In this document: one piece after another, positions 1 through 64,000 of the stretch
How the letters are laid out: every line of letters starts with the position of its first letter
Numbering within the stretch: the first letter of the stretch is position 1
DNA from: Bacillota bacterium
GTDB taxonomy: Bacteria > Bacillota > Sulfobacillia > JACIYH01
Length of the DNA: 64,000 nucleotides
NCBI GenBank assembly: GCA_040757085.1
Contig: JBFLXJ010000017.1
Span: 155,095-219,094 of the forward strand
Direction of reading: 5' to 3'
The notes under the pieces: generated by a model
The model's database searches: none
What the model was told of the DNA's origin: nothing
The model's input: the letters and a program-made list of their open reading frames with translations, nothing else
Program-made: the position numbers and the translations under genes

Positions 1-460
1 GGTGGGCCTGGACGTGGGCGACGTGGATTATTCCGACGGCTTCGTGCTGGTTCGCCGCGGTAAGGGAAAGAAGCAGCGCTTCGTCCCCCTGGGGTCCCAG
101 GCCATCGCTGCACTGGGAGAGTACCTGAGGCGGGGCCGGCCGGTGCTGGCCCAGGGTAAGGCGACGGCGGCCCTCTTTTTGAACCACCGGGGCGGGCGGT
201 TGTCCGCGCGCAGCGTGGGGCGTATCCTCCAGGGCTACCTGCGCCACATGGACGTGGGCGGGCACGTTTCCCCCCATACCCTGCGCCACAGTTTTGCCAC
301 CCACCTCCTGCAGCGGGGGGCTGACCTGCGCTCGGTGCAGGAGATGCTGGGGCACGCCAGCGTCAAGACCACCCAGATTTACACCCACGTGGACTCCATC
401 CGCCTGCGGGAGGTTTATGCCCGGGCCCACCCCCGGGCCGGGGAGGAACGAATCAGGTGA
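1..460 (+). CDS. xerC: Tyrosine recombinase XerC/CodV, C-terminal part (cut by window edge)
   Basis: C-terminal catalytic half of a tyrosine site-specific recombinase of the XerC/CodV type, which resolves chromosome dimers at dif. Visible catalytic elements are the beta-hairpin lysine region (KGKKQRF), the HTLRH box (His-x-x-Arg), the LGH histidine and the tyrosine nucleophile in TQIYTHV. The first catalytic arginine and the N-terminal SAM-like domain lie left of the window, so the gene is incomplete here; the frame is open at base 1. Its position before hslV-hslU-codY matches B. subtilis codV-clpQ-clpY-codY, which is why I favour XerC over an integrase. Assignment by family motifs and synteny. 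Confidence 0.9.
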
Positions 461-468
461 GGACAGCC

Positions 469-1002
469 ATGATCGGCACCACCATCCTGGCCGTGCGGCA
501 CAAGGGTCAGGGAGCCATGGCCGGCGACGGGCAGGTGACCCTGCCGGGGGCTACGCCCACCGTGGTGAAGCACGGGGCCCAGAAGATCCGGCGGCTGTAC
601 GAAGGCAGGGTGCTGGCCGGCTTCGCCGGGGGGGTGGCCGATGCGTTTACACTATTTGAGAAGTTTGAAGGGAAGTTGCAGGAATCCCACGGCAACCTGG
701 CCCGCGCTGCGGTAGCCCTGGCCCGCGAGTGGCGCACCGATCGTATTCTGCGCCGCCTGGAAGCGCTGCTCCTGGTGATGGATTCCGAGCACCTGTTCCT
801 GCTTTCCGGCTCGGGCGAGGTGGTGCAGCCCGACGACGGCCTGGCCGCCATCGGGTCCGGGGGGCCCTATGCGCTGGCTGCGGCCCGGGCCCTGGTCCGC
901 TTCAGCGATCTGGGAGCAGCCGACATCGCCCGGGAGGCCATGCGCATCGCGGCTTCCATCGACGTGTATACCAACGACCAGATCGTGGTGGAGACGGTCT
1001 GA
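469..1002 (+). CDS. hslV: ATP-dependent protease peptidase subunit HslV (ClpQ)
   Basis: Proteolytic subunit of the cytoplasmic HslVU (ClpQY) protease, a dodecameric N-terminal-nucleophile threonine peptidase related to proteasome beta subunits. The start of the mature enzyme is the TTILAV segment, followed by the conserved [20 protein letters not shown] and [16 protein letters not shown] motifs. The ATG at 469 has an AGGTGAGG Shine-Dalgarno 6 nt upstream; a GTG at 457 overlapping the xerC stop is also possible. With either start the active threonine is preceded by a short propeptide ending in Gly, so Gly-Thr processing as in Thermotoga-type HslV is expected rather than simple Met removal. Cotranscribed with hslU 3 nt downstream. 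Confidence 0.95.
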
Positions 1003-1005
1003 ATT

Positions 1006-2430
1006 ATGGAGGCACGCGTAGGGGGGAAACCAGTGGATGATCTTACTCCCCGGGAGATAGTGGCTGAACTGGACAGGTACATCGTCGGACAGGACGAAGC
1101 CAAGCGGGCGGTGGCGATTGCCCTGCGCAATCGCATGCGGCGTCGGCGTTTGCCACCGGAGATGCAGGAGGAAGTGGCCCCCAAGAACATCCTCATGATA
1201 GGGCCCACGGGGGTGGGCAAGACCGAGATCGCCCGCCGCCTGGCGCGCCTGGTTAACGCGCCCTTCGTGAAGGTGGAAGCCACCAAATTCACTGAGGTGG
1301 GGTACGTGGGCCGGGACGTGGACGCCATGGTGCGCGACCTGGTGGAAGCGTCCATCCGCATGGTGAAGCAGGAACGTATGGAGGAAGTGAAGGAGAGGGC
1401 AGAGCAGTTGGCGGAAGAGCGCCTGCTGGACATCCTGGCCCCGCTTCCCCACCGGGAGCCGGTTCCCCGCAATCCCCTGGAGGCCCTGTTCGGCCAGCTT
1501 GCCCACGAACGAGTCGAACCCGGGGATTTTGAGGAGCGGCTGCGGCAGGCCCGGGCCGAGCGCCGCATCGTCGAAAAGCGACTGGCGGCGGGCGAACTGG
1601 AAGGTGAACTGGTGGAGATAGAGGTAGAGGATGCTTCCGCCCCCATGGTGGACATCTTTTCGCCGGCCGGAGTGGAAGAGCTGACCATCAACTTCCAGGA
1701 TATGCTCGGGGGTCTATTCCCGAAGCGCAAGAGGAAGCGCAAGGTTACGGTGGCGCAGGCGCGCCGCATCCTGGCCCAGGAAGAGGCCCAGAAACTCATC
1801 GACATGGATGCGGCCATTTCAGACGCCATCTTCCGGGCCGAGCAGTACGGGATCATCTTCATCGACGAGATCGACAAGATCGCGGGACGGGAGGCAGGGG
1901 TGGGCCCCGATGTCTCCCGGGAAGGGGTGCAGCGGGACATCCTGCCCATCGTGGAGGGCTGCACGGTGAACACCAAGTACGGTCCCGTGAAGACCGACCA
2001 CATCCTGTTCATCGCCGCAGGGGCGTTTCACGTTTCCAAGCCCTCGGACCTCATCCCCGAACTGCAGGGCCGGTTCCCTATCCGGGTAGAACTGAAGGCC
2101 CTGACCAAGGAGGACTTCAAACGCATCCTGGTGGAGCCGCAGAACTCCCTGGTCAAGCAGTACCGGGCCCTGCTGGCCACCGAGGGCGTGGAAGTGGAAT
2201 TCCTGGACGAGGCCCTGGACGAGATAGCGGAGCTGGCCTGGCAGGTCAACGGGCAGACGGAGAACATCGGGGCCAGGCGGCTCCATACCGTGATGGAGAA
2301 GCTCCTCGAGGACCTCTCTTTTGAAGCGGGCGAAACGGGTCCCCGCCGGGTGGTCATCGACCGCAACTACGTGCGTGAGAAGCTGGTCGACCTGGTCAAG
2401 GACACCGATTTGAGCCGGTATATACTCTAA
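1006..2430 (+). CDS. hslU: HslU ATPase subunit (ClpY)
   Basis: AAA+ unfoldase that caps HslV and feeds it substrates. The 474-residue product has the Walker A motif GPTGVGKT at about residues 66-73, the family GYVGRDVD pore-loop region near residue 105, an inserted I domain rich in Glu/Arg in the middle third, Walker [10 protein letters not shown] at about residues 282-290, and sensor/arginine-finger segments near GRFPIR and GARRLHT. It ends in SRYIL, the C-terminal tail that in this family docks into HslV. Length and all motifs are normal. ATG start follows the hslV stop by three bases, so the two are almost certainly translated from one mRNA. Confidence 0.96.
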
Positions 2431-2463
2431 ACACGGGAGTCGGGGGGAAAGGGGAGAGGCAGC

Positions 2464-3255
2464 ATGAGTAGTTTGCTGGCCAAGACCCGGGAGGTGAACC
2501 GCCTGCTGCAGAAAGCGGCAGGCCGCCCGGTTGATCTCCGGGACATGGCCGAAGCCCTGTCGGATCTGATTTCGTGCAACGTGTACGTGGTGGACCGCCA
2601 GGGTCGCATCCTGGGTCACGGTCTCATGCACCAGTTCGAGTGCGAAATCCTCAGGGAGGAGGTCCTTGACCAGGAGAAGTTCCCGGAGGACTACAACCAG
2701 AAAATCCTCAAGATCGAGGAGACCTCCCCCAACATCCGCCAGGGGCCGCGGCGGTGCGTGTTCAGCCGCGACAAGGGTTGCATGTATGAGGCGAAGGTCA
2801 CCACCATCGTCCCCATCAATGGCGGCGGCGAGCGGCTGGGGACCATGCTGCTGGCCCGGTACGGAGAGGAGTTCACCGACGACGACCTGGTGCTGGCCGA
2901 ATACGCCGCCACCGTGGTGGCCATGGAGATGCTGCGGGCCAAGTCCGAGGCCCTGGAGGAGGAGGCGCGCAAAAAGGCGGCCGTGCAGGTGGCCCTGGGG
3001 ACGCTTTCTTTCTCCGAACTGGAGGCCATTCGCCACATCTTCGACGAACTCAAGGGGCGGGAGGGCTTCCTGGTAGCGTCCAAGATCGCCGACCGGGTGG
3101 GGATCACCCGTTCCGTAATCGTCAATGCCCTGCGCAAGTTCGAAAGCGCGGGAGTTATCGAGTCGCGGTCGCTGGGTATGAAGGGCACCTACATCCGGGT
3201 GTTGAACGACCGCCTGCTGGAGGAACTGAACCGCATCAAGGCCCAGCGCGCCTAG
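2464..3255 (+). CDS. codY: Global transcriptional regulator CodY
   Basis: Pleiotropic repressor of low-GC Gram-positive bacteria that senses branched-chain amino acids and GTP and represses starvation genes. The 263-residue protein has the N-terminal GAF sensor domain (about 1-155), a helical linker, and the C-terminal winged helix-turn-helix with the nearly invariant [21 protein letters not shown] recognition segment (around residues 205-225). Normal length. A GGGGAGAGGC Shine-Dalgarno lies just before the ATG, and the gene follows hslU by 33 nt as in B. subtilis, so it is probably the last gene of the xerC-hslVU-codY operon. CodY is restricted to Bacillota, which is a strong taxonomic marker. 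Confidence 0.96.
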
Positions 3256-3508
3256 ACGATCCGGCCTGGGCGATGTGGGGGTCGAACTCGACCGCCTGCG
3301 GGGTGGAGACAGGAGCGACCCTGGCGGGTTAGCAGGACCTGTTCGCGTCCTCTGCAAACGTCCGGTCCCGCCCGGGTGTCTGCTCGATTTCGCCGCCTTA
3401 TCGCTCCCTTAACGGTTACAACCCTGTCGTCGAAAAAATTGGATTAGCAGTGGCAAGCAAGGAGGAATTTGGAGGAGGGTGTAGAATACTGCTGCTCAGA
3501 GAGAAATA
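3256..3508 (+). other. Intergenic region upstream of the riboswitch, no gene seen
   Basis: About 250 bp between the codY stop and the riboswitch aptamer. I see no credible coding sequence. The promoter that must drive the flagellar transcript should lie here, but no strong sigma-A or sigma-D promoter is visible; the best -10-like element is TAGAAT at 3482-3487 with no matching -35. The AT-rich segment 3412-3445 is the least GC-rich part. Confidence 0.4.
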
Positions 3509-3611
3509 AGGGGCTAACCCGACAAAGGCAAACCCGTCGAAAGGCGGGGACGCAAAGCCGCGGGTCTAAGGCTCTCCGGAGCTATGACGGCCGGGCTGCC
3601 GAAGGAGCCCT
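3509..3611 (+). promoter_or_regulatory. c-di-GMP-I (GEMM-I) riboswitch aptamer
   Basis: Matches the GEMM-I consensus in order: GGCAAACC (3527-3534), a stem capped by a GAAA tetraloop (CGAAAG, 3538-3543), GGGACGCAAAGCC (3546-3559), GGGTCTAAGG, and the tetraloop-receptor arm CTATGACGGCCGGGCTGCC (3582-3600) followed by GAAGG. The closing P1 helix pairs GGGCT (3511-3515) with AGCCC (3606-3610). By my alignment to the Vibrio Vc2 aptamer, the ligand-contacting G20 is retained, favouring c-di-GMP over cGAMP. It precedes flgB, the first gene of the flagellar operon, a typical target of this class. The 3' P1 strand also takes part in an antiterminator. Confidence 0.93.
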
Positions 3612-3631
3612 GAAGTTTTTAGGGCTGCTTC
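3601..3631 (+). promoter_or_regulatory. Antiterminator helix of the c-di-GMP riboswitch
   Basis: Bases 3601-3611 pair with 3621-3631: GAAG with CTTC and AGCCCT with AGGGCT, with one G-G mismatch and a 9-nt loop. The left arm reuses the aptamer P1 strand (3606-3610) and the right arm overlaps the left arm of the terminator (3627-3634). The helix is therefore exclusive with both ligand-bound aptamer and terminator, giving an OFF-switch arrangement. Confidence 0.75.
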
Positions 3632-3651
3632 CGCACCGGCGGAAGCTTTTT
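3627..3651 (+). terminator. Intrinsic terminator controlled by the riboswitch
   Basis: Perfect 8-bp stem GCTTCCGC (3627-3634) and GCGGAAGC (3639-3646), tetraloop ACCG, followed by five T (3647-3651). It lies 25 bp before the flgB start, so termination here would block the entire flagellar operon. Confidence 0.88.
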
Positions 3652-3676
3652 CGTTAAAAGAGCGGGGGCGGGCGAC

Positions 3677-4072
3677 ATGGGTGAACCATTCTCTACCTGG
3701 CAGGTACGGGGGCTAGAACGGGCTCTCAGTGCGGCCGCGCGCCGTCACGAGGCGCTCGCGAACAACGTGGCCAATGCGGATACCCCCGGATATAAGCGCC
3801 AGGATGTTCATTTTCTGGGGGAGCTGCGCCGGGCCCAGGAACGGCTTGCCCTCACCCGCAGCCATCCCAACCACCTGGGAGGTGCGGGTGGCGCCGTTTC
3901 TGCCCGGGTAGTGAGGGACACGACCACCGGTCGACCGGACGGAAACAACGTGGATATAGAATTCGAGCTGGCCTCCCTGGCGGAAAATGGCCTCTGGTAC
4001 CAGGCCCTTCTCCGACAGCTGGGGGCCAAGTTTTCCATGTGGCGGACCGTGATCACGGAAGGGAGGAAATAG
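3677..4072 (+). CDS. flgB: Flagellar basal-body rod protein FlgB
   Basis: Proximal rod subunit of the flagellar basal body, exported by the flagellar type III system. The 131-residue protein has the family N-terminal heptad-like helix with HEALANNVANADTPGYKRQDV, and a C-terminal helical segment ending LRQLGAKFSMWRTVI that packs with the N-terminal one. Middle region contains the usual NNVDIEFELASL motif. Normal length for FlgB. First gene of the operon, directly behind the riboswitch terminator; flgC begins 2 nt after its stop. ATG start with a GGGCGGGC-type ribosome site. Confidence 0.95.
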   Translation: MGEPFSTWQVRGLERALSAAARRHEALANNVANADTPGYKRQDVHFLGELRRAQERLALTRSHPNHLGGAGGAVSARVVRDTTTGRPDGNNVDIEFELASLAENGLWYQALLRQLGAKFSMWRTVITEGRK

Positions 4073-4074
4073 CC

Positions 4075-4551
4075 ATGGAACTGTTCCGGGCCATGGATAC
4101 GAGTGCCTCGGCACTGACCGCCCAGCGTCTGCGCATGGAGGTGACGGCGGCGAATCTGGCCAACGCTGAGTCCACGCGCACCCCCGAGGGGGGGCCCTAC
4201 CGGCGCCGGGTGGTGCGGCTGGGCGAGCGACCCCCGGCACCGCCGGCCGGGGAAAGCTGGGGGCGGACCCTGGCCCTGGCTGCGGGCATGCCGTCGCGGA
4301 CGGCTTCAACCCGGGGGGGAGGGGGAACCCGGGTACTGGCCATCAGTGAGGACCCCACGCCCCTGCGCAGGGAGTTCCGCCCGGGTCATCCGGACGCCGA
4401 TGCTTCGGGGTACGTGCTGATGCCCAATGTCAACCCGGCCCTGGAGATGGTGGAACTCATCGCCGCCAGCAGGGCATACGAAGCCAGTTTGGCCACCCTG
4501 GAGACGACCAAGTCCATGGTCCAGCGCACCCTCGACCTGGGGCGCCGCTGA
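4075..4551 (+). CDS. flgC: Flagellar basal-body rod protein FlgC
   Basis: Second proximal rod component. Start chosen at ATG 4075, which has GGGAGG at 4061-4066 and yields MELFRAMDTSASAL, the normal FlgC beginning; an upstream in-frame GTG at 4039 would run through flgB. N-terminal rod motif RMEVTAANLANAESTRTPEGGPYRR and C-terminal ELIAASRAYEASLATLETTKSM are family hallmarks, the latter also containing the NPALEMVEL segment. 158 residues, slightly long because of a Pro/Gly-rich middle. Translationally close to flgB and followed by fliE, as in Bacillus. Confidence 0.95.
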   Translation: MELFRAMDTSASALTAQRLRMEVTAANLANAESTRTPEGGPYRRRVVRLGERPPAPPAGESWGRTLALAAGMPSRTASTRGGGGTRVLAISEDPTPLRREFRPGHPDADASGYVLMPNVNPALEMVELIAASRAYEASLATLETTKSMVQRTLDLGRR

Positions 4552-4610
4552 GGAGCAATCCGGGGTGACCATGAGCGGCCGTCTGGGGCAACGGTGAGGA
4601 GGTAAGAACC

Positions 4611-4934
4611 GTGACTCCAGTAAGCGGGGTATCGCGAGCGGGGATGCATCTCTCTCCGGTGGTGGATCAGGCCGCCGATGCCGTACGCGGCCAGGCAGGT
4701 GCCACGCCCCCGGGCGGGTCGTTCGGCCAGTTGCTGGGACGGGCCCTGGAGGGACTCTCCGCCCTGGAAAGCCGGGCGGACCAGCTCACCGCCATGCTGG
4801 CGCGGGGCGAGCCCGTGGAACTGCATGAGGTGATCATCGCCACCGAGAAGGCGCAACTGGCCCTGGATCTGGCCGTACAGATGCGCAACCGGGTGGTGGA
4901 GGCGTATCAGGAGATCATGAGGATGCCCGTGTGA
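4611..4934 (+). CDS. fliE: Flagellar hook-basal body complex protein FliE
   Basis: MS-ring/rod junction protein and the first rod-type substrate of the flagellar exporter. 107 residues; the C-terminal half VELHEVIIATEKAQLALDL followed by VQMRNRVVEAYQEIMRMPV is the conserved FliE signature. The N-terminal third is poorly conserved, as usual in the family. GTG start at 4611 is supported by a strong GAGGAGGTAAG Shine-Dalgarno 6-10 nt upstream. Sits in the invariant flgB-flgC-fliE-fliF order. Confidence 0.94.
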   Translation: MTPVSGVSRAGMHLSPVVDQAADAVRGQAGATPPGGSFGQLLGRALEGLSALESRADQLTAMLARGEPVELHEVIIATEKAQLALDLAVQMRNRVVEAYQEIMRMPV

Positions 4935-4958
4935 GTTTGCTGAGAGGGAGCGAGGCAA

Positions 4959-6503
4959 GTGGCGGGGTGGAGGGATCTGGGGAGCAGGGGTCTGGCGTGG
5001 TGGCGCGGGCTTTCCCACGGCGCCAGAACGCTCCTGGGGTTGGGCCTGGTGGCGGTGGTGCTGGCAGGCGGTTTGATGGCGTTCCTGTCCCAGCCCCGTT
5101 TCGTCCCCCTGTACACCGGGCTCGATATCACCGACGCCGCCCGCATTACCGAGAAGCTGGGTGAGCAGGGTGTGCCCTACCGTTTGCGGGATGAGGGGCG
5201 CACGGTACTGGTTCCCGCCCAGCAGGTCTACCGGGCCCGGCTGAGCCTGGCCGCCCAGGGCCTGCCCAGGCAGGGTACGGTGGGGTTTGAGATTCTGGAC
5301 AAGCCCCCCCTGGGCGCCACTGAATCTGACCGACGCCTGGCTTACCTGCGTGCTTTGCAGGGGGAGCTGGCCCGCACCATCACCCAGGTGGAGGGGGTAG
5401 AGCAGGCCCGGGTACATATCGTGGTGCCCGAGCCCCGGTTGTTCGCCAGCCAGGAACACCCGGTCACCGCAGCCGTGCTGCTCAAGCTGCGTCCGGGCAC
5501 AGAACTGGGGGTGGAGCAGGTGCGCGGCATCGTCCACCTGGTCACCCACAGTGTAGAAGGGCTGCGTCCGGACGGGGTTTCCGTGGTAGACCAGTACGGG
5601 CGGGTGCTATCGGCGCAGGTGGTGGACGACACCTCCCCGTCGGGGACGGCTGACCGGTTGCTGGAGGTGCAGCGCCAGTTCCAGGCTCATATGGAGCAAC
5701 GCCTGCAGTCCCTGCTGGAGCAGGTGCTGGGCCTGGGGAATGTGGTGACCCGGGTGACGGCGGAACTCAACTTCGACAGCCGCACGGTGGAGCGCCAGCT
5801 CTTCGAGCCGGGACCGGACGATGGCGTGGTACGCAGCATCCAGGAGCTGGAGGAAACGTTTTCGGGTCAGGCCGGCAGCCTGCCTCCCACGAATGGTAAT
5901 GTACCTGGATACCAGGTGGGAGGTTCGGAGGGACCGGTCTCCTACCAGCGGCGAGAGGTGACCCGCAACCTGGAAGTGGGACAGGTGCGGGAGCAAATGG
6001 TGGTGATGCCGGGGAGCGTGCGGCGGCTGTCGGTAGCGGTGGTGGTGAACCGGGAACTCGAGCCCGCCCAGCAGGAAGCGATCGGCAGGCTGGTGGCGGC
6101 AGCCATCGGTTCCGACCCGGCCCGCCAGGACCAGATCACCGTGCTGGGCATTCCCTTCGCGACCCGCTGGGTCGATCTGGAGGAGAAACCAACCACCCCG
6201 CCTGCGGCAGTGCGCCTGCCCGATTGGCGGTATCTGGCAGCAGGCGGAGGAGGTGTGGTGGTCTTGCTGTTTGCCCGGTGGCTGCGGGGGAGGAGGCGCC
6301 GGCGGCTGGTGCGCGCGCCCGAACCGGCAGTGGTTCCCGCCCCCACCCCGGTGGCCGGAGCAGAACCCACCCGGGCGGCGGCACCGGAGGAGCCGGAGGG
6401 GCTCGCCGACGAAGCCCGCCTGCGGGCAGAGGTAGAAAAGCTGGCGCGTAAGTCGCCCGAGACGGTTGCCCAGCTCATCAGGGCCTGGATGGCGGAGGAA
6501 TGA
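4959..6503 (+). CDS. fliF: Flagellar MS-ring protein FliF
   Basis: Forms the inner-membrane MS ring that houses the export gate and carries FliG. 514 residues with an N-terminal transmembrane helix (about residues 28-47, LLGLGLVAVVLAGGLMAFL), two ring-building motifs in the periplasmic-side region (PLYTGLDITDAARITEKL and ARVHIVVPEPRLFASQEHP are typical), a long linker with PGYQVGG, a second transmembrane segment near residues 427-443, and a cytoplasmic Ala/Pro/Glu-rich tail ending in the FliG-binding helix KSPETVAQLIRAWMAEE. GTG start. fliG begins 4 nt after the stop. Confidence 0.96.
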   Translation: MAGWRDLGSRGLAWWRGLSHGARTLLGLGLVAVVLAGGLMAFLSQPRFVPLYTGLDITDAARITEKLGEQGVPYRLRDEGRTVLVPAQQVYRARLSLAAQGLPRQGTVGFEILDKPPLGATESDRRLAYLRALQGELARTITQVEGVEQARVHIVVPEPRLFASQEHPVTAAVLLKLRPGTELGVEQVRGIVHLVTHSVEGLRPDGVSVVDQYGRVLSAQVVDDTSPSGTADRLLEVQRQFQAHMEQRLQSLLEQVLGLGNVVTRVTAELNFDSRTVERQLFEPGPDDGVVRSIQELEETFSGQAGSLPPTNGNVPGYQVGGSEGPVSYQRREVTRNLEVGQVREQMVVMPGSVRRLSVAVVVNRELEPAQQEAIGRLVAAAIGSDPARQDQITVLGIPFATRWVDLEEKPTTPPAAVRLPDWRYLAAGGGGVVVLLFARWLRGRRRRRLVRAPEPAVVPAPTPVAGAEPTRAAAPEEPEGLADEARLRAEVEKLARKSPETVAQLIRAWMAEE

Positions 6504-6507
6504 CCCC

Positions 6508-7515
6508 ATGCTCAGGACCCCCGCCGGGAGGCAAAAAGCGGCCATGCTGCTCATCTCCCTGGGGCCGGAAATATCGGCTCAGGTGTTCCGGCACCTGCGG
6601 GAAGAGGAGATAGAGCAACTGACCCTCGAGATCGCCAACGTGCGCAAGGTACCGCCCGAGGCCCGGGCGCGGGTGTTCGAGGAATTCATGCAGATGTCCT
6701 ACGCCCGCGAATACATGGCCCGGGGCGGCATCGAATACGCCAAGGAGCTGCTGGAGAAGGCTCTGGGAACCCAGAAGGCGCTCGACATCCTGCACCGCCT
6801 CACCGCCACCCTGCAGGTGCGTCCCTTCGATTTCGCCCGCAAGACCGACCCCGGCCAGTTGCGTAACTTCATCCAGAACGAGCATCCTCAAACCATCGCC
6901 CTCGTGCTGGCGTACCTGCAGCCCGAGCAGGCGGCGGCAATCCTCTCCGCCCTGCCTCCCGAGCTGCAGGCGGACGTGGCCCGGCGTATCGCCCTCATGG
7001 ACCGCACCTCCCCCGAGATCATCCGGGAAGTGGAGAGGGTACTGGAACGCAAGCTGAGTTCCCTCACCACCCAGGACTTCGCCGCCGCCGGAGGGTTGGA
7101 AGCGGTGGTAGAAGTGCTCAACCGGGTGGACCGTTCCACCGAGAAGTCCATCATGGAGACCCTGGGGATCAACGATCCCCAACTGGCGGAGGAAATCAAG
7201 AAGCGGATGTTCCTGTTCGAGGACATCGTCACCCTGGACGACAGGTCGGTGCAGCGCATCCTGCGCGAGGTCGACCTCAACCGCGACCTGCCCATGGCGC
7301 TCAAGGTGGCGTCCGAGGAAGTCAAACACAAGGTCTTCCGGAACCTGTCCAAGCGGGCGGTGGAGAACCTCAAGGAAAACATGGACTACCTGGGGCCCGT
7401 GCGCCTGCGCGAGGTGGAGGAGGCCCAGCAGAAGATCGTCAACATCATCCGCCGTTTGGAGGAAGAGGGCGAAGTGGTGATCGCCCGCGGAGGAGGCGAG
7501 GAGATCGTTGTCTAG
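6508..7515 (+). CDS. fliG: Flagellar motor switch protein FliG
   Basis: C-ring protein that contacts FliF and the stator and sets rotation direction. 335 residues; contains QKAAMLLISLGPEISAQVFRHL at the N-terminus, the EHPQTIALVLAYL motif in the middle domain and the C-terminal torque domain with MFLFEDIVTLDDRSVQRILREVD, bearing the conserved charged residues that meet MotA. Start taken at ATG 6508, preceded by GGCGGAGGAA; an upstream GTG-type extension would overlap fliF. The stop overlaps the TTG start of fliH, implying translational coupling. Confidence 0.96.
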   Translation: MLRTPAGRQKAAMLLISLGPEISAQVFRHLREEEIEQLTLEIANVRKVPPEARARVFEEFMQMSYAREYMARGGIEYAKELLEKALGTQKALDILHRLTATLQVRPFDFARKTDPGQLRNFIQNEHPQTIALVLAYLQPEQAAAILSALPPELQADVARRIALMDRTSPEIIREVERVLERKLSSLTTQDFAAAGGLEAVVEVLNRVDRSTEKSIMETLGINDPQLAEEIKKRMFLFEDIVTLDDRSVQRILREVDLNRDLPMALKVASEEVKHKVFRNLSKRAVENLKENMDYLGPVRLREVEEAQQKIVNIIRRLEEEGEVVIARGGGEEIVV

Positions 7516-8461
7516 GGCAAGCGTCGCCCTCATCAAGAAGCATCTGGCCGCACTGGCCGGTTCCCGTCCGGTGGTGGTGGCACCCCCGGCTGACCTCATG
7601 GGGCCGGGTGCCGCTACTGAATCGGCCTGCTGCCCGGCTGCGGATGCTGTAGCGCCACCGGGACACACGGGTTCGGGCGGTGCGCAACCCGCGGGGGCCG
7701 ACCTGGCCCTGGAGGCTGGCCGTGGCGCTCCCGGGGCCGCGGTGGAAAACGACGTGGGAGTGCTGCCCGGCGGGGACAGGGAGGCCGAGGTGGCCAGGAT
7801 GGTGGAGGCGGCGCGGGCCGAGGCCCTCAGGATACACCGGGAAGCGCGGGAGCGGGGTGAAAAGGAAGGTTGGGAATCGGGATTTGCGGCCGGACAGCAG
7901 GCGGCCTGGGCCCAGGTGCGCCAGGAAGCCGAGGAGGCCATGCACGCGGCGCTGGCCATTCTGGAGGATGCCCGCAGGGAACGCCTGGTCATACTGCGTC
8001 AGGCCCAGCAGGACGTGGTGCGGATGGCCCTTGACCTGGCGGCCCGCGTCCTGGAGCGGGAAGTGAGCCTTTCGCCCGAGGTGGTGCGGGAGCAGGCGGC
8101 TGCCCTTGTACGCCGGCTGGAACAGGGGGAGAAGGCGACCCTGCACGTCCACCCCGACGACGTACCCCTTATCCAGCCCTGGTTGCCAGAACTTGCACAG
8201 GCATGTGGTGCCTCCCTGGAGGCGGTGGCAGACCCCGCCGTGGGCAGGGGCGGGGTCATGGTGGAAACGCAACATGGCTACCTCGACGGCAGGCTGGACA
8301 GGCAGTTGCGACGCCTGGGAGAGGCGTTGCTGACCTTGACCAGCACCCTGCCCGACCCCGGCGAAGCCACCGAGCAGAATGCGCCCGTGCTGGGAGGTCA
8401 ACGAGAGGGGCAATGTGCGCCCGAGGTGGGGGGTGAAGGCGACGGGCAGGATGCCGGCTAG
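7508..8461 (+). CDS. fliH: Flagellar assembly protein FliH
   Basis: Regulator of the export ATPase FliI; FliH dimers bridge FliI to the C ring. 317 residues: a variable Pro/Ala-rich first 100 residues, a coiled-coil segment with [34 protein letters not shown] (in parts) where the repeated GxxxG-like and Glu-rich pattern is typical, and the C-terminal FliH/V-type E-subunit domain from about residue 160. Start is TTG at 7508, overlapping the last 8 nt of fliG; no better start fits. Assigned by coiled-coil/C-terminal pattern and its place between fliG and fliI. Confidence 0.9.
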
Positions 8462-9779
8462 TCTACCCTGGGACGAGTTACGGGAACTGGTCAAGCGCTG
8501 CGATCCCGTGCGCCGCGTGGGAGTGGTAACCCAGGTGGTGGGCTTAACCGTAGAAGGTCACGGGCCCGGCGTGCCGGTGGGAGAGGTCTGCCTGGTGTAT
8601 CCCGGAGGGGGGCAACCCCCCGTGCAGGCGGAGGTAGTGGGATTCCGCCAGGGTCGCACCGTGCTCATGCCCCTCGGGGACCTCAGTGGTATCGGCCCCG
8701 GATGCGAGATCGAGGCGGTGGGGTTGCCCCTGGAGGTGGAAGTGGGGCCCGGTCTGCGGGGCCGGGTGCTGGACGGCCTGGGCCGGCCCATCGACGGCAA
8801 GGGACCGTTGCGGGGAGAAACCAGGTATCCGGTGATGGCCAGCCCCCCTGCCCCCCTGGAGCGCCGCTGCATCACCGAGCCCCTCTGGGTGGGCTTGCGC
8901 GTTATAGATGCCGTGCTCACGTGCGGCAAGGGACAGCGCGTGGGGATCTTTGCCGGGAGTGGCGTGGGCAAGAGCGTGCTCATGGGCATGCTGGCCCGCA
9001 ACACCCGGGCCCAGGTGAGCGTGATCGGCCTGGTGGGAGAACGGGGCCGGGAGGTCAAGGATTTCCTGGAAAAGGATCTGGGTCCGGAGGGGTTAAGGAG
9101 GGCGGTGGTGGTGGCGGCCACGTCTGATCAGCCCGCCCTGGTACGCATCCGGGCCGCCTTCGTGGCCACGGCCATTGCCGAGTATTTCCGGGACCAGGGC
9201 CAGGACGTCCTGCTGCTCATGGATTCCGTCACCCGCTTTGCCACTGCCCAGCGCGAGGTGGGACTGGCCATCGGCGAACCTCCTGCCACCCGGGGGTACA
9301 CCCCTTCCGTATTTGCCCTGCTCCCCCGGCTGCTGGAAAGGTCGGGTACCTCGTCCCGGGGAAGCATCACCGGCATCTACACCGTGCTGGTAGAGGGCGA
9401 CGACATGAACGAACCGGTGGCGGACCAGGTGCGCAGCATCCTGGACGGCCACATTGTGCTCTCCCGCGACCTGGCTGCCCAGGGTCACTACCCCGCGGTG
9501 GACGTGCTGGCCAGTGTGAGCCGGTTGGCCAGCGACCTGCAGGACGAGGAACATCAACGCGCGGTGTCCCGCTTGAGGTCTGTGCTCGCCACCTACAAAG
9601 AAGCCGAGGATCTTATCAACATAGGCGCGTACGTGCCCGGCTCCAACCCCGCCATTGACTACGCGCGCAGCCGTATCGGGGCCGTGCGGGCGTTCCTGCG
9701 CCAGGGAACCCGGGAGAAGGCCGACCCGATAGAAGCCCGGGCCCGGCTCATCGACATGCTCAAAGATGCGCCCGAGTGA
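8451..9779 (+). CDS. fliI: Flagellum-specific ATPase FliI
   Basis: Hexameric ATPase that energises substrate entry to the flagellar export gate; homologous to F1 beta. 442 residues from ATG 8451 (an earlier in-frame GTG at 8379 would overlap fliH by 80 nt). P-loop [15 protein letters not shown] near residue 170, Walker B region [13 protein letters not shown], and the FliI/YscN family stretch [18 protein letters not shown] plus [22 protein letters not shown]-terminal beta-barrel and C-terminal helical domain are present and length is normal. The stop is overlapped by an alternative start of fliJ. Confidence 0.96.
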
Positions 9780-9790
9780 GGGGTATAGCC

Positions 9791-10249
9791 ATGAAGCCCT
9801 TCCGTTTCCGCTTCGAAAAGGTGTTGCACATCAGGCAGACCAGGGAGAAGTCCAGCCGTAGCCGCTTTGCCCTGGCCCTGCGCGCCTGGCGGGCGGCGGA
9901 GAAGGCCCTGGAACGGGCACACACCGATCATCAGGATGCCCTGGAGGCCATGGCCACGGCGCGGGCGGGGGGCAACCTGTCCGAGGTGCTGCTCCTGGAG
10001 CCCGGGATCAGGGCTACCGCCAGCCGCCTGCGCCACCAGGCGGAGCGCACGCGGGAGGCGGCTCGGGAGGCATCTCTGCGCAGGGAGGATCTGGTGGTGG
10101 CAACCCGCGCCCGGCGCGTGGTGGAAAAGCTGCGCGAACGCAGGCGCTGGGCCCATCTTTACCAGGAGAACTGGGAAGAGCAGAAACACCTTGACGAAGT
10201 TGCCATCCAGTTCACCGATCGGGTGAGAAAACCCACGGAAAGGAGGTGA
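9791..10249 (+). CDS. fliJ: Flagellar export protein FliJ
   Basis: Small coiled-coil protein that sits in the FliI hexamer like the gamma stalk of F1 and escorts substrates/chaperones. 152 residues, rich in Arg, Glu and Ala with the FliJ start MKPFRFRFEKVLHIRQTREK and the C-terminal Glu/Arg helix EKLRERRRWAHLYQENW. ATG 9791 is favoured over GTG 9776 because it gives the family N-terminus and has GAGGGG upstream. Weak sequence conservation is normal for FliJ; gene order fliI-fliJ-fliK supports the call. Confidence 0.88.
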   Translation: MKPFRFRFEKVLHIRQTREKSSRSRFALALRAWRAAEKALERAHTDHQDALEAMATARAGGNLSEVLLLEPGIRATASRLRHQAERTREAAREASLRREDLVVATRARRVVEKLRERRRWAHLYQENWEEQKHLDEVAIQFTDRVRKPTERR

Positions 10250-10253
10250 TACC

Positions 10254-11690
10254 TTGGACCCCATCGTTACGGCAGAACTTCTGGATGCTGGCGTCGTAAC
10301 CCTGCCCGCCGTTCCGGCATCCGGCAAGGCCCAGCGCCCCTCCTGTCCCACCGGGGACTTCGACCTGGCGCTGGCCGCCCTGCTGGGGCCGGTGGCCCTG
10401 GTCCTTGCCGGACAGTCCAGCTCGGTGCTCCCCGGGGACCCTCAACCTGCCCTGTCGCAGAATCAAGGTGCCACGCGGGACGGCAAAGCGAACCCGGGAC
10501 TCGCGCCGCCGCCTCCCGGGGTGCCCGGCGCAGAGATACCTTCATCGACCGTCCAACCGATCGCTGCAGGGCCTGCCACCGCGACTGCCTCCGTTCCCCC
10601 GGAGGCGAGGTCAGCATCTCTGGTACCCGTGCCCGCAGGTGGGACGGCGGTACCGGGTGTTGCCGGGGGTGGCGAGGCACCGGGGCGCCCTGACGGGCGG
10701 ATGGATGCCCGCCTGGTGAACGTGCGGATCACCGGCTACGTGCCTGCTGGGCAGCCCGAGAGGCCGGCCGTCGCCCCCACCTTACTGCCGGACCAGCCCG
10801 CCATGGCCCCGACCTTGCGTCTGGGCCAGGGTGCATTACCCCCGGCCGCCCCGGCTGGGGGTGAGATGGGCCCGACTACGGGCCTGACGGTGGCAGGAGC
10901 GGGCCAGGCCGGGCTGCCCCGACCTGACGCGGGGGCGCCCGCGGGGAGTGATGCAGTGGTTGCGCCCCCGGGGAGTGATGCGGTGGGTGCGCACGGTTCC
11001 GTGCAGTCGGGCGTTGGCGTCGCCAGTGCTCCGGAGGACAGGGGCACACGGAGTGCAGTTGATCAGCCCAGTACGGCCGGGTCTCGCGAGGACAAGGCTG
11101 TCCTGCGCGACAGCACCGGGCAGGACCGGAGTGCCGGCGAGCAGCGAGAGGTGGTGACCTATCGTGCGGGTGCCGAGCCCTTGCCCGCGGTGACCGGCCG
11201 GGCAGAGCAGGAAGCGACGGGGGTATCCCCGCGGGGCTCCGACGTGCCTCTTCCCCGGCAGCATCCCGGGGCGGTGCCGCGGTACGGTGACTGGCCCGGT
11301 CACCGGCCTGCCGAGCTGGAAGTGCATATTGACGGGGGTGATCTGGGGCCGGTGACCGTGTGGGTGGCCGAACGCCACGGGAAGGTGGCAGCCCGCTTCG
11401 TGGTGGAGGATGGTAACGTCTCCGGCCTCCTGCAGCGGAACATGCCCGAACTGCAGGCCCGCCTCGAGCAGGCCGGGCTGGTGGCTGGCCAACTGGAAGT
11501 GTCGCTGGGAGAATCCGGATACCGCGATCGCCGATCACCTCCTGACGCCTGGCGAGGGCCTGACCGGCTGGGGGGCGTCGGGCCGGGTCCGGGGCGGCTC
11601 CGGGCCCCTCCGGTTACACTGGCGGCCACGTCGGGCCGGGTGGCCCGGTGTCCGGGGACCGGTGTGAGCAACCTGGACGTGCTCATGTGA
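10254..11690 (+). CDS. fliK: Flagellar hook-length control protein FliK
   Basis: Molecular ruler and export-specificity switch for hook assembly. 478 residues; the first two thirds are low-complexity, rich in Pro, Ala and Gly, typical of FliK N-terminal ruler regions. The conserved C-terminal Flg_hook domain lies at about residues 340-425, with LEVHIDGGDLGPVTVWVAE and a run ending in LQARLEQAGLVAGQLEVSLGE. A GC-rich Gly/Arg tail follows. TTG start at 10254 has a near-perfect AGGAGGTGAT ribosome site at 10241-10250, which fixes the start. Partner FlhB is encoded downstream. Confidence 0.88.
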   Translation: MDPIVTAELLDAGVVTLPAVPASGKAQRPSCPTGDFDLALAALLGPVALVLAGQSSSVLPGDPQPALSQNQGATRDGKANPGLAPPPPGVPGAEIPSSTVQPIAAGPATATASVPPEARSASLVPVPAGGTAVPGVAGGGEAPGRPDGRMDARLVNVRITGYVPAGQPERPAVAPTLLPDQPAMAPTLRLGQGALPPAAPAGGEMGPTTGLTVAGAGQAGLPRPDAGAPAGSDAVVAPPGSDAVGAHGSVQSGVGVASAPEDRGTRSAVDQPSTAGSREDKAVLRDSTGQDRSAGEQREVVTYRAGAEPLPAVTGRAEQEATGVSPRGSDVPLPRQHPGAVPRYGDWPGHRPAELEVHIDGGDLGPVTVWVAERHGKVAARFVVEDGNVSGLLQRNMPELQARLEQAGLVAGQLEVSLGESGYRDRRSPPDAWRGPDRLGGVGPGPGRLRAPPVTLAATSGRVARCPGTGVSNLDVLM

Positions 11691-11704
11691 AAGGTGGTGA
11701 TACC

Positions 11705-12097
11705 GTGTATGTGAATGGAGTGGGTGGTCCCCGAGAAGCAGTGCAAATCTCCGCAGGGGTCACGGGCAGGCTGGGCAGCCAGGAATTCCTGCGCCTTCTG
11801 GTGGCTGAGCTTCAGCACCAGAACCCCCTGGAACCCCTCAAGGACCGGGACTTCATGGTGCAACTGGCGCAGTTCAGCAGCCTGGACACATTGCACCGTA
11901 TTGAAGCGGAGCTCAAATCACTGGGCCAGGCGCAGCAGGCCCTTTTGCTGACTGGCCAGCAGGCGCTGGGTCGGCTGGAGGCCGGTGCCGGGAGCCTGCA
12001 GGAGATCGGCGCCAGTCTGAAAACCCTGCAGCGCATCGAGGATCACCTGGCCAGGCTGGTTGAGGTGCTGGGCGGTGCGGGGGAGGCTAACCCATGA
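11705..12097 (+). CDS. flgD: Flagellar hook capping protein FlgD
   Basis: Scaffold that caps the growing hook and lets FlgE polymerise. Only the conserved N-terminal domain is present (130 residues): GSQEFLRLLVAELQHQNPLEP followed by MVQLAQFSSLDTL is diagnostic. Short FlgD proteins without the Ig-like C-terminal part are normal in Bacillota. GTG 11705 is chosen because AAGGTGGTGA sits 5 nt upstream and the longer frame would extend into fliK. The stop overlaps the next start as ATGA. Confidence 0.93.
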   Translation: MYVNGVGGPREAVQISAGVTGRLGSQEFLRLLVAELQHQNPLEPLKDRDFMVQLAQFSSLDTLHRIEAELKSLGQAQQALLLTGQQALGRLEAGAGSLQEIGASLKTLQRIEDHLARLVEVLGGAGEANP

Positions 12098-12561
12098 ACG
12101 TCCGGGGGCCGCTTGATCCTGGCATCGAGCATTCCGTCGACCGCCTGCGCGGTGTGCCTTCCCTCACCGGTCGCAGTGCGAGCCGGGGGCGGGAAGGTGC
12201 GGTTGCGGCAGCTCCGGGGTCCTTCGCCCGCGTGCTAGCCGAGACCGTGGCCGGGCTGCGCATTTCCGAGCACGCCCGCCAGCGCCTGTGCTCGGCTGGG
12301 ATGGGTGCGCACGATCTGGAGGCGGTGGGCCGGGCCGTGGAAAAGCTGGCCGCGCACGGCGGCCGGGAGTCCCTTGTGATGTATAAAGATGCCGCTTTCC
12401 TCGTGAGCGTGAGGAACCGGACTCTTATCACAGTGGTTCCCGCCCACCGCATGCGGGAGCAGATCTTCACCAACATCGATAGCGCTGCCTTCGTGAGCAG
12501 CGAGGACAATTCATCCGGGGCTGGACCCGCATGGGAGGCCACCGGAGAAAGGAGGGCATGA
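12094..12561 (+). CDS. Conserved flagellar operon protein (flgD-flgE intergenic family, TIGR02530-like)
   Basis: 155-residue cytoplasmic protein with no signal or membrane segment. The core ISEHARQRLCSAGMGAHDLE, then AVEKLAAHGGRESLVMYKDAAFLVSVRNRTLITVVP, matches the small family found between flgD and flgE in Bacillota and some other phyla (named TIGR02530 from memory). The last part MREQIFTNIDSAAFV is also typical. Molecular role is not established. ATG start overlaps the flgD stop by 4 nt and it ends 2 nt before the flgE start, so it is tightly embedded in hook assembly genes. Confidence 0.85.
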   Translation: MNVRGPLDPGIEHSVDRLRGVPSLTGRSASRGREGAVAAAPGSFARVLAETVAGLRISEHARQRLCSAGMGAHDLEAVGRAVEKLAAHGGRESLVMYKDAAFLVSVRNRTLITVVPAHRMREQIFTNIDSAAFVSSEDNSSGAGPAWEATGERRA

Positions 12562-12563
12562 CC

Positions 12564-14228
12564 ATGTTGAGGTCGCTTTTCGCAGGCGTGTCTGGCCTGC
12601 GCAATCACCAGATCCGCATGGACGTGATCGGTAACAACATCAGCAACGTCAACACGGTGGGGTTCAAAGCGGGGAGAGCCACCTTTCGGGAGATGTTCAG
12701 CCAGTTGCTGGCGGCTGCTTCCGCTCCCCAGGGAGGGCGGGGAGGCACCAACCCGCTGCAGGTGGGTCTGGGCGTGTCCCTGGCTTCCATCGATACCGTG
12801 CATGAGCAGGGTAACCTGGAGTCCACCGGGGTGAGCACCGACCTGGCCATCGACGGGGCCGGCTTCTTCGTGGTCAGCGATGGTAGCCGCACCTACTACA
12901 CCCGTGCCGGTGCCTTCTCCTGGGACGACAAGTACAACCTGGTGACGCCGTCCGGGCTCAAGGTCATGGGCTGGCTGGCTCAAAGCGGCGTGCTCCCCGC
13001 CAACCGCACCAGGGTGGACCTGAAGCCCATCTCTCTGTCCGACGTGCAGTCCATACCCGCCCGCGCCACCACCGAGATTAAGTTCACCCGCAACCTCGAC
13101 GCGACCGACATGGGTACCTACACCCTTTCGGCCAATTCTCTCAACCTCATCCTGGACGACGGCGACCCCGCCACTGCGCAGGTGACGCGGAAAGTCACCT
13201 TTGAGCTATCGCCCACCAGTGAGTTCAACAAGTGGCGATGGAGATTGGCCGGTGACGGTGTCCAGTTCTCCTTCAACGGTGCTGACTGGCTGGGTGCTGC
13301 CGACGGGTACATCTGGTTTGACGACGCGGGGAAAGTGGACCGGGTGACCGATCTGGCAGGCAATGACCTGGGGAACCTGGACCCCTCCGATCCGCAGCCG
13401 GAGGTGAAGGTGCGGGACGCGACGGACACCAGGCAGGTCGACTACGTCAATTTCCCGGCGCCGGGTACGGACAACAAGGCCTCGTGGGCCATATTCGGGA
13501 CAAATGACCCTTCGGCCAGGATTACGGCGACGTATGAGGATGCGCGGCGGGTGACCTCCATTACGGTGATAGGGGCCAAGGGGGAGACATACAGCGTAAT
13601 CACTACGTTCACCAAGGTCAACGACAACACCTGGGATTGGGTGGCAGCCGTTAAGGACTCTGCCGGGGCCGATGTGGTTCTCACCGGCAAGCCCCACAGC
13701 GGGACGGTTACGTTCGACGTGAGCGGGCGGGTTGACCGGGTAACCGGCGATCTGGTCCAGTTCGGGGCAGCGGGGTACGCGCCCATGACCGTGGAGATGG
13801 ACTTCTACGGCCTGACCCAGTATGCCACCGACTATACGGCACTTGCATCGGAGCAGAACGGGTACGGGCCGGGTGAGTTGGTGTCGGTGACGGTGGACGC
13901 CAAGGGGGTGGTGATGGGATCGTACTCCAATGCCCTATCGTGCCCCCTGGCGCAGGTGGCGCTGGCCAGCTTCTCCAACCCGGCCGGGCTGGTGAAGCGG
14001 GGAGAAACCCTGTACGAGGGGTCGGCCAACTCCGGAGAGGCCCAGGTGGGTGATCCCGGCACCGGCGGGCGGGGCACCATTGCCCCGGGGTCGCTGGAAA
14101 TGTCCAACGTGGATCTGGCTCAGGAGTTTACCAATCTGATCATCACCCAGCGGGGATTCCAGGCCAACTCGCGGGTGATCACCACGGCGGACGAGATGCT
14201 GCAGGACCTGGTTAACCTCAAGCGGTAG
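12564..14228 (+). CDS. flgE: Flagellar hook protein FlgE
   Basis: Structural subunit of the hook. 554 residues from ATG 12564, which gives MLRSLFAGVSGLRNHQIRMD and lies 8 nt after GGAGG; the ATG at 12558 is too close to the ribosome site. N-terminal rod motif VIGNNISNVNTVGFKAGRATF, second conserved block DLAIDGAGFFVVSDG, and C-terminal SNVDLAQEFTNLIITQRGF preceding ANSRVITTADEML are all present. The central domain is enlarged compared with the 264-residue B. subtilis hook, as in many Clostridia, and forms the exposed D1/D2 part. Confidence 0.95.
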   Translation: MLRSLFAGVSGLRNHQIRMDVIGNNISNVNTVGFKAGRATFREMFSQLLAAASAPQGGRGGTNPLQVGLGVSLASIDTVHEQGNLESTGVSTDLAIDGAGFFVVSDGSRTYYTRAGAFSWDDKYNLVTPSGLKVMGWLAQSGVLPANRTRVDLKPISLSDVQSIPARATTEIKFTRNLDATDMGTYTLSANSLNLILDDGDPATAQVTRKVTFELSPTSEFNKWRWRLAGDGVQFSFNGADWLGAADGYIWFDDAGKVDRVTDLAGNDLGNLDPSDPQPEVKVRDATDTRQVDYVNFPAPGTDNKASWAIFGTNDPSARITATYEDARRVTSITVIGAKGETYSVITTFTKVNDNTWDWVAAVKDSAGADVVLTGKPHSGTVTFDVSGRVDRVTGDLVQFGAAGYAPMTVEMDFYGLTQYATDYTALASEQNGYGPGELVSVTVDAKGVVMGSYSNALSCPLAQVALASFSNPAGLVKRGETLYEGSANSGEAQVGDPGTGGRGTIAPGSLEMSNVDLAQEFTNLIITQRGFQANSRVITTADEMLQDLVNLKR

Positions 14229-14286
14229 TGGGCTGTCGGCTTGGGGCCGGGTTGCGGGCAACGGCGGGGGCTGAGGGGGTGACGGG

Positions 14287-14550
14287 GTGATCCGGGTAAC
14301 CAGGCTGAACGGGCATGAGATGGTGCTCAACGCCGACCTCATCGAGACGGTAGAGGCGACGCCCGACACCGTCATCTCCCTCACCACCGGCCGCAAGATC
14401 CTGGTTAGGGAGGCCCCCGAGGAGATAACGAGGCGGGTGGTGGCCTACAGGCGGGCCATCACGGGGCGTGGGTGGCGCGGCACGCGACGCCGTAAGCCCT
14501 CCGCAGGCGACGGGAACGCACGCACGGGAGGAGACATATGGGCGGGGTAG
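14287..14550 (+). CDS. flbD: FlbD/SwrD family protein
   Basis: Small protein of the FlbD family; the B. subtilis member SwrD (YlzI) raises flagellar torque for swarming. The first 60 residues carry the family motif MIRVTRLNGHEMVLNADLIE, then a VEATPDTVISLTTGRKILV stretch. The last 27 residues are Arg/Gly-rich and not conserved. GTG start at 14287 directly after GGGGGTGACGGG. Lies between flgE and fliL exactly as in Bacillus. Confidence 0.9.
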   Translation: MIRVTRLNGHEMVLNADLIETVEATPDTVISLTTGRKILVREAPEEITRRVVAYRRAITGRGWRGTRRRKPSAGDGNARTGGDIWAG

Positions 14551-14587
14551 AGGACGGCGTGAGCGGAGGGGAAGGTGAGGTGAGCGG

Positions 14588-15034
14588 GTGGTGAGGAAAG
14601 CGGGCATCAGAAGGCTGTTCTTGTGGCTGATGGTGGGGGTGCTGGCCCTGGGGGCCATGGGGGGTGTTTCCTACCTGGTGGGGAGCCGTTTGCTTGCCTC
14701 GTCCGGCAGACAGGCCACTGCTCAGGCGGCGGAGGGTGTCCTCTTTCATGCCGGCAAATACCTCACGAACCTGCGGGACGACGGGGGGCGGCGGTACATC
14801 AGCGTGGGTATCACCCTGGAACTCTCCCACTCCCGCATGGCCAGGGAACTTGAGGCCAAGAAGCCTTTGCTGGAGCATACCATCATATCCGTGCTGCGCG
14901 ACAAGACTTACGGGGAACTGGAGGGTGAAGGGGGGATGCTGGCCCTCGCCCGCGACCTGGCTGACCGTATCAATGCCATCGCGGAGTCGGGGAAGGTGCA
15001 GCGCATCTTCTTCACCGAGTTTCTGATCCAGTGA
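14588..15034 (+). CDS. fliL: Flagellar basal body-associated protein FliL
   Basis: Single-pass membrane protein that forms a ring around the stator. 148 residues: short basic N-terminus, transmembrane helix at about residues 9-31 (LFLWLMVGVLALGAMGGVSYLV), and an extracytoplasmic stomatin-like domain with YISVGITLELSHSRMA and the C-terminal VQRIFFTEFLIQ, the most conserved FliL block. GTG start. The stop is overlapped by an alternative GTG of fliM. Confidence 0.93.
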   Translation: MVRKAGIRRLFLWLMVGVLALGAMGGVSYLVGSRLLASSGRQATAQAAEGVLFHAGKYLTNLRDDGGRRYISVGITLELSHSRMARELEAKKPLLEHTIISVLRDKTYGELEGEGGMLALARDLADRINAIAESGKVQRIFFTEFLIQ

Positions 15035-15048
15035 GGGGGAGGGGCAAG

Positions 15049-16038
15049 GTGGAAGTCCTTTCCCAAAAAGAGGTAGACGAACTGTTGCGGGCCCTGGCCT
15101 CCGGGGAACTGGGGGGCAAGCCTGCCCGGCGGGAAGGGCCGGTCATCCGGCCTAGCGTGCGGGTGTACGATTTCCGGCGTCCGGACAAGTTTTCAAAGGA
15201 TCACTTGCGCACTCTCCAGATGGTGCACGAGAACTTCGCCCGCGTCTGGACAACCGTGCTTTCCGCCCAGCTGCGCACCATGGCCAGGGTCACCCTGGAC
15301 GCCGTTGAGCAACTCACATACGACGAGTTCCTGGCTTCGGTGCGCAACCCGGCGGTGTTGTGCCTGGTGAGCATGGAGCCCCTCCCGGGGCGCCAGATGG
15401 TGGATATCCACCCCGCTCTGGCGTTTCCCCTCATCGACCGCCTGCTGGGAGGGTTGGGGACGGCCGAGGTGGGCGAACGTGCCCTCACCGACATCGAGGT
15501 GACGGTGATGGAGAGGGTGGTGAGCGGGATGCTCTCTGCCCTGGTGGAGGCGTGGCAGGGCCTGGTGGCGTTGCGGGCACGCCTGGATTCCATTGAGGCC
15601 AATCCCCTTTTTGCCCAGGTAATCCCTCCCAATGAGGTGACCGCAGTGATCACGTTGACGGCGACGCTGGGGGAAGCGGGGGGCTCGCTGCGGCTGTGCC
15701 TCCCTTACTCCTCCCTGAAGCCGGTGCTGGGACAGCTCACCGCTCATCGCTGGGCAGGTGGGGGGGAAGTGCCCCGGGTGGAGGGAAACGGGGCCAACCT
15801 CCGCGATGTTAGGGTAGAAATGTCGGTGCGACTGGGAAAGGCTACCCTCACCATAGGCCAGTTGCTTGGCCTTGAGCGGGGGGACGTGATCAAGCTCGGA
15901 CAACCCGTGGGTGAGCCACTGACGGTGTACCTCGGTCCCCGCGCCGCCTTCCGGGTGCGACCGGGCCGGGTGGGGAATCGGGTGGCAGTGCAGGTGGTGA
16001 AGGTGCTGGCGGCAAGGGGGGAGGACGACGATGAGTGA
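15049..16038 (+). CDS. fliM: Flagellar motor switch protein FliM
   Basis: C-ring protein that binds phospho-CheY and FliG. Starting at GTG 15049 (GGGGAGGGG just upstream) the product begins [16 protein letters not shown], the CheY-binding peptide of FliM. Middle CheC-like domain includes [20 protein letters not shown] and the FliG-binding region; C-terminal SpoA domain has [20 protein letters not shown] followed by LERGDVIKL. 329 residues, normal. It overlaps fliN by 8 nt, pointing to coupled translation. Confidence 0.96.
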
Positions 16039-16393
16039 GGGTGCCGGCGACAAGGAGCGGGCAGGCAGCGAGCGGGTGGTGGTGGAGAAGGCAGAGTTTG
16101 AGGAACTGGCACCCGCTTCCGGTCGGGGCGAAGGGGTGAGCCTGGACCTTCTGCTGGATGTTCCGCTGCAGGTTACCGTGGAACTGGGGCGGGCCCGGCG
16201 GGCGGTGCGGGACATTCTCAGCCTGGGAGTCGGCTCCATCATCGAACTGGACAAGCTGGCCGGGGAACCAGTGGATGTTCTCGTCAACGGCAAGCTGGTG
16301 GCCCGCGGGGAAGTAGTGGTGGTGGACGAAAACTTCGGGGTTAGGGTCACCGACGTGGTATCCACCGCTGACCGGGTGTCTGCTCTCAGGTAG
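16031..16393 (+). CDS. fliN: Flagellar motor switch protein FliN
   Basis: C-ring SpoA-domain protein. 120 residues; the conserved domain begins at [18 protein letters not shown] and continues through [25 protein letters not shown] to the end. It is the short FliN form: the CheC-like phosphatase domain found in B. subtilis FliY is absent, so phospho-CheY hydrolysis would have to be supplied elsewhere. ATG start overlaps the fliM end. Confidence 0.94.
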
Positions 16394-16454
16394 GCGCCCG
16401 GATGGTCCCATCTGCTGTCAACCGAAGGGTCCTGATGCAAGGAGGGACGCCCGG

Positions 16455-16853
16455 GTGAGGTCTCCGGAGGGAAACGGTCAGGCGGTGGTGGTGGAGCGGG
16501 CCCGCTTCCTGCGGGAGAAGCTGGTGTCTCTGCTGGGCCGGGCCGGCTGGCAGGTGGCGGGGGCAGCCGGGGACGGTCTGCGGGCCCTGGAAGTCATCCG
16601 CACCTCCCGGCCCGACCTGGTGGTGCTGGATCTGGTTCTCCCCGACATGTCGGGAACGGAGCTGATCAGGGTCATCAAGGCGGAGGTCCCCTCCTGCCGT
16701 GTGGTGGTGTGCTCAGCCCTGGTGCAGGCCACGTGGGTGAAGGCAGCCGTGGAGGCGGGGGCGGACGACTTCGTGGTGAAACCGGTGGACGAGAGCAGAT
16801 TCCTGGCGGCGGTGACCAGGGAGCCCCGCCAGGTGCTGAGCGAGCCGGCGTGA
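16455..16853 (+). CDS. CheY-like response regulator receiver protein with altered acidic pocket
   Basis: Single receiver-domain protein (132 residues) in the cheY position after fliN/fliY. Phosphoacceptor Asp59 (DLVVLD), Ser87 (VVVCSA) and Lys109 (DFVVKP) are in place, so the fold is intact. The metal-binding Asp pair normally seen as VDD after strand 1 is replaced by Glu14-Arg15 (VVVERARF), which should weaken Mg-dependent phosphorylation. It may be a CheY with unusual chemistry or a phosphorylation-independent switch-binding protein. GTG start at 16455 after GGAGGGACG. No other chemotaxis gene is in the window. Confidence 0.85.
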   Translation: MRSPEGNGQAVVVERARFLREKLVSLLGRAGWQVAGAAGDGLRALEVIRTSRPDLVVLDLVLPDMSGTELIRVIKAEVPSCRVVVCSALVQATWVKAAVEAGADDFVVKPVDESRFLAAVTREPRQVLSEPA

Positions 16854-16912
16854 ACCCCGCGTAAGCGTAGCGGGAAGGGACTCTTGGCGGCGCAAAGAAG
16901 GGGCGTGGACAG

Positions 16913-18007
16913 ATGGGGTGGGCACTGTTGCAATTCCTGGTCTTCTCGCTGCTGGTGATTGCTCTGGCGTACACCTCCGCCCGGTACTTCGGGCGGCTCA
17001 ACCTGCCCCGGGGTAACCACCTGCACCTCGTGGAGACCATGCCCCTGGGTGGTAACCGCTACCTGTGCCTGGTCAGGTTCCGGGACCGCTGGATGCTCCT
17101 GGGTGTGGGGGAGGGGGTTTCCCTGCTCGCGGAGATGCCCGCCAGCGAAGAAGCGACTCCGGTGCCGGCAGGGCGGAGTTTCCCTGACGTGTTGCGCCAC
17201 CTGATCTCGCGGAAGGGACGGGGCCTCATGCTGGGCCTCATGGTCCTGGTACTGCTGGCGGGTGCCGTGGTGGGGTCGCCGGCTGTGGCGCTCGCGCAAC
17301 TACCTGGGGCACCGGCCCCGCAGGACAGCTGGCCTTTGCCCCGCGTCACTGTGGGCGTGGAGCCGGCGGGTGGGCCGCAGGGGTTGACTCTCACAGTTCA
17401 GATCCTGATTCTGCTCACTGTGCTTTCCCTGGCTCCCGCTATCCTCATCATGCTCACTTCTTTCACCCGCGTGGTGGTGGTGCTTTCCTTCCTGCGCAGC
17501 GCCCTGTCCTTGCAGCAAATGCCCCCCAATCAGGTGCTGGTCGGACTGGCTCTCTTTCTCACCGTGTTCATAATGGCCCCGGTGTGGCAGGACGTGAACC
17601 GTGATGCCCTTCAACCCTACCTGGCCGGGGAAATCGACCAGTCTCAGGCCCTGGCCCGGGCAGAGGCACCCCTGCGTGACTTCATGCTGCGCCAGACCCG
17701 CCCCCAGGATCTGGCCCTGTTCTTGCGTCTGGCGGGACAGCCCCAGCCCGCAGGTCCGGGGGACGTGCCGCTGTGGATGCTTGTGCCTGCATTTGCTACC
17801 AGCGAACTCAAGACCGCCTTTCAGATGGGATTTATCCTCTTCGTGCCCTTTCTGGTCATCGACATGGTGGTGGCCAGTACCCTGATGTCCATGGGGATGC
17901 TGATGCTGCCTCCCATGATGGTGTCTTTGCCCTTTAAGCTGCTCCTCTTTGTACTGGTTGACGGTTGGGATCTCCTGGTGCGCTCTTTGGTGACTTCCTT
18001 CCACTGA
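16913..18007 (+). CDS. fliP: FliO-FliP fusion, flagellar export gate
   Basis: One uninterrupted frame of 364 residues encodes two export-gate proteins. Residues 1-80 are FliO: one membrane helix (4-24) and a cytoplasmic FliO domain with [18 protein letters not shown]. Residues 106-364 are FliP: a signal-peptide-like segment (106-128, ending AVALA before Gln129), [40 protein letters not shown] and the C-terminal [20 protein letters not shown]. The two are normally separate adjacent genes. An internal ATG at 17228 could also produce free FliP, and signal peptidase could cut the fusion after residue 128. FliP is certain; the fusion is what the sequence shows. Confidence 0.92.
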
Positions 18008-18097
18008 AGTGCTCGACGTTGCGGCCACGGGGGAGGAAGGACTGCCAGGGCTCGGGTTGGGAAACGGGAGATGACGGACGAGCTAGGGGTGAGGGAG

Positions 18098-18364
18098 ATG
18101 ACGGACGGGTGGGTGATGGCGCTCGGTCGGGATGCCCTGGTCACCGTGCTGCTGGTGGGGGCTCCCGTGTTTGCCCTGAGCATGGGGGTGGGTCTCCTGG
18201 TCAGCCTGATCCAGGCTACCACCCAGCTCCACGAACAGACCCTGGCTTTCGTCCCCAAAATCGTGGCGGTATTCATAGGATTCCTCCTCTTCGGGGGATG
18301 GATGCTGCGGGTGCTGGTGGCGTTCGCCCAGCGAGCTTTTGCCCAACTGGGCAGCGTGCCCTGA
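18098..18364 (+). CDS. fliQ: Flagellar export gate protein FliQ
   Basis: Two-helix membrane protein of the FliPQR export gate. From ATG 18098 the product is 88 residues, the usual FliQ length, and starts MTDGWVMALGRDALVTVLL; helices lie at about 12-37 and 50-75. LVSLIQATTQLHEQTLAFVPKI is the family signature. An in-frame ATG at 18071 would add nine residues; both starts are preceded by the same 15-bp sequence because the start region is duplicated. Confidence 0.93.
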   Translation: MTDGWVMALGRDALVTVLLVGAPVFALSMGVGLLVSLIQATTQLHEQTLAFVPKIVAVFIGFLLFGGWMLRVLVAFAQRAFAQLGSVP

Positions 18365-18462
18365 CGACGCCATCGGCCCCCGGCCGATGGCGTCACCCGA
18401 AGAGGTACTGGTGCCGGGAGCTGCGATCCCGGGGGAGCCGGGACGGGAAGGAGGGGAGAGCG

Positions 18463-19254
18463 GTGGCCGGGTTGCTGGGGGCACTCGTGAGCGGGATGCC
18501 GGTGTTCATACTGGTGCTGATGCGCCTGACCGGGCTGTTTCTGGCCGCCCCCTTCTGGTCGAGCCGCATGTTCCCCGTCACCGTGAAGGGCTCCTTGTGC
18601 CTGTTTCTGGCCCTCACCGTGCTCCCCACCGTGGACGCTTCCCGCGCCCCCGTTGCCGCCCTGCCTCTGGCTCTGGCCGCGGTGCGGGAGCTGGCCTGGG
18701 GGGCCCTGGCAGGATTCACCGCCTCTCTGTGCTTCGCCGCCGTACAACTGGCCGGGTACTACCTGGACTTCGAGTTGGGGATGGGGATCGCCAACGTGGT
18801 GGATCCCACGTTCGGAGCGCCAGTTCCGGTGGCGGGTACTTTCCTGTACCTGCTTTCCCTGGTGGTTTTCCTGGGTGCAGACGGGCACCACCTGCTGCTC
18901 TCGGCCCTGGTGCGGAGCCTGCAGGTGGTTCCCCCGGGTACGCCCGTACTTTCCGAAGCCGCCGGGGAGGCTTTGGTGGCCCAGGCGGGAGCCATGTTCG
19001 TCCTCGGCCTCGAGCTGGCTGCCCCTCTGGTCCTTCCCATGTTCCTGGCCAACCTGGCCTTGGGGCTGGTGTCCCGCACGGTGCCCCAGATGAACGTATT
19101 CGTGGTGGGCCTGCCCCTCAAGACCTGGCTGGGCGTCCTGTTCCTGACCCTGGCTCTGCCCGCCTATGTGGCGGTCTTCGGAGGATGGCAGGAGAAGGTG
19201 GGGGAAGCGCTGCTGCAGGTGATGATCCCGGCCGCGGGGGGCGGAGGGCCATGA
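18463..19254 (+). CDS. fliR: Flagellar export gate protein FliR
   Basis: Polytopic export-gate protein, 263 residues, about six membrane helices. Conserved segments include MRLTGLFLAAPFWSSRMFPV near the N-terminus, VRELAWGALAGFTASLCFAAVQLAGYYLDF with the acidic residue in helix 3, and GADGHHLLLSALVRSL. Start GTG 18463 is supported by GGAGGGGAGAG and by the position of the first helix; the longer open frame runs back through fliQ and is not used. Stop overlaps the flhB start by 4 nt (ATGA). Confidence 0.94.
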   Translation: MAGLLGALVSGMPVFILVLMRLTGLFLAAPFWSSRMFPVTVKGSLCLFLALTVLPTVDASRAPVAALPLALAAVRELAWGALAGFTASLCFAAVQLAGYYLDFELGMGIANVVDPTFGAPVPVAGTFLYLLSLVVFLGADGHHLLLSALVRSLQVVPPGTPVLSEAAGEALVAQAGAMFVLGLELAAPLVLPMFLANLALGLVSRTVPQMNVFVVGLPLKTWLGVLFLTLALPAYVAVFGGWQEKVGEALLQVMIPAAGGGGP

Positions 19255-20348
19255 GGCTGCAGTTGCAGTTGTTCGCCGAGGATAAGCCCTTCCCGGCCAC
19301 CCCCCGCAAGCGGCAGGAGGCTCGCAAGCGGGGCCAGGTATTCCGCAGCCAGGAAGCCACCGCTGCCGCCGTGGTGCTGGCGGCGCTGGTGGCCTGCCGG
19401 TACTTCCTCCCCCTGGCCGCGCAGGCATGGCAGGACATGGTCTGCGCCCTGTGGAGCCGTCCCCTGCCCGACCTGGACTGGGACAACCTGGCCCTGGTGG
19501 TGGTCCCGGCCGGGAGGGCCCTGGCCCTGGGGGCCTTGCCCGTGATGGGGGTGGCCCTGCTGGCAGGATTGGCGGTGAACCTGGGGCAGGTGGGATTCCT
19601 CTTCAGCACCGGGCCTCTGTCTCTGGATTTTGGGCGTCTCGACCCGGTGCGGGGACTCGGGCGCCTCTTTTCGCGACGCAGTCTGGCGGAGTTACTGAAG
19701 GGGCTGCTGAAGGTGACCATCGTGGGGTACGTGTGCTACCTCACGGTTTCCTCCCGCCGGGAACTCCTGGTCACCCTTCCCCTGCTCCCCCTGCCGGAAG
19801 CCCTGCGCACGGCGGGCCAGGTGGCGTACCAGATGGTGCTCTGGGCGGGGGCGGGATTCGTGATCCTGGCGGCGGCAGATTGGTTTTACCAGCGCTGGGA
19901 ATACGAGGTCAGCCTGCGCATGTCGCGTCAGGAACTTAAGGAAGAGTTCCGGCAGACGGAAGGAAACCCCGAGTTGCGCGCGCGCATCCGCCGCCGGCAG
20001 CGGGAAATCAGCCGGCTGCGCATGCTGGCCGAGGTGGCCCGGGCGGACGTGGTGGTGCGCAACCCCACCACCTACGCTGTGGCCCTGCGGTATGACCCCG
20101 CCACCATGGACGCCCCTGTGGTGGTGGCCAAGGGCAAGGGGCACCTGGCCCAGCGCATCATCACCCTGGCGCGCAAGCACTGGGTGACGGTGGTGGAAAA
20201 CCGGCAACTGGCCCAATCCCTCTACAGCCTGGTGGAGGTGGGCCAGGCCATCCCTCCTCAGCTTTACCAGGCGGTGGCCGAGGTACTGGCCTTCGTGTAT
20301 CGGCTCACCGGGCGGCAGATCGGGGGTGGCGATGATGGCGGTCGTTAA
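19251..20348 (+). CDS. flhB: Flagellar export switch protein FlhB (NPTT variant)
   Basis: Membrane protein that controls the switch from rod/hook to filament export. 365 residues: N-terminal basic segment ATPRKRQEARKRGQVFRSQE, four membrane helices, and a cytoplasmic domain. The autocleavage loop is conserved except that NPTH is NPTT (Asn271-Pro-Thr-Thr274, within RNPTTYAVALRYDP). Asn and Pro, the residues at the scissile bond, are kept. Downstream APVVVAKGKGHLAQRI is normal. ATG start overlaps fliR; flhA starts 17 nt before its stop. Confidence 0.94.
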   Translation: MRLQLQLFAEDKPFPATPRKRQEARKRGQVFRSQEATAAAVVLAALVACRYFLPLAAQAWQDMVCALWSRPLPDLDWDNLALVVVPAGRALALGALPVMGVALLAGLAVNLGQVGFLFSTGPLSLDFGRLDPVRGLGRLFSRRSLAELLKGLLKVTIVGYVCYLTVSSRRELLVTLPLLPLPEALRTAGQVAYQMVLWAGAGFVILAAADWFYQRWEYEVSLRMSRQELKEEFRQTEGNPELRARIRRRQREISRLRMLAEVARADVVVRNPTTYAVALRYDPATMDAPVVVAKGKGHLAQRIITLARKHWVTVVENRQLAQSLYSLVEVGQAIPPQLYQAVAEVLAFVYRLTGRQIGGGDDGGR

Positions 20349-22389
20349 GCAAGGGGATCTGGCCCTGGCGGTAGGGCTGGTGCTCGTACTGGCCATGCTG
20401 GTGGTGCCCATGCCTCCCCTGTTGCTGGACCTGCTGCTCTCCTTTAACCTGGCCTTTTCCCTGCTGATCCTCCTGGCCACCACGTACCTGCTCCGCCCCC
20501 TGGACCTGGCCGTGTTTCCCTCTTTGCTCCTGGTGCTGACCCTTTTCCGGCTTTCCCTCACCGTGGCCTCCACCCGGCTGATCCTCCTCGCGGGGGAGGC
20601 CGGGCAGGTCATCGGTCGTTTCGGGGAATTCGTGATCGGTTCCAGCCCGGCCGTCGGTATCGTCGTATTCCTCATTCTCGTGCTCGTGCAGTTCCTGGTG
20701 ATCACCCGGGGGGCGGAACGCATCGCCGAGGTGGCGGCCCGCTTTACCCTGGATGCCATGCCGGGCAAGCAGATGGCCATCGACGCTGACCTGCACGCGG
20801 GGAACATCACCGAGGAGGAGGCCCGCGAGAGGCGACGCCTCATAGAGCGCGAGGCCGACTTTTACGGGGCCATGGACGGTGCCTCCAAGTTCGTGAAGGG
20901 GGATGCCATCGCTGCCCTGGTGGTGATGGCCATCGACGTGGTGGGAGGCCTGCTGGTGGGCGTGTTGCAAAGGGGGATGCCCCTGGGCGAGGCCTTCAAC
21001 CTGTATGCCCTTCTCACTGTGGGGCAGGGACTGGCCATCCAGATACCCGCCCTGCTCGTCTCCACCGCCGCCGGTATGGTGGTAACCCGCTCCACCTCGG
21101 GAGCCAGCCTCGGCGAGGACCTGGGGGCCCAGGTGCTGGGGTATCCGCGCGCCCTGGGGATAACAGCGGCGGTGGTGGCCATCATGGGCCTGGTGCCCGG
21201 GCTGCCCCACCTGCCGTTTTTGGCGCTGGGGGCGGCCCTTGGGGGCCTCACCATTACCATTCGCAATCGGCAGCGGCGGGAACAGGCTGAAGACGAACGG
21301 CGGCGGCGGGAGGAGGAACTGGAGGCCATGCGCCGCCCCGAGAGCATCTTCAACCTGATGCGGGTGGATCCCCTGGAAGTGGAACTGGGCTATTCCCTCA
21401 TCCCCCTGGCGGACGCCCGACAGGGTGGGGACCTCCTCGAGCGGGTGGTGATGATAAGGCGCCAGGTGGCCCTGGAACTGGGGGTGGTCATTCCCCCCGT
21501 GCGGGTGCGCGACAACATCGCCCAGCTCGGCCCGAATGCGTACAGTATCAAGGTCCGCGGCGTGGAGGTCCAGAGCGGGGAGCTGTACCCCAACCGGCTG
21601 CTGGCCCTCAACCCGGGGGATGCCGACGCCGAACTGCAGGGGATTCCCACCCGGGAGCCGGCATTCGGCCTGCCCGCCCTGTGGATATCGCGGGAGGACC
21701 GGGACCGGGCCGAACTGGCCGGCTACACGGTGGTGGAGCCCTCGGCCGTCCTGGCCACCCACCTGACCGAGGTGATCAGGGCCAACGCCCACCTCCTGCT
21801 GGGACGTCAGGAGGTACGGGAGATGCTGGACGCCATCAAGGAGACTCACGCTGCCCTGGTGGAGGAACTCGTCCCCGGGCAGCTTTCCCTGGGAGAGGTC
21901 CAGAAGGTGCTGGCCAACCTGGTGCGGGAAGGGGTGTCCATCCGCGACCTGGTCCTCATCGCGGAAACCCTGGCCGATCACGCTCGTACCAGCCGGGACA
22001 CCGAGTTCCTGACTGAGATGTGCCGGCAGGCCCTGGCCCGCGTCATCACCCGGCAGTTCGGTCTGGACCGGGGACCGCGACCGGTGGCCACCCTGCACCC
22101 GGAGGCCGAGAAGGCCATCCTGGAGGGGGTGGAGGCGGCCGGGGGAGGTTTGCCGGCGCTGGATGCCCGGTCGCTGCAGGGCCTGGCGCGGTCGCTCACA
22201 GCCGCCATGACCAAGGTTGCGAGCCGCGGCCACACTCCCGTCCTCCTCTGCCAGGCCGCCGCCCGGCCCCACGTGCGTCGTCTGGTGGAGAAGCTGGCTC
22301 CCCGCATGACCGTGCTCTCCTATGCCGAGCTGGATGAGAAGGCACAGATCGAACCGGTGGCCACGGTTACCCTTTCCGGAGACAGCTGA
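20332..22389 (+). CDS. flhA: Flagellar export protein FlhA
   Basis: Largest export-gate component, thought to couple proton flow to secretion. About 685 residues: eight N-terminal membrane helices, the strongly conserved FHIPEP-type cytoplasmic loop with [23 protein letters not shown]-like residues and [17 protein letters not shown], and a C-terminal platform domain from about residue 345 ([20 protein letters not shown]) ending in ISYAELD-like [15 protein letters not shown]. ATG 20332 or 20335 are both possible, behind GGGGGTGG. Overlaps flhB. Confidence 0.95.
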   Translation: [685 protein letters not shown]

Positions 22390-22403
22390 TGGGAGGTGAG
22401 GAC

Positions 22404-23276
22404 ATGCAGGCCCGCGCTTTCCGGGCGTCTACCACTCACGAGGCGCTGGCCCTGGTGAGCAGGGAGCTGGGACCCGACGCCCTCATTGTGGAAACCCGGC
22501 GGGCGGCGGGGAAGCAGGTGGAGGTGCTGGCCGTGCCCGGCCCCCGGGGATTCTGGGACCCGGGCTTGCTCCCCGCCCTGCTGGCTCACGGGGTGGACCT
22601 GTCCTTCGCCCTGGAATTGGTGCTTTCTCCCCATCCCGCCCAGGCGCTGGGCGCCCACCTGGGGCGGGTGAGGCTGCTGGAGTGGCCCCGGGACCGCCGG
22701 GTGATGGCGGTGGGCCCTACCGGGGCGGGCAAAACCACGGCCCTGGCCAAACTGGCGGCGTGGACCCGGGCCCACCACGGCTGCCGGGTGGGGCTGGTGA
22801 ACCTGGATACGGTGCGTCCGGGGGCCCAGGAGCAGAGCCGGGCCGTGGCCCGCATGCTCGATCTGGAGGCGGCCACCTGCGACGTGGATCACCTGGAGGG
22901 ATTGCTGCAGGGGTGGAGCCAGGTGGATCTGATCCTCGCGGACACGCCCGGGCGCAACGTGTGCCTGGCCAGCCACCGCCAGCAAATCGAAGCCATGGTG
23001 GCCAGGTTCCAACCGCAATTGCTGCTAGGGATCATACCGGTGACGATGGACCGGCACGACGCCCTCGCTTGGGGTGACTTCATGCGGAGTCTGGGCTGCG
23101 ATGCCCTCCTTTTCACCAAACTGGACGAGAGCAGCCGCTGGGGACTGATCCTGGAGATGGTGGCGAAGACCGGGTTGCCCCTCAGCTACCTGACCAGTTC
23201 CCAGGACGTGTGGCAGGGCTTCGAGCCCGTGACGCCGCAGCAGCTGGCCAGGCGACTGCTGGGGGAGGCCGCGTGA
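22404..23276 (+). CDS. flhF: Flagellar SRP-type GTPase FlhF
   Basis: Third SRP GTPase, which places the flagellum and recruits FliF. 290 residues, compact: FlhF B-domain start MQARAFRASTTHEALALV and LGPDALIVETRR, a short N domain, then the NG GTPase core with G1 GPTGAGKTTALAKLAA, the G3 region ADTPGRN and G4 TKLDE. ATG 22404 is chosen because GGGAGGTGAG lies 4-13 nt upstream. The G2/G3 loops look intact so it should bind GTP. The usual partner gene flhG (ylxH) does not follow. Confidence 0.92.
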   Translation: MQARAFRASTTHEALALVSRELGPDALIVETRRAAGKQVEVLAVPGPRGFWDPGLLPALLAHGVDLSFALELVLSPHPAQALGAHLGRVRLLEWPRDRRVMAVGPTGAGKTTALAKLAAWTRAHHGCRVGLVNLDTVRPGAQEQSRAVARMLDLEAATCDVDHLEGLLQGWSQVDLILADTPGRNVCLASHRQQIEAMVARFQPQLLLGIIPVTMDRHDALAWGDFMRSLGCDALLFTKLDESSRWGLILEMVAKTGLPLSYLTSSQDVWQGFEPVTPQQLARRLLGEAA

Positions 23277-23345
23277 TGAGAGGGTTGGCGTGAGAAGCGC
23301 CAGCGTGAGACGCATCACCGTGGGGGGCCTCTGTGTAGGCGAAGG

Positions 23346-24044
23346 GTGGGGTGGCATGTGGAGGACTCGTTGCGGGAGGGGCAGCGCGCCATCCTCAGGG
23401 TGGGGGGTGGCACCCGCATGTACGTGGTGAGGATCGAAGAGGTGCGTGAAGACGCCCTGGTTCTTTCCGCACCCGTGCGCCTCGGGCATGTGGTTCCCGT
23501 CAAACCCGGCACCGAGGTGGAGGTGCAGTACCACCAGGACGATACCATGTACGGCTTCCATACCAGGGTGGAAGACTTCCGCCCCGGTCACCTTCCCCTT
23601 ATCACCGTCGCGCGGCCCACCCAGATCCGCACGGTCCAGCGGCGGGAGCACGTGCGCTGGCCGGTTTCTCTTAAGGTGGTGATCGCGGTGGCAGATGGAG
23701 AGCGGGAGGTTGCCGGGCGCGCAGTGGACCTCAGCGGGGGCGGGTTGGCGGCGGATTTGCCAGGGGAATGGCAGGAAGGGCAGGAAGTGCGGGTGCGCTT
23801 GTGCCTTTCTGCCCAGGAGATCGTCGAGGCAGGTGGCCGGGTGGTAAGGGTGGTGCGCCCGCCGGCACCTGCTGCTCCCACACGGTACGGGTGGCGGAAT
23901 ACGGTGCTGCGTCCCGCGCGGGTTGCCTTCGAGTTCACGTGTATAACCCCGGGCGCCCGCGAGGCGATCATCAGGTACATATTCTCTCGCCAGCGGCAGT
24001 TCCTGCGCTCAGGACACGTGGGGCGAGACTGGGGGGCGGGATGA
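23346..24044 (+). CDS. YcgR-like PilZ domain protein, c-di-GMP receptor
   Basis: 232-residue soluble protein with an N-terminal YcgR_2-type beta domain (about 5-90) and a C-terminal PilZ domain. Both halves of the PilZ c-di-GMP motif are present: Arg100-x3-Arg104 (RREHVRW) and Asp128-x-Ser130-x2-Gly133 (VDLSGGGL). Proteins of this kind (YcgR, B. subtilis MotI/DgrA) bind c-di-GMP and slow the motor at the stator or switch. The gene sits inside the operon, 70 nt after flhF, and overlaps the sigD start as ATGA. GTG 23346 is used; GTG 23358 is an alternative. Confidence 0.9.
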   Translation: MGWHVEDSLREGQRAILRVGGGTRMYVVRIEEVREDALVLSAPVRLGHVVPVKPGTEVEVQYHQDDTMYGFHTRVEDFRPGHLPLITVARPTQIRTVQRREHVRWPVSLKVVIAVADGEREVAGRAVDLSGGGLAADLPGEWQEGQEVRVRLCLSAQEIVEAGGRVVRVVRPPAPAAPTRYGWRNTVLRPARVAFEFTCITPGAREAIIRYIFSRQRQFLRSGHVGRDWGAG

Positions 24045-24838
24045 TGGGTGCCCAGGCCCAGGTACAGCAGTTGTGGGAAAGGTACAAAAGTCAGGGGGAC
24101 CAGAGGGCCCGGGAGGAACTGGTGCTACGTTACCTCCCCCTGGTGAAATTCGTGGCGGGGAGGGTGCGCATGACCCTGCCCGCCTTCGTGGATGAGGACG
24201 ATCTGGTGGGATACGGGGTCCTGGGCCTGCTCGATGCCCTGGGTAAATTCGACCTTGCTCGCGGGGTCAAGTTCGAGACGTATGCGGTCACCCGCATCAG
24301 GGGTGCCATCCTGGACGGATTGCGTGCGCTGGACTGGGTTCCCGCCCACGTGCGGCAGCGGGTAAGGGAGCTGCAGGGAGCGTATGCAAAGCTGGAGACG
24401 CAGCTGGGCCGTCCCGCCAGCGAGGAAGAGGTGGCGGCAGAAATGGGCATCACCATGGCAGAGCTGTCTCAGCGCATAACGGAGGCCGCCTCCACCTGTC
24501 TGGTATCCCTGGAGGGACTGTGGGCAGCGGAAGCCAGGGAGGGGCCCGTCCTCTCATCTTTGCCGGACCACGGGGCTCCTGATCCGGTGGAGATAGCGGA
24601 ATGGGAGGAGCGCAAGAAAGTGCTGGCCTGGGCCATAGACCGGTTGCCCGACCGGGAGAGGCTCATCATCACGCTGTTCTACTACGAGGGGCTCACGTTG
24701 AAGGAAATATCCCGCCTGCTGGGTGTTTCGCCAGGACGGGTCTCCCAGCTTCATGCCCAGGCCATGTTGCGGCTGAGGGCGAGCATGGAGCGGGCCGACC
24801 GCGAGGGGATAGCGAAAACACTGGGCGCAAGGGGGTGA
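24041..24838 (+). CDS. sigD: RNA polymerase sigma factor for flagellar genes (FliA/SigD)
   Basis: Sigma-28 family factor for late flagellar and chemotaxis genes. 265 residues with region 2 (ELVLRYLPLVKFVAGRV, GYGVLGLLDALGKFD then VKFETYAVTRIRGAILDGLR), region 3 with RPASEEEVAAEMGI, and region 4 (LPDRERLIITLFYYEGLTLKEISRLLGVSPGRVSQL). ATG 24041 overlaps the stop of the PilZ gene. Same position as sigD in B. subtilis, close to rpsB. Its cognate anti-sigma factor FlgM is not in the window. Confidence 0.95.
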   Translation: MMGAQAQVQQLWERYKSQGDQRAREELVLRYLPLVKFVAGRVRMTLPAFVDEDDLVGYGVLGLLDALGKFDLARGVKFETYAVTRIRGAILDGLRALDWVPAHVRQRVRELQGAYAKLETQLGRPASEEEVAAEMGITMAELSQRITEAASTCLVSLEGLWAAEAREGPVLSSLPDHGAPDPVEIAEWEERKKVLAWAIDRLPDRERLIITLFYYEGLTLKEISRLLGVSPGRVSQLHAQAMLRLRASMERADREGIAKTLGARG

Positions 24839-24843
24839 AACCG

Positions 24844-25128
24844 GTGAAGTCGATGGATTGGCAGATGGCCATCCCGCGTTCCCCGGATGTGGGGCGGGTG
24901 CAGCAGGTGGCTGCCTTGCACGGTGAGGGCACTCAGGAGTACCTGGAGCGGGTGGGCCAGGTGCAGGCGCGACAGACTCCCCGGGTGAAAGACAACGCCG
25001 GCCCTTCTGCCGTGCGGGATGGGTCGGGCCGGCCACGGCAGCAGCACCGGCGTGATAAGCGCCGCCATCCGCACGCGAGTGCGAATCCGGCGCCCGAGCA
25101 GGCGGCCCACCTCGACGTCCGCGTTTAG
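24844..25128 (+). CDS. Small flagellar-operon-end protein of unknown function
   Basis: 94-residue hydrophilic protein, no membrane segment. The first 50 residues (MDWQMAIPRSPDVGRVQQ after VKS) resemble short Gln-rich proteins that I recall directly downstream of sigD in other Clostridia, which start with an LPRTTEV-like motif followed by QQ-rich sequence. The last part is Arg/His/Gln-rich and low in complexity. GTG 24844 has GGGGGTGAAA upstream; ATG 24853 is also possible. Function unknown. It closes the flagellar operon. Confidence 0.6.
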   Translation: MKSMDWQMAIPRSPDVGRVQQVAALHGEGTQEYLERVGQVQARQTPRVKDNAGPSAVRDGSGRPRQQHRRDKRRHPHASANPAPEQAAHLDVRV

Positions 25129-25209
25129 CATACCTGCCTTCTCGCACGCCTGCCGACGGGCGGGCGCAGGGTCCTCGGGGGCGGGTTCGGGCCGAGGCGG
25201 GCCGCTTCG

Positions 25210-25238
25210 TTGCTGGCGGTTGGAGGTTGTGGTATACT
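25210..25238 (+). promoter_or_regulatory. Sigma-A promoter for rpsB-tsf operon
   Basis: TTGCTG (25210-25215), 17-bp spacer, TATACT (25233-25238), with a GTGG just before the -10. It precedes a leader of about 165 nt before rpsB and separates the ribosomal protein operon from the flagellar operon. Confidence 0.75.
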
Positions 25239-25244
25239 TTGCGG

Positions 25245-25410
25245 CGGCGCCAGGCGGGGGTCCAGACAGGGCGCCCGGCCGGCGCAAGATTACACACGCC
25301 TTCTGACTGGGGCAGTAGGTGCCGGCCCGGGGCGATGGCCGAGATCCGCAGCGTAGGGGGCCGGTTCTGTCCGGGGTGAAGGAGGCGGAGGCTAACCAGG
25401 GGGTAGCATC
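25245..25410 (+). promoter_or_regulatory. Long GC-rich rpsB mRNA leader
   Basis: About 165 nt of non-coding sequence between the promoter and rpsB with several complementary GC-rich blocks, for example GCCCGGCCGGCGC near 25270 and GTGCCGGCCCGGGGC near 25320. Ribosomal protein S2 leaders often carry autoregulatory structure; I cannot match this one to a named motif by eye. Confidence 0.35.
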
Positions 25411-26132
25411 ATGCCGGTATTGTCCATGAAGCAGTTGCTGGAAGCAGGGGTGCACTTCGGGCACCAGACCAGGCGGTGGAACCCGAAGATGCGCCCCTAC
25501 ATTTTCACGGAGCGGAACGGCATCTACATCATCGACCTGCAGAAGACCGTCCGGCTCCTGGACGAGGCCTACGAGTTCCTGCGGGACGTGGCTTTTCAGG
25601 GGGGAAGGGTGCTGTTCGTGGGCACCAAAAAGCAGGCCCAGGAATCGGTGGCCGAGGAGGCCCGCAGGTGCGGTCAGTTCTACGTCAATCAGCGCTGGTT
25701 GGGGGGCACCTTGACAAACTTTCCCACCATCAGGCGCCGGATTGAGCGGCTCATGCAACTTGAGGAAATGGCGGAGTCTGGCTACCTGGCCCGCCTGCCC
25801 AAGAAAGAGGTCGCCCGGCTGGAGCGGGAGCGATCCAGGCTTGACAAGTACCTGGGTGGGATCAAGGGCATGAAGGAACTTCCCTCGGCGCTGTTCGTGG
25901 TGGATCCTCGCAAGGAGGCCATCGCGGTGAAGGAAGCTCGCCGCCTGCGCATTCCCATCGTGGCCATCGTGGACACCAACTGCGACCCGGACGAGGTCGA
26001 CTACGTCATCCCGGGCAATGACGACGCCATTCGGGCGGTAAAACTCATCACGAGCAAGATGGCGGACGCTATACTGGAAGGATTGCAGGGGGTGCAGGTG
26101 CTTCCCGCCGAGCAAGTGAGGGAGGAAGGCGC

Positions 26133-26136
<4 letters not shown>
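25411..26136 (+). CDS. rpsB: 30S ribosomal protein S2
   Basis: Small-subunit protein, 241 residues. Opens [25 protein letters not shown] and has [34 protein letters not shown] and the C-terminal [25 protein letters not shown] block, all diagnostic of S2. ATG start 25411. It overlaps tsf by 4 nt and starts the rpsB-tsf-pyrH-frr translation/nucleotide cluster, conserved across bacteria. Confidence 0.98.
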
Positions 26137-28011
<1,875 letters not shown>

Positions 28012-28015
<4 letters not shown>

Positions 28016-28239
28016 ACCCGTGCGATCCGCCCCTGCTGTGGGGACTGCCGCTGGAAGAGGCCCGGGCCCGCGCCCGGGCCGCGGGCTGGCAGGTAGAGTG
28101 TCTCCTCACCCGACCTCCCTGGCCGGGGACGTCGGGCGGGCGTGCCATGGTGGTGGGGCAGCGGGTGACGGAGGCGGGTCGGCTGTTACTGATATACGCA
28201 CATGAAGAGTACCGGCGGGAAAAGAAAGAAGGCAAATAG
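28012..28239 (+). CDS. Small PASTA-like protein between frr and uppS
   Basis: 75-residue soluble protein with TTG start overlapping the frr stop. LLWGLPLEEARARARAAGW followed by VVGQRVTEAGRLLLIYA resembles a single PASTA-type repeat (a G-x-x-L-E-E-A helix then a strand with x-V-x-Q-x-V). It overlaps uppS by 38 nt. I recall small proteins in this position in some Clostridia, but no function is established. Gene status is moderately supported by tight packing and plausible fold. Confidence 0.55.
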
Positions 28240-28987
28240 CGACTGGGAGCAACGCAAGGCCCAGTTGCGGCGCGGGCCCATCCCCCGACACGTGGCCATC
28301 ATCATGGACGGCAACGGGCGCTGGGCCGTGCAGCGGGGCCTGCCCCGCCTGGCCGGGCACAGGGCGGGACTGGAGTCCATCCGCCAGGTGGTGCAGGCGT
28401 GCGCCGAGCTGGGCATCGGTGTGCTCACCCTCTACGCCTTTTCTACCGAGAACTGGAGGCGGCCGCCCGAGGAAGTGCAGGGCCTGATGGATCTCCTGGT
28501 TGAATACGTCGACCGGGAACTAGATAACCTGGTTGAGAATGGGGTTAGGGTGCGCGTCATCGGGCATCCCGAGGTACTGCCGGCGCGGGCGCGGCAGGCC
28601 CTCGAGCGGGTGCGGGAGCGAACGGCGGCGGGAGAGAAGTTGCAGCTGGTGGTGGCCCTGAACTATGGGGGCCGGCGGGAGATCATCGATGCCTGCCACC
28701 GTTTCCTGCAGGATGTGCTGGCGGGGAGGGTGGACCCGGAACTCAGCGAGGAGAAGTTCGCCTCTTACCTGGACACGGCGGGATTGCCCGATCCCGACCT
28801 GCTCATCCGCCCTTCGGGGGAACTGCGCATATCCAACTTTCTCCTGTGGCAGGCCGCATACACCGAGTTCTGGTTCACCCCTGTGTTGTGGCCTGACTTC
28901 CGCCCCGTCCACCTGGCAGAGGCGGTGGCTGACTACCAGCGCCGGCACCGCCGGTTCGGAGGGCTGGATAGTCCCGAGGGAGGATAG
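28202..28987 (+). CDS. uppS: Undecaprenyl diphosphate synthase (cis-prenyltransferase)
   Basis: Makes C55 undecaprenyl diphosphate for cell-wall carrier lipid. 261 residues with the family blocks HVAIIMDGNGRWA (catalytic Asp), GHRAGLESIRQ, LTLYAFSTENWRRP, LNYGGRREI and the C-terminal DLLIRPSGELRISNFLLWQ, then EFWFTP. ATG 28202 has no clear ribosome site and lies inside the upstream small gene, so translation may be coupled. Confidence 0.96.
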   Translation: MKSTGGKRKKANSDWEQRKAQLRRGPIPRHVAIIMDGNGRWAVQRGLPRLAGHRAGLESIRQVVQACAELGIGVLTLYAFSTENWRRPPEEVQGLMDLLVEYVDRELDNLVENGVRVRVIGHPEVLPARARQALERVRERTAAGEKLQLVVALNYGGRREIIDACHRFLQDVLAGRVDPELSEEKFASYLDTAGLPDPDLLIRPSGELRISNFLLWQAAYTEFWFTPVLWPDFRPVHLAEAVADYQRRHRRFGGLDSPEGG

Positions 28988-28990
28988 GCC

Positions 28991-29833
28991 ATGTTGAGAA
29001 CCCGGGTCCTAACCGTAGCCCTGGGGGCCCCTCCCTTCCTGGCCTGTCTGTGGTGGGGAGGTGGGGTGTGGACCGTGCTCGTGGCCCTGCTCGCAGGTGC
29101 GGCCGCGGTGGAGGCGATATGGATGGCCGGAAGCGGCCGCAGCCTGCGCCTGGCCGCAGCGGTGACTGCCGTTCTGGCTGCCGGTCTGGTACTGCTCCTG
29201 GGGGGATTGCTTCCGGTGCCGGCATCCCTCACAGCGGGTTGGGTATCGTCTCCGGGGGAAAATCGTACCCCCGGCGTTCTGCTGGGAGCTACCACCGTGG
29301 TGGTGCTGGTGGTGATGGCCCTGGATGCCGCCATGTACCCCGGGGGAACGCGGGCTCCCGGCATGTTGCTGGGGGTACTGTACCCCGGTCTGGGCCTGGG
29401 ACACATGGTGCTCCTGCGCCAGGGTGCCGGGGGACTGGGATGGACCCTGTTCTTGCTGGCTACGGTGTGGGCTGCGGACATGGCCGCCTATTTCGCCGGC
29501 CTGGCCTGGGGGCGCCACCGCCTGGTGCCCCGGCTCAGCCCGGGTAAGTCCTGGGAAGGAGCGGCTGCAGGGCTTTTGGTTGCCGCGGCGGCGGGGGCGG
29601 CGGCCGCAGGTCCCCTGCTCGACCGGGGAGCGCCGCTAGGGGCCCTCCTGGGGGGCGGAGCCGCCCTGGCCGGGATGGTGGGTGATCTGGCGGAGTCGGC
29701 GCTCAAGCGCGCCGCCGGACGAAAGGACTCCGGCCGTCTCGTCCCCGGCCACGGTGGGGTGCTGGACAGGTTCGACAGCCTGGCCTTTGCCGCCCCCGTC
29801 CTCTACTGGTGGCGAGTTCTGGGAGGGATGTAA
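28991..29833 (+). CDS. cdsA: Phosphatidate cytidylyltransferase
   Basis: Membrane enzyme that makes CDP-diacylglycerol from phosphatidate and CTP. 280 residues, about seven to eight hydrophobic helices. The CDP-alcohol signature SALKRAAGRKDSGRLVPGHG followed by GVLDRFDSLAF is at the C-terminus, and SPGKSWEGAAAG precedes it. ATG start 3 nt after uppS, as in the conserved uppS-cdsA-dxr-rseP cluster. Confidence 0.95.
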   Translation: MLRTRVLTVALGAPPFLACLWWGGGVWTVLVALLAGAAAVEAIWMAGSGRSLRLAAAVTAVLAAGLVLLLGGLLPVPASLTAGWVSSPGENRTPGVLLGATTVVVLVVMALDAAMYPGGTRAPGMLLGVLYPGLGLGHMVLLRQGAGGLGWTLFLLATVWAADMAAYFAGLAWGRHRLVPRLSPGKSWEGAAAGLLVAAAAGAAAAGPLLDRGAPLGALLGGGAALAGMVGDLAESALKRAAGRKDSGRLVPGHGGVLDRFDSLAFAAPVLYWWRVLGGM

Positions 29834-29891
29834 CTTTAAGAAGGGGCTAAATCCTTTTGCCGTTTCCTGTCTTCTCTCCAGTGCAGTCCTG

Positions 29892-30911
29892 GTGGGGACG
29901 TACGTCTTCGTCCGCTACCTTCTGCCGTACCTGTGGCCGTTTGTCCTGGGGCTGCTGCTGGCCCTCGCCGTTGAGCCGGTGGTGCGGGCCCTGCAGCGGA
30001 TGCGGCTCTCCCGGTCGGCGGCGGTGATGGTGGCCCTCACCCTGGTCTTGGGTTTCTTTTTCGCCCTCATCACCTGGGCGGTTTCCACGCTGGTGGTGGA
30101 AATCAGCAAGCTGGTCGAGGCGTTACCGGAGTATTACCAGACGGCCCGGCAGCTGGTGGATGAACTGACGGCGCGGGCGGGCCAGCTCATGGCCTCTTTA
30201 CCACCGGCCGTCAACGAGCAAATATACGGGCAATTGGCTAACCTGTACGCTTTCCTGGCGCGGGCGCTTTCTCAGGCCCTGCTGGCCGTGGCCGCCCTCC
30301 CGGAGCTGGGCATCGTTACCCTGGTGGCGGCCATCGCGTCGTACTTCATGAGCCGCGACCTGGGCGCCATCGGTACGTTCTTCCTGGGTCTGGTACCCCC
30401 GGGGTGGCGGGAACCGGTGGCAAACCTGGCCCTGCGCCTGGTGCGGTCGGTGGGGGAATTCGCCTTTGCCCAGCTCCTGCTCATTGCCCTCACCACCGCC
30501 ATCACCATGGCCGGGCTGGCGGCCATGAGGGTGCCGTATGCCCTGTTGCTGGGGCTGGTGTCGGGGCTGCTTGACATCCTGCCCGTCCTGGGGCCGGGGC
30601 TCCTGTTCGTGCCCTGGATGCTGTACAACCTCATCTGGGGCAAGGTGGGGTTGGGGATAGGCTTGGGCCTGCTGTACGTGGGTATTTCCGTGGCCCGGCA
30701 GGTTGCCCAGCCCCGGGTGGTGGGCGAGAGGCTGGGCATCCACCCCCTGGCGGCTCTCCTTTCCATGTACGTGGGAGCGCGCCTCCTGGGCATCCTGGGC
30801 CTGGCGGCGGGGCCGCTGGCGGTGATGCTGCTTTCGGCCATGAGGCAGGCGGGCATCCTCACCTTTGGCCAGAACGGGGGTCAGCCGCCGGGGGGGAGCA
30901 GGCGGGCGTGA
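29892..30911 (+). CDS. YtvI/AI-2E family membrane protein (sporulation-type)
   Basis: Polytopic membrane protein of the AI-2E/PerM superfamily, closest by pattern to sporulation integral membrane protein YtvI: FVLGLLLALAVEPVVRAL near the N-terminus, a soluble amphipathic middle, MSRDLGAIGTFFLGLVPPGW, and LVSGLLDILPVLGPGLLFVPW then GERLGIHPLAALLSMYVGARLLG. Start is a problem: the coding pattern, including half of the first membrane helix, extends back to about 29847, but there is no ATG/GTG/TTG in frame before GTG 29892 except inside cdsA. A non-standard start behind AAGAAGGGG (29839-29846) is possible. Transport substrate unknown. Confidence 0.8.
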   Translation: MGTYVFVRYLLPYLWPFVLGLLLALAVEPVVRALQRMRLSRSAAVMVALTLVLGFFFALITWAVSTLVVEISKLVEALPEYYQTARQLVDELTARAGQLMASLPPAVNEQIYGQLANLYAFLARALSQALLAVAALPELGIVTLVAAIASYFMSRDLGAIGTFFLGLVPPGWREPVANLALRLVRSVGEFAFAQLLLIALTTAITMAGLAAMRVPYALLLGLVSGLLDILPVLGPGLLFVPWMLYNLIWGKVGLGIGLGLLYVGISVARQVAQPRVVGERLGIHPLAALLSMYVGARLLGILGLAAGPLAVMLLSAMRQAGILTFGQNGGQPPGGSRRA

Positions 30912-32050
30912 GGCACCTTGTGATCCTGGGAAGTACGGGGTCCATCGGCCGCCAGGCCCTGGACGTGGTGCGCCGGCACCCTGACAGGCTCCGGGTGGTG
31001 GGGCTGGGGGCGGGCAGCCGCATCGACCTCCTGTCCGAACAGGCTCGGGAGTTCGGTGCTCAGGCGGTGGCGGTAGCCCATGGGGAGGCGGCGCGGCAGG
31101 CGGCACGGGAACTCGCTTCGTGCGCGGTGAAGGTGCTGGCCGGGGACGAAGGCATGCGGGAACTCGCCACCTGGCCGGAAGCCGACACCGTGCTGGTGGC
31201 CACCTCCGGGCTGGCCGGCCTGGTGCCCACGCTGGCTGCCCTGGAGGCGGGCAAGCGGGTGGCCCTGGCCAACAAGGAAACCCTGGTGGCGGCCGGTCAC
31301 CTGGTGATGGAGGCGGCCAGGGGGCGGGAACTTCTACCCGTGGACTCCGAGCACGTGGCCATCCATCAATGCCTGCGGAAGGAAGACCCGGCTTCCGTGC
31401 GGAGGATCATCCTCACCGGGTCGGGCGGGCCGTTCCGCACCCTGGACTCCCGCGCCCTGCAGCACGTTACCGCCCGGGAAGCCCTCCGTCACCCGGTGTG
31501 GAAGATGGGGCCAAAGGTCACCGTGGATTCGGCTACCCTCATGAACAAGGGACTGGAGGTAATCGAGGCCCACCACCTGTTCAGGGTGGAATTCGATCGC
31601 ATTGAGGTGGTGATCCATCCCGAGGGCTGGGTTCATTCCCTGGTGGAAATGCAGGACGGGTCGGTGCTGGCCCAGCTCGCTCCCCCGGACATGCGCCTGC
31701 CCATCGCCTACGCTCTGTTCTACCCCGAGCGCGTCTCGCCCCCCATCTCCCTGCTGGATTTGGCCGGGCGCAACCTCACCTTCGAACCCCCTCGCGTCCG
31801 GGACTTCCCTTGCTTGCAATACGCATACCTGGCGGGTAGAATGGGGGGGACCATGCCGGCCGTGATGAGTGCGGCGGACGAAGTGGCAGTCCAGCGCTTC
31901 TTGCGGGGTGAGATCTCTTTTCCCGGCATATCCCGCGTGGTGGGACAGGTGATGAGTGAGCACGTCCCGGGCCCGGCCCGGTCCCTGGAAGAGATCCTGG
32001 AGGCCGATGCCTGGGCCCGCCGGCGGGCGGCCGAGATAGCCGGGGAGTGA
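30908..32050 (+). CDS. dxr: 1-deoxy-D-xylulose 5-phosphate reductoisomerase
   Basis: Second step of the non-mevalonate isoprenoid pathway, NADPH-dependent conversion of DXP to MEP. 380 residues; NADP site LGSTGSIGRQALDVV, ALANKETLVAAGH, the metal-binding PVDSEH, flexible loop and HPVWKMGPKVTVDSATLMNKGLEVIEAH (in parts), and VIHPEGWVHSLVEMQDGS. GTG start overlaps the previous stop. The pathway is continued by ispG downstream and its products feed uppS upstream. Confidence 0.97.
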   Translation: MRHLVILGSTGSIGRQALDVVRRHPDRLRVVGLGAGSRIDLLSEQAREFGAQAVAVAHGEAARQAARELASCAVKVLAGDEGMRELATWPEADTVLVATSGLAGLVPTLAALEAGKRVALANKETLVAAGHLVMEAARGRELLPVDSEHVAIHQCLRKEDPASVRRIILTGSGGPFRTLDSRALQHVTAREALRHPVWKMGPKVTVDSATLMNKGLEVIEAHHLFRVEFDRIEVVIHPEGWVHSLVEMQDGSVLAQLAPPDMRLPIAYALFYPERVSPPISLLDLAGRNLTFEPPRVRDFPCLQYAYLAGRMGGTMPAVMSAADEVAVQRFLRGEISFPGISRVVGQVMSEHVPGPARSLEEILEADAWARRRAAEIAGE

Positions 32051-32056
32051 CAGGGC

Positions 32057-33076
32057 ATGACCTTTCTGGTGGCAGTTCTGGTACTTGGCTTACTCATGGT
32101 GGCCCACGAGGCCGGCCATTTCCTGGGTGCCCGGTGGGCGGGGATCAGGGTGCACGAATTCACCATCGGCTTCGGTCCCGCCCTTTACCGCCGCCGGGTA
32201 GGCGAAACCTGGTACGCCTTGCGGGCCATCCCTTGGGGTGCGGGCGTGCGTATCGCCGGCATGGAGCCGGGGGAAGTTGATGACCCCCGGGGGTTCGCGC
32301 GCCAGCCACTGCTCACCCGGGCGGGCGTCATCTTCGCCGGCCCCCTCATGAACCTGCTCCTGGCGGTGGTCTTGTTCACTCTTATCTTTGCCGTGCTGGG
32401 GATCGGGCGGGCTACTCTGACGGTGGCCCAGGTCCTGCCCGGCAAGCCGGCCGAAAGGGCCGGGATACAGGCGGGTGACCGCATCCTGGAAATCGAGGGG
32501 CGGCGCGTCACCATCTGGGAAGAAGTGGTGGCGATGGTGCAGGCCTCTCCAGGCAGGCCCCTTGCCGTCACCGTGGAACGGGGCGGACTCAGGGAGAACG
32601 TGGTGGTGGTTCCTGAGCCGTCGCCCAGCGATCCCCGCTTGGGATTTGTGGGGCTGGCGCCCAGGGTGGAGGTGCAGCGCGATCCCCCGTTGCGGGCGCT
32701 GTGGTCCGGGCTGAGGGAGACATACCGGGTGACCATACTCTGGATCAGGGGGATGTTGCTGGCAGTCACGGGGAAAGTGGAGGCGCGCCTCATGGGACCC
32801 GTGGGCCTCGGCGAACTCATCGGGCAGGCCGCCCGGGTGGGTCTTTCCTCCCTGCTTTACCTGACGGGAGTTATTTCCGCCAATCTGGCCCTCATCAACC
32901 TGGTCCCCATCCCGGCCCTGGACGGCAGCCGGCTCATGTTCCTGGCGCTGGAAGCGGTGCGGGGAAGGCCCGTCGACCCGGCCCGGGAGAACCTCGTGCA
33001 CCTGGTGGGTTTCGCCCTCCTCATGATCCTCTTTTTGGTGATCACCTACATGGACCTGGCACGGCTGGGGGCGTGA
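32057..33076 (+). CDS. rseP: RIP metalloprotease RseP/RasP
   Basis: Intramembrane zinc protease of the site-2 family. 339 residues: HEAGH zinc motif in helix 1 (LLMVAHEAGHFLGARW), a PDZ domain at about 115-195 (VLPGKPAERAGIQAGDRILEIEG), and the C-terminal helix with the third ligand in NLVPIPALDGSRLMF. Family members cut anti-sigma factors and remnant signal peptides. ATG start 6 nt after dxr. Confidence 0.95.
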   Translation: MTFLVAVLVLGLLMVAHEAGHFLGARWAGIRVHEFTIGFGPALYRRRVGETWYALRAIPWGAGVRIAGMEPGEVDDPRGFARQPLLTRAGVIFAGPLMNLLLAVVLFTLIFAVLGIGRATLTVAQVLPGKPAERAGIQAGDRILEIEGRRVTIWEEVVAMVQASPGRPLAVTVERGGLRENVVVVPEPSPSDPRLGFVGLAPRVEVQRDPPLRALWSGLRETYRVTILWIRGMLLAVTGKVEARLMGPVGLGELIGQAARVGLSSLLYLTGVISANLALINLVPIPALDGSRLMFLALEAVRGRPVDPARENLVHLVGFALLMILFLVITYMDLARLGA

Positions 33077-33077
33077 G

Positions 33078-34187
33078 ATGGGAAGGACCACACGCGCGGT
33101 GAAGGTAGGAGATCTGGTCCTGGGTGCTGGCAACCCGGTGCGGGTGCAGTCCATGACCAAGACGGACACCCGGGACGTGGATGCCACCGTGGCCCAGATC
33201 CGGCGTCTGGAGGCGGCCGGATGTGAGATCGTGCGGGTGGCGGTGCCCGACGCGGAGGCTGCCCGGGTTCTGGGGGAGATCAGGAGCCGTACAAAGCTAC
33301 CCCTGGTGGCGGACATCCACTACGACTACCGCCTGGCGCTGGCGGCCCTCGATCAGGGCGTGGACAAGCTGCGCATCAATCCGGGGAACATTGGTGCCCG
33401 CTGGAAGGTGGAAGAAGTGGCCCGGGCCGCCCGCGACCGCGGGGTACCCATCCGCATAGGCGTCAATGCCGGCTCCCTGGAAAAGGAGATGGCAAGGTCA
33501 TACGGCCGTACCGCGCGGGCCCTGGTGGAGAGTGCCCTCCGCCAGGCAGATGCCCTGGAGGCGGTTGGGTTTTCGGACATAGTGCTGTCCCTTAAGGCTT
33601 CGGATGTCCCCACCACGGTGGAGGCTTACCGGCAGGCGGCCGTCCGCTGCCCCTATCCCCTGCATCTGGGGTTGACCGAGGCAGGTACGGCCTGGGCGGG
33701 AGCGATCAGGTCGGCGGTGGCCATAGGGGCGCTGTTGCTGGAAGGGATCGGGGAAACCCTAAGGGTATCCCTGAATGCTGACCCCGTCCGCGAAGTGCAG
33801 GCGGCGTGGCACATCCTGCGGGCGGTGGGACTGCGGGCCCGGGGCGTGGAACTGGTTACCTGCCCCACCTGCGGGCGCTGCCAGGTGGATCTCATGACGG
33901 TGGCTTCCCGCGTCGAGGAGGCTCTGGCTGGGGTGGAAGCGCCCCTGAGAGTAGCAGTCATGGGTTGCGTGGTAAACGGTCCCGGCGAGGCGCGGGAGGC
34001 CGATGTGGGAGTGGCGGCCGGTCGGGGGCGGGCTGTGCTCTTCCGTAAGGGCAAGAGGATCCGTAACGTCCCTGCCTCGCGCATGGTGGAAGAACTCCTC
34101 GCCGAAGTACAGGCCCTGCTGGATGGCCGGCCGGAGGACTCTCACGGCATAGAGGGAGGTTCTCAGCATGGAGAAGGAGTTCGTTAA
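33078..34187 (+). CDS. ispG: 4-hydroxy-3-methylbut-2-enyl diphosphate synthase (IspG/GcpE)
   Basis: [4Fe-4S] enzyme of the isoprenoid pathway. 369 residues: TIM-barrel half with VRVQSMTKTDTRD and PLVADIHYDYRLAL, and C-terminal Fe-S half with CPTCGRCQVDL (three Cys positions, two used as ligands) and MGCVVNGPGEA. ATG start 2 nt after rseP. The last 20 nt overlap proS, whose SD lies inside this gene. Confidence 0.96.
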   Translation: MGRTTRAVKVGDLVLGAGNPVRVQSMTKTDTRDVDATVAQIRRLEAAGCEIVRVAVPDAEAARVLGEIRSRTKLPLVADIHYDYRLALAALDQGVDKLRINPGNIGARWKVEEVARAARDRGVPIRIGVNAGSLEKEMARSYGRTARALVESALRQADALEAVGFSDIVLSLKASDVPTTVEAYRQAAVRCPYPLHLGLTEAGTAWAGAIRSAVAIGALLLEGIGETLRVSLNADPVREVQAAWHILRAVGLRARGVELVTCPTCGRCQVDLMTVASRVEEALAGVEAPLRVAVMGCVVNGPGEAREADVGVAAGRGRAVLFRKGKRIRNVPASRMVEELLAEVQALLDGRPEDSHGIEGGSQHGEGVR

Positions 34188-35601
34188 GGCCATTACACCC
34201 AGGTCACAGGATTTCTCCCAGTGGTACGTGGACGTGGTGCTCAAGGCTGAACTGGCGGATTACGCCCCCGTCAAGGGATGCATCGTATTCCGACCCTATG
34301 GCTACACCATCTGGGAGCGCATCCAGGCAGAGCTCGACCGCCGCTTCAAGGAAACCGGTCACGTGAACGCCTACTTCCCCCTCTTCGTGCCCGAGAGTTT
34401 CTTCCGCCGGGAGGCCGAGCACGTGGCCGGATTCTCCCCCCAGGTGGCGTGGGTTACCCGGGGAGGGGACGAGGATTTGGCCGAGCGGCTGGCGGTGCGC
34501 CCCACCTCGGAGACCGTCATCGGGGTCATGTACAGTAAGTGGATCCAGTCTTACCGGGACCTGCCCGTGCTCATCAACCAGTGGTGCAACGTGGTGAGGT
34601 GGGAAAAAGCCACCCGGCCCTTCATCCGCACCACCGAGTTCCTCTGGCAGGAGGGACACACCTGCCACCGCACGGCCGAAGAGGCCGAGGAAGAAGCCCT
34701 GCGCATGCTGGAAGTGTACCGCAGCTTCGTGGAGGACTTCCTCGCTATTCCCGTCATCCCCGGGGAAAAGAGTCCGGGAGAGAGATTTGCCGGGGCCGTG
34801 CGTACGTATACCATCGAAGGGCTGATGGGGGACCGGCGGGCGCTGCAATGTGCCACCTCCCATTTCTTGGGACAAAACTTCGCCCGTAGCTTCGACATCA
34901 AGTTCCTCGACGAGGACGGCCAGCTCAAGTACGTCTGGCAGACCTCCTGGGGCATTTCCACCCGTATCGTGGGAGCCCTCATCATGGTGCACGGCGACGA
35001 CCGCGGTCTGGTGCTGCCGCCCCCGGTCGCGCCATACCAGGTGGTGGTGGTTCCCATCGTGGGACGGGACACGGAGCGGGTTCTGGCCGCCAGCCGGGAG
35101 GTGGCGGACCGCCTGCGCGCGCGCTTCCGGGTGAAGCTGGATGACAGGCCAGAGTTCAGCCCGGGTTGGAAGTTCAACGACTGGGAGATGCGGGGGGTGC
35201 CCCTGCGCGTAGAGGTGGGTCCCCGTGACCTGGCCGCCGATCAGGTGACGGTATCCCGGCGCGATACCGGAGAGAGGGTGGCCGTCCCTCGTTCCCGGTT
35301 GGAAGAGGGGGTGAGTGACCTGCTCGGGGAAGTGCACAGGGGGCTGTACCGGAAGGCCCTGGAGTTCCGGCAGGCCAACACCCACCAGGTAGAAGACTTC
35401 GATCGCTTCCGGGCCATCATGGAAGGAGCCCGGGGGTTCATCCGGGCATTCTGGTGTGAAAAGGCCGGGTGCGAGGAGCGCATCAAGGAGGAGACGGGAG
35501 CCACTATCAGGTGCCTGCCGTTTGGAGAGCAGGGGGAAGGTCGCTGCGTGCTGTGCGGGGAGCCGGCCCGGCAGGTGGCCTACTTTGCCCGCGCCTACTG
35601 A
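34168..35601 (+). CDS. proS: Prolyl-tRNA synthetase, archaeal/eukaryotic-like type (ProS3)
   Basis: Class II aminoacyl-tRNA synthetase, 477 residues, without the YbaK-like editing insertion of the long bacterial type. Start MEKEFVKAITPRSQDFSQWY; motif 2 RWEKATRPFIRTTEFLWQEGHT; RPTSETVI; HGDDRGLVLPP for motif 3; anticodon domain then a C-terminal zinc-binding domain with cysteines in CEKAGCEERIK, IRCLPF and RCVLCGEPARQ. ATG start has GGGAGGTTC upstream. In B. subtilis proS is followed by polC; here it is followed by a glycosyltransferase and dsr genes. Confidence 0.96.
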   Translation: MEKEFVKAITPRSQDFSQWYVDVVLKAELADYAPVKGCIVFRPYGYTIWERIQAELDRRFKETGHVNAYFPLFVPESFFRREAEHVAGFSPQVAWVTRGGDEDLAERLAVRPTSETVIGVMYSKWIQSYRDLPVLINQWCNVVRWEKATRPFIRTTEFLWQEGHTCHRTAEEAEEEALRMLEVYRSFVEDFLAIPVIPGEKSPGERFAGAVRTYTIEGLMGDRRALQCATSHFLGQNFARSFDIKFLDEDGQLKYVWQTSWGISTRIVGALIMVHGDDRGLVLPPPVAPYQVVVVPIVGRDTERVLAASREVADRLRARFRVKLDDRPEFSPGWKFNDWEMRGVPLRVEVGPRDLAADQVTVSRRDTGERVAVPRSRLEEGVSDLLGEVHRGLYRKALEFRQANTHQVEDFDRFRAIMEGARGFIRAFWCEKAGCEERIKEETGATIRCLPFGEQGEGRCVLCGEPARQVAYFARAY

Positions 35602-35611
35602 GCTGTGACCC

Positions 35612-36265
35612 GTGGCCAATGAGGGGGGCCGGGCGGTGAAGGTGGCGGCGGTGGTACCCGCCTACAACGAAGAGCGTACCATAGGCCGTGTTCTTTCCAC
35701 CCTGGTTAAGTGCCGGGCCGTGGACGAGGTGGTGGTGGTTTCCGACGGTTCCACCGACGGCACCGCGGAGGTGGCGCGTTCTTTCGGGGTGCGGGTGGTG
35801 GAATTGCAACCCAACCAGGGTAAGGGGGCGGCCATGTGCGCAGGGGTGGCGGCCACCGATGCCCCGTTCATCGTGTTCCTGGATGCGGACCTGGTAGGCC
35901 TGCGGGAGGAGCACGTGACGGACCTGATCCTTCCCGTGATCCAGGGGGAGGCGGACATGACGGTGGGGACCTTCAGCGGGGGGCGACTGGCCACCGATCT
36001 GGCCCAGGCCATCACCCCTTTTCTGTCTGGCCTGCGCGCTCTGCGGCGTCAGGTATTGGAAGAGGTGCCGTCGCTCGAGGTCAGCCGTTACGGCGTGGAA
36101 GTGGCCCTGACGCGGCACGCCCGCCGCCAGCGCCTGCGGGTAAAAGAAGTCCCCCTGCCGGGGCTCACCCATGTCATGAAGGAGGAGAAGCTGGGGTTTT
36201 GGGCCGGGTTTCAGGCCCGTTTGCGCATGTACTGGGACATATTGCGCCACGGTCTGCGTGCCTAG
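35612..36265 (+). CDS. Family 2 glycosyltransferase (dolichol-phosphate mannosyltransferase-like)
   Basis: 217-residue soluble GT-A glycosyltransferase: VVPAYNEERTIGRVL, VVVSDGSTDGTAEVA and the metal-binding FLDADL (DxD). No C-terminal membrane anchor, so probably acts on a polyprenyl-phosphate acceptor at the membrane surface or on a soluble glucosyl acceptor as in GpgS. Donor and acceptor cannot be read from sequence. GTG start 11 nt after proS, so likely cotranscribed. Confidence 0.85.
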   Translation: MANEGGRAVKVAAVVPAYNEERTIGRVLSTLVKCRAVDEVVVVSDGSTDGTAEVARSFGVRVVELQPNQGKGAAMCAGVAATDAPFIVFLDADLVGLREEHVTDLILPVIQGEADMTVGTFSGGRLATDLAQAITPFLSGLRALRRQVLEEVPSLEVSRYGVEVALTRHARRQRLRVKEVPLPGLTHVMKEEKLGFWAGFQARLRMYWDILRHGLRA

Positions 36266-36442
36266 GATGCCCCTTGTGAGCGGGAGAACTTTCGCGGTAA
36301 CTTCGGGGCAGCAATAGAGGATTCTGGCCAGCCGGTGGTGAATAAGTAATGCCGGGCGCTTCACTAGCGCGAGCGAAAGTGGCGGCAGAGGTCTTCGCCG
36401 GCAGTGGGCGCACCCGCGGAAAACAGAGACGGGGGTGATTGG

Positions 36443-37636
36443 ATGGCGGAATCCAGGACGCCGCTGCTGGACGAGCTGGAGAAGGGCCCGTGGCCCAGCT
36501 TCGTCACGGACATGAAGAAGCTCGCCCAGCGGAAGCCCGCCGTGCAGGATGCCCTGGGGCAGCTGGAGATGTCCTACCGGGACAAGAAGGGGCACTGGAA
36601 ACACGGCGGCATTGTGGGAGTCAAAGGATACGGGGGAGGAGTAATCGGCAGGTATTCGGATGTCGGTGACGTTTTCCCCAACGTGGCGGAGTTCCACACC
36701 ATGCGTGTGAATCAGCCCAGCGGCTGGTTCTACACCACGGAGAAGCTCCGCCGGTTGTGTGACATCTGGGAGGCCTACGGTAGCGGGCTTACCAACTTCC
36801 ATGGCTCCACCGGGGACATCATCCTGCTGGGGACCACCACCCAGAACCTCCAACCCTGCTTCGATGCCCTGAGCGAGGCCGGATTTGACCTGGGTGGCTC
36901 GGGTTCCGACCTGCGTACGCCCAGCGCCTGCGTGGGTCCGGCCCGGTGCGAGTGGGCGTGTATCGACACCCTGGACGTCTGTCACGACCTGACCAACACG
37001 TTCCAGGACGAGTTGCACCGCCCCATGTGGCCATACAAGTTCAAACTCAAGATCGCCGGCTGCCCCAACGACTGCGTGGCGGCCATCGCCCGGGCCGACC
37101 TCTCCGTGATCGGTACCTGGCGGGATAGCATCCGCATTGATCAGGACGCGGTGCGGGAGTATGCCGCCGCCGGGATGGACATCTGGCGTGAAGTGGTTCA
37201 CAAGTGCCCCACCGGCGCTCTTTCCTGGAATGCCGAGACGCGCGAACTGGGGCTCAAGGCGGAAGAATGCAACCGCTGCATGCACTGCATCAACACGATG
37301 CCCAAGGCCCTGCGGCCGGGACTGGAGAAGGGAGCCACCATCCTCATCGGCGGTAAGGCGACCATCCTGCAGACCGCCTTCCTTTCCTGGGTCATCGTCC
37401 CCTTTATGAAGCTGGAGCCCCCTTACGAGGAACTCAAGGATCTCCTGCGGCGCATCTGGGAATGGTGGGACGAGAACGCCAAGACCCGGGAGCGGGTGGG
37501 TGAACTGATCTACCGCAAAGGCATGCGGGAATTCCTCAAGGCGGTCGGCCTCCCGCCTGCCCCGCAGATGGTGTTTCGTCCCCGGGCCAACCCCTACTAC
37601 TTCTGGTGGCCTGAGGAACTGCAGGAGCAGGGCTAG
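36443..37636 (+). CDS. dsrA: Dissimilatory sulfite reductase alpha subunit
   Basis: Catalytic-complex subunit that, with DsrB, reduces sulfite with siroheme-[4Fe-4S]. 397 residues from ATG 36443 (GGGGGTGATT upstream), somewhat shorter than Desulfovibrio DsrA. Siroheme-cluster cysteines C163, C169, C207, C211 (CVGPARC and CPNDC) with the expected spacing, C173 nearby, and a ferredoxin-type domain with C255, C276, C279, C282 (KCPTGAL and [15 protein letters not shown]). These residues appear complete. The 177-bp gap upstream shows no sure promoter. DsrA acts in the cytoplasm. Confidence 0.96.
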
Positions 37637-37688
37637 GCCTGTTCTGCTGGCAGCCTGATGATGCTTGACCTGCAAGGGGTGAGGAAAA

Positions 37689-38747
37689 GTGTCCCGGACT
37701 GACATAGGGCCTCCCAACTACAAGGACATGTTGCCACCCGTTATTGCGGAGAACTACGGGCGGTGGAAGTACCATGAGATCGTCCGGCCGGGGGTCTTGC
37801 GGCACGTGTCGGAAACGGGTGCAGAACTGTACACCGTTAGGGTGGGCTCTGCCCGCCTGCTCACGGTGGACAGGGTACGCGAGATATGCGACGTCGCCGA
37901 CCGTTACTGCGACGGGTACCTGCGCTTCACCAGCCGGCACAACATCGAATTCCTGGTGTCGGACAAGAGCAAGCTAGAACCGCTCCTGGCCGAACTAAAT
38001 GAGAAAGGGTGGCCCGTGGGCGGCACCGGCAACTCCATCAGCAACATGATCCACACCCAGGGCTGGATCCACTGCCACACGCCGGCCACCGACGGCTCGG
38101 GGATAGTAAAGGCGGTCATGGACGAACTGTACGAGTATTTCGTTGGCATGGAGCTGCCCGCCAAACTACGGATAGCCCTGGCGTGCTGCCTGAACATGTG
38201 CGGTGCCGTGCACTGCTCGGACATCGCCATGGTGGGCATCCACCGCAAGCCGCCCGTGATCGACCACGACATCGTCTCCAAGCAGTGCGAGATCCCCACC
38301 CTGGTCGCCAGTTGCCCCACGGCGGCCATCCGGCCCAACCCCAAGTTGAAGAGCGTGGAGGTCAACGAGGAGCGCTGCATGTACTGTGGGAACTGCTACA
38401 CCATGTGCCCGGGCATGAAGATCGCCGACCCCGAGAACGACGGGGTGGCCATCTTCGTGGGCGGCAAGGTGTCCAACGCTCGGACCGCGCCCATGTTCTC
38501 GCGGCTGGCTATCCCCTATCTGCCCAACAACCCGCCGCGGTGGCCCGAGGTCACGGCCGCCGTCCGCAAGCTGGTGGAGGTGTGGGCCAAGAACGCGCGC
38601 AAGGGCGAGCGGTACGGGGAGTGGATCGAGCGCATAGGCTGGGAGCGGTTCTTTGAGCTGGCGGAGATTCCCTTCACCGACAAGCACATCGACGACTTCA
38701 TCTTCGCTATTCCCACCTTCCGCACCGCGGCCACTTTCAAGTGGTAA
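37689..38747 (+). CDS. dsrB: Dissimilatory sulfite reductase beta subunit
   Basis: Beta subunit of the alpha2beta2 enzyme, 352 residues. Active-site cysteines C129 ([12 protein letters not shown]), C166, C167 and C171 (CCLNMC), with the same spacing as Desulfovibrio. Ferredoxin domain with CPTAAI at 209 and C230, C233, C236 ([14 protein letters not shown]). Also [12 protein letters not shown], the sirohaem-side RxxxRHNxE pattern. GTG start with GGGGTGAGG upstream, 52 nt after dsrA. Confidence 0.96.
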
Positions 38748-38843
38748 GCAAGGGCCTCCCGCCCCCGAAGGGTCCCGCCGCGGGCGATGCCTCTCGCGCG
38801 CACCCGTGAGGGGGCCGCGCCCGCAAGTTAAGGAGATGGTAGC

Positions 38844-39047
38844 ATGACCGAGCCGGCCAGCGAGGAACTGAAAGCTCGGGTGCTGGAGTACCTGGCGAAG
38901 GTGGATAAGGCCAAGAGCCACGACATCGCCCAGGCTCTGAAGGAGAAGAAGGCGCTGGTGGATGCCGCTGTGAGGGAACTGGCCCGGGAAGATCGGGTGG
39001 AATTCCTCTACATCGGCACCTCCTACGTCAAGCTCAAGGGCAAGTGA
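38844..39047 (+). CDS. dsrD: DsrD, winged-helix protein linked to sulfite reduction
   Basis: 67-residue winged-helix protein (MTEPASEELKARVLEYLAK, KSHDIAQALKEKKALVDAAV, then FLYIGTSYVKLKGK). DsrD proteins accompany dsrAB in sulfate/sulfite reducers and are reported to stimulate DsrAB; they are usually absent from sulfur oxidisers. Slightly shorter than the 78-residue Desulfovibrio protein. ATG with AAGGAGATGG upstream. Its presence favours a reductive direction for this dsr cluster. Confidence 0.93.
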   Translation: MTEPASEELKARVLEYLAKVDKAKSHDIAQALKEKKALVDAAVRELAREDRVEFLYIGTSYVKLKGK

Positions 39048-39052
39048 GAGGG

Positions 39053-39086
39053 GGAGTCAGCCCGGGGTTCTGGGCGGGCTGACTCC
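39053..39086 (+). terminator. Terminator-like hairpin after dsrD
   Basis: Perfect 12-bp inverted repeat GGAGTCAGCCCG (39053-39064) and CGGGCTGACTCC (39075-39086), 10-nt loop, 6 nt after the dsrD stop. No T-run follows (TTGCTG), so it may be a processing/stability end as well as a weak terminator. It separates dsrABD from the rimP operon. Confidence 0.7.
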
Positions 39087-39113
39087 TTGCTGCCGGGCGC
39101 GGATGTGTCTTGG

Positions 39114-39142
39114 TTGCGGCGCCAGGGCGGATGTGCTATACT
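39114..39142 (+). promoter_or_regulatory. Sigma-A promoter with extended -10 for the rimP-nusA-infB operon
   Basis: TTGCGG (39114-39119), 17-bp spacer ending in the extended-10 TGC, TATACT (39137-39142). It precedes a leader of about 160 nt. Confidence 0.8.
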
Positions 39143-39193
39143 GGCTTTGGTGTAGTGCGGTCGCCTGGGCGCCGACGTCTTTCCGGCGCTGGT

Positions 39194-39218
39194 GAGTGGG
39201 TTTCACGACCCACTCTTT
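39194..39218 (+). promoter_or_regulatory. Hairpin in the rimP leader (possible attenuator)
   Basis: Perfect 8-bp stem GAGTGGGT (39194-39201) and ACCCACTC (39208-39215), 6-nt loop, then TTTG. Lies about 45 nt after the promoter and 92 nt before the rimP start. The GAGTGGG/CCCACTC hairpin before rimP is one I recall from other Bacillota leaders. T-run is short, so a terminator role is uncertain. Confidence 0.5.
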
Positions 39219-39309
39219 GCGCGTATCGGCGCGGGTGCCCAAAGCGGGTAGGTCGAGGGTCGGCCGCTCCTGCGGCAGGCCCAGTTTTTTGAGGGGGGCC
39301 TGGTCGGGG

Positions 39310-39780
39310 GTGAGCGGCGTGGGCGGACGGGAAGTGGAAAAGCAGGTGGAAGCCATGGCCCGCGAGGTGGCGGGTCCCATGGGGCTTTCCGTGGTGGACG
39401 TGGAGTTCTCCCGGCGCGGGAGGCGGTCGGTGCTGCGGGTGATCCTGGATAAGCCGGGGGGCATTCTGCTGGACGAGTGCGCCCGCGTGAGCGAGGAGTT
39501 GAGCCACATGCTGGACGCGGCCGATCCCATCCCGGGGACGTATGTGCTGGAGGTTTCCTCACCCGGGCTGGACCGGGTACTGCGCAGGGATGAGGAGTTC
39601 TGGCTTTTCCGGGGACGTCGGGTGGCAGTACACACCTACGTTCCCGTGCAGGGGCAGAAGCGCCTGGAAGGTACCCTCCTGGGCCTGGAAGAGGGCGGGG
39701 TTCATCTGGAAGTCGACGGACAGGAGGTGCTGGTTCCCCGCCAGCAGGTGGCCAAGGTGCACCTGGTGGCAGAGATCTGA
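39310..39780 (+). CDS. rimP: Ribosome maturation factor RimP
   Basis: Cytoplasmic factor for 30S assembly. From GTG 39310 the protein is 156 residues, the family norm; earlier in-frame starts lie within the leader hairpin. Blocks: GLSVVDVEFSRRGRRSVLRV, SEELSHMLDAADPIPGTYVLEVSSPGLDR (in parts) and the C-terminal Sm-like domain with RQQVAKVHLVAEI. First gene of the conserved rimP-nusA-infB operon. Confidence 0.93.
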   Translation: MSGVGGREVEKQVEAMAREVAGPMGLSVVDVEFSRRGRRSVLRVILDKPGGILLDECARVSEELSHMLDAADPIPGTYVLEVSSPGLDRVLRRDEEFWLFRGRRVAVHTYVPVQGQKRLEGTLLGLEEGGVHLEVDGQEVLVPRQQVAKVHLVAEI

Positions 39781-39792
39781 GGAGGGCGCGAT

Positions 39793-40839
39793 GTGAACGG
39801 TGAATTGGTGACTGCGCTGGAACAACTCGAGAGAGAACGCGGGGTGCCCAAGGAGAAGCTCACGGAGGCCATAGAAGCGGCCCTGATTTCAGCATACCGC
39901 CGGAACTTCGGCACGGGGCAGAACGTGAGGGTGGAAGTGGATCCGCGCACCGGCGCCATAAAGGTTTTTGCCCGCCGCCAGGTGGTCGAGAAGGTAGCGG
40001 ACCCGCGCCAGGAGGTGGCCCTTGAGGAGGCCCGGGCCATCAATCCCGGTTACGCGGTGGGCGACATCATCGAGCACGAGGTGACCCCCCGCGAATTCGG
40101 TCGCATTGCCGCCCAGACCGCCAAGCAGGTGGTATTGCAGAAGATCCGGGAAGCGGAACGGGGTCTCATTTACGAGGAGTTCGCCAGTCGTGAAGGAGAC
40201 ATCGTGACGGGCATAGTGCACCGGCACGAGTACCGCAACGTAATGGTAGACTTGGGCAGGACCGAGGGCATGTTGCCCCCCTCGGAGCAGATACCGGGAG
40301 AGGTTTACCGCCAGGGGGATCGCTTGAAGTGCTACGTGCTGGAGGTACGAAAAACCACCAGAGGACCGCAGATCATCCTTTCCCGCACCCATCCCGGTCT
40401 TCTCAAGAGGCTGTTCGAACTGGAGGTTCCCGAAATCCACGATGGCATCGTGGAGATCAAGGGCATCGCCCGCGAGCCGGGTTCCCGGTCCAAGGTGGCA
40501 GTGTACACCCGTGACCCCGATGTGGATGCCATCGGTGCCTGCGTCGGGCCGAAGGGGATGAGGGTGCAGGCCATCGTCAACGAGTTGAGGGGCGAGAAGC
40601 TGGACATCATTCGCTGGGACGTCGACCCTGAGATTTACGTGGCCAACGCCCTCAGCCCGGCCCGGGCCATCCGCGTGTACTGCGACGAGGATACCCGCGT
40701 GGCCCGCGTGATCGTCCCCGACTTCCAGCTTTCCCTTGCCATAGGCCGGGAGGGACAGAATGCCCGGCTGGCAGCCAAGCTCACGGGCTGGAAGGTGGAC
40801 ATCAAAGGTGAGTCCCAGGCCCAGGGGGTGAGTGAGTGA
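39793..40839 (+). CDS. nusA: Transcription termination/antitermination factor NusA
   Basis: Binds RNA polymerase and nascent RNA. 348 residues: N-terminal domain ([18 protein letters not shown]), S1 domain ([21 protein letters not shown]), then KH1 and KH2 ([19 protein letters not shown] and [19 protein letters not shown]). Lacks C-terminal acidic repeats, as in other Bacillota. GTG start; stop overlapped by rnpM GTG. Confidence 0.96.
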
Positions 40840-41123
40840 AGCGCCGCCACGTCCCCATGCGCATGTGCGTGGGTTGCCAGGCGATGAAGCCCAAGCGGGA
40901 GATGCTGCGCATCGTGCGCACTCCCGACGGCGAGATCCTGCTGGATCCCACGGGAAAGAAGTCGGGGCGGGGGGCCTACGTGTGTCCCGATCAAGCTTGT
41001 CTGGATAAGGCGGTCAAGGCCAGAAGGTTGGAGAAAGCCCTGGGCAAGGAATTGTCTTCTGAAATACTGGGTGCCCTGCGCCGCCAGGTGGGCGGCGACT
41101 CCGGGCCAGGTGGTCCCTGCTGA
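40836..41123 (+). CDS. rnpM: YlxR family RNA-binding protein (RnpM)
   Basis: 95-residue protein of the YlxR family: [25 protein letters not shown], then [18 protein letters not shown]. In B. subtilis the protein binds and modulates RNase P RNA (RnpM). Two CxxC-like pairs (CVGC and CPDQAC) are kept. GTG start overlaps nusA. The neighbour ylxQ (L7Ae-like), normally next, is absent; infB follows. Confidence 0.93.
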
Positions 41124-41160
41124 AGTCCCTGGGCCTGGTTGAATTTTCGGAGGTGTATGG

Positions 41161-44100
41161 ATGCGAGTTTACGAACTGGCCAAACAACTGAACGTGGATT
41201 CCAAGATCATCCTTAACGTCCTGCAACACCTGGATATAGATGCCCGCAACCACATGAGTACCATGGACGAAGCTACCACCCAACTGGTGACGGACATCAT
41301 CGAGGGCCGGGTGCCCCTTGAGCGTAAGGACAAACCGAAGCCGAAGGCGCCCCGGCCCAAACCGGTGACGCGGGTGGTCTCGGCTCCGCCGCCGCCCGAG
41401 CCCAAGGTTGTGGCCGTCGGTCCTCAGAGGGGCAAGGGCAGGCGCGAGGAGCGCCCGGAGGAGCACGGGAAGGAACCGGCGAAGCAGTGGGAGCTCGCCC
41501 CAGGCGCGGCCGTCCGTCCCGTATTTCGCCAGGCTGTGACACCCCCCGCTCCGCCCGTCCCGCCCGGAGTCACGCGGCCCCTCCCCGGTGCTGTGGCCCG
41601 GCCCGGACCCGGTCCTGCTGCCAGGCCGGCAGCGGCTGCACCAGCGGCAGCCAGGCCGGCCCCCGCGGCTCCGGAGGGGCGGGCAGAGGCGCCGCCCCGT
41701 CCCGGGGAGGGCCAGCCGGCGGCGCAGGCGCCTGGCGCGGCTGTAGCCCGCGCAGGCGAGCCTGCTCGCCCCGGGGTGGAAACCCCGGCGGCTGCCGTCC
41801 GCCCCGCTAAGGCGCCTGAGGCAGCGGAAGCGCGGGTTGCTGCTGCTCCGGCCCAGGGACGGGTTGCCCCGGCCGAGACCGTTTCTCGTTCCGCCGAGGC
41901 CCGGGTGGCTCCGGCTGATGCTGCGGCCGGTCCCGCGGATGCTCGAGTAGCTGGGGCGGAGACCGCGGCGCCACGGGCGGAAGCGGCTCGCGTTGAGACG
42001 GCCACCCGTCCTGCTGAGGCGCGTGTGGCTCCGGCGGAAACCGGAGCCCGTCCGGCCGAGGCCCCGCAGCGTCCCCAGGCTCCCGCGGTGAGGCCGGTGG
42101 CTCCCACGTGGCGCCAGGGCGCGGGCACTCCGGTAAGGCAACGGGAAGAGGACCGACGCGGGTTTGAACGGCCCCCCGAGAGCCGACCCGGAGGATGGGG
42201 TCGCCCCGCCGGCGCGCCGGGGCGTCCCGGAGCAGGTGCGGGGCGTCCCGGACCAGGTCCGGGGCGTCCCGGAGCAGGTCCAGGGCGTCCGGGAGGGGGT
42301 CGTCCGGCTCCGGGGGGTCGGCCGGGGACGGGGATGCGGCCCGGGTGGCGGGCAGCGCCGCCTTCACCCATGGCGCCTCCCAAGCCCGCCGCTAAGCCGG
42401 GCAAGAAGGCACCTCCCCGGCGGGTGGAGCCCTGGGAGCACGAGGAGGAAGAAGAAGGCGTACGCCGCCTGGCGCGCTATCACCGTCCGGCCCCTGCTCG
42501 GGTGGAGCGGAAGCCGGTGGTGGCCAAGAAAGTGACCATACTCGGTCCCCTGACCGTGAAGGAACTGGCCGAGAAGTTGAACGTGCCGGCAGCGGACGTC
42601 ATCAAGAAGCTGCTTGAAATGGGAGTGCTGGCCACCATAAACCAGGAACTGGACCGAGAGACCGCTATGATCGTGGCCAGCGAATTCGGTGCTGAGGTCA
42701 AGGAGCCGGAGGTCACCCAGGAACAGCTGTTGGTCGAAGACCGCGAGGAAACAGAAGGGGAAGACGAGGCCCTGCTCAGGCCCCGTCCCCCCGTGGTCAC
42801 GGTGATGGGTCACGTTGACCACGGCAAGACCTCGCTCCTGGATGCCATCCGCCACACGCGGGTCACCGATCAGGAAGCCGGAGGGATCACGCAGCACATC
42901 GGTGCTTATACCGTAGAGTGGAATGGACGACAGGTCGTGTTCATCGATACTCCCGGGCACGAGGCGTTCACCGCCATGCGTGCCCGCGGGGCGAAGGTCA
43001 CGGACATCGCCGTCCTGGTGGTGGCCGCCGACGACGGGGTCATGCCCCAGACCGTGGAGGCCATCAGTCACGCCCGTGCGGCGGGCGTGCCCATCGTGGT
43101 CGCCATCAACAAGATCGATCGGGCCGATGCCCGTCCCGACCGGGTCAAGCAGCAGCTGTCCGAGCACGGCCTGATCCCGGAAGACTGGGGCGGAGACGTG
43201 GTCATGGTCCCGGTGTCCGCCCGCACCGGCGAGAACCTGGACCGGCTGCTGGAGATGATCTTGCTGGTGGCCGACCTGCAGGATCTGAAGGCCAACCCCG
43301 ACCGGCCGGCCCGGGGCACCATCATCGAGGCTAAGCTGGACCGGGGCCGGGGACCGGTGGGCACCGTCATCGTACAGGCTGGTACCCTGCGTACAGGGGA
43401 TGTCTTCGTGGCCGGTCTCACCTGGGGCAAGGTGAGGGCCATGACCGACGACCGCGGGCGGCAGGTGAAGGAAGCCGGTCCCTCCATGCCGGTGGAGGTG
43501 ATCGGGTTCGAAGAGGTACCTCTGGCCGGGGATATCCTGCGGGTGGTTCCGGACGAGCACGTCGCCCGCAGCGTGGCCGAACAGCGGCAGCTGCGCCACC
43601 GCGCCGAAGAGCAGCAGACACGTCGGGTGGGCCTGGAGGACTTCATGCGCCAGGCCAGGGCGGGCGAGGTTCAGGAGCTGCGCCTGATCATCAAGGCGGA
43701 CGTCCAGGGGTCCGTGGAGGCCCTGCGTCAGGCCCTGCAGAAGCTGGAGCACCCCGAGGTGCGCGTGGTGATCCTCCACGAGGGCGTGGGCGCCATCTCC
43801 GAGTCGGACATCATGCTTGCCTCCGCGTCCGGTGCCATTGTGGTCGGGTTCAACGTGCGTCCGGACGTCAATGCCCGCCGGGCTGCCGAGCAGGAAGGCG
43901 TGGAGGTACGCACCTACCGGATCATCTACGAACTGCTGGACGATGTGCGGGCGGCCATGCGGGGGCTGCTCAAACCCACCCTGCGGGAGATCCCCCTGGG
44001 TCGGGCCCAGGTGCGCGCCACCTTCCACGTCCCCAAGGTGGGGAATGTGGCCGGGTGCTACGTTACCGAGGGCAAGGTCGTACGGGGTGCCCAGGTGCGG

Positions 44101-44283
44101 GTGGTGCGCGACGGTACCGTGGTACACGAGAGCCGCATCGACTCCCTGAAGAGGTTCAAGGAGGATGTCCGGGAGGTTCCCGCCGGCATGGAATGCGGCA
44201 TCTTCATCGAGCGCTTCCAGGATGTCAAGGAGGGAGACGAACTGGAAGTGTACACGGTGGAGGAGGTACGCCCCGAGCTTTGA
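41161..44283 (+). CDS. infB: Translation initiation factor IF-2
   Basis: GTPase that brings fMet-tRNA to the 30S subunit. 1040 residues, larger than B. subtilis IF-2 because residues ~75-420 are a low-complexity Ala/Pro/Arg/Gly linker. N-terminal IF2N subdomain [21 protein letters not shown]; second IF2[22 protein letters not shown]1 [15 protein letters not shown]3 DTPGHEAF, G4 NKID; then domains II-IV with [13 protein letters not shown] and the C-terminal fMet-tRNA-binding domain with [21 protein letters not shown] start with TTCGGAGGTGT upstream. Confidence 0.97.
42220..42303 (+). repeat. Four tandem 21-bp repeats inside infB
   Basis: Four head-to-tail units of GGGCGTCCCGGAGCAGGTnnn (42220-42240, 42241-42261, 42262-42282, 42283-42303; the last degenerate). 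Each encodes a seven-residue G-R-P-G-x-G-x unit in the IF-2 linker. In frame, so length change would not break the gene. Confidence 0.85.
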
Positions 44284-44361
44284 GGGGTGAGGGTTACAGC
44301 GCTACCCCCCGCACGGTGAAGAGCTGCCGTGGCACGCCCCGCGCGCCAGGGGGTGAGGGTA

Positions 44362-44640
44362 GTGGTGGTGGGAGTAGTCCGCCTGGAACTGGCCCTGCCT
44401 GGCAACGGCTGTCTCAAGGACAAGCGTAGGGTGATAAAGAGCCTGGTGGATAGGCTGCGCCACCGTTTCAACGTTTCCGTGGCCGAAGTCGGCCACCAGG
44501 ACGCCCACCAGCGCGCCACGGTGGCCGTGGCCTGCGTGTCGGGGGACCGCACGGTGTGCGGCCAGGTTCTGGACGCGGTGGTGCGGGTGGTGGACGCCTC
44601 GGGAGTCCTGCTTCAGGACTACGAGGTGGAATTCTACTAG
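44362..44640 (+). CDS. ylxP: YlxP/DUF503 family protein
   Basis: 92-residue ferredoxin-like-fold protein of family DUF503: VVGVVRLELALPGNGCLKDKRRVIKSLVDRLRHRFNVSVAEV (in parts), ending DYEVEFY. Found between infB and rbfA in many Bacillota; precise role unknown, probably ribosome assembly by context. GTG 44362 has GGGGGTGAGGG upstream and gives the family N-terminus; earlier GTGs at 44329 and 44353 are possible. Confidence 0.88.
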   Translation: MVVGVVRLELALPGNGCLKDKRRVIKSLVDRLRHRFNVSVAEVGHQDAHQRATVAVACVSGDRTVCGQVLDAVVRVVDASGVLLQDYEVEFY

Positions 44641-44655
44641 ACGGAGGAGGGACTC

Positions 44656-45093
44656 GTGGCGGGGACGCGGCAGGAGAGAGTATCCGAAGTCTTACGGGAA
44701 GAGATATCCGCTCTGCTCTCTGAACTGAAGGACCCCCGGGTGGGGTTTGCCTCCATCACGCGGGTGGAGATGTCCAGCGATCTGCGTCACGCCCGCGTGT
44801 ACGTGTCGGTCCTGGGTGACGAAGCCCAGAAGAAGGCCACCATGGAGGGTCTGCGCAGCGCCACCGGGTTCATCCGGTCCGAAGTGGGGCGCCGGGTCCG
44901 GCTGTTCCGTACCCCGGAGATTGCTTTCCACCTGGATGAATCCCTGGAGAAGGGGGCCAGGGTGCTGAAGCTGATCGAGGACGTCGGGCGGTCACGACCG
45001 GGCGCGGGTGACGGTGCCGGGACGCGGGGTGAGAGCGGCATCGGTGCCTGTGGTGGTGGCGATGCCGGTGTCGGGGAGGAAGGGCATGGGTAA
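44656..45093 (+). CDS. rbfA: Ribosome-binding factor A
   Basis: KH-fold factor for 30S maturation. First 110 residues contain QERVSEVLREEISALLSEL, KDPRVGFASITRVEMSSDLRHARVYVSV (in parts) and LFRTPEIAFHLDESLEKGARV. A Gly/Ala-rich tail of about 30 residues follows. GTG start with GGAGGAGG upstream. Overlaps the nrnA start by 8 nt. Confidence 0.94.
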   Translation: MAGTRQERVSEVLREEISALLSELKDPRVGFASITRVEMSSDLRHARVYVSVLGDEAQKKATMEGLRSATGFIRSEVGRRVRLFRTPEIAFHLDESLEKGARVLKLIEDVGRSRPGAGDGAGTRGESGIGACGGGDAGVGEEGHG

Positions 45094-46057
45094 GGAGCCG
45101 GCCGCCGCCGAGGTGGCGCGGGTGCTGGCGTCGGGGCGGCGTTTTCTTTTGCCCCTTCACCTTGCTCCCGACGGAGACAGCGTGGGATCGGTGCTGGGAC
45201 TGGCCCTGCTTCTGGACCGCCTGGGAGTGGAGACGGTGGTCAGTTACGAGCGGGACCCCCTTCCCCCGGTGTATGGTTTCCTGCCCGGCAGCGATCGGGT
45301 GGTGCCCCTGGACCGGGTGGCGGGAGAGTTTTCGGGGGCGGTGTTCCTGGACATGACCGACCCGGGGCGGGCGGGGGAGAAGACCCGGGAGTACGTGGCG
45401 GATCTCCCCCTGGTGAACGTGGACCATCATCCCACCAACAGCGGGTTCGGCCGGGTGCGTTTTCTGGACCCGGAGGCACCCGCGGTGGGGGAGATGATCA
45501 TTTCCATCGCCGATTGCCTGGGGGTACCCATCGGGCCCGAGGTGGCCACCTGCCTTTATGTGGCCCTCATGACCGATACGGGGTCGTTCCAGTACGACAA
45601 CACCACTCCCCGCGCTTTCCGGGCTGCTGCCCGCCTGGTGGAGGCGGGGGCAAGCCCCCCGGAAGTCTCGCGGCACGTCTACGAGACCCGTTCCCCGGCC
45701 TCTCTGCGTCTGGCCCACCTGGTCCTGGGGACGTTGACCGTGGAACAGGGGGGCCGGGTAGCCCATGTCACCCTGACGCGGGACATGCTGGCCCGCACCG
45801 GTGCTACCCTGGCCGACAGCGACGGCCTCATCAACTATCCCCGGTCCGTGGCCGGGGTGGAGGTGGCCATCCTCTTCCGGGAGGAGGAGGATGGCCGGGT
45901 CAAGGTGGGGTTCCGCTCCCGCCACGTGGACGTGGGCGAGCTGGCGGCTTCGCTGGGCGGGGGTGGTCATGCCCGCGCTTCCGGGTGCCTGCTGGAAGGC
46001 CCCGTGGAGGCGGCCAGGGCCCTGGTGCTCTCCCGGTTGAGGACGGTGCTGGGATGA
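45086..46057 (+). CDS. nrnA: DHH-family oligoribonuclease/pAp phosphatase NrnA
   Basis: Degrades nano-RNA and 3'-phosphoadenosine 5'-phosphate. 323 residues from ATG 45086 (GGGGAGGAAGGG upstream). DHH domain: LHLAPDGDSVGS, FLDMTDP and NVDHHPTNSGFG; DHHA1 domain at the C-terminus with SLGGGGHARASG. Metal-binding Asp/His residues are intact. pAp removal may matter in a sulfur-metabolising cell, but the location is simply the usual rbfA-nrnA-truB order. Confidence 0.92.
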   Translation: MGKEPAAAEVARVLASGRRFLLPLHLAPDGDSVGSVLGLALLLDRLGVETVVSYERDPLPPVYGFLPGSDRVVPLDRVAGEFSGAVFLDMTDPGRAGEKTREYVADLPLVNVDHHPTNSGFGRVRFLDPEAPAVGEMIISIADCLGVPIGPEVATCLYVALMTDTGSFQYDNTTPRAFRAAARLVEAGASPPEVSRHVYETRSPASLRLAHLVLGTLTVEQGGRVAHVTLTRDMLARTGATLADSDGLINYPRSVAGVEVAILFREEEDGRVKVGFRSRHVDVGELAASLGGGGHARASGCLLEGPVEAARALVLSRLRTVLG

Positions 46058-46998
46058 GGGGCCGGTCCGCAGGGTGGCACCATGCAGGCGGGGCGGAGGT
46101 CGAAGGGGGTGTGATCAACGTGCTCAAGCCCCCGGGGATGACCTCCCACGACGTGGTGGCGTGCCTGCGCCGTTGGCTGGGGATCAGGGCGGGGCACGGC
46201 GGGACTCTGGACCCGGGGGCGGCGGGGGTGCTGGTGGTGGCTCTGGGGAGGGGCACCCGCCTTTTGCACTTTGTTCTGGAGGGGACCAAGGAGTATCGGG
46301 CGGAAGCGGTGCTGGGGGCCCGGACCGCCACGGGTGACAGCTCCTCTCCCGCGGAACCGGGCGGTGATGCCTCTTTCCTGGATAGGATCCGGGTGGAGCA
46401 GGCGGTGGCGTCCCTCACGGGAGAATTGGAGCAGGTACCCCCCATGACTTCGGCCCTGAAGTACGAGGGTGAGCCGCTGTACCGGCTGGCCCGGCGGGGG
46501 CAGGAGGTCCCCCGTCCGTCCCGGCGGGTGACGGTATTCGCTGCCCGGGTGGTGGAATTCCAGCCCGGCGTGCGGGCCCGGGTGGTGATCGATCTCACCT
46601 GCTCGCACGGCACATACGTCCGCACCTGGTGCCAGGCCCTGGGGGATGCCCTGGGGGTGGGGGGATACATGGGATTCCTGGTGCGCACGGGGGTGGGTGT
46701 TTTCCGCCTGGGAGATGCCCTCCTGCTGGAGGAAATCCGGGCCCACCCGTGGGAGGGCGTGCAGCCCATGGTGCGGATGGTAGAACACCTTCCCGCCGTC
46801 CACATGCGGGGTGGGCGGGAAAAGGTGGCGGCCGGGCACGTTCCACCGGCCTTCCTGGACGTACCCGCGCGGGGGGGGTTGTCCCCGGGTCAGACCGTGC
46901 GGGTGATGGGGCCGGAGGGTGACCTGTGGGCCATCGCCCGCTGGGTGGGTGGTAAGAGGGTTCTGGCTCTGGAAACGGTGCTGGTCGGGGTGAACTGA
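46054..46998 (+). CDS. truB: tRNA pseudouridine-55 synthase
   Basis: Isomerises U55 in the tRNA T-loop. Core motifs: VINVLKPPGMTSHDVVACL, GHGGTLDPGAAGVLVVALG (catalytic Asp), KEYRAEAVLG, and DLTCSHGTYVRTWCQALG. 314 residues from ATG 46054, which overlaps the nrnA stop; GTG 46111, giving MINVLKPPG directly, is a serious alternative. C-terminal part resembles a PUA domain. Confidence 0.95.
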   Translation: MRGRSAGWHHAGGAEVEGGVINVLKPPGMTSHDVVACLRRWLGIRAGHGGTLDPGAAGVLVVALGRGTRLLHFVLEGTKEYRAEAVLGARTATGDSSSPAEPGGDASFLDRIRVEQAVASLTGELEQVPPMTSALKYEGEPLYRLARRGQEVPRPSRRVTVFAARVVEFQPGVRARVVIDLTCSHGTYVRTWCQALGDALGVGGYMGFLVRTGVGVFRLGDALLLEEIRAHPWEGVQPMVRMVEHLPAVHMRGGREKVAAGHVPPAFLDVPARGGLSPGQTVRVMGPEGDLWAIARWVGGKRVLALETVLVGVN

Positions 46999-47001
46999 CA
47001 G

Positions 47002-47958
47002 GTGCAATGTCATGAATTTTCGCTGGCGAATCCGCTTGTCTGCTCGGGCGAACTGGCGGTGGCGGTGGGCACCTTTGACGGGGTGCACCTCGGGCACCAG
47101 CGCCTGATCCGACGCCTGGTGGCAGGGGCCAGGAAGGAGAGGCTGCCGGCAGCCGTCCTCACCTTCGAACCCCATCCCCTCGAGGTTCTGCGCCCCGGTA
47201 ACGGCCCCCGGCGGTTGACCCTTCCCGAAGAAAAGGCCGCTATCCTGGCCACCCTGGGGGTAGACCTTCTGCTGGTGATGAGGTTTGACCGGCAGCTGGC
47301 CGCGATGAGCCCCGCAGATTTCGCGCGCGAGGTGCTGGAAGGCATGCTGAGGGCGCGCAGGGTGCACGTGGGTTTCAGCTTCTCCTTCGGACGGGAAGGC
47401 CTGGGTACTCCCGCCGACCTCCTGAGGTGGGGTGAGGAGCGGGGCGCAAGGGTTGAGGTTTTCCCACCGGTGCGGGTGCGGGGGCGGGTGGTGTCTTCCA
47501 CGGCCATCCGGGAAGCAGTGATGCAGGGGGCGGTGGCCCGGGCCCGCACGATGCTGGGGCGGCCCTACGGGGTGACGGGCCGGGTGGTGCGCGGTGACGG
47601 GCGGGGACGCGGCCTGGGGTACCCGACGGCTAACGTGGAGTGTGATCCCCGGAAAGTGATGCCTGCTCCCGGCGTGTACGCCGTGTGGGTGAATGCTACC
47701 TTGCCCGGGGTGGCCAACTTTGGGAGGCGTCCCACCTTCGGGGGGGGAGAGGCGCGGCTAGAAGTGTATTTGCCCGGGATCGACCGGGATCTGTACGGGG
47801 AGCCGATTGAGGTAGCCTTCTGGAGACGCCTGCGGGGAGAGCGGTGTTTTCCGGATCCTGCTGCCCTGGCCCGGCAACTGGAGGTTGACAGCCGGCGTGC
47901 CCTGGCTGCCCTGCGCGTTTACAGCAGGGGGGTGGTGTGCTACAATCGATCTGGTTGA
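47002..47958 (+). CDS. ribF: Bifunctional riboflavin kinase/FAD synthetase
   Basis: Makes FMN and FAD. 318 residues: N-terminal nucleotidyltransferase with [32 protein letters not shown] and [10 protein letters not shown]-terminal flavokinase with [20 protein letters not shown] and the GVYAVWV strand. GTG start 3 nt after truB. The rpsO promoter lies inside its last 40 bp. Confidence 0.95.
47918..47946 (+). promoter_or_regulatory. Sigma-A promoter for rpsO
   Basis: TTTACA (47918-47923), 17-bp spacer ending in extended-10 TGC, TACAAT (47941-47946). Overlaps the 3' end of ribF and drives rpsO, probably also pnp by readthrough. Confidence 0.8.
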
Positions 47959-48031
47959 ACCTGCACGCGGCGGTCCGAGACTCCGGCGGCCGGCTGGGTG
48001 CAGGGGATGTCCCGGGAAGGAGGAGGCCGTA
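47952..48031 (+). promoter_or_regulatory. Structured rpsO leader (candidate S15 autoregulatory site)
   Basis: About 80-nt leader. CCTGCAC (47960-47966) pairs with GTGCAGG (47998-48004), enclosing a GC-rich region with its own short hairpin, followed by GGGGATGTCCC and the AAGGAGGAGG ribosome site. S15 represses its own mRNA in several bacteria by such leaders; the match here is by position and pairing only. Confidence 0.4.
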
Positions 48032-48301
48032 GTGACCCTGGCGCGAGAAAAGAAGCAATCGATCATATCGGAATACCGCCGGCACGAGAAGGATACGGGG
48101 TCGCCGGAAGTGCAGATCGCCCTGCTCACCGAACGTATCTCCGAACTCACCGAGCACCTGAAGGAACACCGCCACGACTACCACAGCCGGCGGGGCCTGC
48201 TCAAGATGGTGGGGCACAGGCGCAATCTGCTCAGGTACCTCAAAGAGACCGACATCCAACGATACAGAGCCCTGGTTGAGAGACTCGGCATCCGGGGTTG
48301 A
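48032..48301 (+). CDS. rpsO: 30S ribosomal protein S15
   Basis: 89-residue rRNA-binding protein: [32 protein letters not shown] (in parts), [29 protein letters not shown] (in parts) and [24 protein letters not shown] start behind AAGGAGGAGG. Normal length. Followed by a hairpin and then pnp, the universal rpsO-pnp pair. Confidence 0.97.
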
Positions 48302-48307
48302 AGGAGC

Positions 48308-48331
48308 GGGCGGGAGGCCCGCCCTTCGTTT
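48308..48331 (+). terminator. Intrinsic terminator-like hairpin between rpsO and pnp
   Basis: GGGCGGG (48308-48314) and CCCGCCC (48318-48324) with a short loop, then TTCGTTT. Expected partial terminator or RNase processing site in the rpsO-pnp transcript. Confidence 0.65.
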
Positions 48332-48369
48332 GAGGAACCCCAGGGGGTAAACCCCAGGGGAAGGGAGGA

Positions 48370-50586
48370 ATGGTATTGAGCGAAGCTGCCCTTGAGCACA
48401 TGCCAGCAGCCTGGGAGCCGGAGGGCTTCCGGTGTTTCGAGATGGATTTCGCCGGTCGTCCCCTGCGTATTGAAGTGGGGAAGATGGCCAGGCAGGCAGG
48501 CGGCGCCTGCCTGGTGCGTTACGGGGAGACCGCCGTGCTGGTGACCGCCACTGCCTCCCCGGAGCCGCGGGAAGGGGTCGACTTCCTGCCCCTCACTGTG
48601 GATTACGAGGAGCGGCTGTACGCGGTAGGCCGCATCCCCGGTAGCTGGCACCGCAGGGAGGGTCGTCCCAGCACGCGGGCCGTCCTGAGCGGGCGGCTGA
48701 TCGACCGCCCCATCCGGCCCCTGTTCCCGGAGGGCCTTCGTAATGACGTGCAGGTAATTGTCACCGTGCTCTCCGTTGACCACGACCACTCTCCTGAAGT
48801 CTGCGGGCTGGTGGGTGCGTCGGCGGCCCTGAGCATCTCGGATATCCCCTGGAACGGCCCGGTGGGGGCATGTGAGGTGGGACTGGTTGACGGCCGGGTG
48901 GTGTTGAACCCCAACCAGAGCCAGCATGCAGTTTCGCCGCTGGGCCTGGTGGTGGCGGGTACCGAGGAAGCGGTGATCATGGTGGAGGCGGGCGCCCGCG
49001 AAGTTCACGAGGAAGATGTGCTGCGCGCGATCGCCGCCGGCCACGAAGAATGCCGCCGGGTGTGCCGGTTCATCGCCGACCTGGCCCGGGAGGTGGGCAA
49101 GCCCAAGCGGGAATTCCCCCTGTTCCTGCCCGATCCCGAACTCGAGCGCAGGGTGAGGGAGTATGCCACCCCCCTTGTCTCAGAGTTGCTCGGGTATGCG
49201 GATAAGACCGAGCGGGAGAAGGCGAGCGCGGAACTGCAAGCCCGGGTAGTGGAACATTTTTCCGCCGAGTACCCGGAGGGTGCTGCACTGATCGCGGTGG
49301 TGCTCAAGAAGATCCTCAAGGAAGAGATGCGCCGCCAGATCATCGAGCATGGGGTAAGGCCTGACGGGCGCCGCCCGGACGAAATCAGGCCGGTCTGGTG
49401 CCAGGTGGGCCTGCTCCCGCGGGTGCATGGCTCCGGGCTGTTCACGCGCGGCCAGACGCAGGTCCTCACCGTGGCTACCCTGGGGGCAGTGGGTGACGTG
49501 CAACTCCTGGACGACACCGGTGAGGAAGAGGAAAAGCGCTTCATGCACCATTACAACTTCCCGCCTTATTCCACCGGCGAGACCAGGCCCCTGCGGGGGC
49601 CGGGCCGGCGGGAAATCGGGCACGGTGCCCTGGCCGAAAGGGCACTTGAGGCGGTCATCCCCGCCGAGGACGTCTTCCCCTACACATTGCGCTTGGTGTC
49701 GGAAGTCCTGGAGTCCAACGGGTCCACCTCCATGGCGTCCGTGTGCGGCAGTACCCTGGCCCTCATGGATGCAGGGGTGCCCATTTCCGCGCCCGTGAGC
49801 GGGGTGGCCATGGGCCTGATCAAGGAAGGCGACCGGGTGGTGGTCCTGAGCGATATCCAGGGTATGGAGGATGCCCTGGGAGACATGGACTTCAAGGTGG
49901 CCGGCACCACGAAGGGGATAACGGCCCTGCAGATGGACATCAAGATCCCGGGGGTGACCGTTGACATCCTGCGCCGGGCCCTGGAGCAAGCGCGGCGTGG
50001 CAGGTTGTACATCCTGGAGCGCATGCTGGAGGTACTGCCCGCGCCGCGTCGTGAACTCAGTCGCTGGGCTCCCCGCATCCTGAGCATCACCATCCACCCC
50101 GACCGCATCCGCGACGTCATCGGGCCGGGCGGCAAGACCATCAACCGCATCATCGCGGAGACGGGCACCAAGATCGACGTGGAATCCGACGGGCGCGTTT
50201 TCGTGGCGGGCCCCGCCGAGGGTGCCGAGAAGGCCCTGGACATGATCAGGGCCCTTACCGCCGAGCCGGAACTGGGGCAGATCTACCGGGGTAAGGTCAC
50301 CCGCATTACCAGCTTTGGTGCCTTCGTGGAGATCCTGCCCGGCAAGGAGGGCCTGGTGCACATCTCCGAGCTCTCCGACCGTCGGGTGAACCGGGTGGAG
50401 GACGTGGTGAACGTGGGCGACGAGGTGCTGGTGAAGCTCACGGAGATCGACCGCATGGGGCGCATCAACCTCTCCCGCCGGCAGGCCCTGCTGGCTGAGC
50501 AGGCCCGGCGCGGGGATGACCAGCTTCGTAATCGGGAACAGCATTCCCCAGCACACCGTCCCGGCCGCGGTCAGGAAAGGCGGTGA
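48370..50586 (+). CDS. pnp: Polyribonucleotide nucleotidyltransferase (PNPase)
   Basis: 3'-5' phosphorolytic exoribonuclease. 738 residues: first RNase PH domain ([33 protein letters not shown]), all-helical linker, second RNase PH domain ([42 protein letters not shown]), KH domain ([20 protein letters not shown]) and S1 domain ([20 protein letters not shown]). ATG 48370 is only one base from GGGAGG; TTG 48376 has better spacing and may be the true start. Confidence 0.96.
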
Positions 50587-50592
50587 GCCCCC

Positions 50593-51459
50593 GTGGCGCG
50601 CGTGCGTCTGGGGGCCCACCTTTCCATCGGGGGAGGCTGGGCCCGGCTGATCGCCGACGCCACCGCCCTGGGTTGTGAAACTGCGCAGGTGTTCTCTCGC
50701 AGCCCCCGTGGGGGCAAGGCACGACCCCTGGGGGAAGCGGAAGTCTCTGTCCTGAGGGAAGGGCTGGCCGGGGCGGGGGTCGCCCCCCTCATCGTACATA
50801 CCCCCTACCTGGTGAACATAGCGGCGCCCGAAGAGAGTAAGTGGGAGTACGCCGTGGAAGTGCTGGCCGAGGATCTGGGGCGGGCCGCCCTCCTGGGTGC
50901 CCCCTGGGTGGTGGTGCATATGGGCCACGCGCGGCAACTGCCCCTTGAGGAAGGCCTGCTCCGGTGCGTCCGCGCCCTCGACCTCGCCTTTGAACGGGCC
51001 GGTGAGGCCGGAGAAGGGGTTACCCTCCTGCTGGAAAACACGGCGGGAGGGCTGGGGGAGAGCGTGGAGGCCATGGCGTGGGTGATATCCCGGGCCCGCC
51101 ACGGGGAGCGTCTGGGGGTGTGCCTGGATACCTGCCATGCCTTCGCCGCCGGCTATGACCTCCGCACTCCCACGGGGCAGGAGGCATTTCTGGGCAAAGT
51201 ACGCCGGTTTATGGGCTCGGATCGGGTGAAGGTGTGGCACTTCAACGACTCGGCAGGTGCCTGCGGGTCTCACCTGGACCGGCACGAGCACGTGGGCGAA
51301 GGGCAGATGGGGCGGGACGCATTCGGGCTCCTGCTGGGCCAGCCCGAGGTGGATGGCCGGCCGGTAATCCTGGAAACACCGGTGAAGACCCCCGAAGGCT
51401 ACCGCCCTGACCTGGCCGTCCTGAGAGAACTGCGCGAGAAAGCGGCGAGGAAGTGGTAG
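50593..51459 (+). CDS. nfo: Endonuclease IV (AP endonuclease)
   Basis: Zinc TIM-barrel AP endonuclease for base-excision repair. 288 residues: LGAHLSIGGGWARLIADA, VHTPYLVNIAAP, VVHMGHA, LLLENTAGG, GVCLDTCHAFAAGYD, HFNDSAGACGSHLDRHEHVG and VILETPVKTPEG give the metal-binding His/Glu/Asp set. GTG start 6 nt after pnp, which is not a standard neighbour. Confidence 0.94.
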   Translation: MARVRLGAHLSIGGGWARLIADATALGCETAQVFSRSPRGGKARPLGEAEVSVLREGLAGAGVAPLIVHTPYLVNIAAPEESKWEYAVEVLAEDLGRAALLGAPWVVVHMGHARQLPLEEGLLRCVRALDLAFERAGEAGEGVTLLLENTAGGLGESVEAMAWVISRARHGERLGVCLDTCHAFAAGYDLRTPTGQEAFLGKVRRFMGSDRVKVWHFNDSAGACGSHLDRHEHVGEGQMGRDAFGLLLGQPEVDGRPVILETPVKTPEGYRPDLAVLRELREKAARKW

Positions 51460-51962
51460 TGGTAGGGAAACCGGCCGGATGCGACTCGGGGGTGTCACCG
51501 GGAGGGTTGCAGCTGAGAGTGCGGCGTTTTGAAGTGGTTTCTGCTTACCGGGACAGAGGGGTGACCCTGCCCCGGCGGAGCACTCCGGGGTCGGCCGGGT
51601 ACGACCTGGCGGCTGCCGAGGACACCGTCATCCCGGCAGGTGGGGTTGGCCTGGTGCCCACCGGCCTGAAGGTGTACCTGCCCCCGGGAGAGTTTTTGGC
51701 CGTGTACATACGGTCCGGCGTGGCCGTGGCGCGGGGGCTGAGCCTGGCCAACGGGGTGGCCGTCATCGATGCCGATTACGCGGACAATCCGGCCAACGAA
51801 GGTCACATCGTGCTGGCCGTTTACAACCGGAGTCCGGAGCCGGTCACGGTGCACAGGGGAGAACGTATTGCCCAGGGGATTTTCCTCGCCTTCGGCCTGG
51901 CCGACGACGACCGACCGGGCCCTCCCCGGCGGGGAGGACTGGGGAGCACGGGCCGGCTGTAG
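51453..51962 (+). CDS. dut: dUTP diphosphatase
   Basis: Trimeric dUTPase that keeps uracil out of DNA. Motif 1 TPGSAGYDLAAAED, motif 2 YIRSGVAVARGLSLANG, motif 3 GVAVIDADYADNPANEGHI, motif 4 RGERIAQGIF, motif 5 RRGGLGSTGRL. The YADNPANEGHI block is the form seen in many Bacillota. The open frame starts at GTG 51453 overlapping nfo; the family N-terminus (RRFEVVSAYRDRG) suggests a later start at TTG 51507 or GTG 51519. Neighbouring nfo is functionally related (uracil/AP site avoidance and repair). Confidence 0.93.
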   Translation: MVVVGKPAGCDSGVSPGGLQLRVRRFEVVSAYRDRGVTLPRRSTPGSAGYDLAAAEDTVIPAGGVGLVPTGLKVYLPPGEFLAVYIRSGVAVARGLSLANGVAVIDADYADNPANEGHIVLAVYNRSPEPVTVHRGERIAQGIFLAFGLADDDRPGPPRRGGLGSTGRL

Positions 51963-51993
51963 GCCCCGGTGTGGGGATATGGGTTTCGGGATT

Positions 51994-52057
51994 TGTCGAA
52001 GATTGGGGCCAGGTGTCGACAAGTTTCTGCGCACGCGGGCCGGTTCCTCGCTATAAT
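51994..52057 (+). promoter_or_regulatory. Promoter with Spo0A-type boxes upstream of the spo0E-like gene
   Basis: TGTCGAA at 51994-52000 is an exact 0A box (in context TTTGTCGAA); a second near-match TGTCGAC lies exactly 20 bp downstream at 52014-52020 in the palindrome TGTCGACA. A consensus -10 TATAAT is at 52052-52057 with no recognisable -35 at the right distance, as at Spo0A-activated sigma-A promoters. Boxes would be at about -70 and -50. Confidence 0.6.
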
Positions 52058-52107
52058 GGGGGTGGCCAGGCGCCCCCCGCCCGGTCCCCACCGCAGGGGG
52101 AGGGCCG

Positions 52108-52299
52108 TTGCCAAGGGAAAATAGCGAAGAAAACCTGCTGCGTGAACTAGAGGAGCTGCGGCAGGAACTGTATCGGGTCACCAATGGTGCCACGACCGGG
52201 CTGCATGAAAAGGAGCGGGAGCGTGCAGAAGAGATAAGCACCAGATTGGATCACCTGGTAGTCGAGGTGGTCAAACGTAGAACAGAGAGGAAGGCATGA
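52108..52299 (+). CDS. Spo0E-like aspartyl-phosphate phosphatase family protein
   Basis: 63-residue, two-helix acidic/basic protein. ENLLRELEELRQELYRV then EEISTRLDHLVVEVVKRR fits the Spo0E family, whose signature is SQELD on the second helix; here it is S44-T-R-L-D48, with Ser, Leu and the key Asp kept. Spo0E proteins dephosphorylate Spo0A~P and delay sporulation. TTG start with AGGGGGAGGG upstream. Divergent signature makes the call moderate. Confidence 0.65.
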   Translation: MPRENSEENLLRELEELRQELYRVTNGATTGLHEKERERAEEISTRLDHLVVEVVKRRTERKA

Positions 52300-52305
52300 T
52301 AACGC

Positions 52306-52345
52306 TGGGGGACCGGGCGGGGGGTTTTTTAGTTTTCCCCAGAGC
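52306..52345 (+). terminator. Possible terminator after the spo0E-like gene
   Basis: CTGGGG (52306-52311) can pair with CCCCAG (52337-52342) around a loop containing GGGGGG then TTTTTT. The stem is short and loop long, so efficiency is uncertain. Confidence 0.35.
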
Positions 52346-52368
52346 ATATACGTAAGTCGGGGAATGGT

Positions 52369-52692
52369 GTGAACTGGTATCTCTTAGCAATGGGGGGCAC
52401 GGCCCTCCTGGTGCTGCTTTCCCTCATGCGCAGGGTGAAGCTGATCCGCATGGCCCGCCAGCAGGACATGGTGGAGCCCGTGTCTTCCCCGGTGGCGGAG
52501 GCGGTGAGGCAACTGGTAGGGGTGGCAGGGGGTGTCTACGTGGCCCTGGTGAGCCTGGCGGCTTTCCTGCGCCTGCCCCCTCAGCAGTCGGTGGAGCTGT
52601 TTGGCATAACCTTTGACCCTCTTGCCCTGGCTGCCCTCATCGTCGCCATCGTGCAGCCATTTTTCCTGCCTTCCTCACGGACGGTGCCGTAG
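52369..52692 (+). CDS. Small membrane protein of unknown function
   Basis: 107 residues with two to three predicted membrane helices: about 4-20 (LLAMGGTALLVLLSLM), 50-67 (LVGVAGGVYVALVSLAAF) and 82-98 (LALAALIVAIVQPFF). A basic loop RRVKLIRMARQQ follows helix 1. GTG start behind TCGGGGAATG. No family recognised. It lies between the Spo0E-like gene and the stress-protein gene, consistent with a sporulation or envelope role but not showing one. Confidence 0.65.
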   Translation: MNWYLLAMGGTALLVLLSLMRRVKLIRMARQQDMVEPVSSPVAEAVRQLVGVAGGVYVALVSLAAFLRLPPQQSVELFGITFDPLALAALIVAIVQPFFLPSSRTVP

Positions 52693-52781
52693 CACTTCGC
52701 TACCGGCCGAGACACATCCGCCTTCCTTCCCCCGCGGCTGCGCAATACGTGGCCGTCAGTGCGGAATACTACCATACACCC

Positions 52782-52801
52782 GGGTTCGCCTGAACGAACC
52801 C
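52782..52801 (+). promoter_or_regulatory. Inverted repeat before the stress-protein gene
   Basis: GGGTTCG (52782-52788) and CGAACCC (52795-52801), 6-nt spacer, 26 bp before the start. Could be an operator or mRNA hairpin. No T-run. No confident promoter was seen nearby. Confidence 0.45.
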
Positions 52802-52826
52802 AAACTGGGGGAAGGGGGTATGGACC

Positions 52827-53294
52827 TTGGCGAAGACGGTGATCGGGGTATTCCGCAATCGCGGCGACGCCGACCGGGCGGTGGAAGAACTCCGCCAGAA
52901 GGGCTTCAGCCGCGACATTTCCGTGATCACCAGGGGTGGGCAGCAGGGAGAGGGAGGAGGTACGGTGGCCGAAGGTGTGGTCACCGGCGGTACCCTCGGG
53001 GGTCTGGCCGGTCTCCTGGCGGGCGCGGGAGCGCTGGCCATCCCGGGGGTTGGTCCCATCCTGGCAGCCGGACCGATAGCGGGGGCCCTCACCGGGGCAG
53101 CCACGGGAGGCCTGGCGGGAGGCTTGATCGACTGGGGTATTCCCGAGGAACGGGGACGCTTCTACGAGCAAAAAGTCCGGGAAGGTAACCTGGTGGCCAT
53201 GGTGAAGAGTTCCGACCCCAAGGTCAACGAGGCCGCCGACATCATGCGCCGCCACGGAGCCCAGGACGTGGAGACCCACACCGCCCGCAGCTGA
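52827..53294 (+). CDS. YflT-like general stress protein with glycine-zipper hydrophobic centre
   Basis: 155 residues. N-terminal YflT/GSP-17M-like domain: TVIGVFRNRGDADRAVEELRQKGF then DISVITRG; a Gly/Ala-rich glycine-zipper stretch (about 50-105, with GGTLGGLAGLLAGAGAL and GALTGAATGGLAGGL); and a C-terminal ferredoxin-like repeat with GNLVAMVKSSDPKVNEAADIMRRHGAQDV. TTG start behind GAAGGGGG. Such proteins are stress-induced in Bacillus; biochemical role unknown. Confidence 0.75.
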   Translation: MAKTVIGVFRNRGDADRAVEELRQKGFSRDISVITRGGQQGEGGGTVAEGVVTGGTLGGLAGLLAGAGALAIPGVGPILAAGPIAGALTGAATGGLAGGLIDWGIPEERGRFYEQKVREGNLVAMVKSSDPKVNEAADIMRRHGAQDVETHTARS

Positions 53295-53380
53295 GCGGAC
53301 GCCGGGCGTTGCATCCGGTGCCACCCCCATCCCGCCAGGTGCGCCGGGGGTGCGGTATCTGCGTGATACGGATCCGGGCA

Positions 53381-53404
53381 GGGGGAAGGGTGCTTCCTTC
53401 CCCC
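53381..53404 (+). terminator. Strong hairpin after the stress-protein gene
   Basis: Perfect 9-bp stem GGGGGAAGG (53381-53389) and CCTTCCCCC (53396-53404) with a 6-nt loop; followed by ACCTTCCCTTT rather than a clean T-run. Probable transcript end before the lgt-like gene. The rest of 53295-53558 shows no gene. Confidence 0.55.
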
Positions 53405-53558
53405 ACCTTCCCTTTCAGGCGCTATTCCTCGTCGGGCCGGGGACGGGGGGATGCATATGCGGGTGGGGAAGCGGTTGTGAGCCGGGCCAAGAAGGAGTGG
53501 AGCATCGAAGCGCGAATACCCCCTGGTAACCCGACGGGGTTGGGAAAGGGGAGTGGTC

Positions 53559-54323
53559 GTGCATCCCATTGCCTTTCGCATCGGCGGGCTCGAGATCCAC
53601 ACCTGGGGCGTCCTGTTCGCGCTGGGTTTTGGACTGGCCATCCTGGCGGCAGAGATGAACGCACGCAGAGTGGGGTTGCCTTCCTGGCTTTACGTGGAGT
53701 CTTCCCTCTACATTGCGGTGGCGGCCATCCTGGGTGCCCGGCTGCTGTACGTGGCCCTGGAATGGGGGCAATATAGCGGTCAGCCCTGGCGGGTGCTGAA
53801 CACCCGGGAGGGCGGGCTTTCCCTGTACGGGGGTCTGATGGGCGGAGTGCTGGCCGTCTGGCTGTTCACCCGGCTGCGTCGTGTCCCTACCGGTCGGTTT
53901 CTGGACGGGGGAGCCCCGGCCGTCGCCCTGGGCACGGCCGTCACCCGGGTGGGGTGCTTCCTGGAAGGGTGCTGCTGGGGCATCCTCACCGGGGGGGACT
54001 GGGGGTTTCTCACCCGTTTTGCGCCCGGCCTGCGCCATCCTGCCCAGTTGTACGAGATGGTGCTCGACCTGGTTCTTTTTGCCGGCCTGTGGTATCTGGC
54101 TCCCCGCCTGGTTCTTCTCCCCGGCCAGCTGTTCTTGTTTTACGTGGCCGGGTACTCGGCCATCCGTTTCGGCGTCGAGTTCTGGCGAGATGTCCCCCAC
54201 CTGTGGGGGTGGGTTACCGTCACCCAGCCGGCTGCCCTGGTCACGGTGCTGGCGAGCCTGGGGCTGGCCTGGTACCGCTGGCACCGGGCGCGGAACGTCA
54301 CGCGCGGCAAGGGAGTCACATAG
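53559..54323 (+). CDS. Lgt-like membrane protein, divergent active site
   Basis: 254 residues, about seven membrane helices, belongs to the prolipoprotein diacylglyceryl transferase family. Family pattern retained in HPIAFRIGGLEIHTWGVLFALGFG near the N-terminus and the C-terminal FVEFWRD-like GVEFWRDVPH. But the catalytic-loop HGG of Lgt is YGG here (GGLSLYGGLMGG), and the GRxGNFxNGE motif is TRVGCFLEGCCWG, giving three cysteines. This cysteine form marks Lgt-like paralogues. It may not transfer diacylglycerol. GTG 53559 chosen (AAAGGGGAG 6 nt upstream); GTG 53553 is adjacent. Confidence 0.75.
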   Translation: MHPIAFRIGGLEIHTWGVLFALGFGLAILAAEMNARRVGLPSWLYVESSLYIAVAAILGARLLYVALEWGQYSGQPWRVLNTREGGLSLYGGLMGGVLAVWLFTRLRRVPTGRFLDGGAPAVALGTAVTRVGCFLEGCCWGILTGGDWGFLTRFAPGLRHPAQLYEMVLDLVLFAGLWYLAPRLVLLPGQLFLFYVAGYSAIRFGVEFWRDVPHLWGWVTVTQPAALVTVLASLGLAWYRWHRARNVTRGKGVT

Positions 54324-54355
54324 CCTGTAGTGAGTATATCCGCCACCAGCAGGGG

Positions 54356-55240
54356 ATGAGGGCGGTGCAGGGAGTACAAGTGGCGGTAGTGGGAGGAGAC
54401 CGCCGGGAAGCGGAGGCGGCCCGGTTTCTGGCCATGCGGGGCGCCCGGGTGCGGGTGTGGGGACAGCCCGCGGCACGCCTGGGAGAGGGCGTGCAGGTGG
54501 CGGCCCGCGCGGAGGAAGCGCTGGCGGCGGCACGGGTGGTAGTGGGGCCCGTGCGGGGAACGGATGGCGCCGGGCGCATATGGTCGGAGGCCGGCCCGCT
54601 GGAACTGGGCGAGAAGGCCTGGGGGGCCCTCGATGCGGGAACCCTCTTCCTGATCGGGGTGGGTGACGCCATCCTGCGGGACGGGGTCGCCGCCCGCGGC
54701 GCCCGCCTGGTGGAGTACCGGGAGCGCGACGACTTTGCTATCTGGAACTCGGTGCCCACTGCGGAAGGGGCGGTGTTCATGGCCCTGAAAGAGATGGATG
54801 TCACATTGCACGGGTCGTCCTGTCTGGTGCTGGGCCTGGGGCGGACGGGGCTCACCCTCGCGCGCCTGCTACGGGCCATGGGGGCTACGGTGACGGTGGT
54901 GGCTCGCCGTTCTGCCTGCCTGGCCCGCGCCGAGGAGATGGGGTGTCGGGGGGCGGCGCTGGACGGCCTGGAGGAAGCGGTTGCCGGAGCCGACGTCATC
55001 TTCAACACCATCCCTGCCCCTGTACTCCACGCCGGCGTGCTGCGCCGGGTGCCGGCGGGATGCATCATCATCGATTTGGCCTCCGCTCCCGGGGGCACGG
55101 ACTTCGCTTTTGCGGCCGCACGCGGCCTGCGGGCCAGCCTGGCCCCCGGCTTGCCTGCGACCAAGGCTCCGGTCACCGCGGGTCGCATTCTGGGTCGGGT
55201 GGTGGAGCAAATCTGGCGGGAAATGCAGACTGGGGGGTGA
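54356..55240 (+). CDS. dpaA: Dipicolinate synthase subunit A
   Basis: NAD(P)-dependent subunit (SpoVFA) of the enzyme that makes dipicolinate from the DapA product during sporulation. 294 residues; N-terminal domain VAVVGGDRREAEAARFLAMRGA and second dinucleotide fold LVLGLGRTGLTLARLLRAMGA; also FNTIPAPVL and IDLASAPGGTDF. ATG 54356 behind GCAGGGG. Followed 4 nt later by dpaB. The operon with asd-dapG-dapA matches B. subtilis. Confidence 0.94.
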   Translation: MRAVQGVQVAVVGGDRREAEAARFLAMRGARVRVWGQPAARLGEGVQVAARAEEALAAARVVVGPVRGTDGAGRIWSEAGPLELGEKAWGALDAGTLFLIGVGDAILRDGVAARGARLVEYRERDDFAIWNSVPTAEGAVFMALKEMDVTLHGSSCLVLGLGRTGLTLARLLRAMGATVTVVARRSACLARAEEMGCRGAALDGLEEAVAGADVIFNTIPAPVLHAGVLRRVPAGCIIIDLASAPGGTDFAFAAARGLRASLAPGLPATKAPVTAGRILGRVVEQIWREMQTGG

Positions 55241-55244
55241 TAAT

Positions 55245-55859
55245 GTGCCGCTGGCTGGTAGGCGGGTGGGGTTCGGGATCACGGGTTCCCTGTGTAACCT
55301 GCACCGGGTCTGGCCCCAAATGGAAAAGCTGGTGATGGCGGGGGCAGAGGTTGTCCCTGTGGTTTCCCAGGTGGTACAGAGTACCGATACCCGGTTTGGA
55401 ACGGCTGCCCAGGTGCTGGCCCGCATACGGGACATTACGGGCCGGGAACCCATCCGGAGCATCGCGGAAGCGGAGACGCTGGGCCCCGTGCAGCCGGTGG
55501 ACATCATGGTGGTGGCCCCCTGCACGGGTAACACCATGGCCCGTATCGCCAACGCCATCACCGACGGACCGGTGACCATGGCGGTGAAGGCCACACTGCG
55601 CAACGGCCGGCCCGTGCTGCTGGCCATCAGTTCCAACGATGCCCTGGGGCTCAACGCCCGCAACCTGGGCACGTTACTGGCGGCGCGCAACGTCTTTTTC
55701 GTCCCTTTTGGCCAGGACGATCCCCGGGGCAAACCCACCTCGCTGGATGCTGACCTGGAGCTGCTGGTGCCTGCCATCGAGGAGGCCCTGCAGGGCAGAC
55801 AGATCCAGCCCCTCCTGGTGAGCCGGCATGCCGGTGGACCCCCGCCGGCGGGGCGGTAA
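55245..55859 (+). CDS. dpaB: Dipicolinate synthase subunit B
   Basis: Flavoprotein subunit (SpoVFB), HFCD/Dfp fold. 204 residues: VGFGITGSLCNLHRVWPQMEKL, DIMVVAPCTGNTMARIANAITD, then RPVLLAISSNDALGLNARN. GTG 55245 overlaps neither gene and has GGGGGGTGAT upstream. Needed for spore heat resistance and Ca-DPA. Presence of dpaAB shows a spore former. Confidence 0.94.
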   Translation: MPLAGRRVGFGITGSLCNLHRVWPQMEKLVMAGAEVVPVVSQVVQSTDTRFGTAAQVLARIRDITGREPIRSIAEAETLGPVQPVDIMVVAPCTGNTMARIANAITDGPVTMAVKATLRNGRPVLLAISSNDALGLNARNLGTLLAARNVFFVPFGQDDPRGKPTSLDADLELLVPAIEEALQGRQIQPLLVSRHAGGPPPAGR

Positions 55860-55955
55860 CCGGTGGAGAGCCCGGGGGTGCCGGGGACGGCGCTGGCGTC
55901 CCGCCCGGGGGGTTGAATGCGGACCGAACGTTAATCGAAGGGGGAGTACGGCAAG

Positions 55956-56972
55956 TTGGGCTGGCGCGTCGGGGTGCTGGGAGCGACTGGTGCGGTAGGG
56001 CGCGAAGTGGTGCGTCTCCTTGAGGAGCGTTGTTTTGCCGTGGACATGCTGCGGCTATGGGCCAGTCACCGCTCGGCCGGGGAGTACCTGGTGTTTCGGG
56101 GTGAGAAGGTGGAGGTGGAGGACCTGGCCACCTCCCCGGTCGGGGGAGTGGACTTCCTCTTCTCAGCCGTGGGGGATCAGGTTGCCCGGGAAATGGTGCC
56201 GGCCGCCCAGCGGGCGGGGGCGGTGGTGATCGACAAGTCGGCTGCCTTCCGTCTCGACCCGGGGGTCCCCCTGGTGGTTCCCGAGGTGAACCCCGGGGAC
56301 CTGCAGGGCCACCGGGGCATAGTGGCCAGCCCCAACTGTTCCACCATCCAGCTGGTCGTGGCCCTGGCACCCCTAGCCAGGGAAGCGGGGCTGGAGAAAG
56401 TAGTGGTGAGCACTTACCAGTCGGTATCCGGCACCGGCAGGGAGGCGATGGAGGAACTGCGGGAGCAATCCCGGGTGGTGCTGGAGGGGGGTACGCCCCG
56501 GCCTCGGGTCTATCCTCACCCCATTGCTTTCAACCTGTTTCCCCACATCGACTTCTTCGACGAGACCGGTTACTGCCGCGAGGAAATGAAGCTGGTGCAG
56601 GAGACCAGGAAGATCCTGCACCTGCCCGGCCTGGCCATCACTGCTACAGTGGCGCGTGTTCCCGTGATGGTGGGCCACGCGGAAGCGGTGTGGGTGCGCA
56701 CGCGCCGCCCCCTTTCCCCGGGGCGGGTGCGGGAAATACTGGCGGCGGCTCCGGGGGTGGTGGTGAGGGATGAGCCCGCCCGCTGCGTGTACCCCACGCC
56801 CCGCGAGGCGGCCGGGCAGGACGGCGTGCTGGTAGGCCGCATCCGGGCTGACCTGGACGACGAATACGGCATATGGATGTGGGTGGTGGCTGACAACCTG
56901 CGCAAGGGCGCGGCCACCAACGCCGTGCAGATCGCGGAACTGCTGGCGGGGTCGGGGTCGGGCACCCCCTGA
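55956..56972 (+). CDS. asd: Aspartate-semialdehyde dehydrogenase
   Basis: NADPH-dependent reduction of aspartyl phosphate. 338 residues: VGVLGATGAVGREVVRLL, DFLFSAVGDQVA, catalytic Cys in ASPNCSTIQ, STYQSVSGTGREAMEEL and HPIAFNLFPHIDFF, and VRVPVMVGHAEA-like ARVPVMVGHAEAVWV. TTG start behind AAGGGGGAG. Sits between dpaB and dapG in the lysine/dipicolinate operon. Confidence 0.96.
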   Translation: MGWRVGVLGATGAVGREVVRLLEERCFAVDMLRLWASHRSAGEYLVFRGEKVEVEDLATSPVGGVDFLFSAVGDQVAREMVPAAQRAGAVVIDKSAAFRLDPGVPLVVPEVNPGDLQGHRGIVASPNCSTIQLVVALAPLAREAGLEKVVVSTYQSVSGTGREAMEELREQSRVVLEGGTPRPRVYPHPIAFNLFPHIDFFDETGYCREEMKLVQETRKILHLPGLAITATVARVPVMVGHAEAVWVRTRRPLSPGRVREILAAAPGVVVRDEPARCVYPTPREAAGQDGVLVGRIRADLDDEYGIWMWVVADNLRKGAATNAVQIAELLAGSGSGTP

Positions 56973-56994
56973 GTTTACGCTGGCGGAGGGGGCA

Positions 56995-58215
56995 GTGGTG
57001 CGCATCCTGGTTCAGAAGTTCGGAGGGACATCGGTGGCCACACCGGCCGGGCGAGAACGGGTGTGCGAGCACGTGAGGCGGGCCGTGGAGGCGGGGTTCA
57101 GCCCCTGTGTGGTGGTTTCGGCCATGGGGCGTTACCCGGAACCCTATGCCACGGATTCCCTCATCCACCTGGCCATGGCTGCCGGCGGGCGCGTTTCCCC
57201 TCGCGAGCTGGACCTCATCATGTCCTGCGGGGAGACCATTGCCACCGTGGTAGTGAGTAGCTGCCTGGTGGCCCGTGGCATCGACGCCTGTGCCCTGACC
57301 GGGGGGCAGGCCGGCATCATCACCGACGGGGGGTTCGGGCAGGCGGAGGTAGTGCGGGTGGAGCCGGTGCGCATCCTGCGCTGCCTGGGCGAGCGGCGGG
57401 TTCCCGTGGTAGCCGGATTCCAGGGGGTAACGGAGTCAGGAGAAATCACCACCCTGGGACGGGGAGGCTCCGACACCACCGCTGCCGTGCTGGGGGCGGC
57501 CCTGCAGGCGGAGGCGGTGGAGATATACACTGACGTGGATGGCGTCAAGACCGCCGACCCGCGGCTGGTACCGGCGGCGCGCACGCTGGGGGTGGTCACC
57601 TACGACGAGGTGGCCCAGATGGCCCACGAAGGTGCCCGGGTGGTGCATCCCCGGGCGGTGGAGATTGCCATGCGGGCCGGGGTGCCCATGCGCATTCGGG
57701 ACACCTTTTCCGATTCTCCGGGCACCCTGGTCACCTTCACCTTTGCCCGGCAGGGCTGGTCTCAGGTGAGGGACGGCCGGGTGGTCACCGCCGTCACCCA
57801 TATCCCGGGGGTGGCGCGCATCCGCATTCTTAACCCGCCCTCGGGGCCCGGGGGATCCGTGCAGGTGTTCCGGTCTCTGGCCCGCGAGGGTATCAGCGTG
57901 GACATGATCCAGGTGGGCCCGGGCCACTGTGCTTTCATCGTGGGAGAAGAAGTGGCGGAGCGGGCAGCGCGCACCTTGAGAGAACAGGGGATGGAGGTCG
58001 AGATAAGGGAGGGGTGTGCCAAGGTTTCGGTGGTGGGGTCGCGCATGCGCGGCTTGCCGGGGGTGATGGCCAACGTGGCGGAAGCGCTGCACCGGGCAGG
58101 GGTGGAGATCCTGCAGACGGCGGATTCCCACGTGACCATATCGTGCCTGGTGCGGCAGGAGGACCTGGAGAAGGCCGTGCGCGCCCTGCACCACCAGTTC
58201 GGGCTGGATGCCTAG
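56995..58215 (+). CDS. dapG: Aspartate kinase (DapG type)
   Basis: First step of the aspartate family pathway. 406 residues: kinase domain with QKFGGTSVATPAGRERV, LSCGE-type IMSCGETIATVV, GFQGVTESGEITTLGRGGSD and DVDGVKTADPRLV; C-terminal tandem ACT domains with VGSRMRGLPGVMANVAEAL. B. subtilis DapG in this position is inhibited by meso-diaminopimelate. GTG 56995 or 56998. Confidence 0.95.
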   Translation: MVRILVQKFGGTSVATPAGRERVCEHVRRAVEAGFSPCVVVSAMGRYPEPYATDSLIHLAMAAGGRVSPRELDLIMSCGETIATVVVSSCLVARGIDACALTGGQAGIITDGGFGQAEVVRVEPVRILRCLGERRVPVVAGFQGVTESGEITTLGRGGSDTTAAVLGAALQAEAVEIYTDVDGVKTADPRLVPAARTLGVVTYDEVAQMAHEGARVVHPRAVEIAMRAGVPMRIRDTFSDSPGTLVTFTFARQGWSQVRDGRVVTAVTHIPGVARIRILNPPSGPGGSVQVFRSLAREGISVDMIQVGPGHCAFIVGEEVAERAARTLREQGMEVEIREGCAKVSVVGSRMRGLPGVMANVAEALHRAGVEILQTADSHVTISCLVRQEDLEKAVRALHHQFGLDA

Positions 58216-58236
58216 CCCGCAGGAGGTGCACTTCTC

Positions 58237-59127
58237 ATGAGCGAGCCGGTTTTCGGGCGGGTGGTCACCGCCATGGTGACACCTTTCACCCGCCACTGGG
58301 AGCTGGATGCTCCCCGGGCGGCGGAGCTGGCGCGCCGCCTGGTGGACATGGGGTCTGACGGCCTGGTGGTGACGGGTACCACCGGGGAATCACCGGTGCT
58401 GGCCACGGACGAGAAGCTGAAGCTCTGGGAGACGGTACTGGAGGCGGTGGGGGACCGGGTGCCGGTGGTGGCGGGGACCGGGACCAACTGCACGCGGGAT
58501 TCCATGCGCCTCACCCGCCTGGCGGAGAAGGCCGGGGTAAAGGGAGTCATGCTGGTCACCCCGTACTACAACAAGCCCCCGGCCGAGGGGCTGTACCGCC
58601 ACTTCCGGGCGGTGGCGGAATCCACCTCCCTGCCCATCATCCTGTACAACGTGCCCGGGCGGACCGGCGTGAACATGGGTCCGGCCACCGTGGCCCGGCT
58701 GGCCCAGATCCCCAACATCGTGGCCCTCAAGGAGGCCTCGGGCAACCTGGATCAGGTCACGGAGATCCTGCGCCTGGTGCCACCCGGTTTTGCCGTGTAT
58801 AGCGGGGACGACTCCCTCACCCTGCCCATCCTGGCTGTGGGGGGAGTGGGGGTGGTGAGCGTGGCTTCCCACCTGGTGGCAGGCGAGATCGGCCGTATGA
58901 TCAGCGCCTGGCGGGAAGGAAGGGTGGAGGAGGCGGCGGAGGTTCACCGACGGCTCTACCCGCTCTGCCGGGCCATGTTCCTGACCACCAATCCCGTGCC
59001 CGTGAAGGCAGCCATGAGGCTGGTGGGGTTTAATGTGGGACCGGTGCGGCCGCCGCTTTGCGAACTGAGCCCCCAGGAAGAGGCCAGCCTTTCAGGAGTG
59101 CTGCGGGAATTGGGGCTGCTTGCGTGA
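58237..59127 (+). CDS. dapA: 4-hydroxy-tetrahydrodipicolinate synthase
   Basis: Schiff-base aldolase joining pyruvate and aspartate semialdehyde; product goes to lysine/peptidoglycan and, through DpaAB, to dipicolinate. 296 residues: [54 protein letters not shown] (catalytic Tyr) and VALKEASGN (Schiff-base Lys). ATG start behind GCAGGAGG. Last gene of the lysine block; the rnj promoter overlaps its stop. Confidence 0.96.
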
Positions 59128-59148
59128 CGGAGGCTGGCCAGATATAAT
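59120..59148 (+). promoter_or_regulatory. Sigma-A promoter for the RNase J gene
   Basis: TTGCGT (59120-59125), 17-bp spacer, TATAAT (59143-59148). The -35 overlaps the dapA stop. Transcription should begin near 59155 and immediately enter a structured leader with an intrinsic terminator. Confidence 0.85.
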
Positions 59149-59151
59149 ACG

Positions 59152-59220
59152 GGTTGGAGATTTGACGGTTCCGGTTCGGCGCGGCCGGACCGTTTTTGTG
59201 GGATTTGGGAAATCTCGACC
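59152..59220 (+). promoter_or_regulatory. Structured leader of the RNase J mRNA with embedded terminator
   Basis: Outer helix: GAGATTT (59157-59163) pairs with AAATCTC (59210-59216), extended by GGT (59152-59154) with ACC (59218-59220). Inside it lies ACGGT-CCGG (59165-59174) pairing with CCGG-ACCGT (59185-59193), followed by TTTTT (59193-59197). This inner hairpin is a proper intrinsic terminator about 10-40 nt from the predicted start site. Confidence 0.6.
59165..59197 (+). terminator. Intrinsic terminator between dapA and rnj
   Basis: Stem ACGGT(T)CCGG / CCGGACCGT with one bulged T, 10-nt loop, then TTTTT. It ends the dpa-asd-dap operon and, because the rnj promoter lies upstream of it, also sits in the rnj leader. 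Confidence 0.8.
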
Positions 59221-59300
59221 GGGCGAGACCTGGCGCACGGTGGGGCCCATGGCGGGGTTTTGTGGCTATTTAAAGGGGCACCTGGAGGTGGTATTTTTTC

Positions 59301-60971
59301 ATGGTGAGGAAATCAGCCCGCCCCACCCTGCGCATCATCCCCCTGGGAGGCCTGGGGGAAATCGGAAAGAACATGACCGTGGTCGAGTGCGGTGATGACC
59401 TCCTGGTCATCGACTGCGGGCTGGCCTTTCCCGAAGAAGAGATGCTGGGGGTGGACATCGTCATCCCCGACATCTCTTACCTGCAGCAAAACATGGACCG
59501 GGTGCGCGCGGTGGTACTCACCCACGGTCACGAGGACCACGTGGGTGCCATCCCCTACCTTCTTCCCCACCTTCCCGTTCCGTTCTACGGTACCCCTCTC
59601 ACCCTGGGGCTGGTGCGGGGCAAGCTGGTGGAGACTGGGGCGGCCGATCAGTTCGACGGGCGGGCCCTGCAGGCGGGTGAGAAGGCCGAGATAGGTTGCT
59701 TCCAGGTGGAGTTCTTCCGGGTCACCCACTCGGTCCCCGACGCGGTGGGGTTGGCAATCCGTACCCCTGCCGGTCTGGTGGTGCACACCAGCGACTTCAA
59801 GTTCGACCAGACTCCTGTGGACGGCCGGGTTTCCGACATCGGACGACTGGGGGAATTGGGCCAGGAGGGCGTGCTGGTCCTCCTGAGCGACTCCACGGGA
59901 GCGGAACGCCCCGGCTTCACGCCGTCCGAGAAGTCCGTGGGCAAGACCCTACAGGAGGTTTTCCGATCGACCAGGTCCCGGGTGCTGGTGGCCTCCTTTG
60001 CCACCCACCTGCACCGCATCCAGCAGGTGATCACCGCCTCCTACCAGCAGGGTCGGTACGTGGGCGTCATCGGACGGAGCATGGAGGATACCGTCCAGGT
60101 GGCCATGACCCTGGGGTACCTGGACGTACCCGAGGGGATGATGCTGGACATCGAGGAACTGGAGGGTCTGCCTCCCGACAAGGTGACCATCCTCACCACC
60201 GGCAGCCAGGGCGAGCCCATGTCCGCCCTCACCCGCATGGCGGTGGGCGAGCACAAGCGGGTGAACATCAATCCCGGCGACACGGTGGTTATTGCCGCTT
60301 CGCCCGTTCCCGGCAACGAGAAGATGGTGGCACGTACCATCGACAACCTGTACCGCCGGGGAGCGCGGGTGATATACGGGCCGGATGCCGGCGTGCACGT
60401 TTCCGGGCACGGCAGCCAGGAGGAGTTGAAGCTCATGCTCAACCTGCTGCGGCCCCGCTTCTTCGTGCCCGTGCACGGCGAGTACCGGCACCTGGTCCAC
60501 CACGCTGCCCTGGCCGAGGCAGTGGGCATCCCCCGCCGCAACATCCTGGTGGGGGACAACGGGTCCGTCTTCGAGTTCAGCAAGGACGTGGCGGCCATTA
60601 CCGGGCGGGTGGACGCCGGTATCCTGATGGTGGACGGCCTGGGTGTGGGTGATGTGGGCAGCGTGGTGCTCCGGGATCGCCGGCAACTGGCGGAGGACGG
60701 CATCGTGGTGGTGGTGATCGCCGTGGACCAGGAGACCGGCGAACTGGCTTCCGGACCCGAGGTGGTCACCCGCGGCTTCGTGTACGTGCGGGAATCCGAG
60801 GCCCTGCTGGAGCAGGTGCGGGCCACCGTGCGCGAGGCGCTGGCGCGGCGGAACAACCACCGTCCCGACTGGCCCCAGCTTAAGAATGTCATCCGCGAGA
60901 CCCTGTCGCGCGAACTCTTCGAGCGCACCGGACGCAGGCCCATGATCCTCCCCATAGTCATGGAAGTCTGA
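59301..60971 (+). CDS. rnj: Ribonuclease J
   Basis: Metallo-beta-lactamase/beta-CASP ribonuclease with endo- and 5'-3' exo-activity in mRNA decay. 556 residues: IIPLGGLGEIGKNMTVVE, metal motif THGHEDHVGAIPY, HSVPDAVGLAI, SDSTGAERPGFTPSE, beta-CASP GRSMEDTV, TTGSQGEPMSALTR and VHGEYRHLVHHA, then the C-terminal domain. ATG 59301. Position after dapA corresponds to B. subtilis rnjB. Confidence 0.95.
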   Translation: MVRKSARPTLRIIPLGGLGEIGKNMTVVECGDDLLVIDCGLAFPEEEMLGVDIVIPDISYLQQNMDRVRAVVLTHGHEDHVGAIPYLLPHLPVPFYGTPLTLGLVRGKLVETGAADQFDGRALQAGEKAEIGCFQVEFFRVTHSVPDAVGLAIRTPAGLVVHTSDFKFDQTPVDGRVSDIGRLGELGQEGVLVLLSDSTGAERPGFTPSEKSVGKTLQEVFRSTRSRVLVASFATHLHRIQQVITASYQQGRYVGVIGRSMEDTVQVAMTLGYLDVPEGMMLDIEELEGLPPDKVTILTTGSQGEPMSALTRMAVGEHKRVNINPGDTVVIAASPVPGNEKMVARTIDNLYRRGARVIYGPDAGVHVSGHGSQEELKLMLNLLRPRFFVPVHGEYRHLVHHAALAEAVGIPRRNILVGDNGSVFEFSKDVAAITGRVDAGILMVDGLGVGDVGSVVLRDRRQLAEDGIVVVVIAVDQETGELASGPEVVTRGFVYVRESEALLEQVRATVREALARRNNHRPDWPQLKNVIRETLSRELFERTGRRPMILPIVMEV

Positions 60972-61050
60972 CCGCGGGGCGGAGTTGCCCGCGTGGTTCC
61001 TGGAGGAGGAGCGGTGGTTGCTGAATCCTTCCCCGGGAGGAGGGCAGAGC

Positions 61051-61248
61051 TTGCTGGTAGTGGATCGGTTCGAGGGAGAATGGGTGGTGCTGGAATGGAA
61101 AGGACGGACGTTTTCCGTGCCGCGGGGTCTGCTGCCGGAGGGGGCCAGGGAAGGGGATTGCCTGCGCTGGCACCTGGAGGTTGACGGGGAAGCAACTGCC
61201 GCGCGGCGCCGGCAAGTGAGGAACCTCCTCGATCAACTCGAGCGCTGA
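61051..61248 (+). CDS. DUF3006 family small protein
   Basis: 65 residues from TTG 61051, preceded by GGGAGGAGGG with 7-nt spacing. LVVDRFEGEWVVLEWKGRTFSVPRGLLPEG (in parts) then AREGDCLRW is the DUF3006 pattern, an OB/SH3-like small domain. A longer frame from TTG 60985 would add 22 unconserved residues. DUF3006 genes are commonly next to ComEC-type MBL hydrolase genes, as here. Function unknown. Confidence 0.8.
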   Translation: MLVVDRFEGEWVVLEWKGRTFSVPRGLLPEGAREGDCLRWHLEVDGEATAARRRQVRNLLDQLER

Positions 61249-61281
61249 TGCCATCTGGGTGGCGCTGCAGGGCTGGTTTCT

Positions 61282-62286
61282 GTGAAGCGGGCGTCCTCGG
61301 GTACGTTGGTACGGGCGATACGGGTGGCGCGGGTGTGCCTGCTGGCACTGCTGGTTCTGGGCCTGGTGCTGGGGGCGGCTGGCTGCCTGCCAGGCTCCGG
61401 CCAGGTTGCCGGGCCGGCGCTGATGGGCCCGGGGGCGGGGCAGGCCGGGCGGGAACCTGGGCAGGGCTGGCAACCCGGGCAGGCAGCCGTCCACTTCCTG
61501 GATGTGGGGCAGGGAGACAGCATCCTGGTCCAGTTTCCCTCGGGATTTACCATGCTCATCGACGGCGGCAGTCGGGAAGCCGGGCCGGGCGTGGTGGAGT
61601 ACATGCGGTCGCAGGGGATCAGGCGCCTTGATGCGCTGGTGGTGACCCACGGTCACGAGGATCACGTGGGCGGTTTGCCTGCTGTGATCAGTTCTTTTCC
61701 GGTGGGGCGGGCGTACCTTTACCCCGGGGAGCACACCACTGCGGCGTACGAGTCCCTCTTGCGGGCGCTGGTCCGGGAGAAGGTGCCGGTCACCAGGGCG
61801 AAGGCCGGCACGGTCATCCGGCAGGAAGGGGGCCAGGAGGGGCAGCCCGCCGGGGTGAGCGGGAAGGGGCCGGCCACCCGGGCGGTGGTGCTGGGCCCGC
61901 TTAAGGAGTACGACGAACAAAACGATTGCTCCCTGGTGGTGAGGCTCGGGGTGGGGCGGGTGGTGTTTCTCTTCACGGGGGATGCCAGCGGGGTGGTGGA
62001 GGCGGACATGATGGCGGCGGGTGCAGAGGTGGACGCCGACGTCCTCAAGGTGGGGCATCATGGCAGTGCTACCTCGACCAGCGCCGCGTTCCTGCGGGCT
62101 GTGTCGCCCCGCTGGGCGGTGATCAGCGTGGGGAAGGACAATCCGTTCGGCCATCCCGCCTCGTCGGTACTGCGCCGGTTATCCCGGGCCGGCGCCACCG
62201 TGTACCGAACAGACCGAAGCGGCACCGTGGTCTTTTTCACTGACGGTCGGGAGGTGTGGATAAGAACCGAGCGCAACGGCGAATGA
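61282..62286 (+). CDS. Extracytoplasmic ComEC-type metallo-beta-lactamase lipoprotein
   Basis: 334 residues. N-terminal signal peptide (basic RASSGTLVRAIRVAR, hydrophobic core LLALLVLGLVL) with a lipobox-like GAAGC, Cys35; then a Gly/Pro-rich linker and an MBL domain homologous to the C-terminal hydrolase part of ComEC: HFLDVGQGDSILVQFPSG, THGHEDHVGGLPA, LFTGDAS, VLKVGHHGSATSTS. Metal ligands are present. Such stand-alone proteins are secreted DNases/phosphodiesterases or of unknown substrate. GTG start. Confidence 0.85.
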   Translation: MKRASSGTLVRAIRVARVCLLALLVLGLVLGAAGCLPGSGQVAGPALMGPGAGQAGREPGQGWQPGQAAVHFLDVGQGDSILVQFPSGFTMLIDGGSREAGPGVVEYMRSQGIRRLDALVVTHGHEDHVGGLPAVISSFPVGRAYLYPGEHTTAAYESLLRALVREKVPVTRAKAGTVIRQEGGQEGQPAGVSGKGPATRAVVLGPLKEYDEQNDCSLVVRLGVGRVVFLFTGDASGVVEADMMAAGAEVDADVLKVGHHGSATSTSAAFLRAVSPRWAVISVGKDNPFGHPASSVLRRLSRAGATVYRTDRSGTVVFFTDGREVWIRTERNGE

Positions 62287-62614
62287 TTTCACCGGGGCTA
62301 AGTTGGGGGACGGGAGCCGGGTCGCTGCTGGGGACCGGTGGTCTTATGCAAGCACTTGATAACACAAGCACAAGGCAAATGCAAGAAATGAGCAACCACC
62401 TGGCAAGCAGGAGTGGGAGGGGCAGTGTCGAATACTTAGTGCGGGCGAACGGGGCCTCCGCGCGGAGGCGGTCGCCTTGTATTGGGGAGGGATTGTGAAT
62501 CCGTTCACGAGAGAAGGGGGGAGGTGAAGCAGGCTTAAGGGGCGGCACCTCGCGCAGCTGGTAACTGTCTCATTCGGGCCGTGGCAATGCCCGGCCCCGC
62601 AGGGAGGGGTAAGC
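62287..62614 (+). other. Intergenic region without a recognised gene
   Basis: About 330 bp. It holds a less GC-rich stretch at 62345-62395, where a promoter for the YeiH region is expected but no clear -35/-10 pair stands out, and a perfect 16-bp palindrome GCCTCCGCGCGGAGGC at 62454-62469. Short open frames here lack ribosome sites and coding character. Confidence 0.5.
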
Positions 62615-62722
62615 ATGAAGATCACCGAGGACTGGTGGTCGGTAATCATCGGCTTCGTACTCATCTTCGCGGCCACCGTCGGCTTCAAGGTACCCTGGAA
62701 GATCTTCACGTACGGGGGGTGA
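62615..62722 (+). CDS. 35-residue single-pass membrane peptide before the YeiH transporter
   Basis: ATG 62615 is preceded by a strong AGGGAGGGG site 5 nt upstream. The peptide begins MKITEDWWSVIIGFVLIFA, then a short hydrophobic stretch and KVPWKIFTYGG; one membrane helix spans about residues 8-24. The EDWW-x-V-x-x-G pattern resembles the N-terminal first helix of larger PSE/YeiH-family transporters in anaerobes, which the 360-residue protein encoded 6 nt downstream lacks. I read it as a split-off N-terminal segment or small partner subunit. Confidence 0.7.
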   Translation: MKITEDWWSVIIGFVLIFAATVGFKVPWKIFTYGG

Positions 62723-62728
62723 TGGCAA

Positions 62729-63811
62729 GTGTCGAGTAAGCCTGCTCCGGCGGCGCAGCCGGCCCAGTCTTCCAAGACCGCGGGTCTCATCGTGGGCCTG
62801 GTAATCATCATTGTGCTGGCCCTTCTCACGAACTACCTTTCCAACCACCCCAAGGTGCACAAGGCCCTTGAGTTCCCGCTCTGGGCCGCCGCACTGGGCC
62901 TGGTGGTCAACATCATCCTGACGGCTACCGGCACCAGGCAGTTCATCATGCCGGCGGTCCGGACAGAGTTGTTCCTGAAGATCGGTCTCGTGCTCCTGGG
63001 TTGCAGCGTGAACATCAAGCAGATCGGCGTCGTAGGTGGCAAGGGCATAGTGCAGGCCCTCATCATGGTCACCTGCGTGTTCTTCTTCACGTATTGGCTG
63101 GGGGGTGTGTTCAGACTGCCCGATAAGATGCGGGCAGTGATGGCCACGGCCATCTCCATCTGCGGCGTGTCGGCGGCCATCGCCGCGGCCGGGTCGGTGC
63201 TGGCGGGCAAGGAAGAACTCACGTACATCACCGCCCTTGTCATCTTCACCGCCCTGCCGCTCATGGTCCTCATGCCTTACCTGGCCCACGTGTGGAACCT
63301 GCCCACGCAAGTGGCGGGCGCGTGGTTCGGGGGCAACATCGACACCACCGCCGCGGTGGTGGGGGCGGGCGCCATCCACAGCGAAGCGGCCATGAAGGTG
63401 GCCTCCATCGTGAAGATGTCCCAGAACGCCCTCATCGGCGTGGTGGCGTTCATCCTGGCCCTCTACTTCACCACCGTGGTGGAGCGGAAGAACGGGGGCA
63501 CCGGCGAGCGGCCCAGCGCCCGGGTGATCTGGGATCGCTTCCCCAAGTTCGTGATCGGCTTCGTTGTCGCGTCCGTCATCGTGAGCCTGGGCTGGCTGAG
63601 CAAAGACGTGGTCAAGGTGGTCAACGACTTGAGGAGCTGGCTGTTCACCCTGGCCTTCGTGTGCATCGGCCTGGAACTCTCCTTCGCCGAGTTCAAGCGG
63701 CTGGGATTCGGACCTACGGTGGTATACGTCATCGCCACCATCTTCAACACCGTGCTGGCACTGGGCGTGGCCTACCTGGTGTTCGGTGGCATCCTCTTCC
63801 CGGCGGGCTAG
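62729..63811 (+). CDS. YeiH/PSE family transporter (putative sulfate or sulfite exporter family)
   Basis: 360-residue polytopic membrane protein, about ten helices. Family blocks: RTELFLKIGLVLLGCSVNIKQI, AISICGVSAAIAAAGSVLAGKEE, AGAWFGGNIDTTAAVVGAGAI, VKMSQNALIGVVAF and CIGLELSFAEF. The family name (putative sulfate exporter) is based on context in sulfur users; transport has not been shown for most members. GTG start behind the 35-aa peptide gene, likely cotranscribed. A ferredoxin gene follows. Confidence 0.88.
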   Translation: MSSKPAPAAQPAQSSKTAGLIVGLVIIIVLALLTNYLSNHPKVHKALEFPLWAAALGLVVNIILTATGTRQFIMPAVRTELFLKIGLVLLGCSVNIKQIGVVGGKGIVQALIMVTCVFFFTYWLGGVFRLPDKMRAVMATAISICGVSAAIAAAGSVLAGKEELTYITALVIFTALPLMVLMPYLAHVWNLPTQVAGAWFGGNIDTTAAVVGAGAIHSEAAMKVASIVKMSQNALIGVVAFILALYFTTVVERKNGGTGERPSARVIWDRFPKFVIGFVVASVIVSLGWLSKDVVKVVNDLRSWLFTLAFVCIGLELSFAEFKRLGFGPTVVYVIATIFNTVLALGVAYLVFGGILFPAG

Positions 63812-63871
63812 TGCTGGCTCGGGTATAGCAAGGCAGGTTGCTGTCGCAAGAGGCGAAGCAAAACCGGCGAG

Positions 63872-63907
63872 GCGGTGGGCGCGCGGGGTGCCTCGAGCGC
63901 CCACCGC
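63872..63907 (+). terminator. Long inverted repeat after the YeiH gene
   Basis: Perfect 11-bp repeat GCGGTGGGCGC (63872-63882) and GCGCCCACCGC (63897-63907), 14-nt loop, no T-run. May be a terminator-like or stability hairpin between the transporter and the ferredoxin gene. Confidence 0.5.
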
Positions 63908-63932
63908 GCCGTAGAAAGGAAAGTGAGCCGCA

Positions 63933-64000
63933 GTGTATCTGGTTAACGTGAATGTGGAGAAGTGCATCGGATGCGGTGAGTGCGTGGAATGCTGCCCCGC
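63933..64000 (+). CDS. 4Fe-4S ferredoxin-type protein, N-terminal fragment (cut by window edge)
   Basis: GTG 63933, with GAAAGGAAAGTGAG upstream, opens MYLVNVNVEKCIGCGECVECCPA, a CxxCxxCxxxCP cluster-binding motif with one extra Cys before the last ligand. The rest is right of the window, so it may be a small ferredoxin or the start of a larger Fe-S protein. Its place after the YeiH transporter fits anaerobic sulfur metabolism. Confidence 0.85.
   Translation, partial: MYLVNVNVEKCIGCGECVECCP

Follow-up and report, generated by a model that had tools for sequence, protein, structure and literature searches.

A c-di-GMP-I (GEMM-I) aptamer lies directly before flgB, the first gene of a flagellar operon, in the 64-kb window (the whole stretch of DNA analysed here). 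This arrangement raises the question of how such an element would switch the operon and from which promoter its leader is transcribed. Our answer is that the flgB-fliA leader very probably holds a cotranscriptional c-di-GMP-I OFF riboswitch, transcribed from a sigma-H-type promoter. The features are collected in Table 1.

Table 1. Features of the flgB leader and operon (positions within the window).
Feature	Position	Strand	Basis or remark
A/T tract CGAAAAAATT upstream of -35	3431..3441	+	UP-element-like or degenerate 0A box
Sigma-H-type promoter GGAGGAATT-N11-GTAGAAT (predicted)	3461..3487	+	13/13 pattern; matrix score 20.9
P1 5' strand	3510..3515	+	pairs with 3606-3611; probability 0.89 at transcript end 3620
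c-di-GMP-I (GEMM-I) aptamer	3517..3603	+	RF01051, 92 bits; alignment; bases checked
Antiterminator left arm, including C3599	3598..3614	+	duplex -23.7 kcal/mol; G3598-C3634, C3599-G3633
P1 3' strand, common to antiterminator left arm	3606..3611	+	folding; bases checked
Antiterminator right arm, overlaps terminator left arm	3618..3634	+	duplex and folding
Intrinsic terminator: 8-bp stem, ACCG loop, U5 tract	3627..3651	+	probability at 3650: 0.12 free, 0.999 with aptamer and P1 held
flgB, first operon gene	3677..4072	+	TIGR01396 above cut-off
Flagellar operon flgB-flgC-fliE-fliF-fliG-fliH-fliI-fliJ-fliK-flgD-(flg_new)-flgE-flbD-fliL-fliM-fliN-cheY-like-fliO/P-fliR-flhB-flhA-flhF-pilZ(ycgR)-fliA	3677..24838	+	
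PilZ/YcgR-type c-di-GMP receptor gene, in operon before fliA	23346..24044	+	PF07238, PF12945
fliA/sigD flagellar sigma factor, homology from near 24050	23768..24838	+	TIGR02479 above cut-off

The aptamer and the genes behind it

The cmscan search matched RF01051 (c-di-GMP-I, GEMM-I) over the complete model (positions 1-87 of 87) with an E-value of 4.7e-17 and a score far above the gathering score of 35 bits, and this was the only RNA family found by Rfam in the whole window. Alignment with 21 relatives showed the canonical ligand-contact nucleotides at G3527, A3554 and C3599, which we take to be G20, A47 and C92 in Vc2 numbering. The sequence-only reading had called the element GEMM-I and named the RF01051 search as a check, and the full-length match and the contact nucleotides bear it out. 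The aptamer is a member of the c-di-GMP-I riboswitches with a pocket of the c-di-GMP type, and is predicted to bind this ligand.

The operon is followed by rpsB at 25411. Between flgB and fliA (3677-24838), neither promoter matches nor a surplus of terminator-like sites were found, and we infer that the operon forms a single transcript. That one switch would gate every flagellar structural and export gene together with the sigma factor, as had been proposed, held only in part: fliA lies in the operon, but flgF/flgG, flgL and flagellin are absent from it. Genes resembling flgF/flgG occur on another contig, after mreB, with their own SigH-type promoter and GEMM-I (L003, L245). Two Flagellin_N genes lie on that same contig, of which one is probably a flagellin and the other flgL-like, and no SigD-type promoter beyond chance was found before flagellin with up to 3 mismatches allowed. 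The genome has 7 GGDEF matches and 1 EAL match. Further GEMM-I riboswitches of the genus (L002 and L004, with L010 and L011) include one before a subtilase gene (L002) and one before the gene of a secreted TPR/Cu_amine_oxidN1 protein (L004); no exact SigH-type match was found before these two.

Switching helices and the order of folding

P1 comprises six pairs. The antiterminator consists of 3601-3604/3628-3631 and 3606-3614/3618-3626, with a G.G mismatch at 3605/3627, and is extended by the pairs G3598-C3634 and C3599-G3633, the latter capturing the ligand-pairing base C3599. The terminator stem is formed by 3627-3634/3639-3646 and is followed by T5. None of 200 shuffles reached the duplex energy of the antiterminator, nor did any swap of its arms with those of other families (mean of -10.6 kcal/mol). 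The folding z-score of the leader was -3.1. The flgB start lies ~25 nt 3' of the T-tract, outside the switching helices. The sequence-only reading had already placed the antiterminator here, with the P1 3' strand in its left arm and its right arm overlapping the left arm of the terminator; all three points agree with our pairings, but the antiterminator is longer than had been noted by the two extending pairs.

Successive transcript lengths were folded at equilibrium with or without the aptamer and P1 held, using energies for mesophile temperature and leaving out the ligand energy. P1 formed first and was replaced by the antiterminator by 3632 (probability of 0.99). Holding the aptamer and P1 raised the terminator at 3650 from 0.12 to 0.999, consistent with the OFF polarity proposed earlier. 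When only P2 and P3 were held, the value was 0.57, indicating that the ligand-free probability depends on the folding assumptions. The three helices had been read as mutually exclusive. This holds for P1 with the antiterminator and for the lower antiterminator with the terminator; the upper antiterminator hairpin, however, coexists with the terminator, and this joint state (-60.1 kcal/mol) was the most stable of those evaluated. The other states ranged from -52.4 to -56.1 kcal/mol, including the full antiterminator (-55.7 kcal/mol) and P1 with the terminator (-56.1 kcal/mol, ligand energy left out). The terminator thus wins at equilibrium even without ligand, which speaks against the OFF model unless antitermination is kinetic, as readthrough therefore has to be. 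In two congeners, the terminator was dominant at equilibrium (0.89 and 0.95).

The predicted course of events is as follows. Transcription would start a little upstream of P1, and the aptamer and P1 would fold first. If c-di-GMP is bound before RNA polymerase passes ~3634, the aptamer and P1 would hold and the antiterminator would be blocked, allowing the 3627-3646 hairpin to end transcription. With no ligand, the 3618-3634 strand would invade P1, pair with 3598-3614 and capture C3599, and this pairing would occupy the left arm of the terminator long enough for readthrough. Low c-di-GMP would give flagella, and high c-di-GMP none.

This arrangement resembles Cd1 (Cdi-1-3) of the Clostridioides difficile flgB operon, where GEMM-I also precedes flgB (PMC6366702, PMC9262584). 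Both operons are 21-23 kb in size with the flagellar sigma factor inside, and both leaders share a terminator-based OFF switch, measured for Cd1 (PMC9262584, PMC6366702) and predicted for the window, as well as an antiterminator that captures the ligand-pairing C and is only transiently stable. In Cd1, the antiterminator pairs C87 with G147 and ligand binding is lost at a length of 148; its antiterminators refold into the terminator over time, so that antitermination is kinetic (PMC9262584). The Cd1-type wiring recurs in the window: the antiterminator cannot coexist with P1, takes up the ligand-pairing C and shares sequence with the left arm of the terminator. The distance from this C to its captor is 34 nt in the window as opposed to ~60 nt in Cd1, and a shorter decision window is therefore predicted. 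Transcription of Cd1 starts at a SigA promoter, and its 496-nt leader includes an invertible flagellar switch as well (PMC7438776), whereas a SigH-type promoter stands just before P1 in the window. This promoter difference sets the window apart from Cd1 itself but does not touch what defines the mechanism. By this analogy, the switch is expected to work like Cd1 and is of a kind already known; what looks new is the sigma-H-like promoter before a flagellar switch, in the window and in many related bacteria.

Two other readings of the same aptamer were weighed. It is very unlikely that the element acts as an ON, translational or processing switch. GEMM-I polarity does vary by species, as Bc2 of Bacillus thuringiensis is an ON switch and those of Vibrio cholerae do not rely on a terminator (PMC6366702), and the final equilibrium prefers the terminator with or without P1. 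However, the terminator, located 3' of the aptamer, pairs through its left arm with the region of the P1 3' strand, holding P1 increased termination in the window and decreased it at none of 48 class loci, and flgB has no part in the switching helices. Extremely unlikely is a ligand other than c-di-GMP, such as cGAMP, for the window aptamer. The GEMM-I change that favours cGAMP is G20A (PMC6274999), whereas the window keeps G20 along with A47 and C92, its best model is RF01051, and GGDEF genes are present in the genome. The points in favour of another ligand are that position 20 changes GEMM-I ligand preference (PMC6274999) and that the aptamers of two congeners (L013 and L014) go to RF03167 by E-value. 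As a sign of a different ligand in the window we rejected this assignment, which is only E-value competition within a clan. RF03167 (c-di-GMP-I-GGC) and the cGAMP-type GEMM-I of Geobacter pilM have their fold and clan in common with the window aptamer, but pilM is a cGAMP ON switch (PMC9262584), as opposed to the canonical c-di-GMP-I pocket found here.

A sigma-H-type promoter before the aptamer

The SigH consensus of Bacillus subtilis consists of AGGAWWW and GAAT elements 11-12 nt apart. SigH promoters of C. difficile show the same elements and spacing (PMC7438776), and so does the window, where the match was the only one to the sigma-H consensus in 64 kb (0.01 expected). The sequence-only reading had mentioned neither this promoter nor the spread of the arrangement through the class. 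This motif was first spotted by eye, and the real test is therefore provided by the other loci of the class. Matches at 13/13 positions were found before the aptamer at 21 loci in 10 families, against 0.01 expected by shuffling, and matches at 12 or more of 13 positions at 38 loci in 19 families (1.05 expected). When a weight matrix was derived from the SigH promoters of C. difficile listed in Table 3 of PMC7438776, 47 of 66 loci reached a score of at least 9 in sense and 0 of 66 in antisense orientation; the window site exceeded the training median of 17.9. Further upstream, the background was above zero (17 of 132 segments), perhaps from longer leaders in some families. The motif also occurs at some flgB loci without the riboswitch (L033, L168, L170, L175).

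The genome encodes SigH (TIGR02859, 378.5 bits; cut-off of 294.8) and has 34 exact matches to the sigma-H pattern, compared to 0 for the reversed pattern. As judged from the translations, these sites include ones before ftsA, a MinC-like gene, mraZ, two HU genes and the second flagellar GEMM-I; the ftsA and MinC-like sites can be likened to minC and ftsZ, SigH targets in C. difficile (PMC7438776). One 27-base SigH-type site is present in two identical copies (L225, G000:C17:335263, and L227, G000:C20:14089). The L227 copy immediately precedes a reading frame for an IS66-like transposase, and the site may thus travel with a mobile element. The flgB operon of C. difficile is SigA-dependent (PMC7438776), and the literature searched contained no description of an flgB operon driven by SigH. 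Together with the match itself, these patterns suggest that SigH uses the flgB leader promoter.

A sigma-A promoter with TAGAAT as its -10, or a Spo0A box, is an unlikely explanation of the same site. TAGAAT does resemble a sigma-A -10, TGTCGAAT in many class loci holds a 0A box core, TGTCGAA resembles the -10 of many relatives, and upstream sequences hold more 0A-like sites (allowing 1 mismatch) than expected, 22 as opposed to 8.9 +- 2.7. However, no sigma-70 match was found that would correspond to the SigA promoter of Cd1, and the C. difficile SigH matrix selects the same sites. Neither explanation accounts for a -35 half of the form RNAGGAWWW kept at a constant distance of 11-12 nt, and the Spo0A-box reading of the -10 element was rejected on this ground, the boxes being only mildly enriched. 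A tract and TCGAAAA k-mers were enriched upstream of -35 in 49 class loci. An A/T tract (CGAAAAAATT and similar) is conserved at this place in most loci of the class.

Spread across the class and a possible regulatory loop

GEMM-I was carried by 137 of 154 genomes of the class and lay directly upstream of flgB at 66 of the 90 loci examined (29/37 families). A hairpin with a U-tract followed 62 of 68 aptamers in a permissive search, of which a few are probably spurious. Among the 48 loci that passed a stricter placing, holding P1 raised the terminator by >0.1 at 18 (10 families) and lowered it at none; at the remaining loci, the terminator was mostly already dominant at equilibrium. Antiterminators were predicted at 58 loci, and at 25 of these, from 13 families, the C92 equivalent is among the captured bases. 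The class-wide duplex-swap test gave a modest signal (14/59 at P<0.1), and we therefore base the wiring claim on the window and its congeners. Among the four copies in the genus, the helix arms were nearly invariant while the linker and flanks varied, which indicates conservation, not covariation, and makes covariation of the switching helices uninformative.

The order codY, GEMM-I, flgB was also found in MAGs such as UBA3570 and a Symbiobacterium sp. MAG, and in the complete genome of Carboxydocella thermautotrophica, but without the SigH motif in the latter; the closest match to the window CodY was 72% identical. Several variants were observed among the relatives. One GEMM-I before flgB (L018:1959-2049, minus strand, the same locus as L069:3904-3994) carries A at the G20 equivalent (AAAAGC), which is the change favouring cGAMP in GEMM-I. 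Tandem GEMM-I pairs precede flgB at L015:2026-2122 and 2225-2318 and at L205:391-479 and 554-642. In a congener (L005, G002:C19), a second GEMM-I leader is followed by an apparent shortened flgB remnant, and its promoter spacer has an 8-nt deletion with the aptamer and terminator kept. At L076:4058-4231, the match before flgB spans 174 nt compared to ~87, which suggests that this aptamer contains a large insertion.

Two of the 34 SigH-type sites stand just before GGDEF genes, one encoding an HD-GYP/GAF/GGDEF protein (L242:598-625) and the other a MASE9-GAF-GGDEF cyclase (L243:1209-1235). In the two congeners, each motif still matches at 12 or 13 of 13 positions, also where the spacer and the surrounding sequence have changed. 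SigH is the factor of the transition to starvation and sporulation. It is quite possible, if still tentative, that across the class SigH starts the flgB and flgF/flgG transcripts through c-di-GMP-I leaders as well as those of these c-di-GMP enzymes, a feed-forward loop tying motility to starvation and sporulation entry. If so, the factor that starts flagellar transcription would also set the signal that terminates it, although the sign of the loop is ambiguous because HD-GYP domains degrade c-di-GMP.

These data extend the Cd1-type flagellar OFF switch, as predicted here, to dozens of families in a class that is for the most part uncultured, and an antiterminator that captures the ligand-pairing base appears there repeatedly. 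Judging by the promoters, SigH would set motility going in these bacteria and c-di-GMP would then act as a veto, and the choice between swimming, attachment and sporulation could become testable at one leader.
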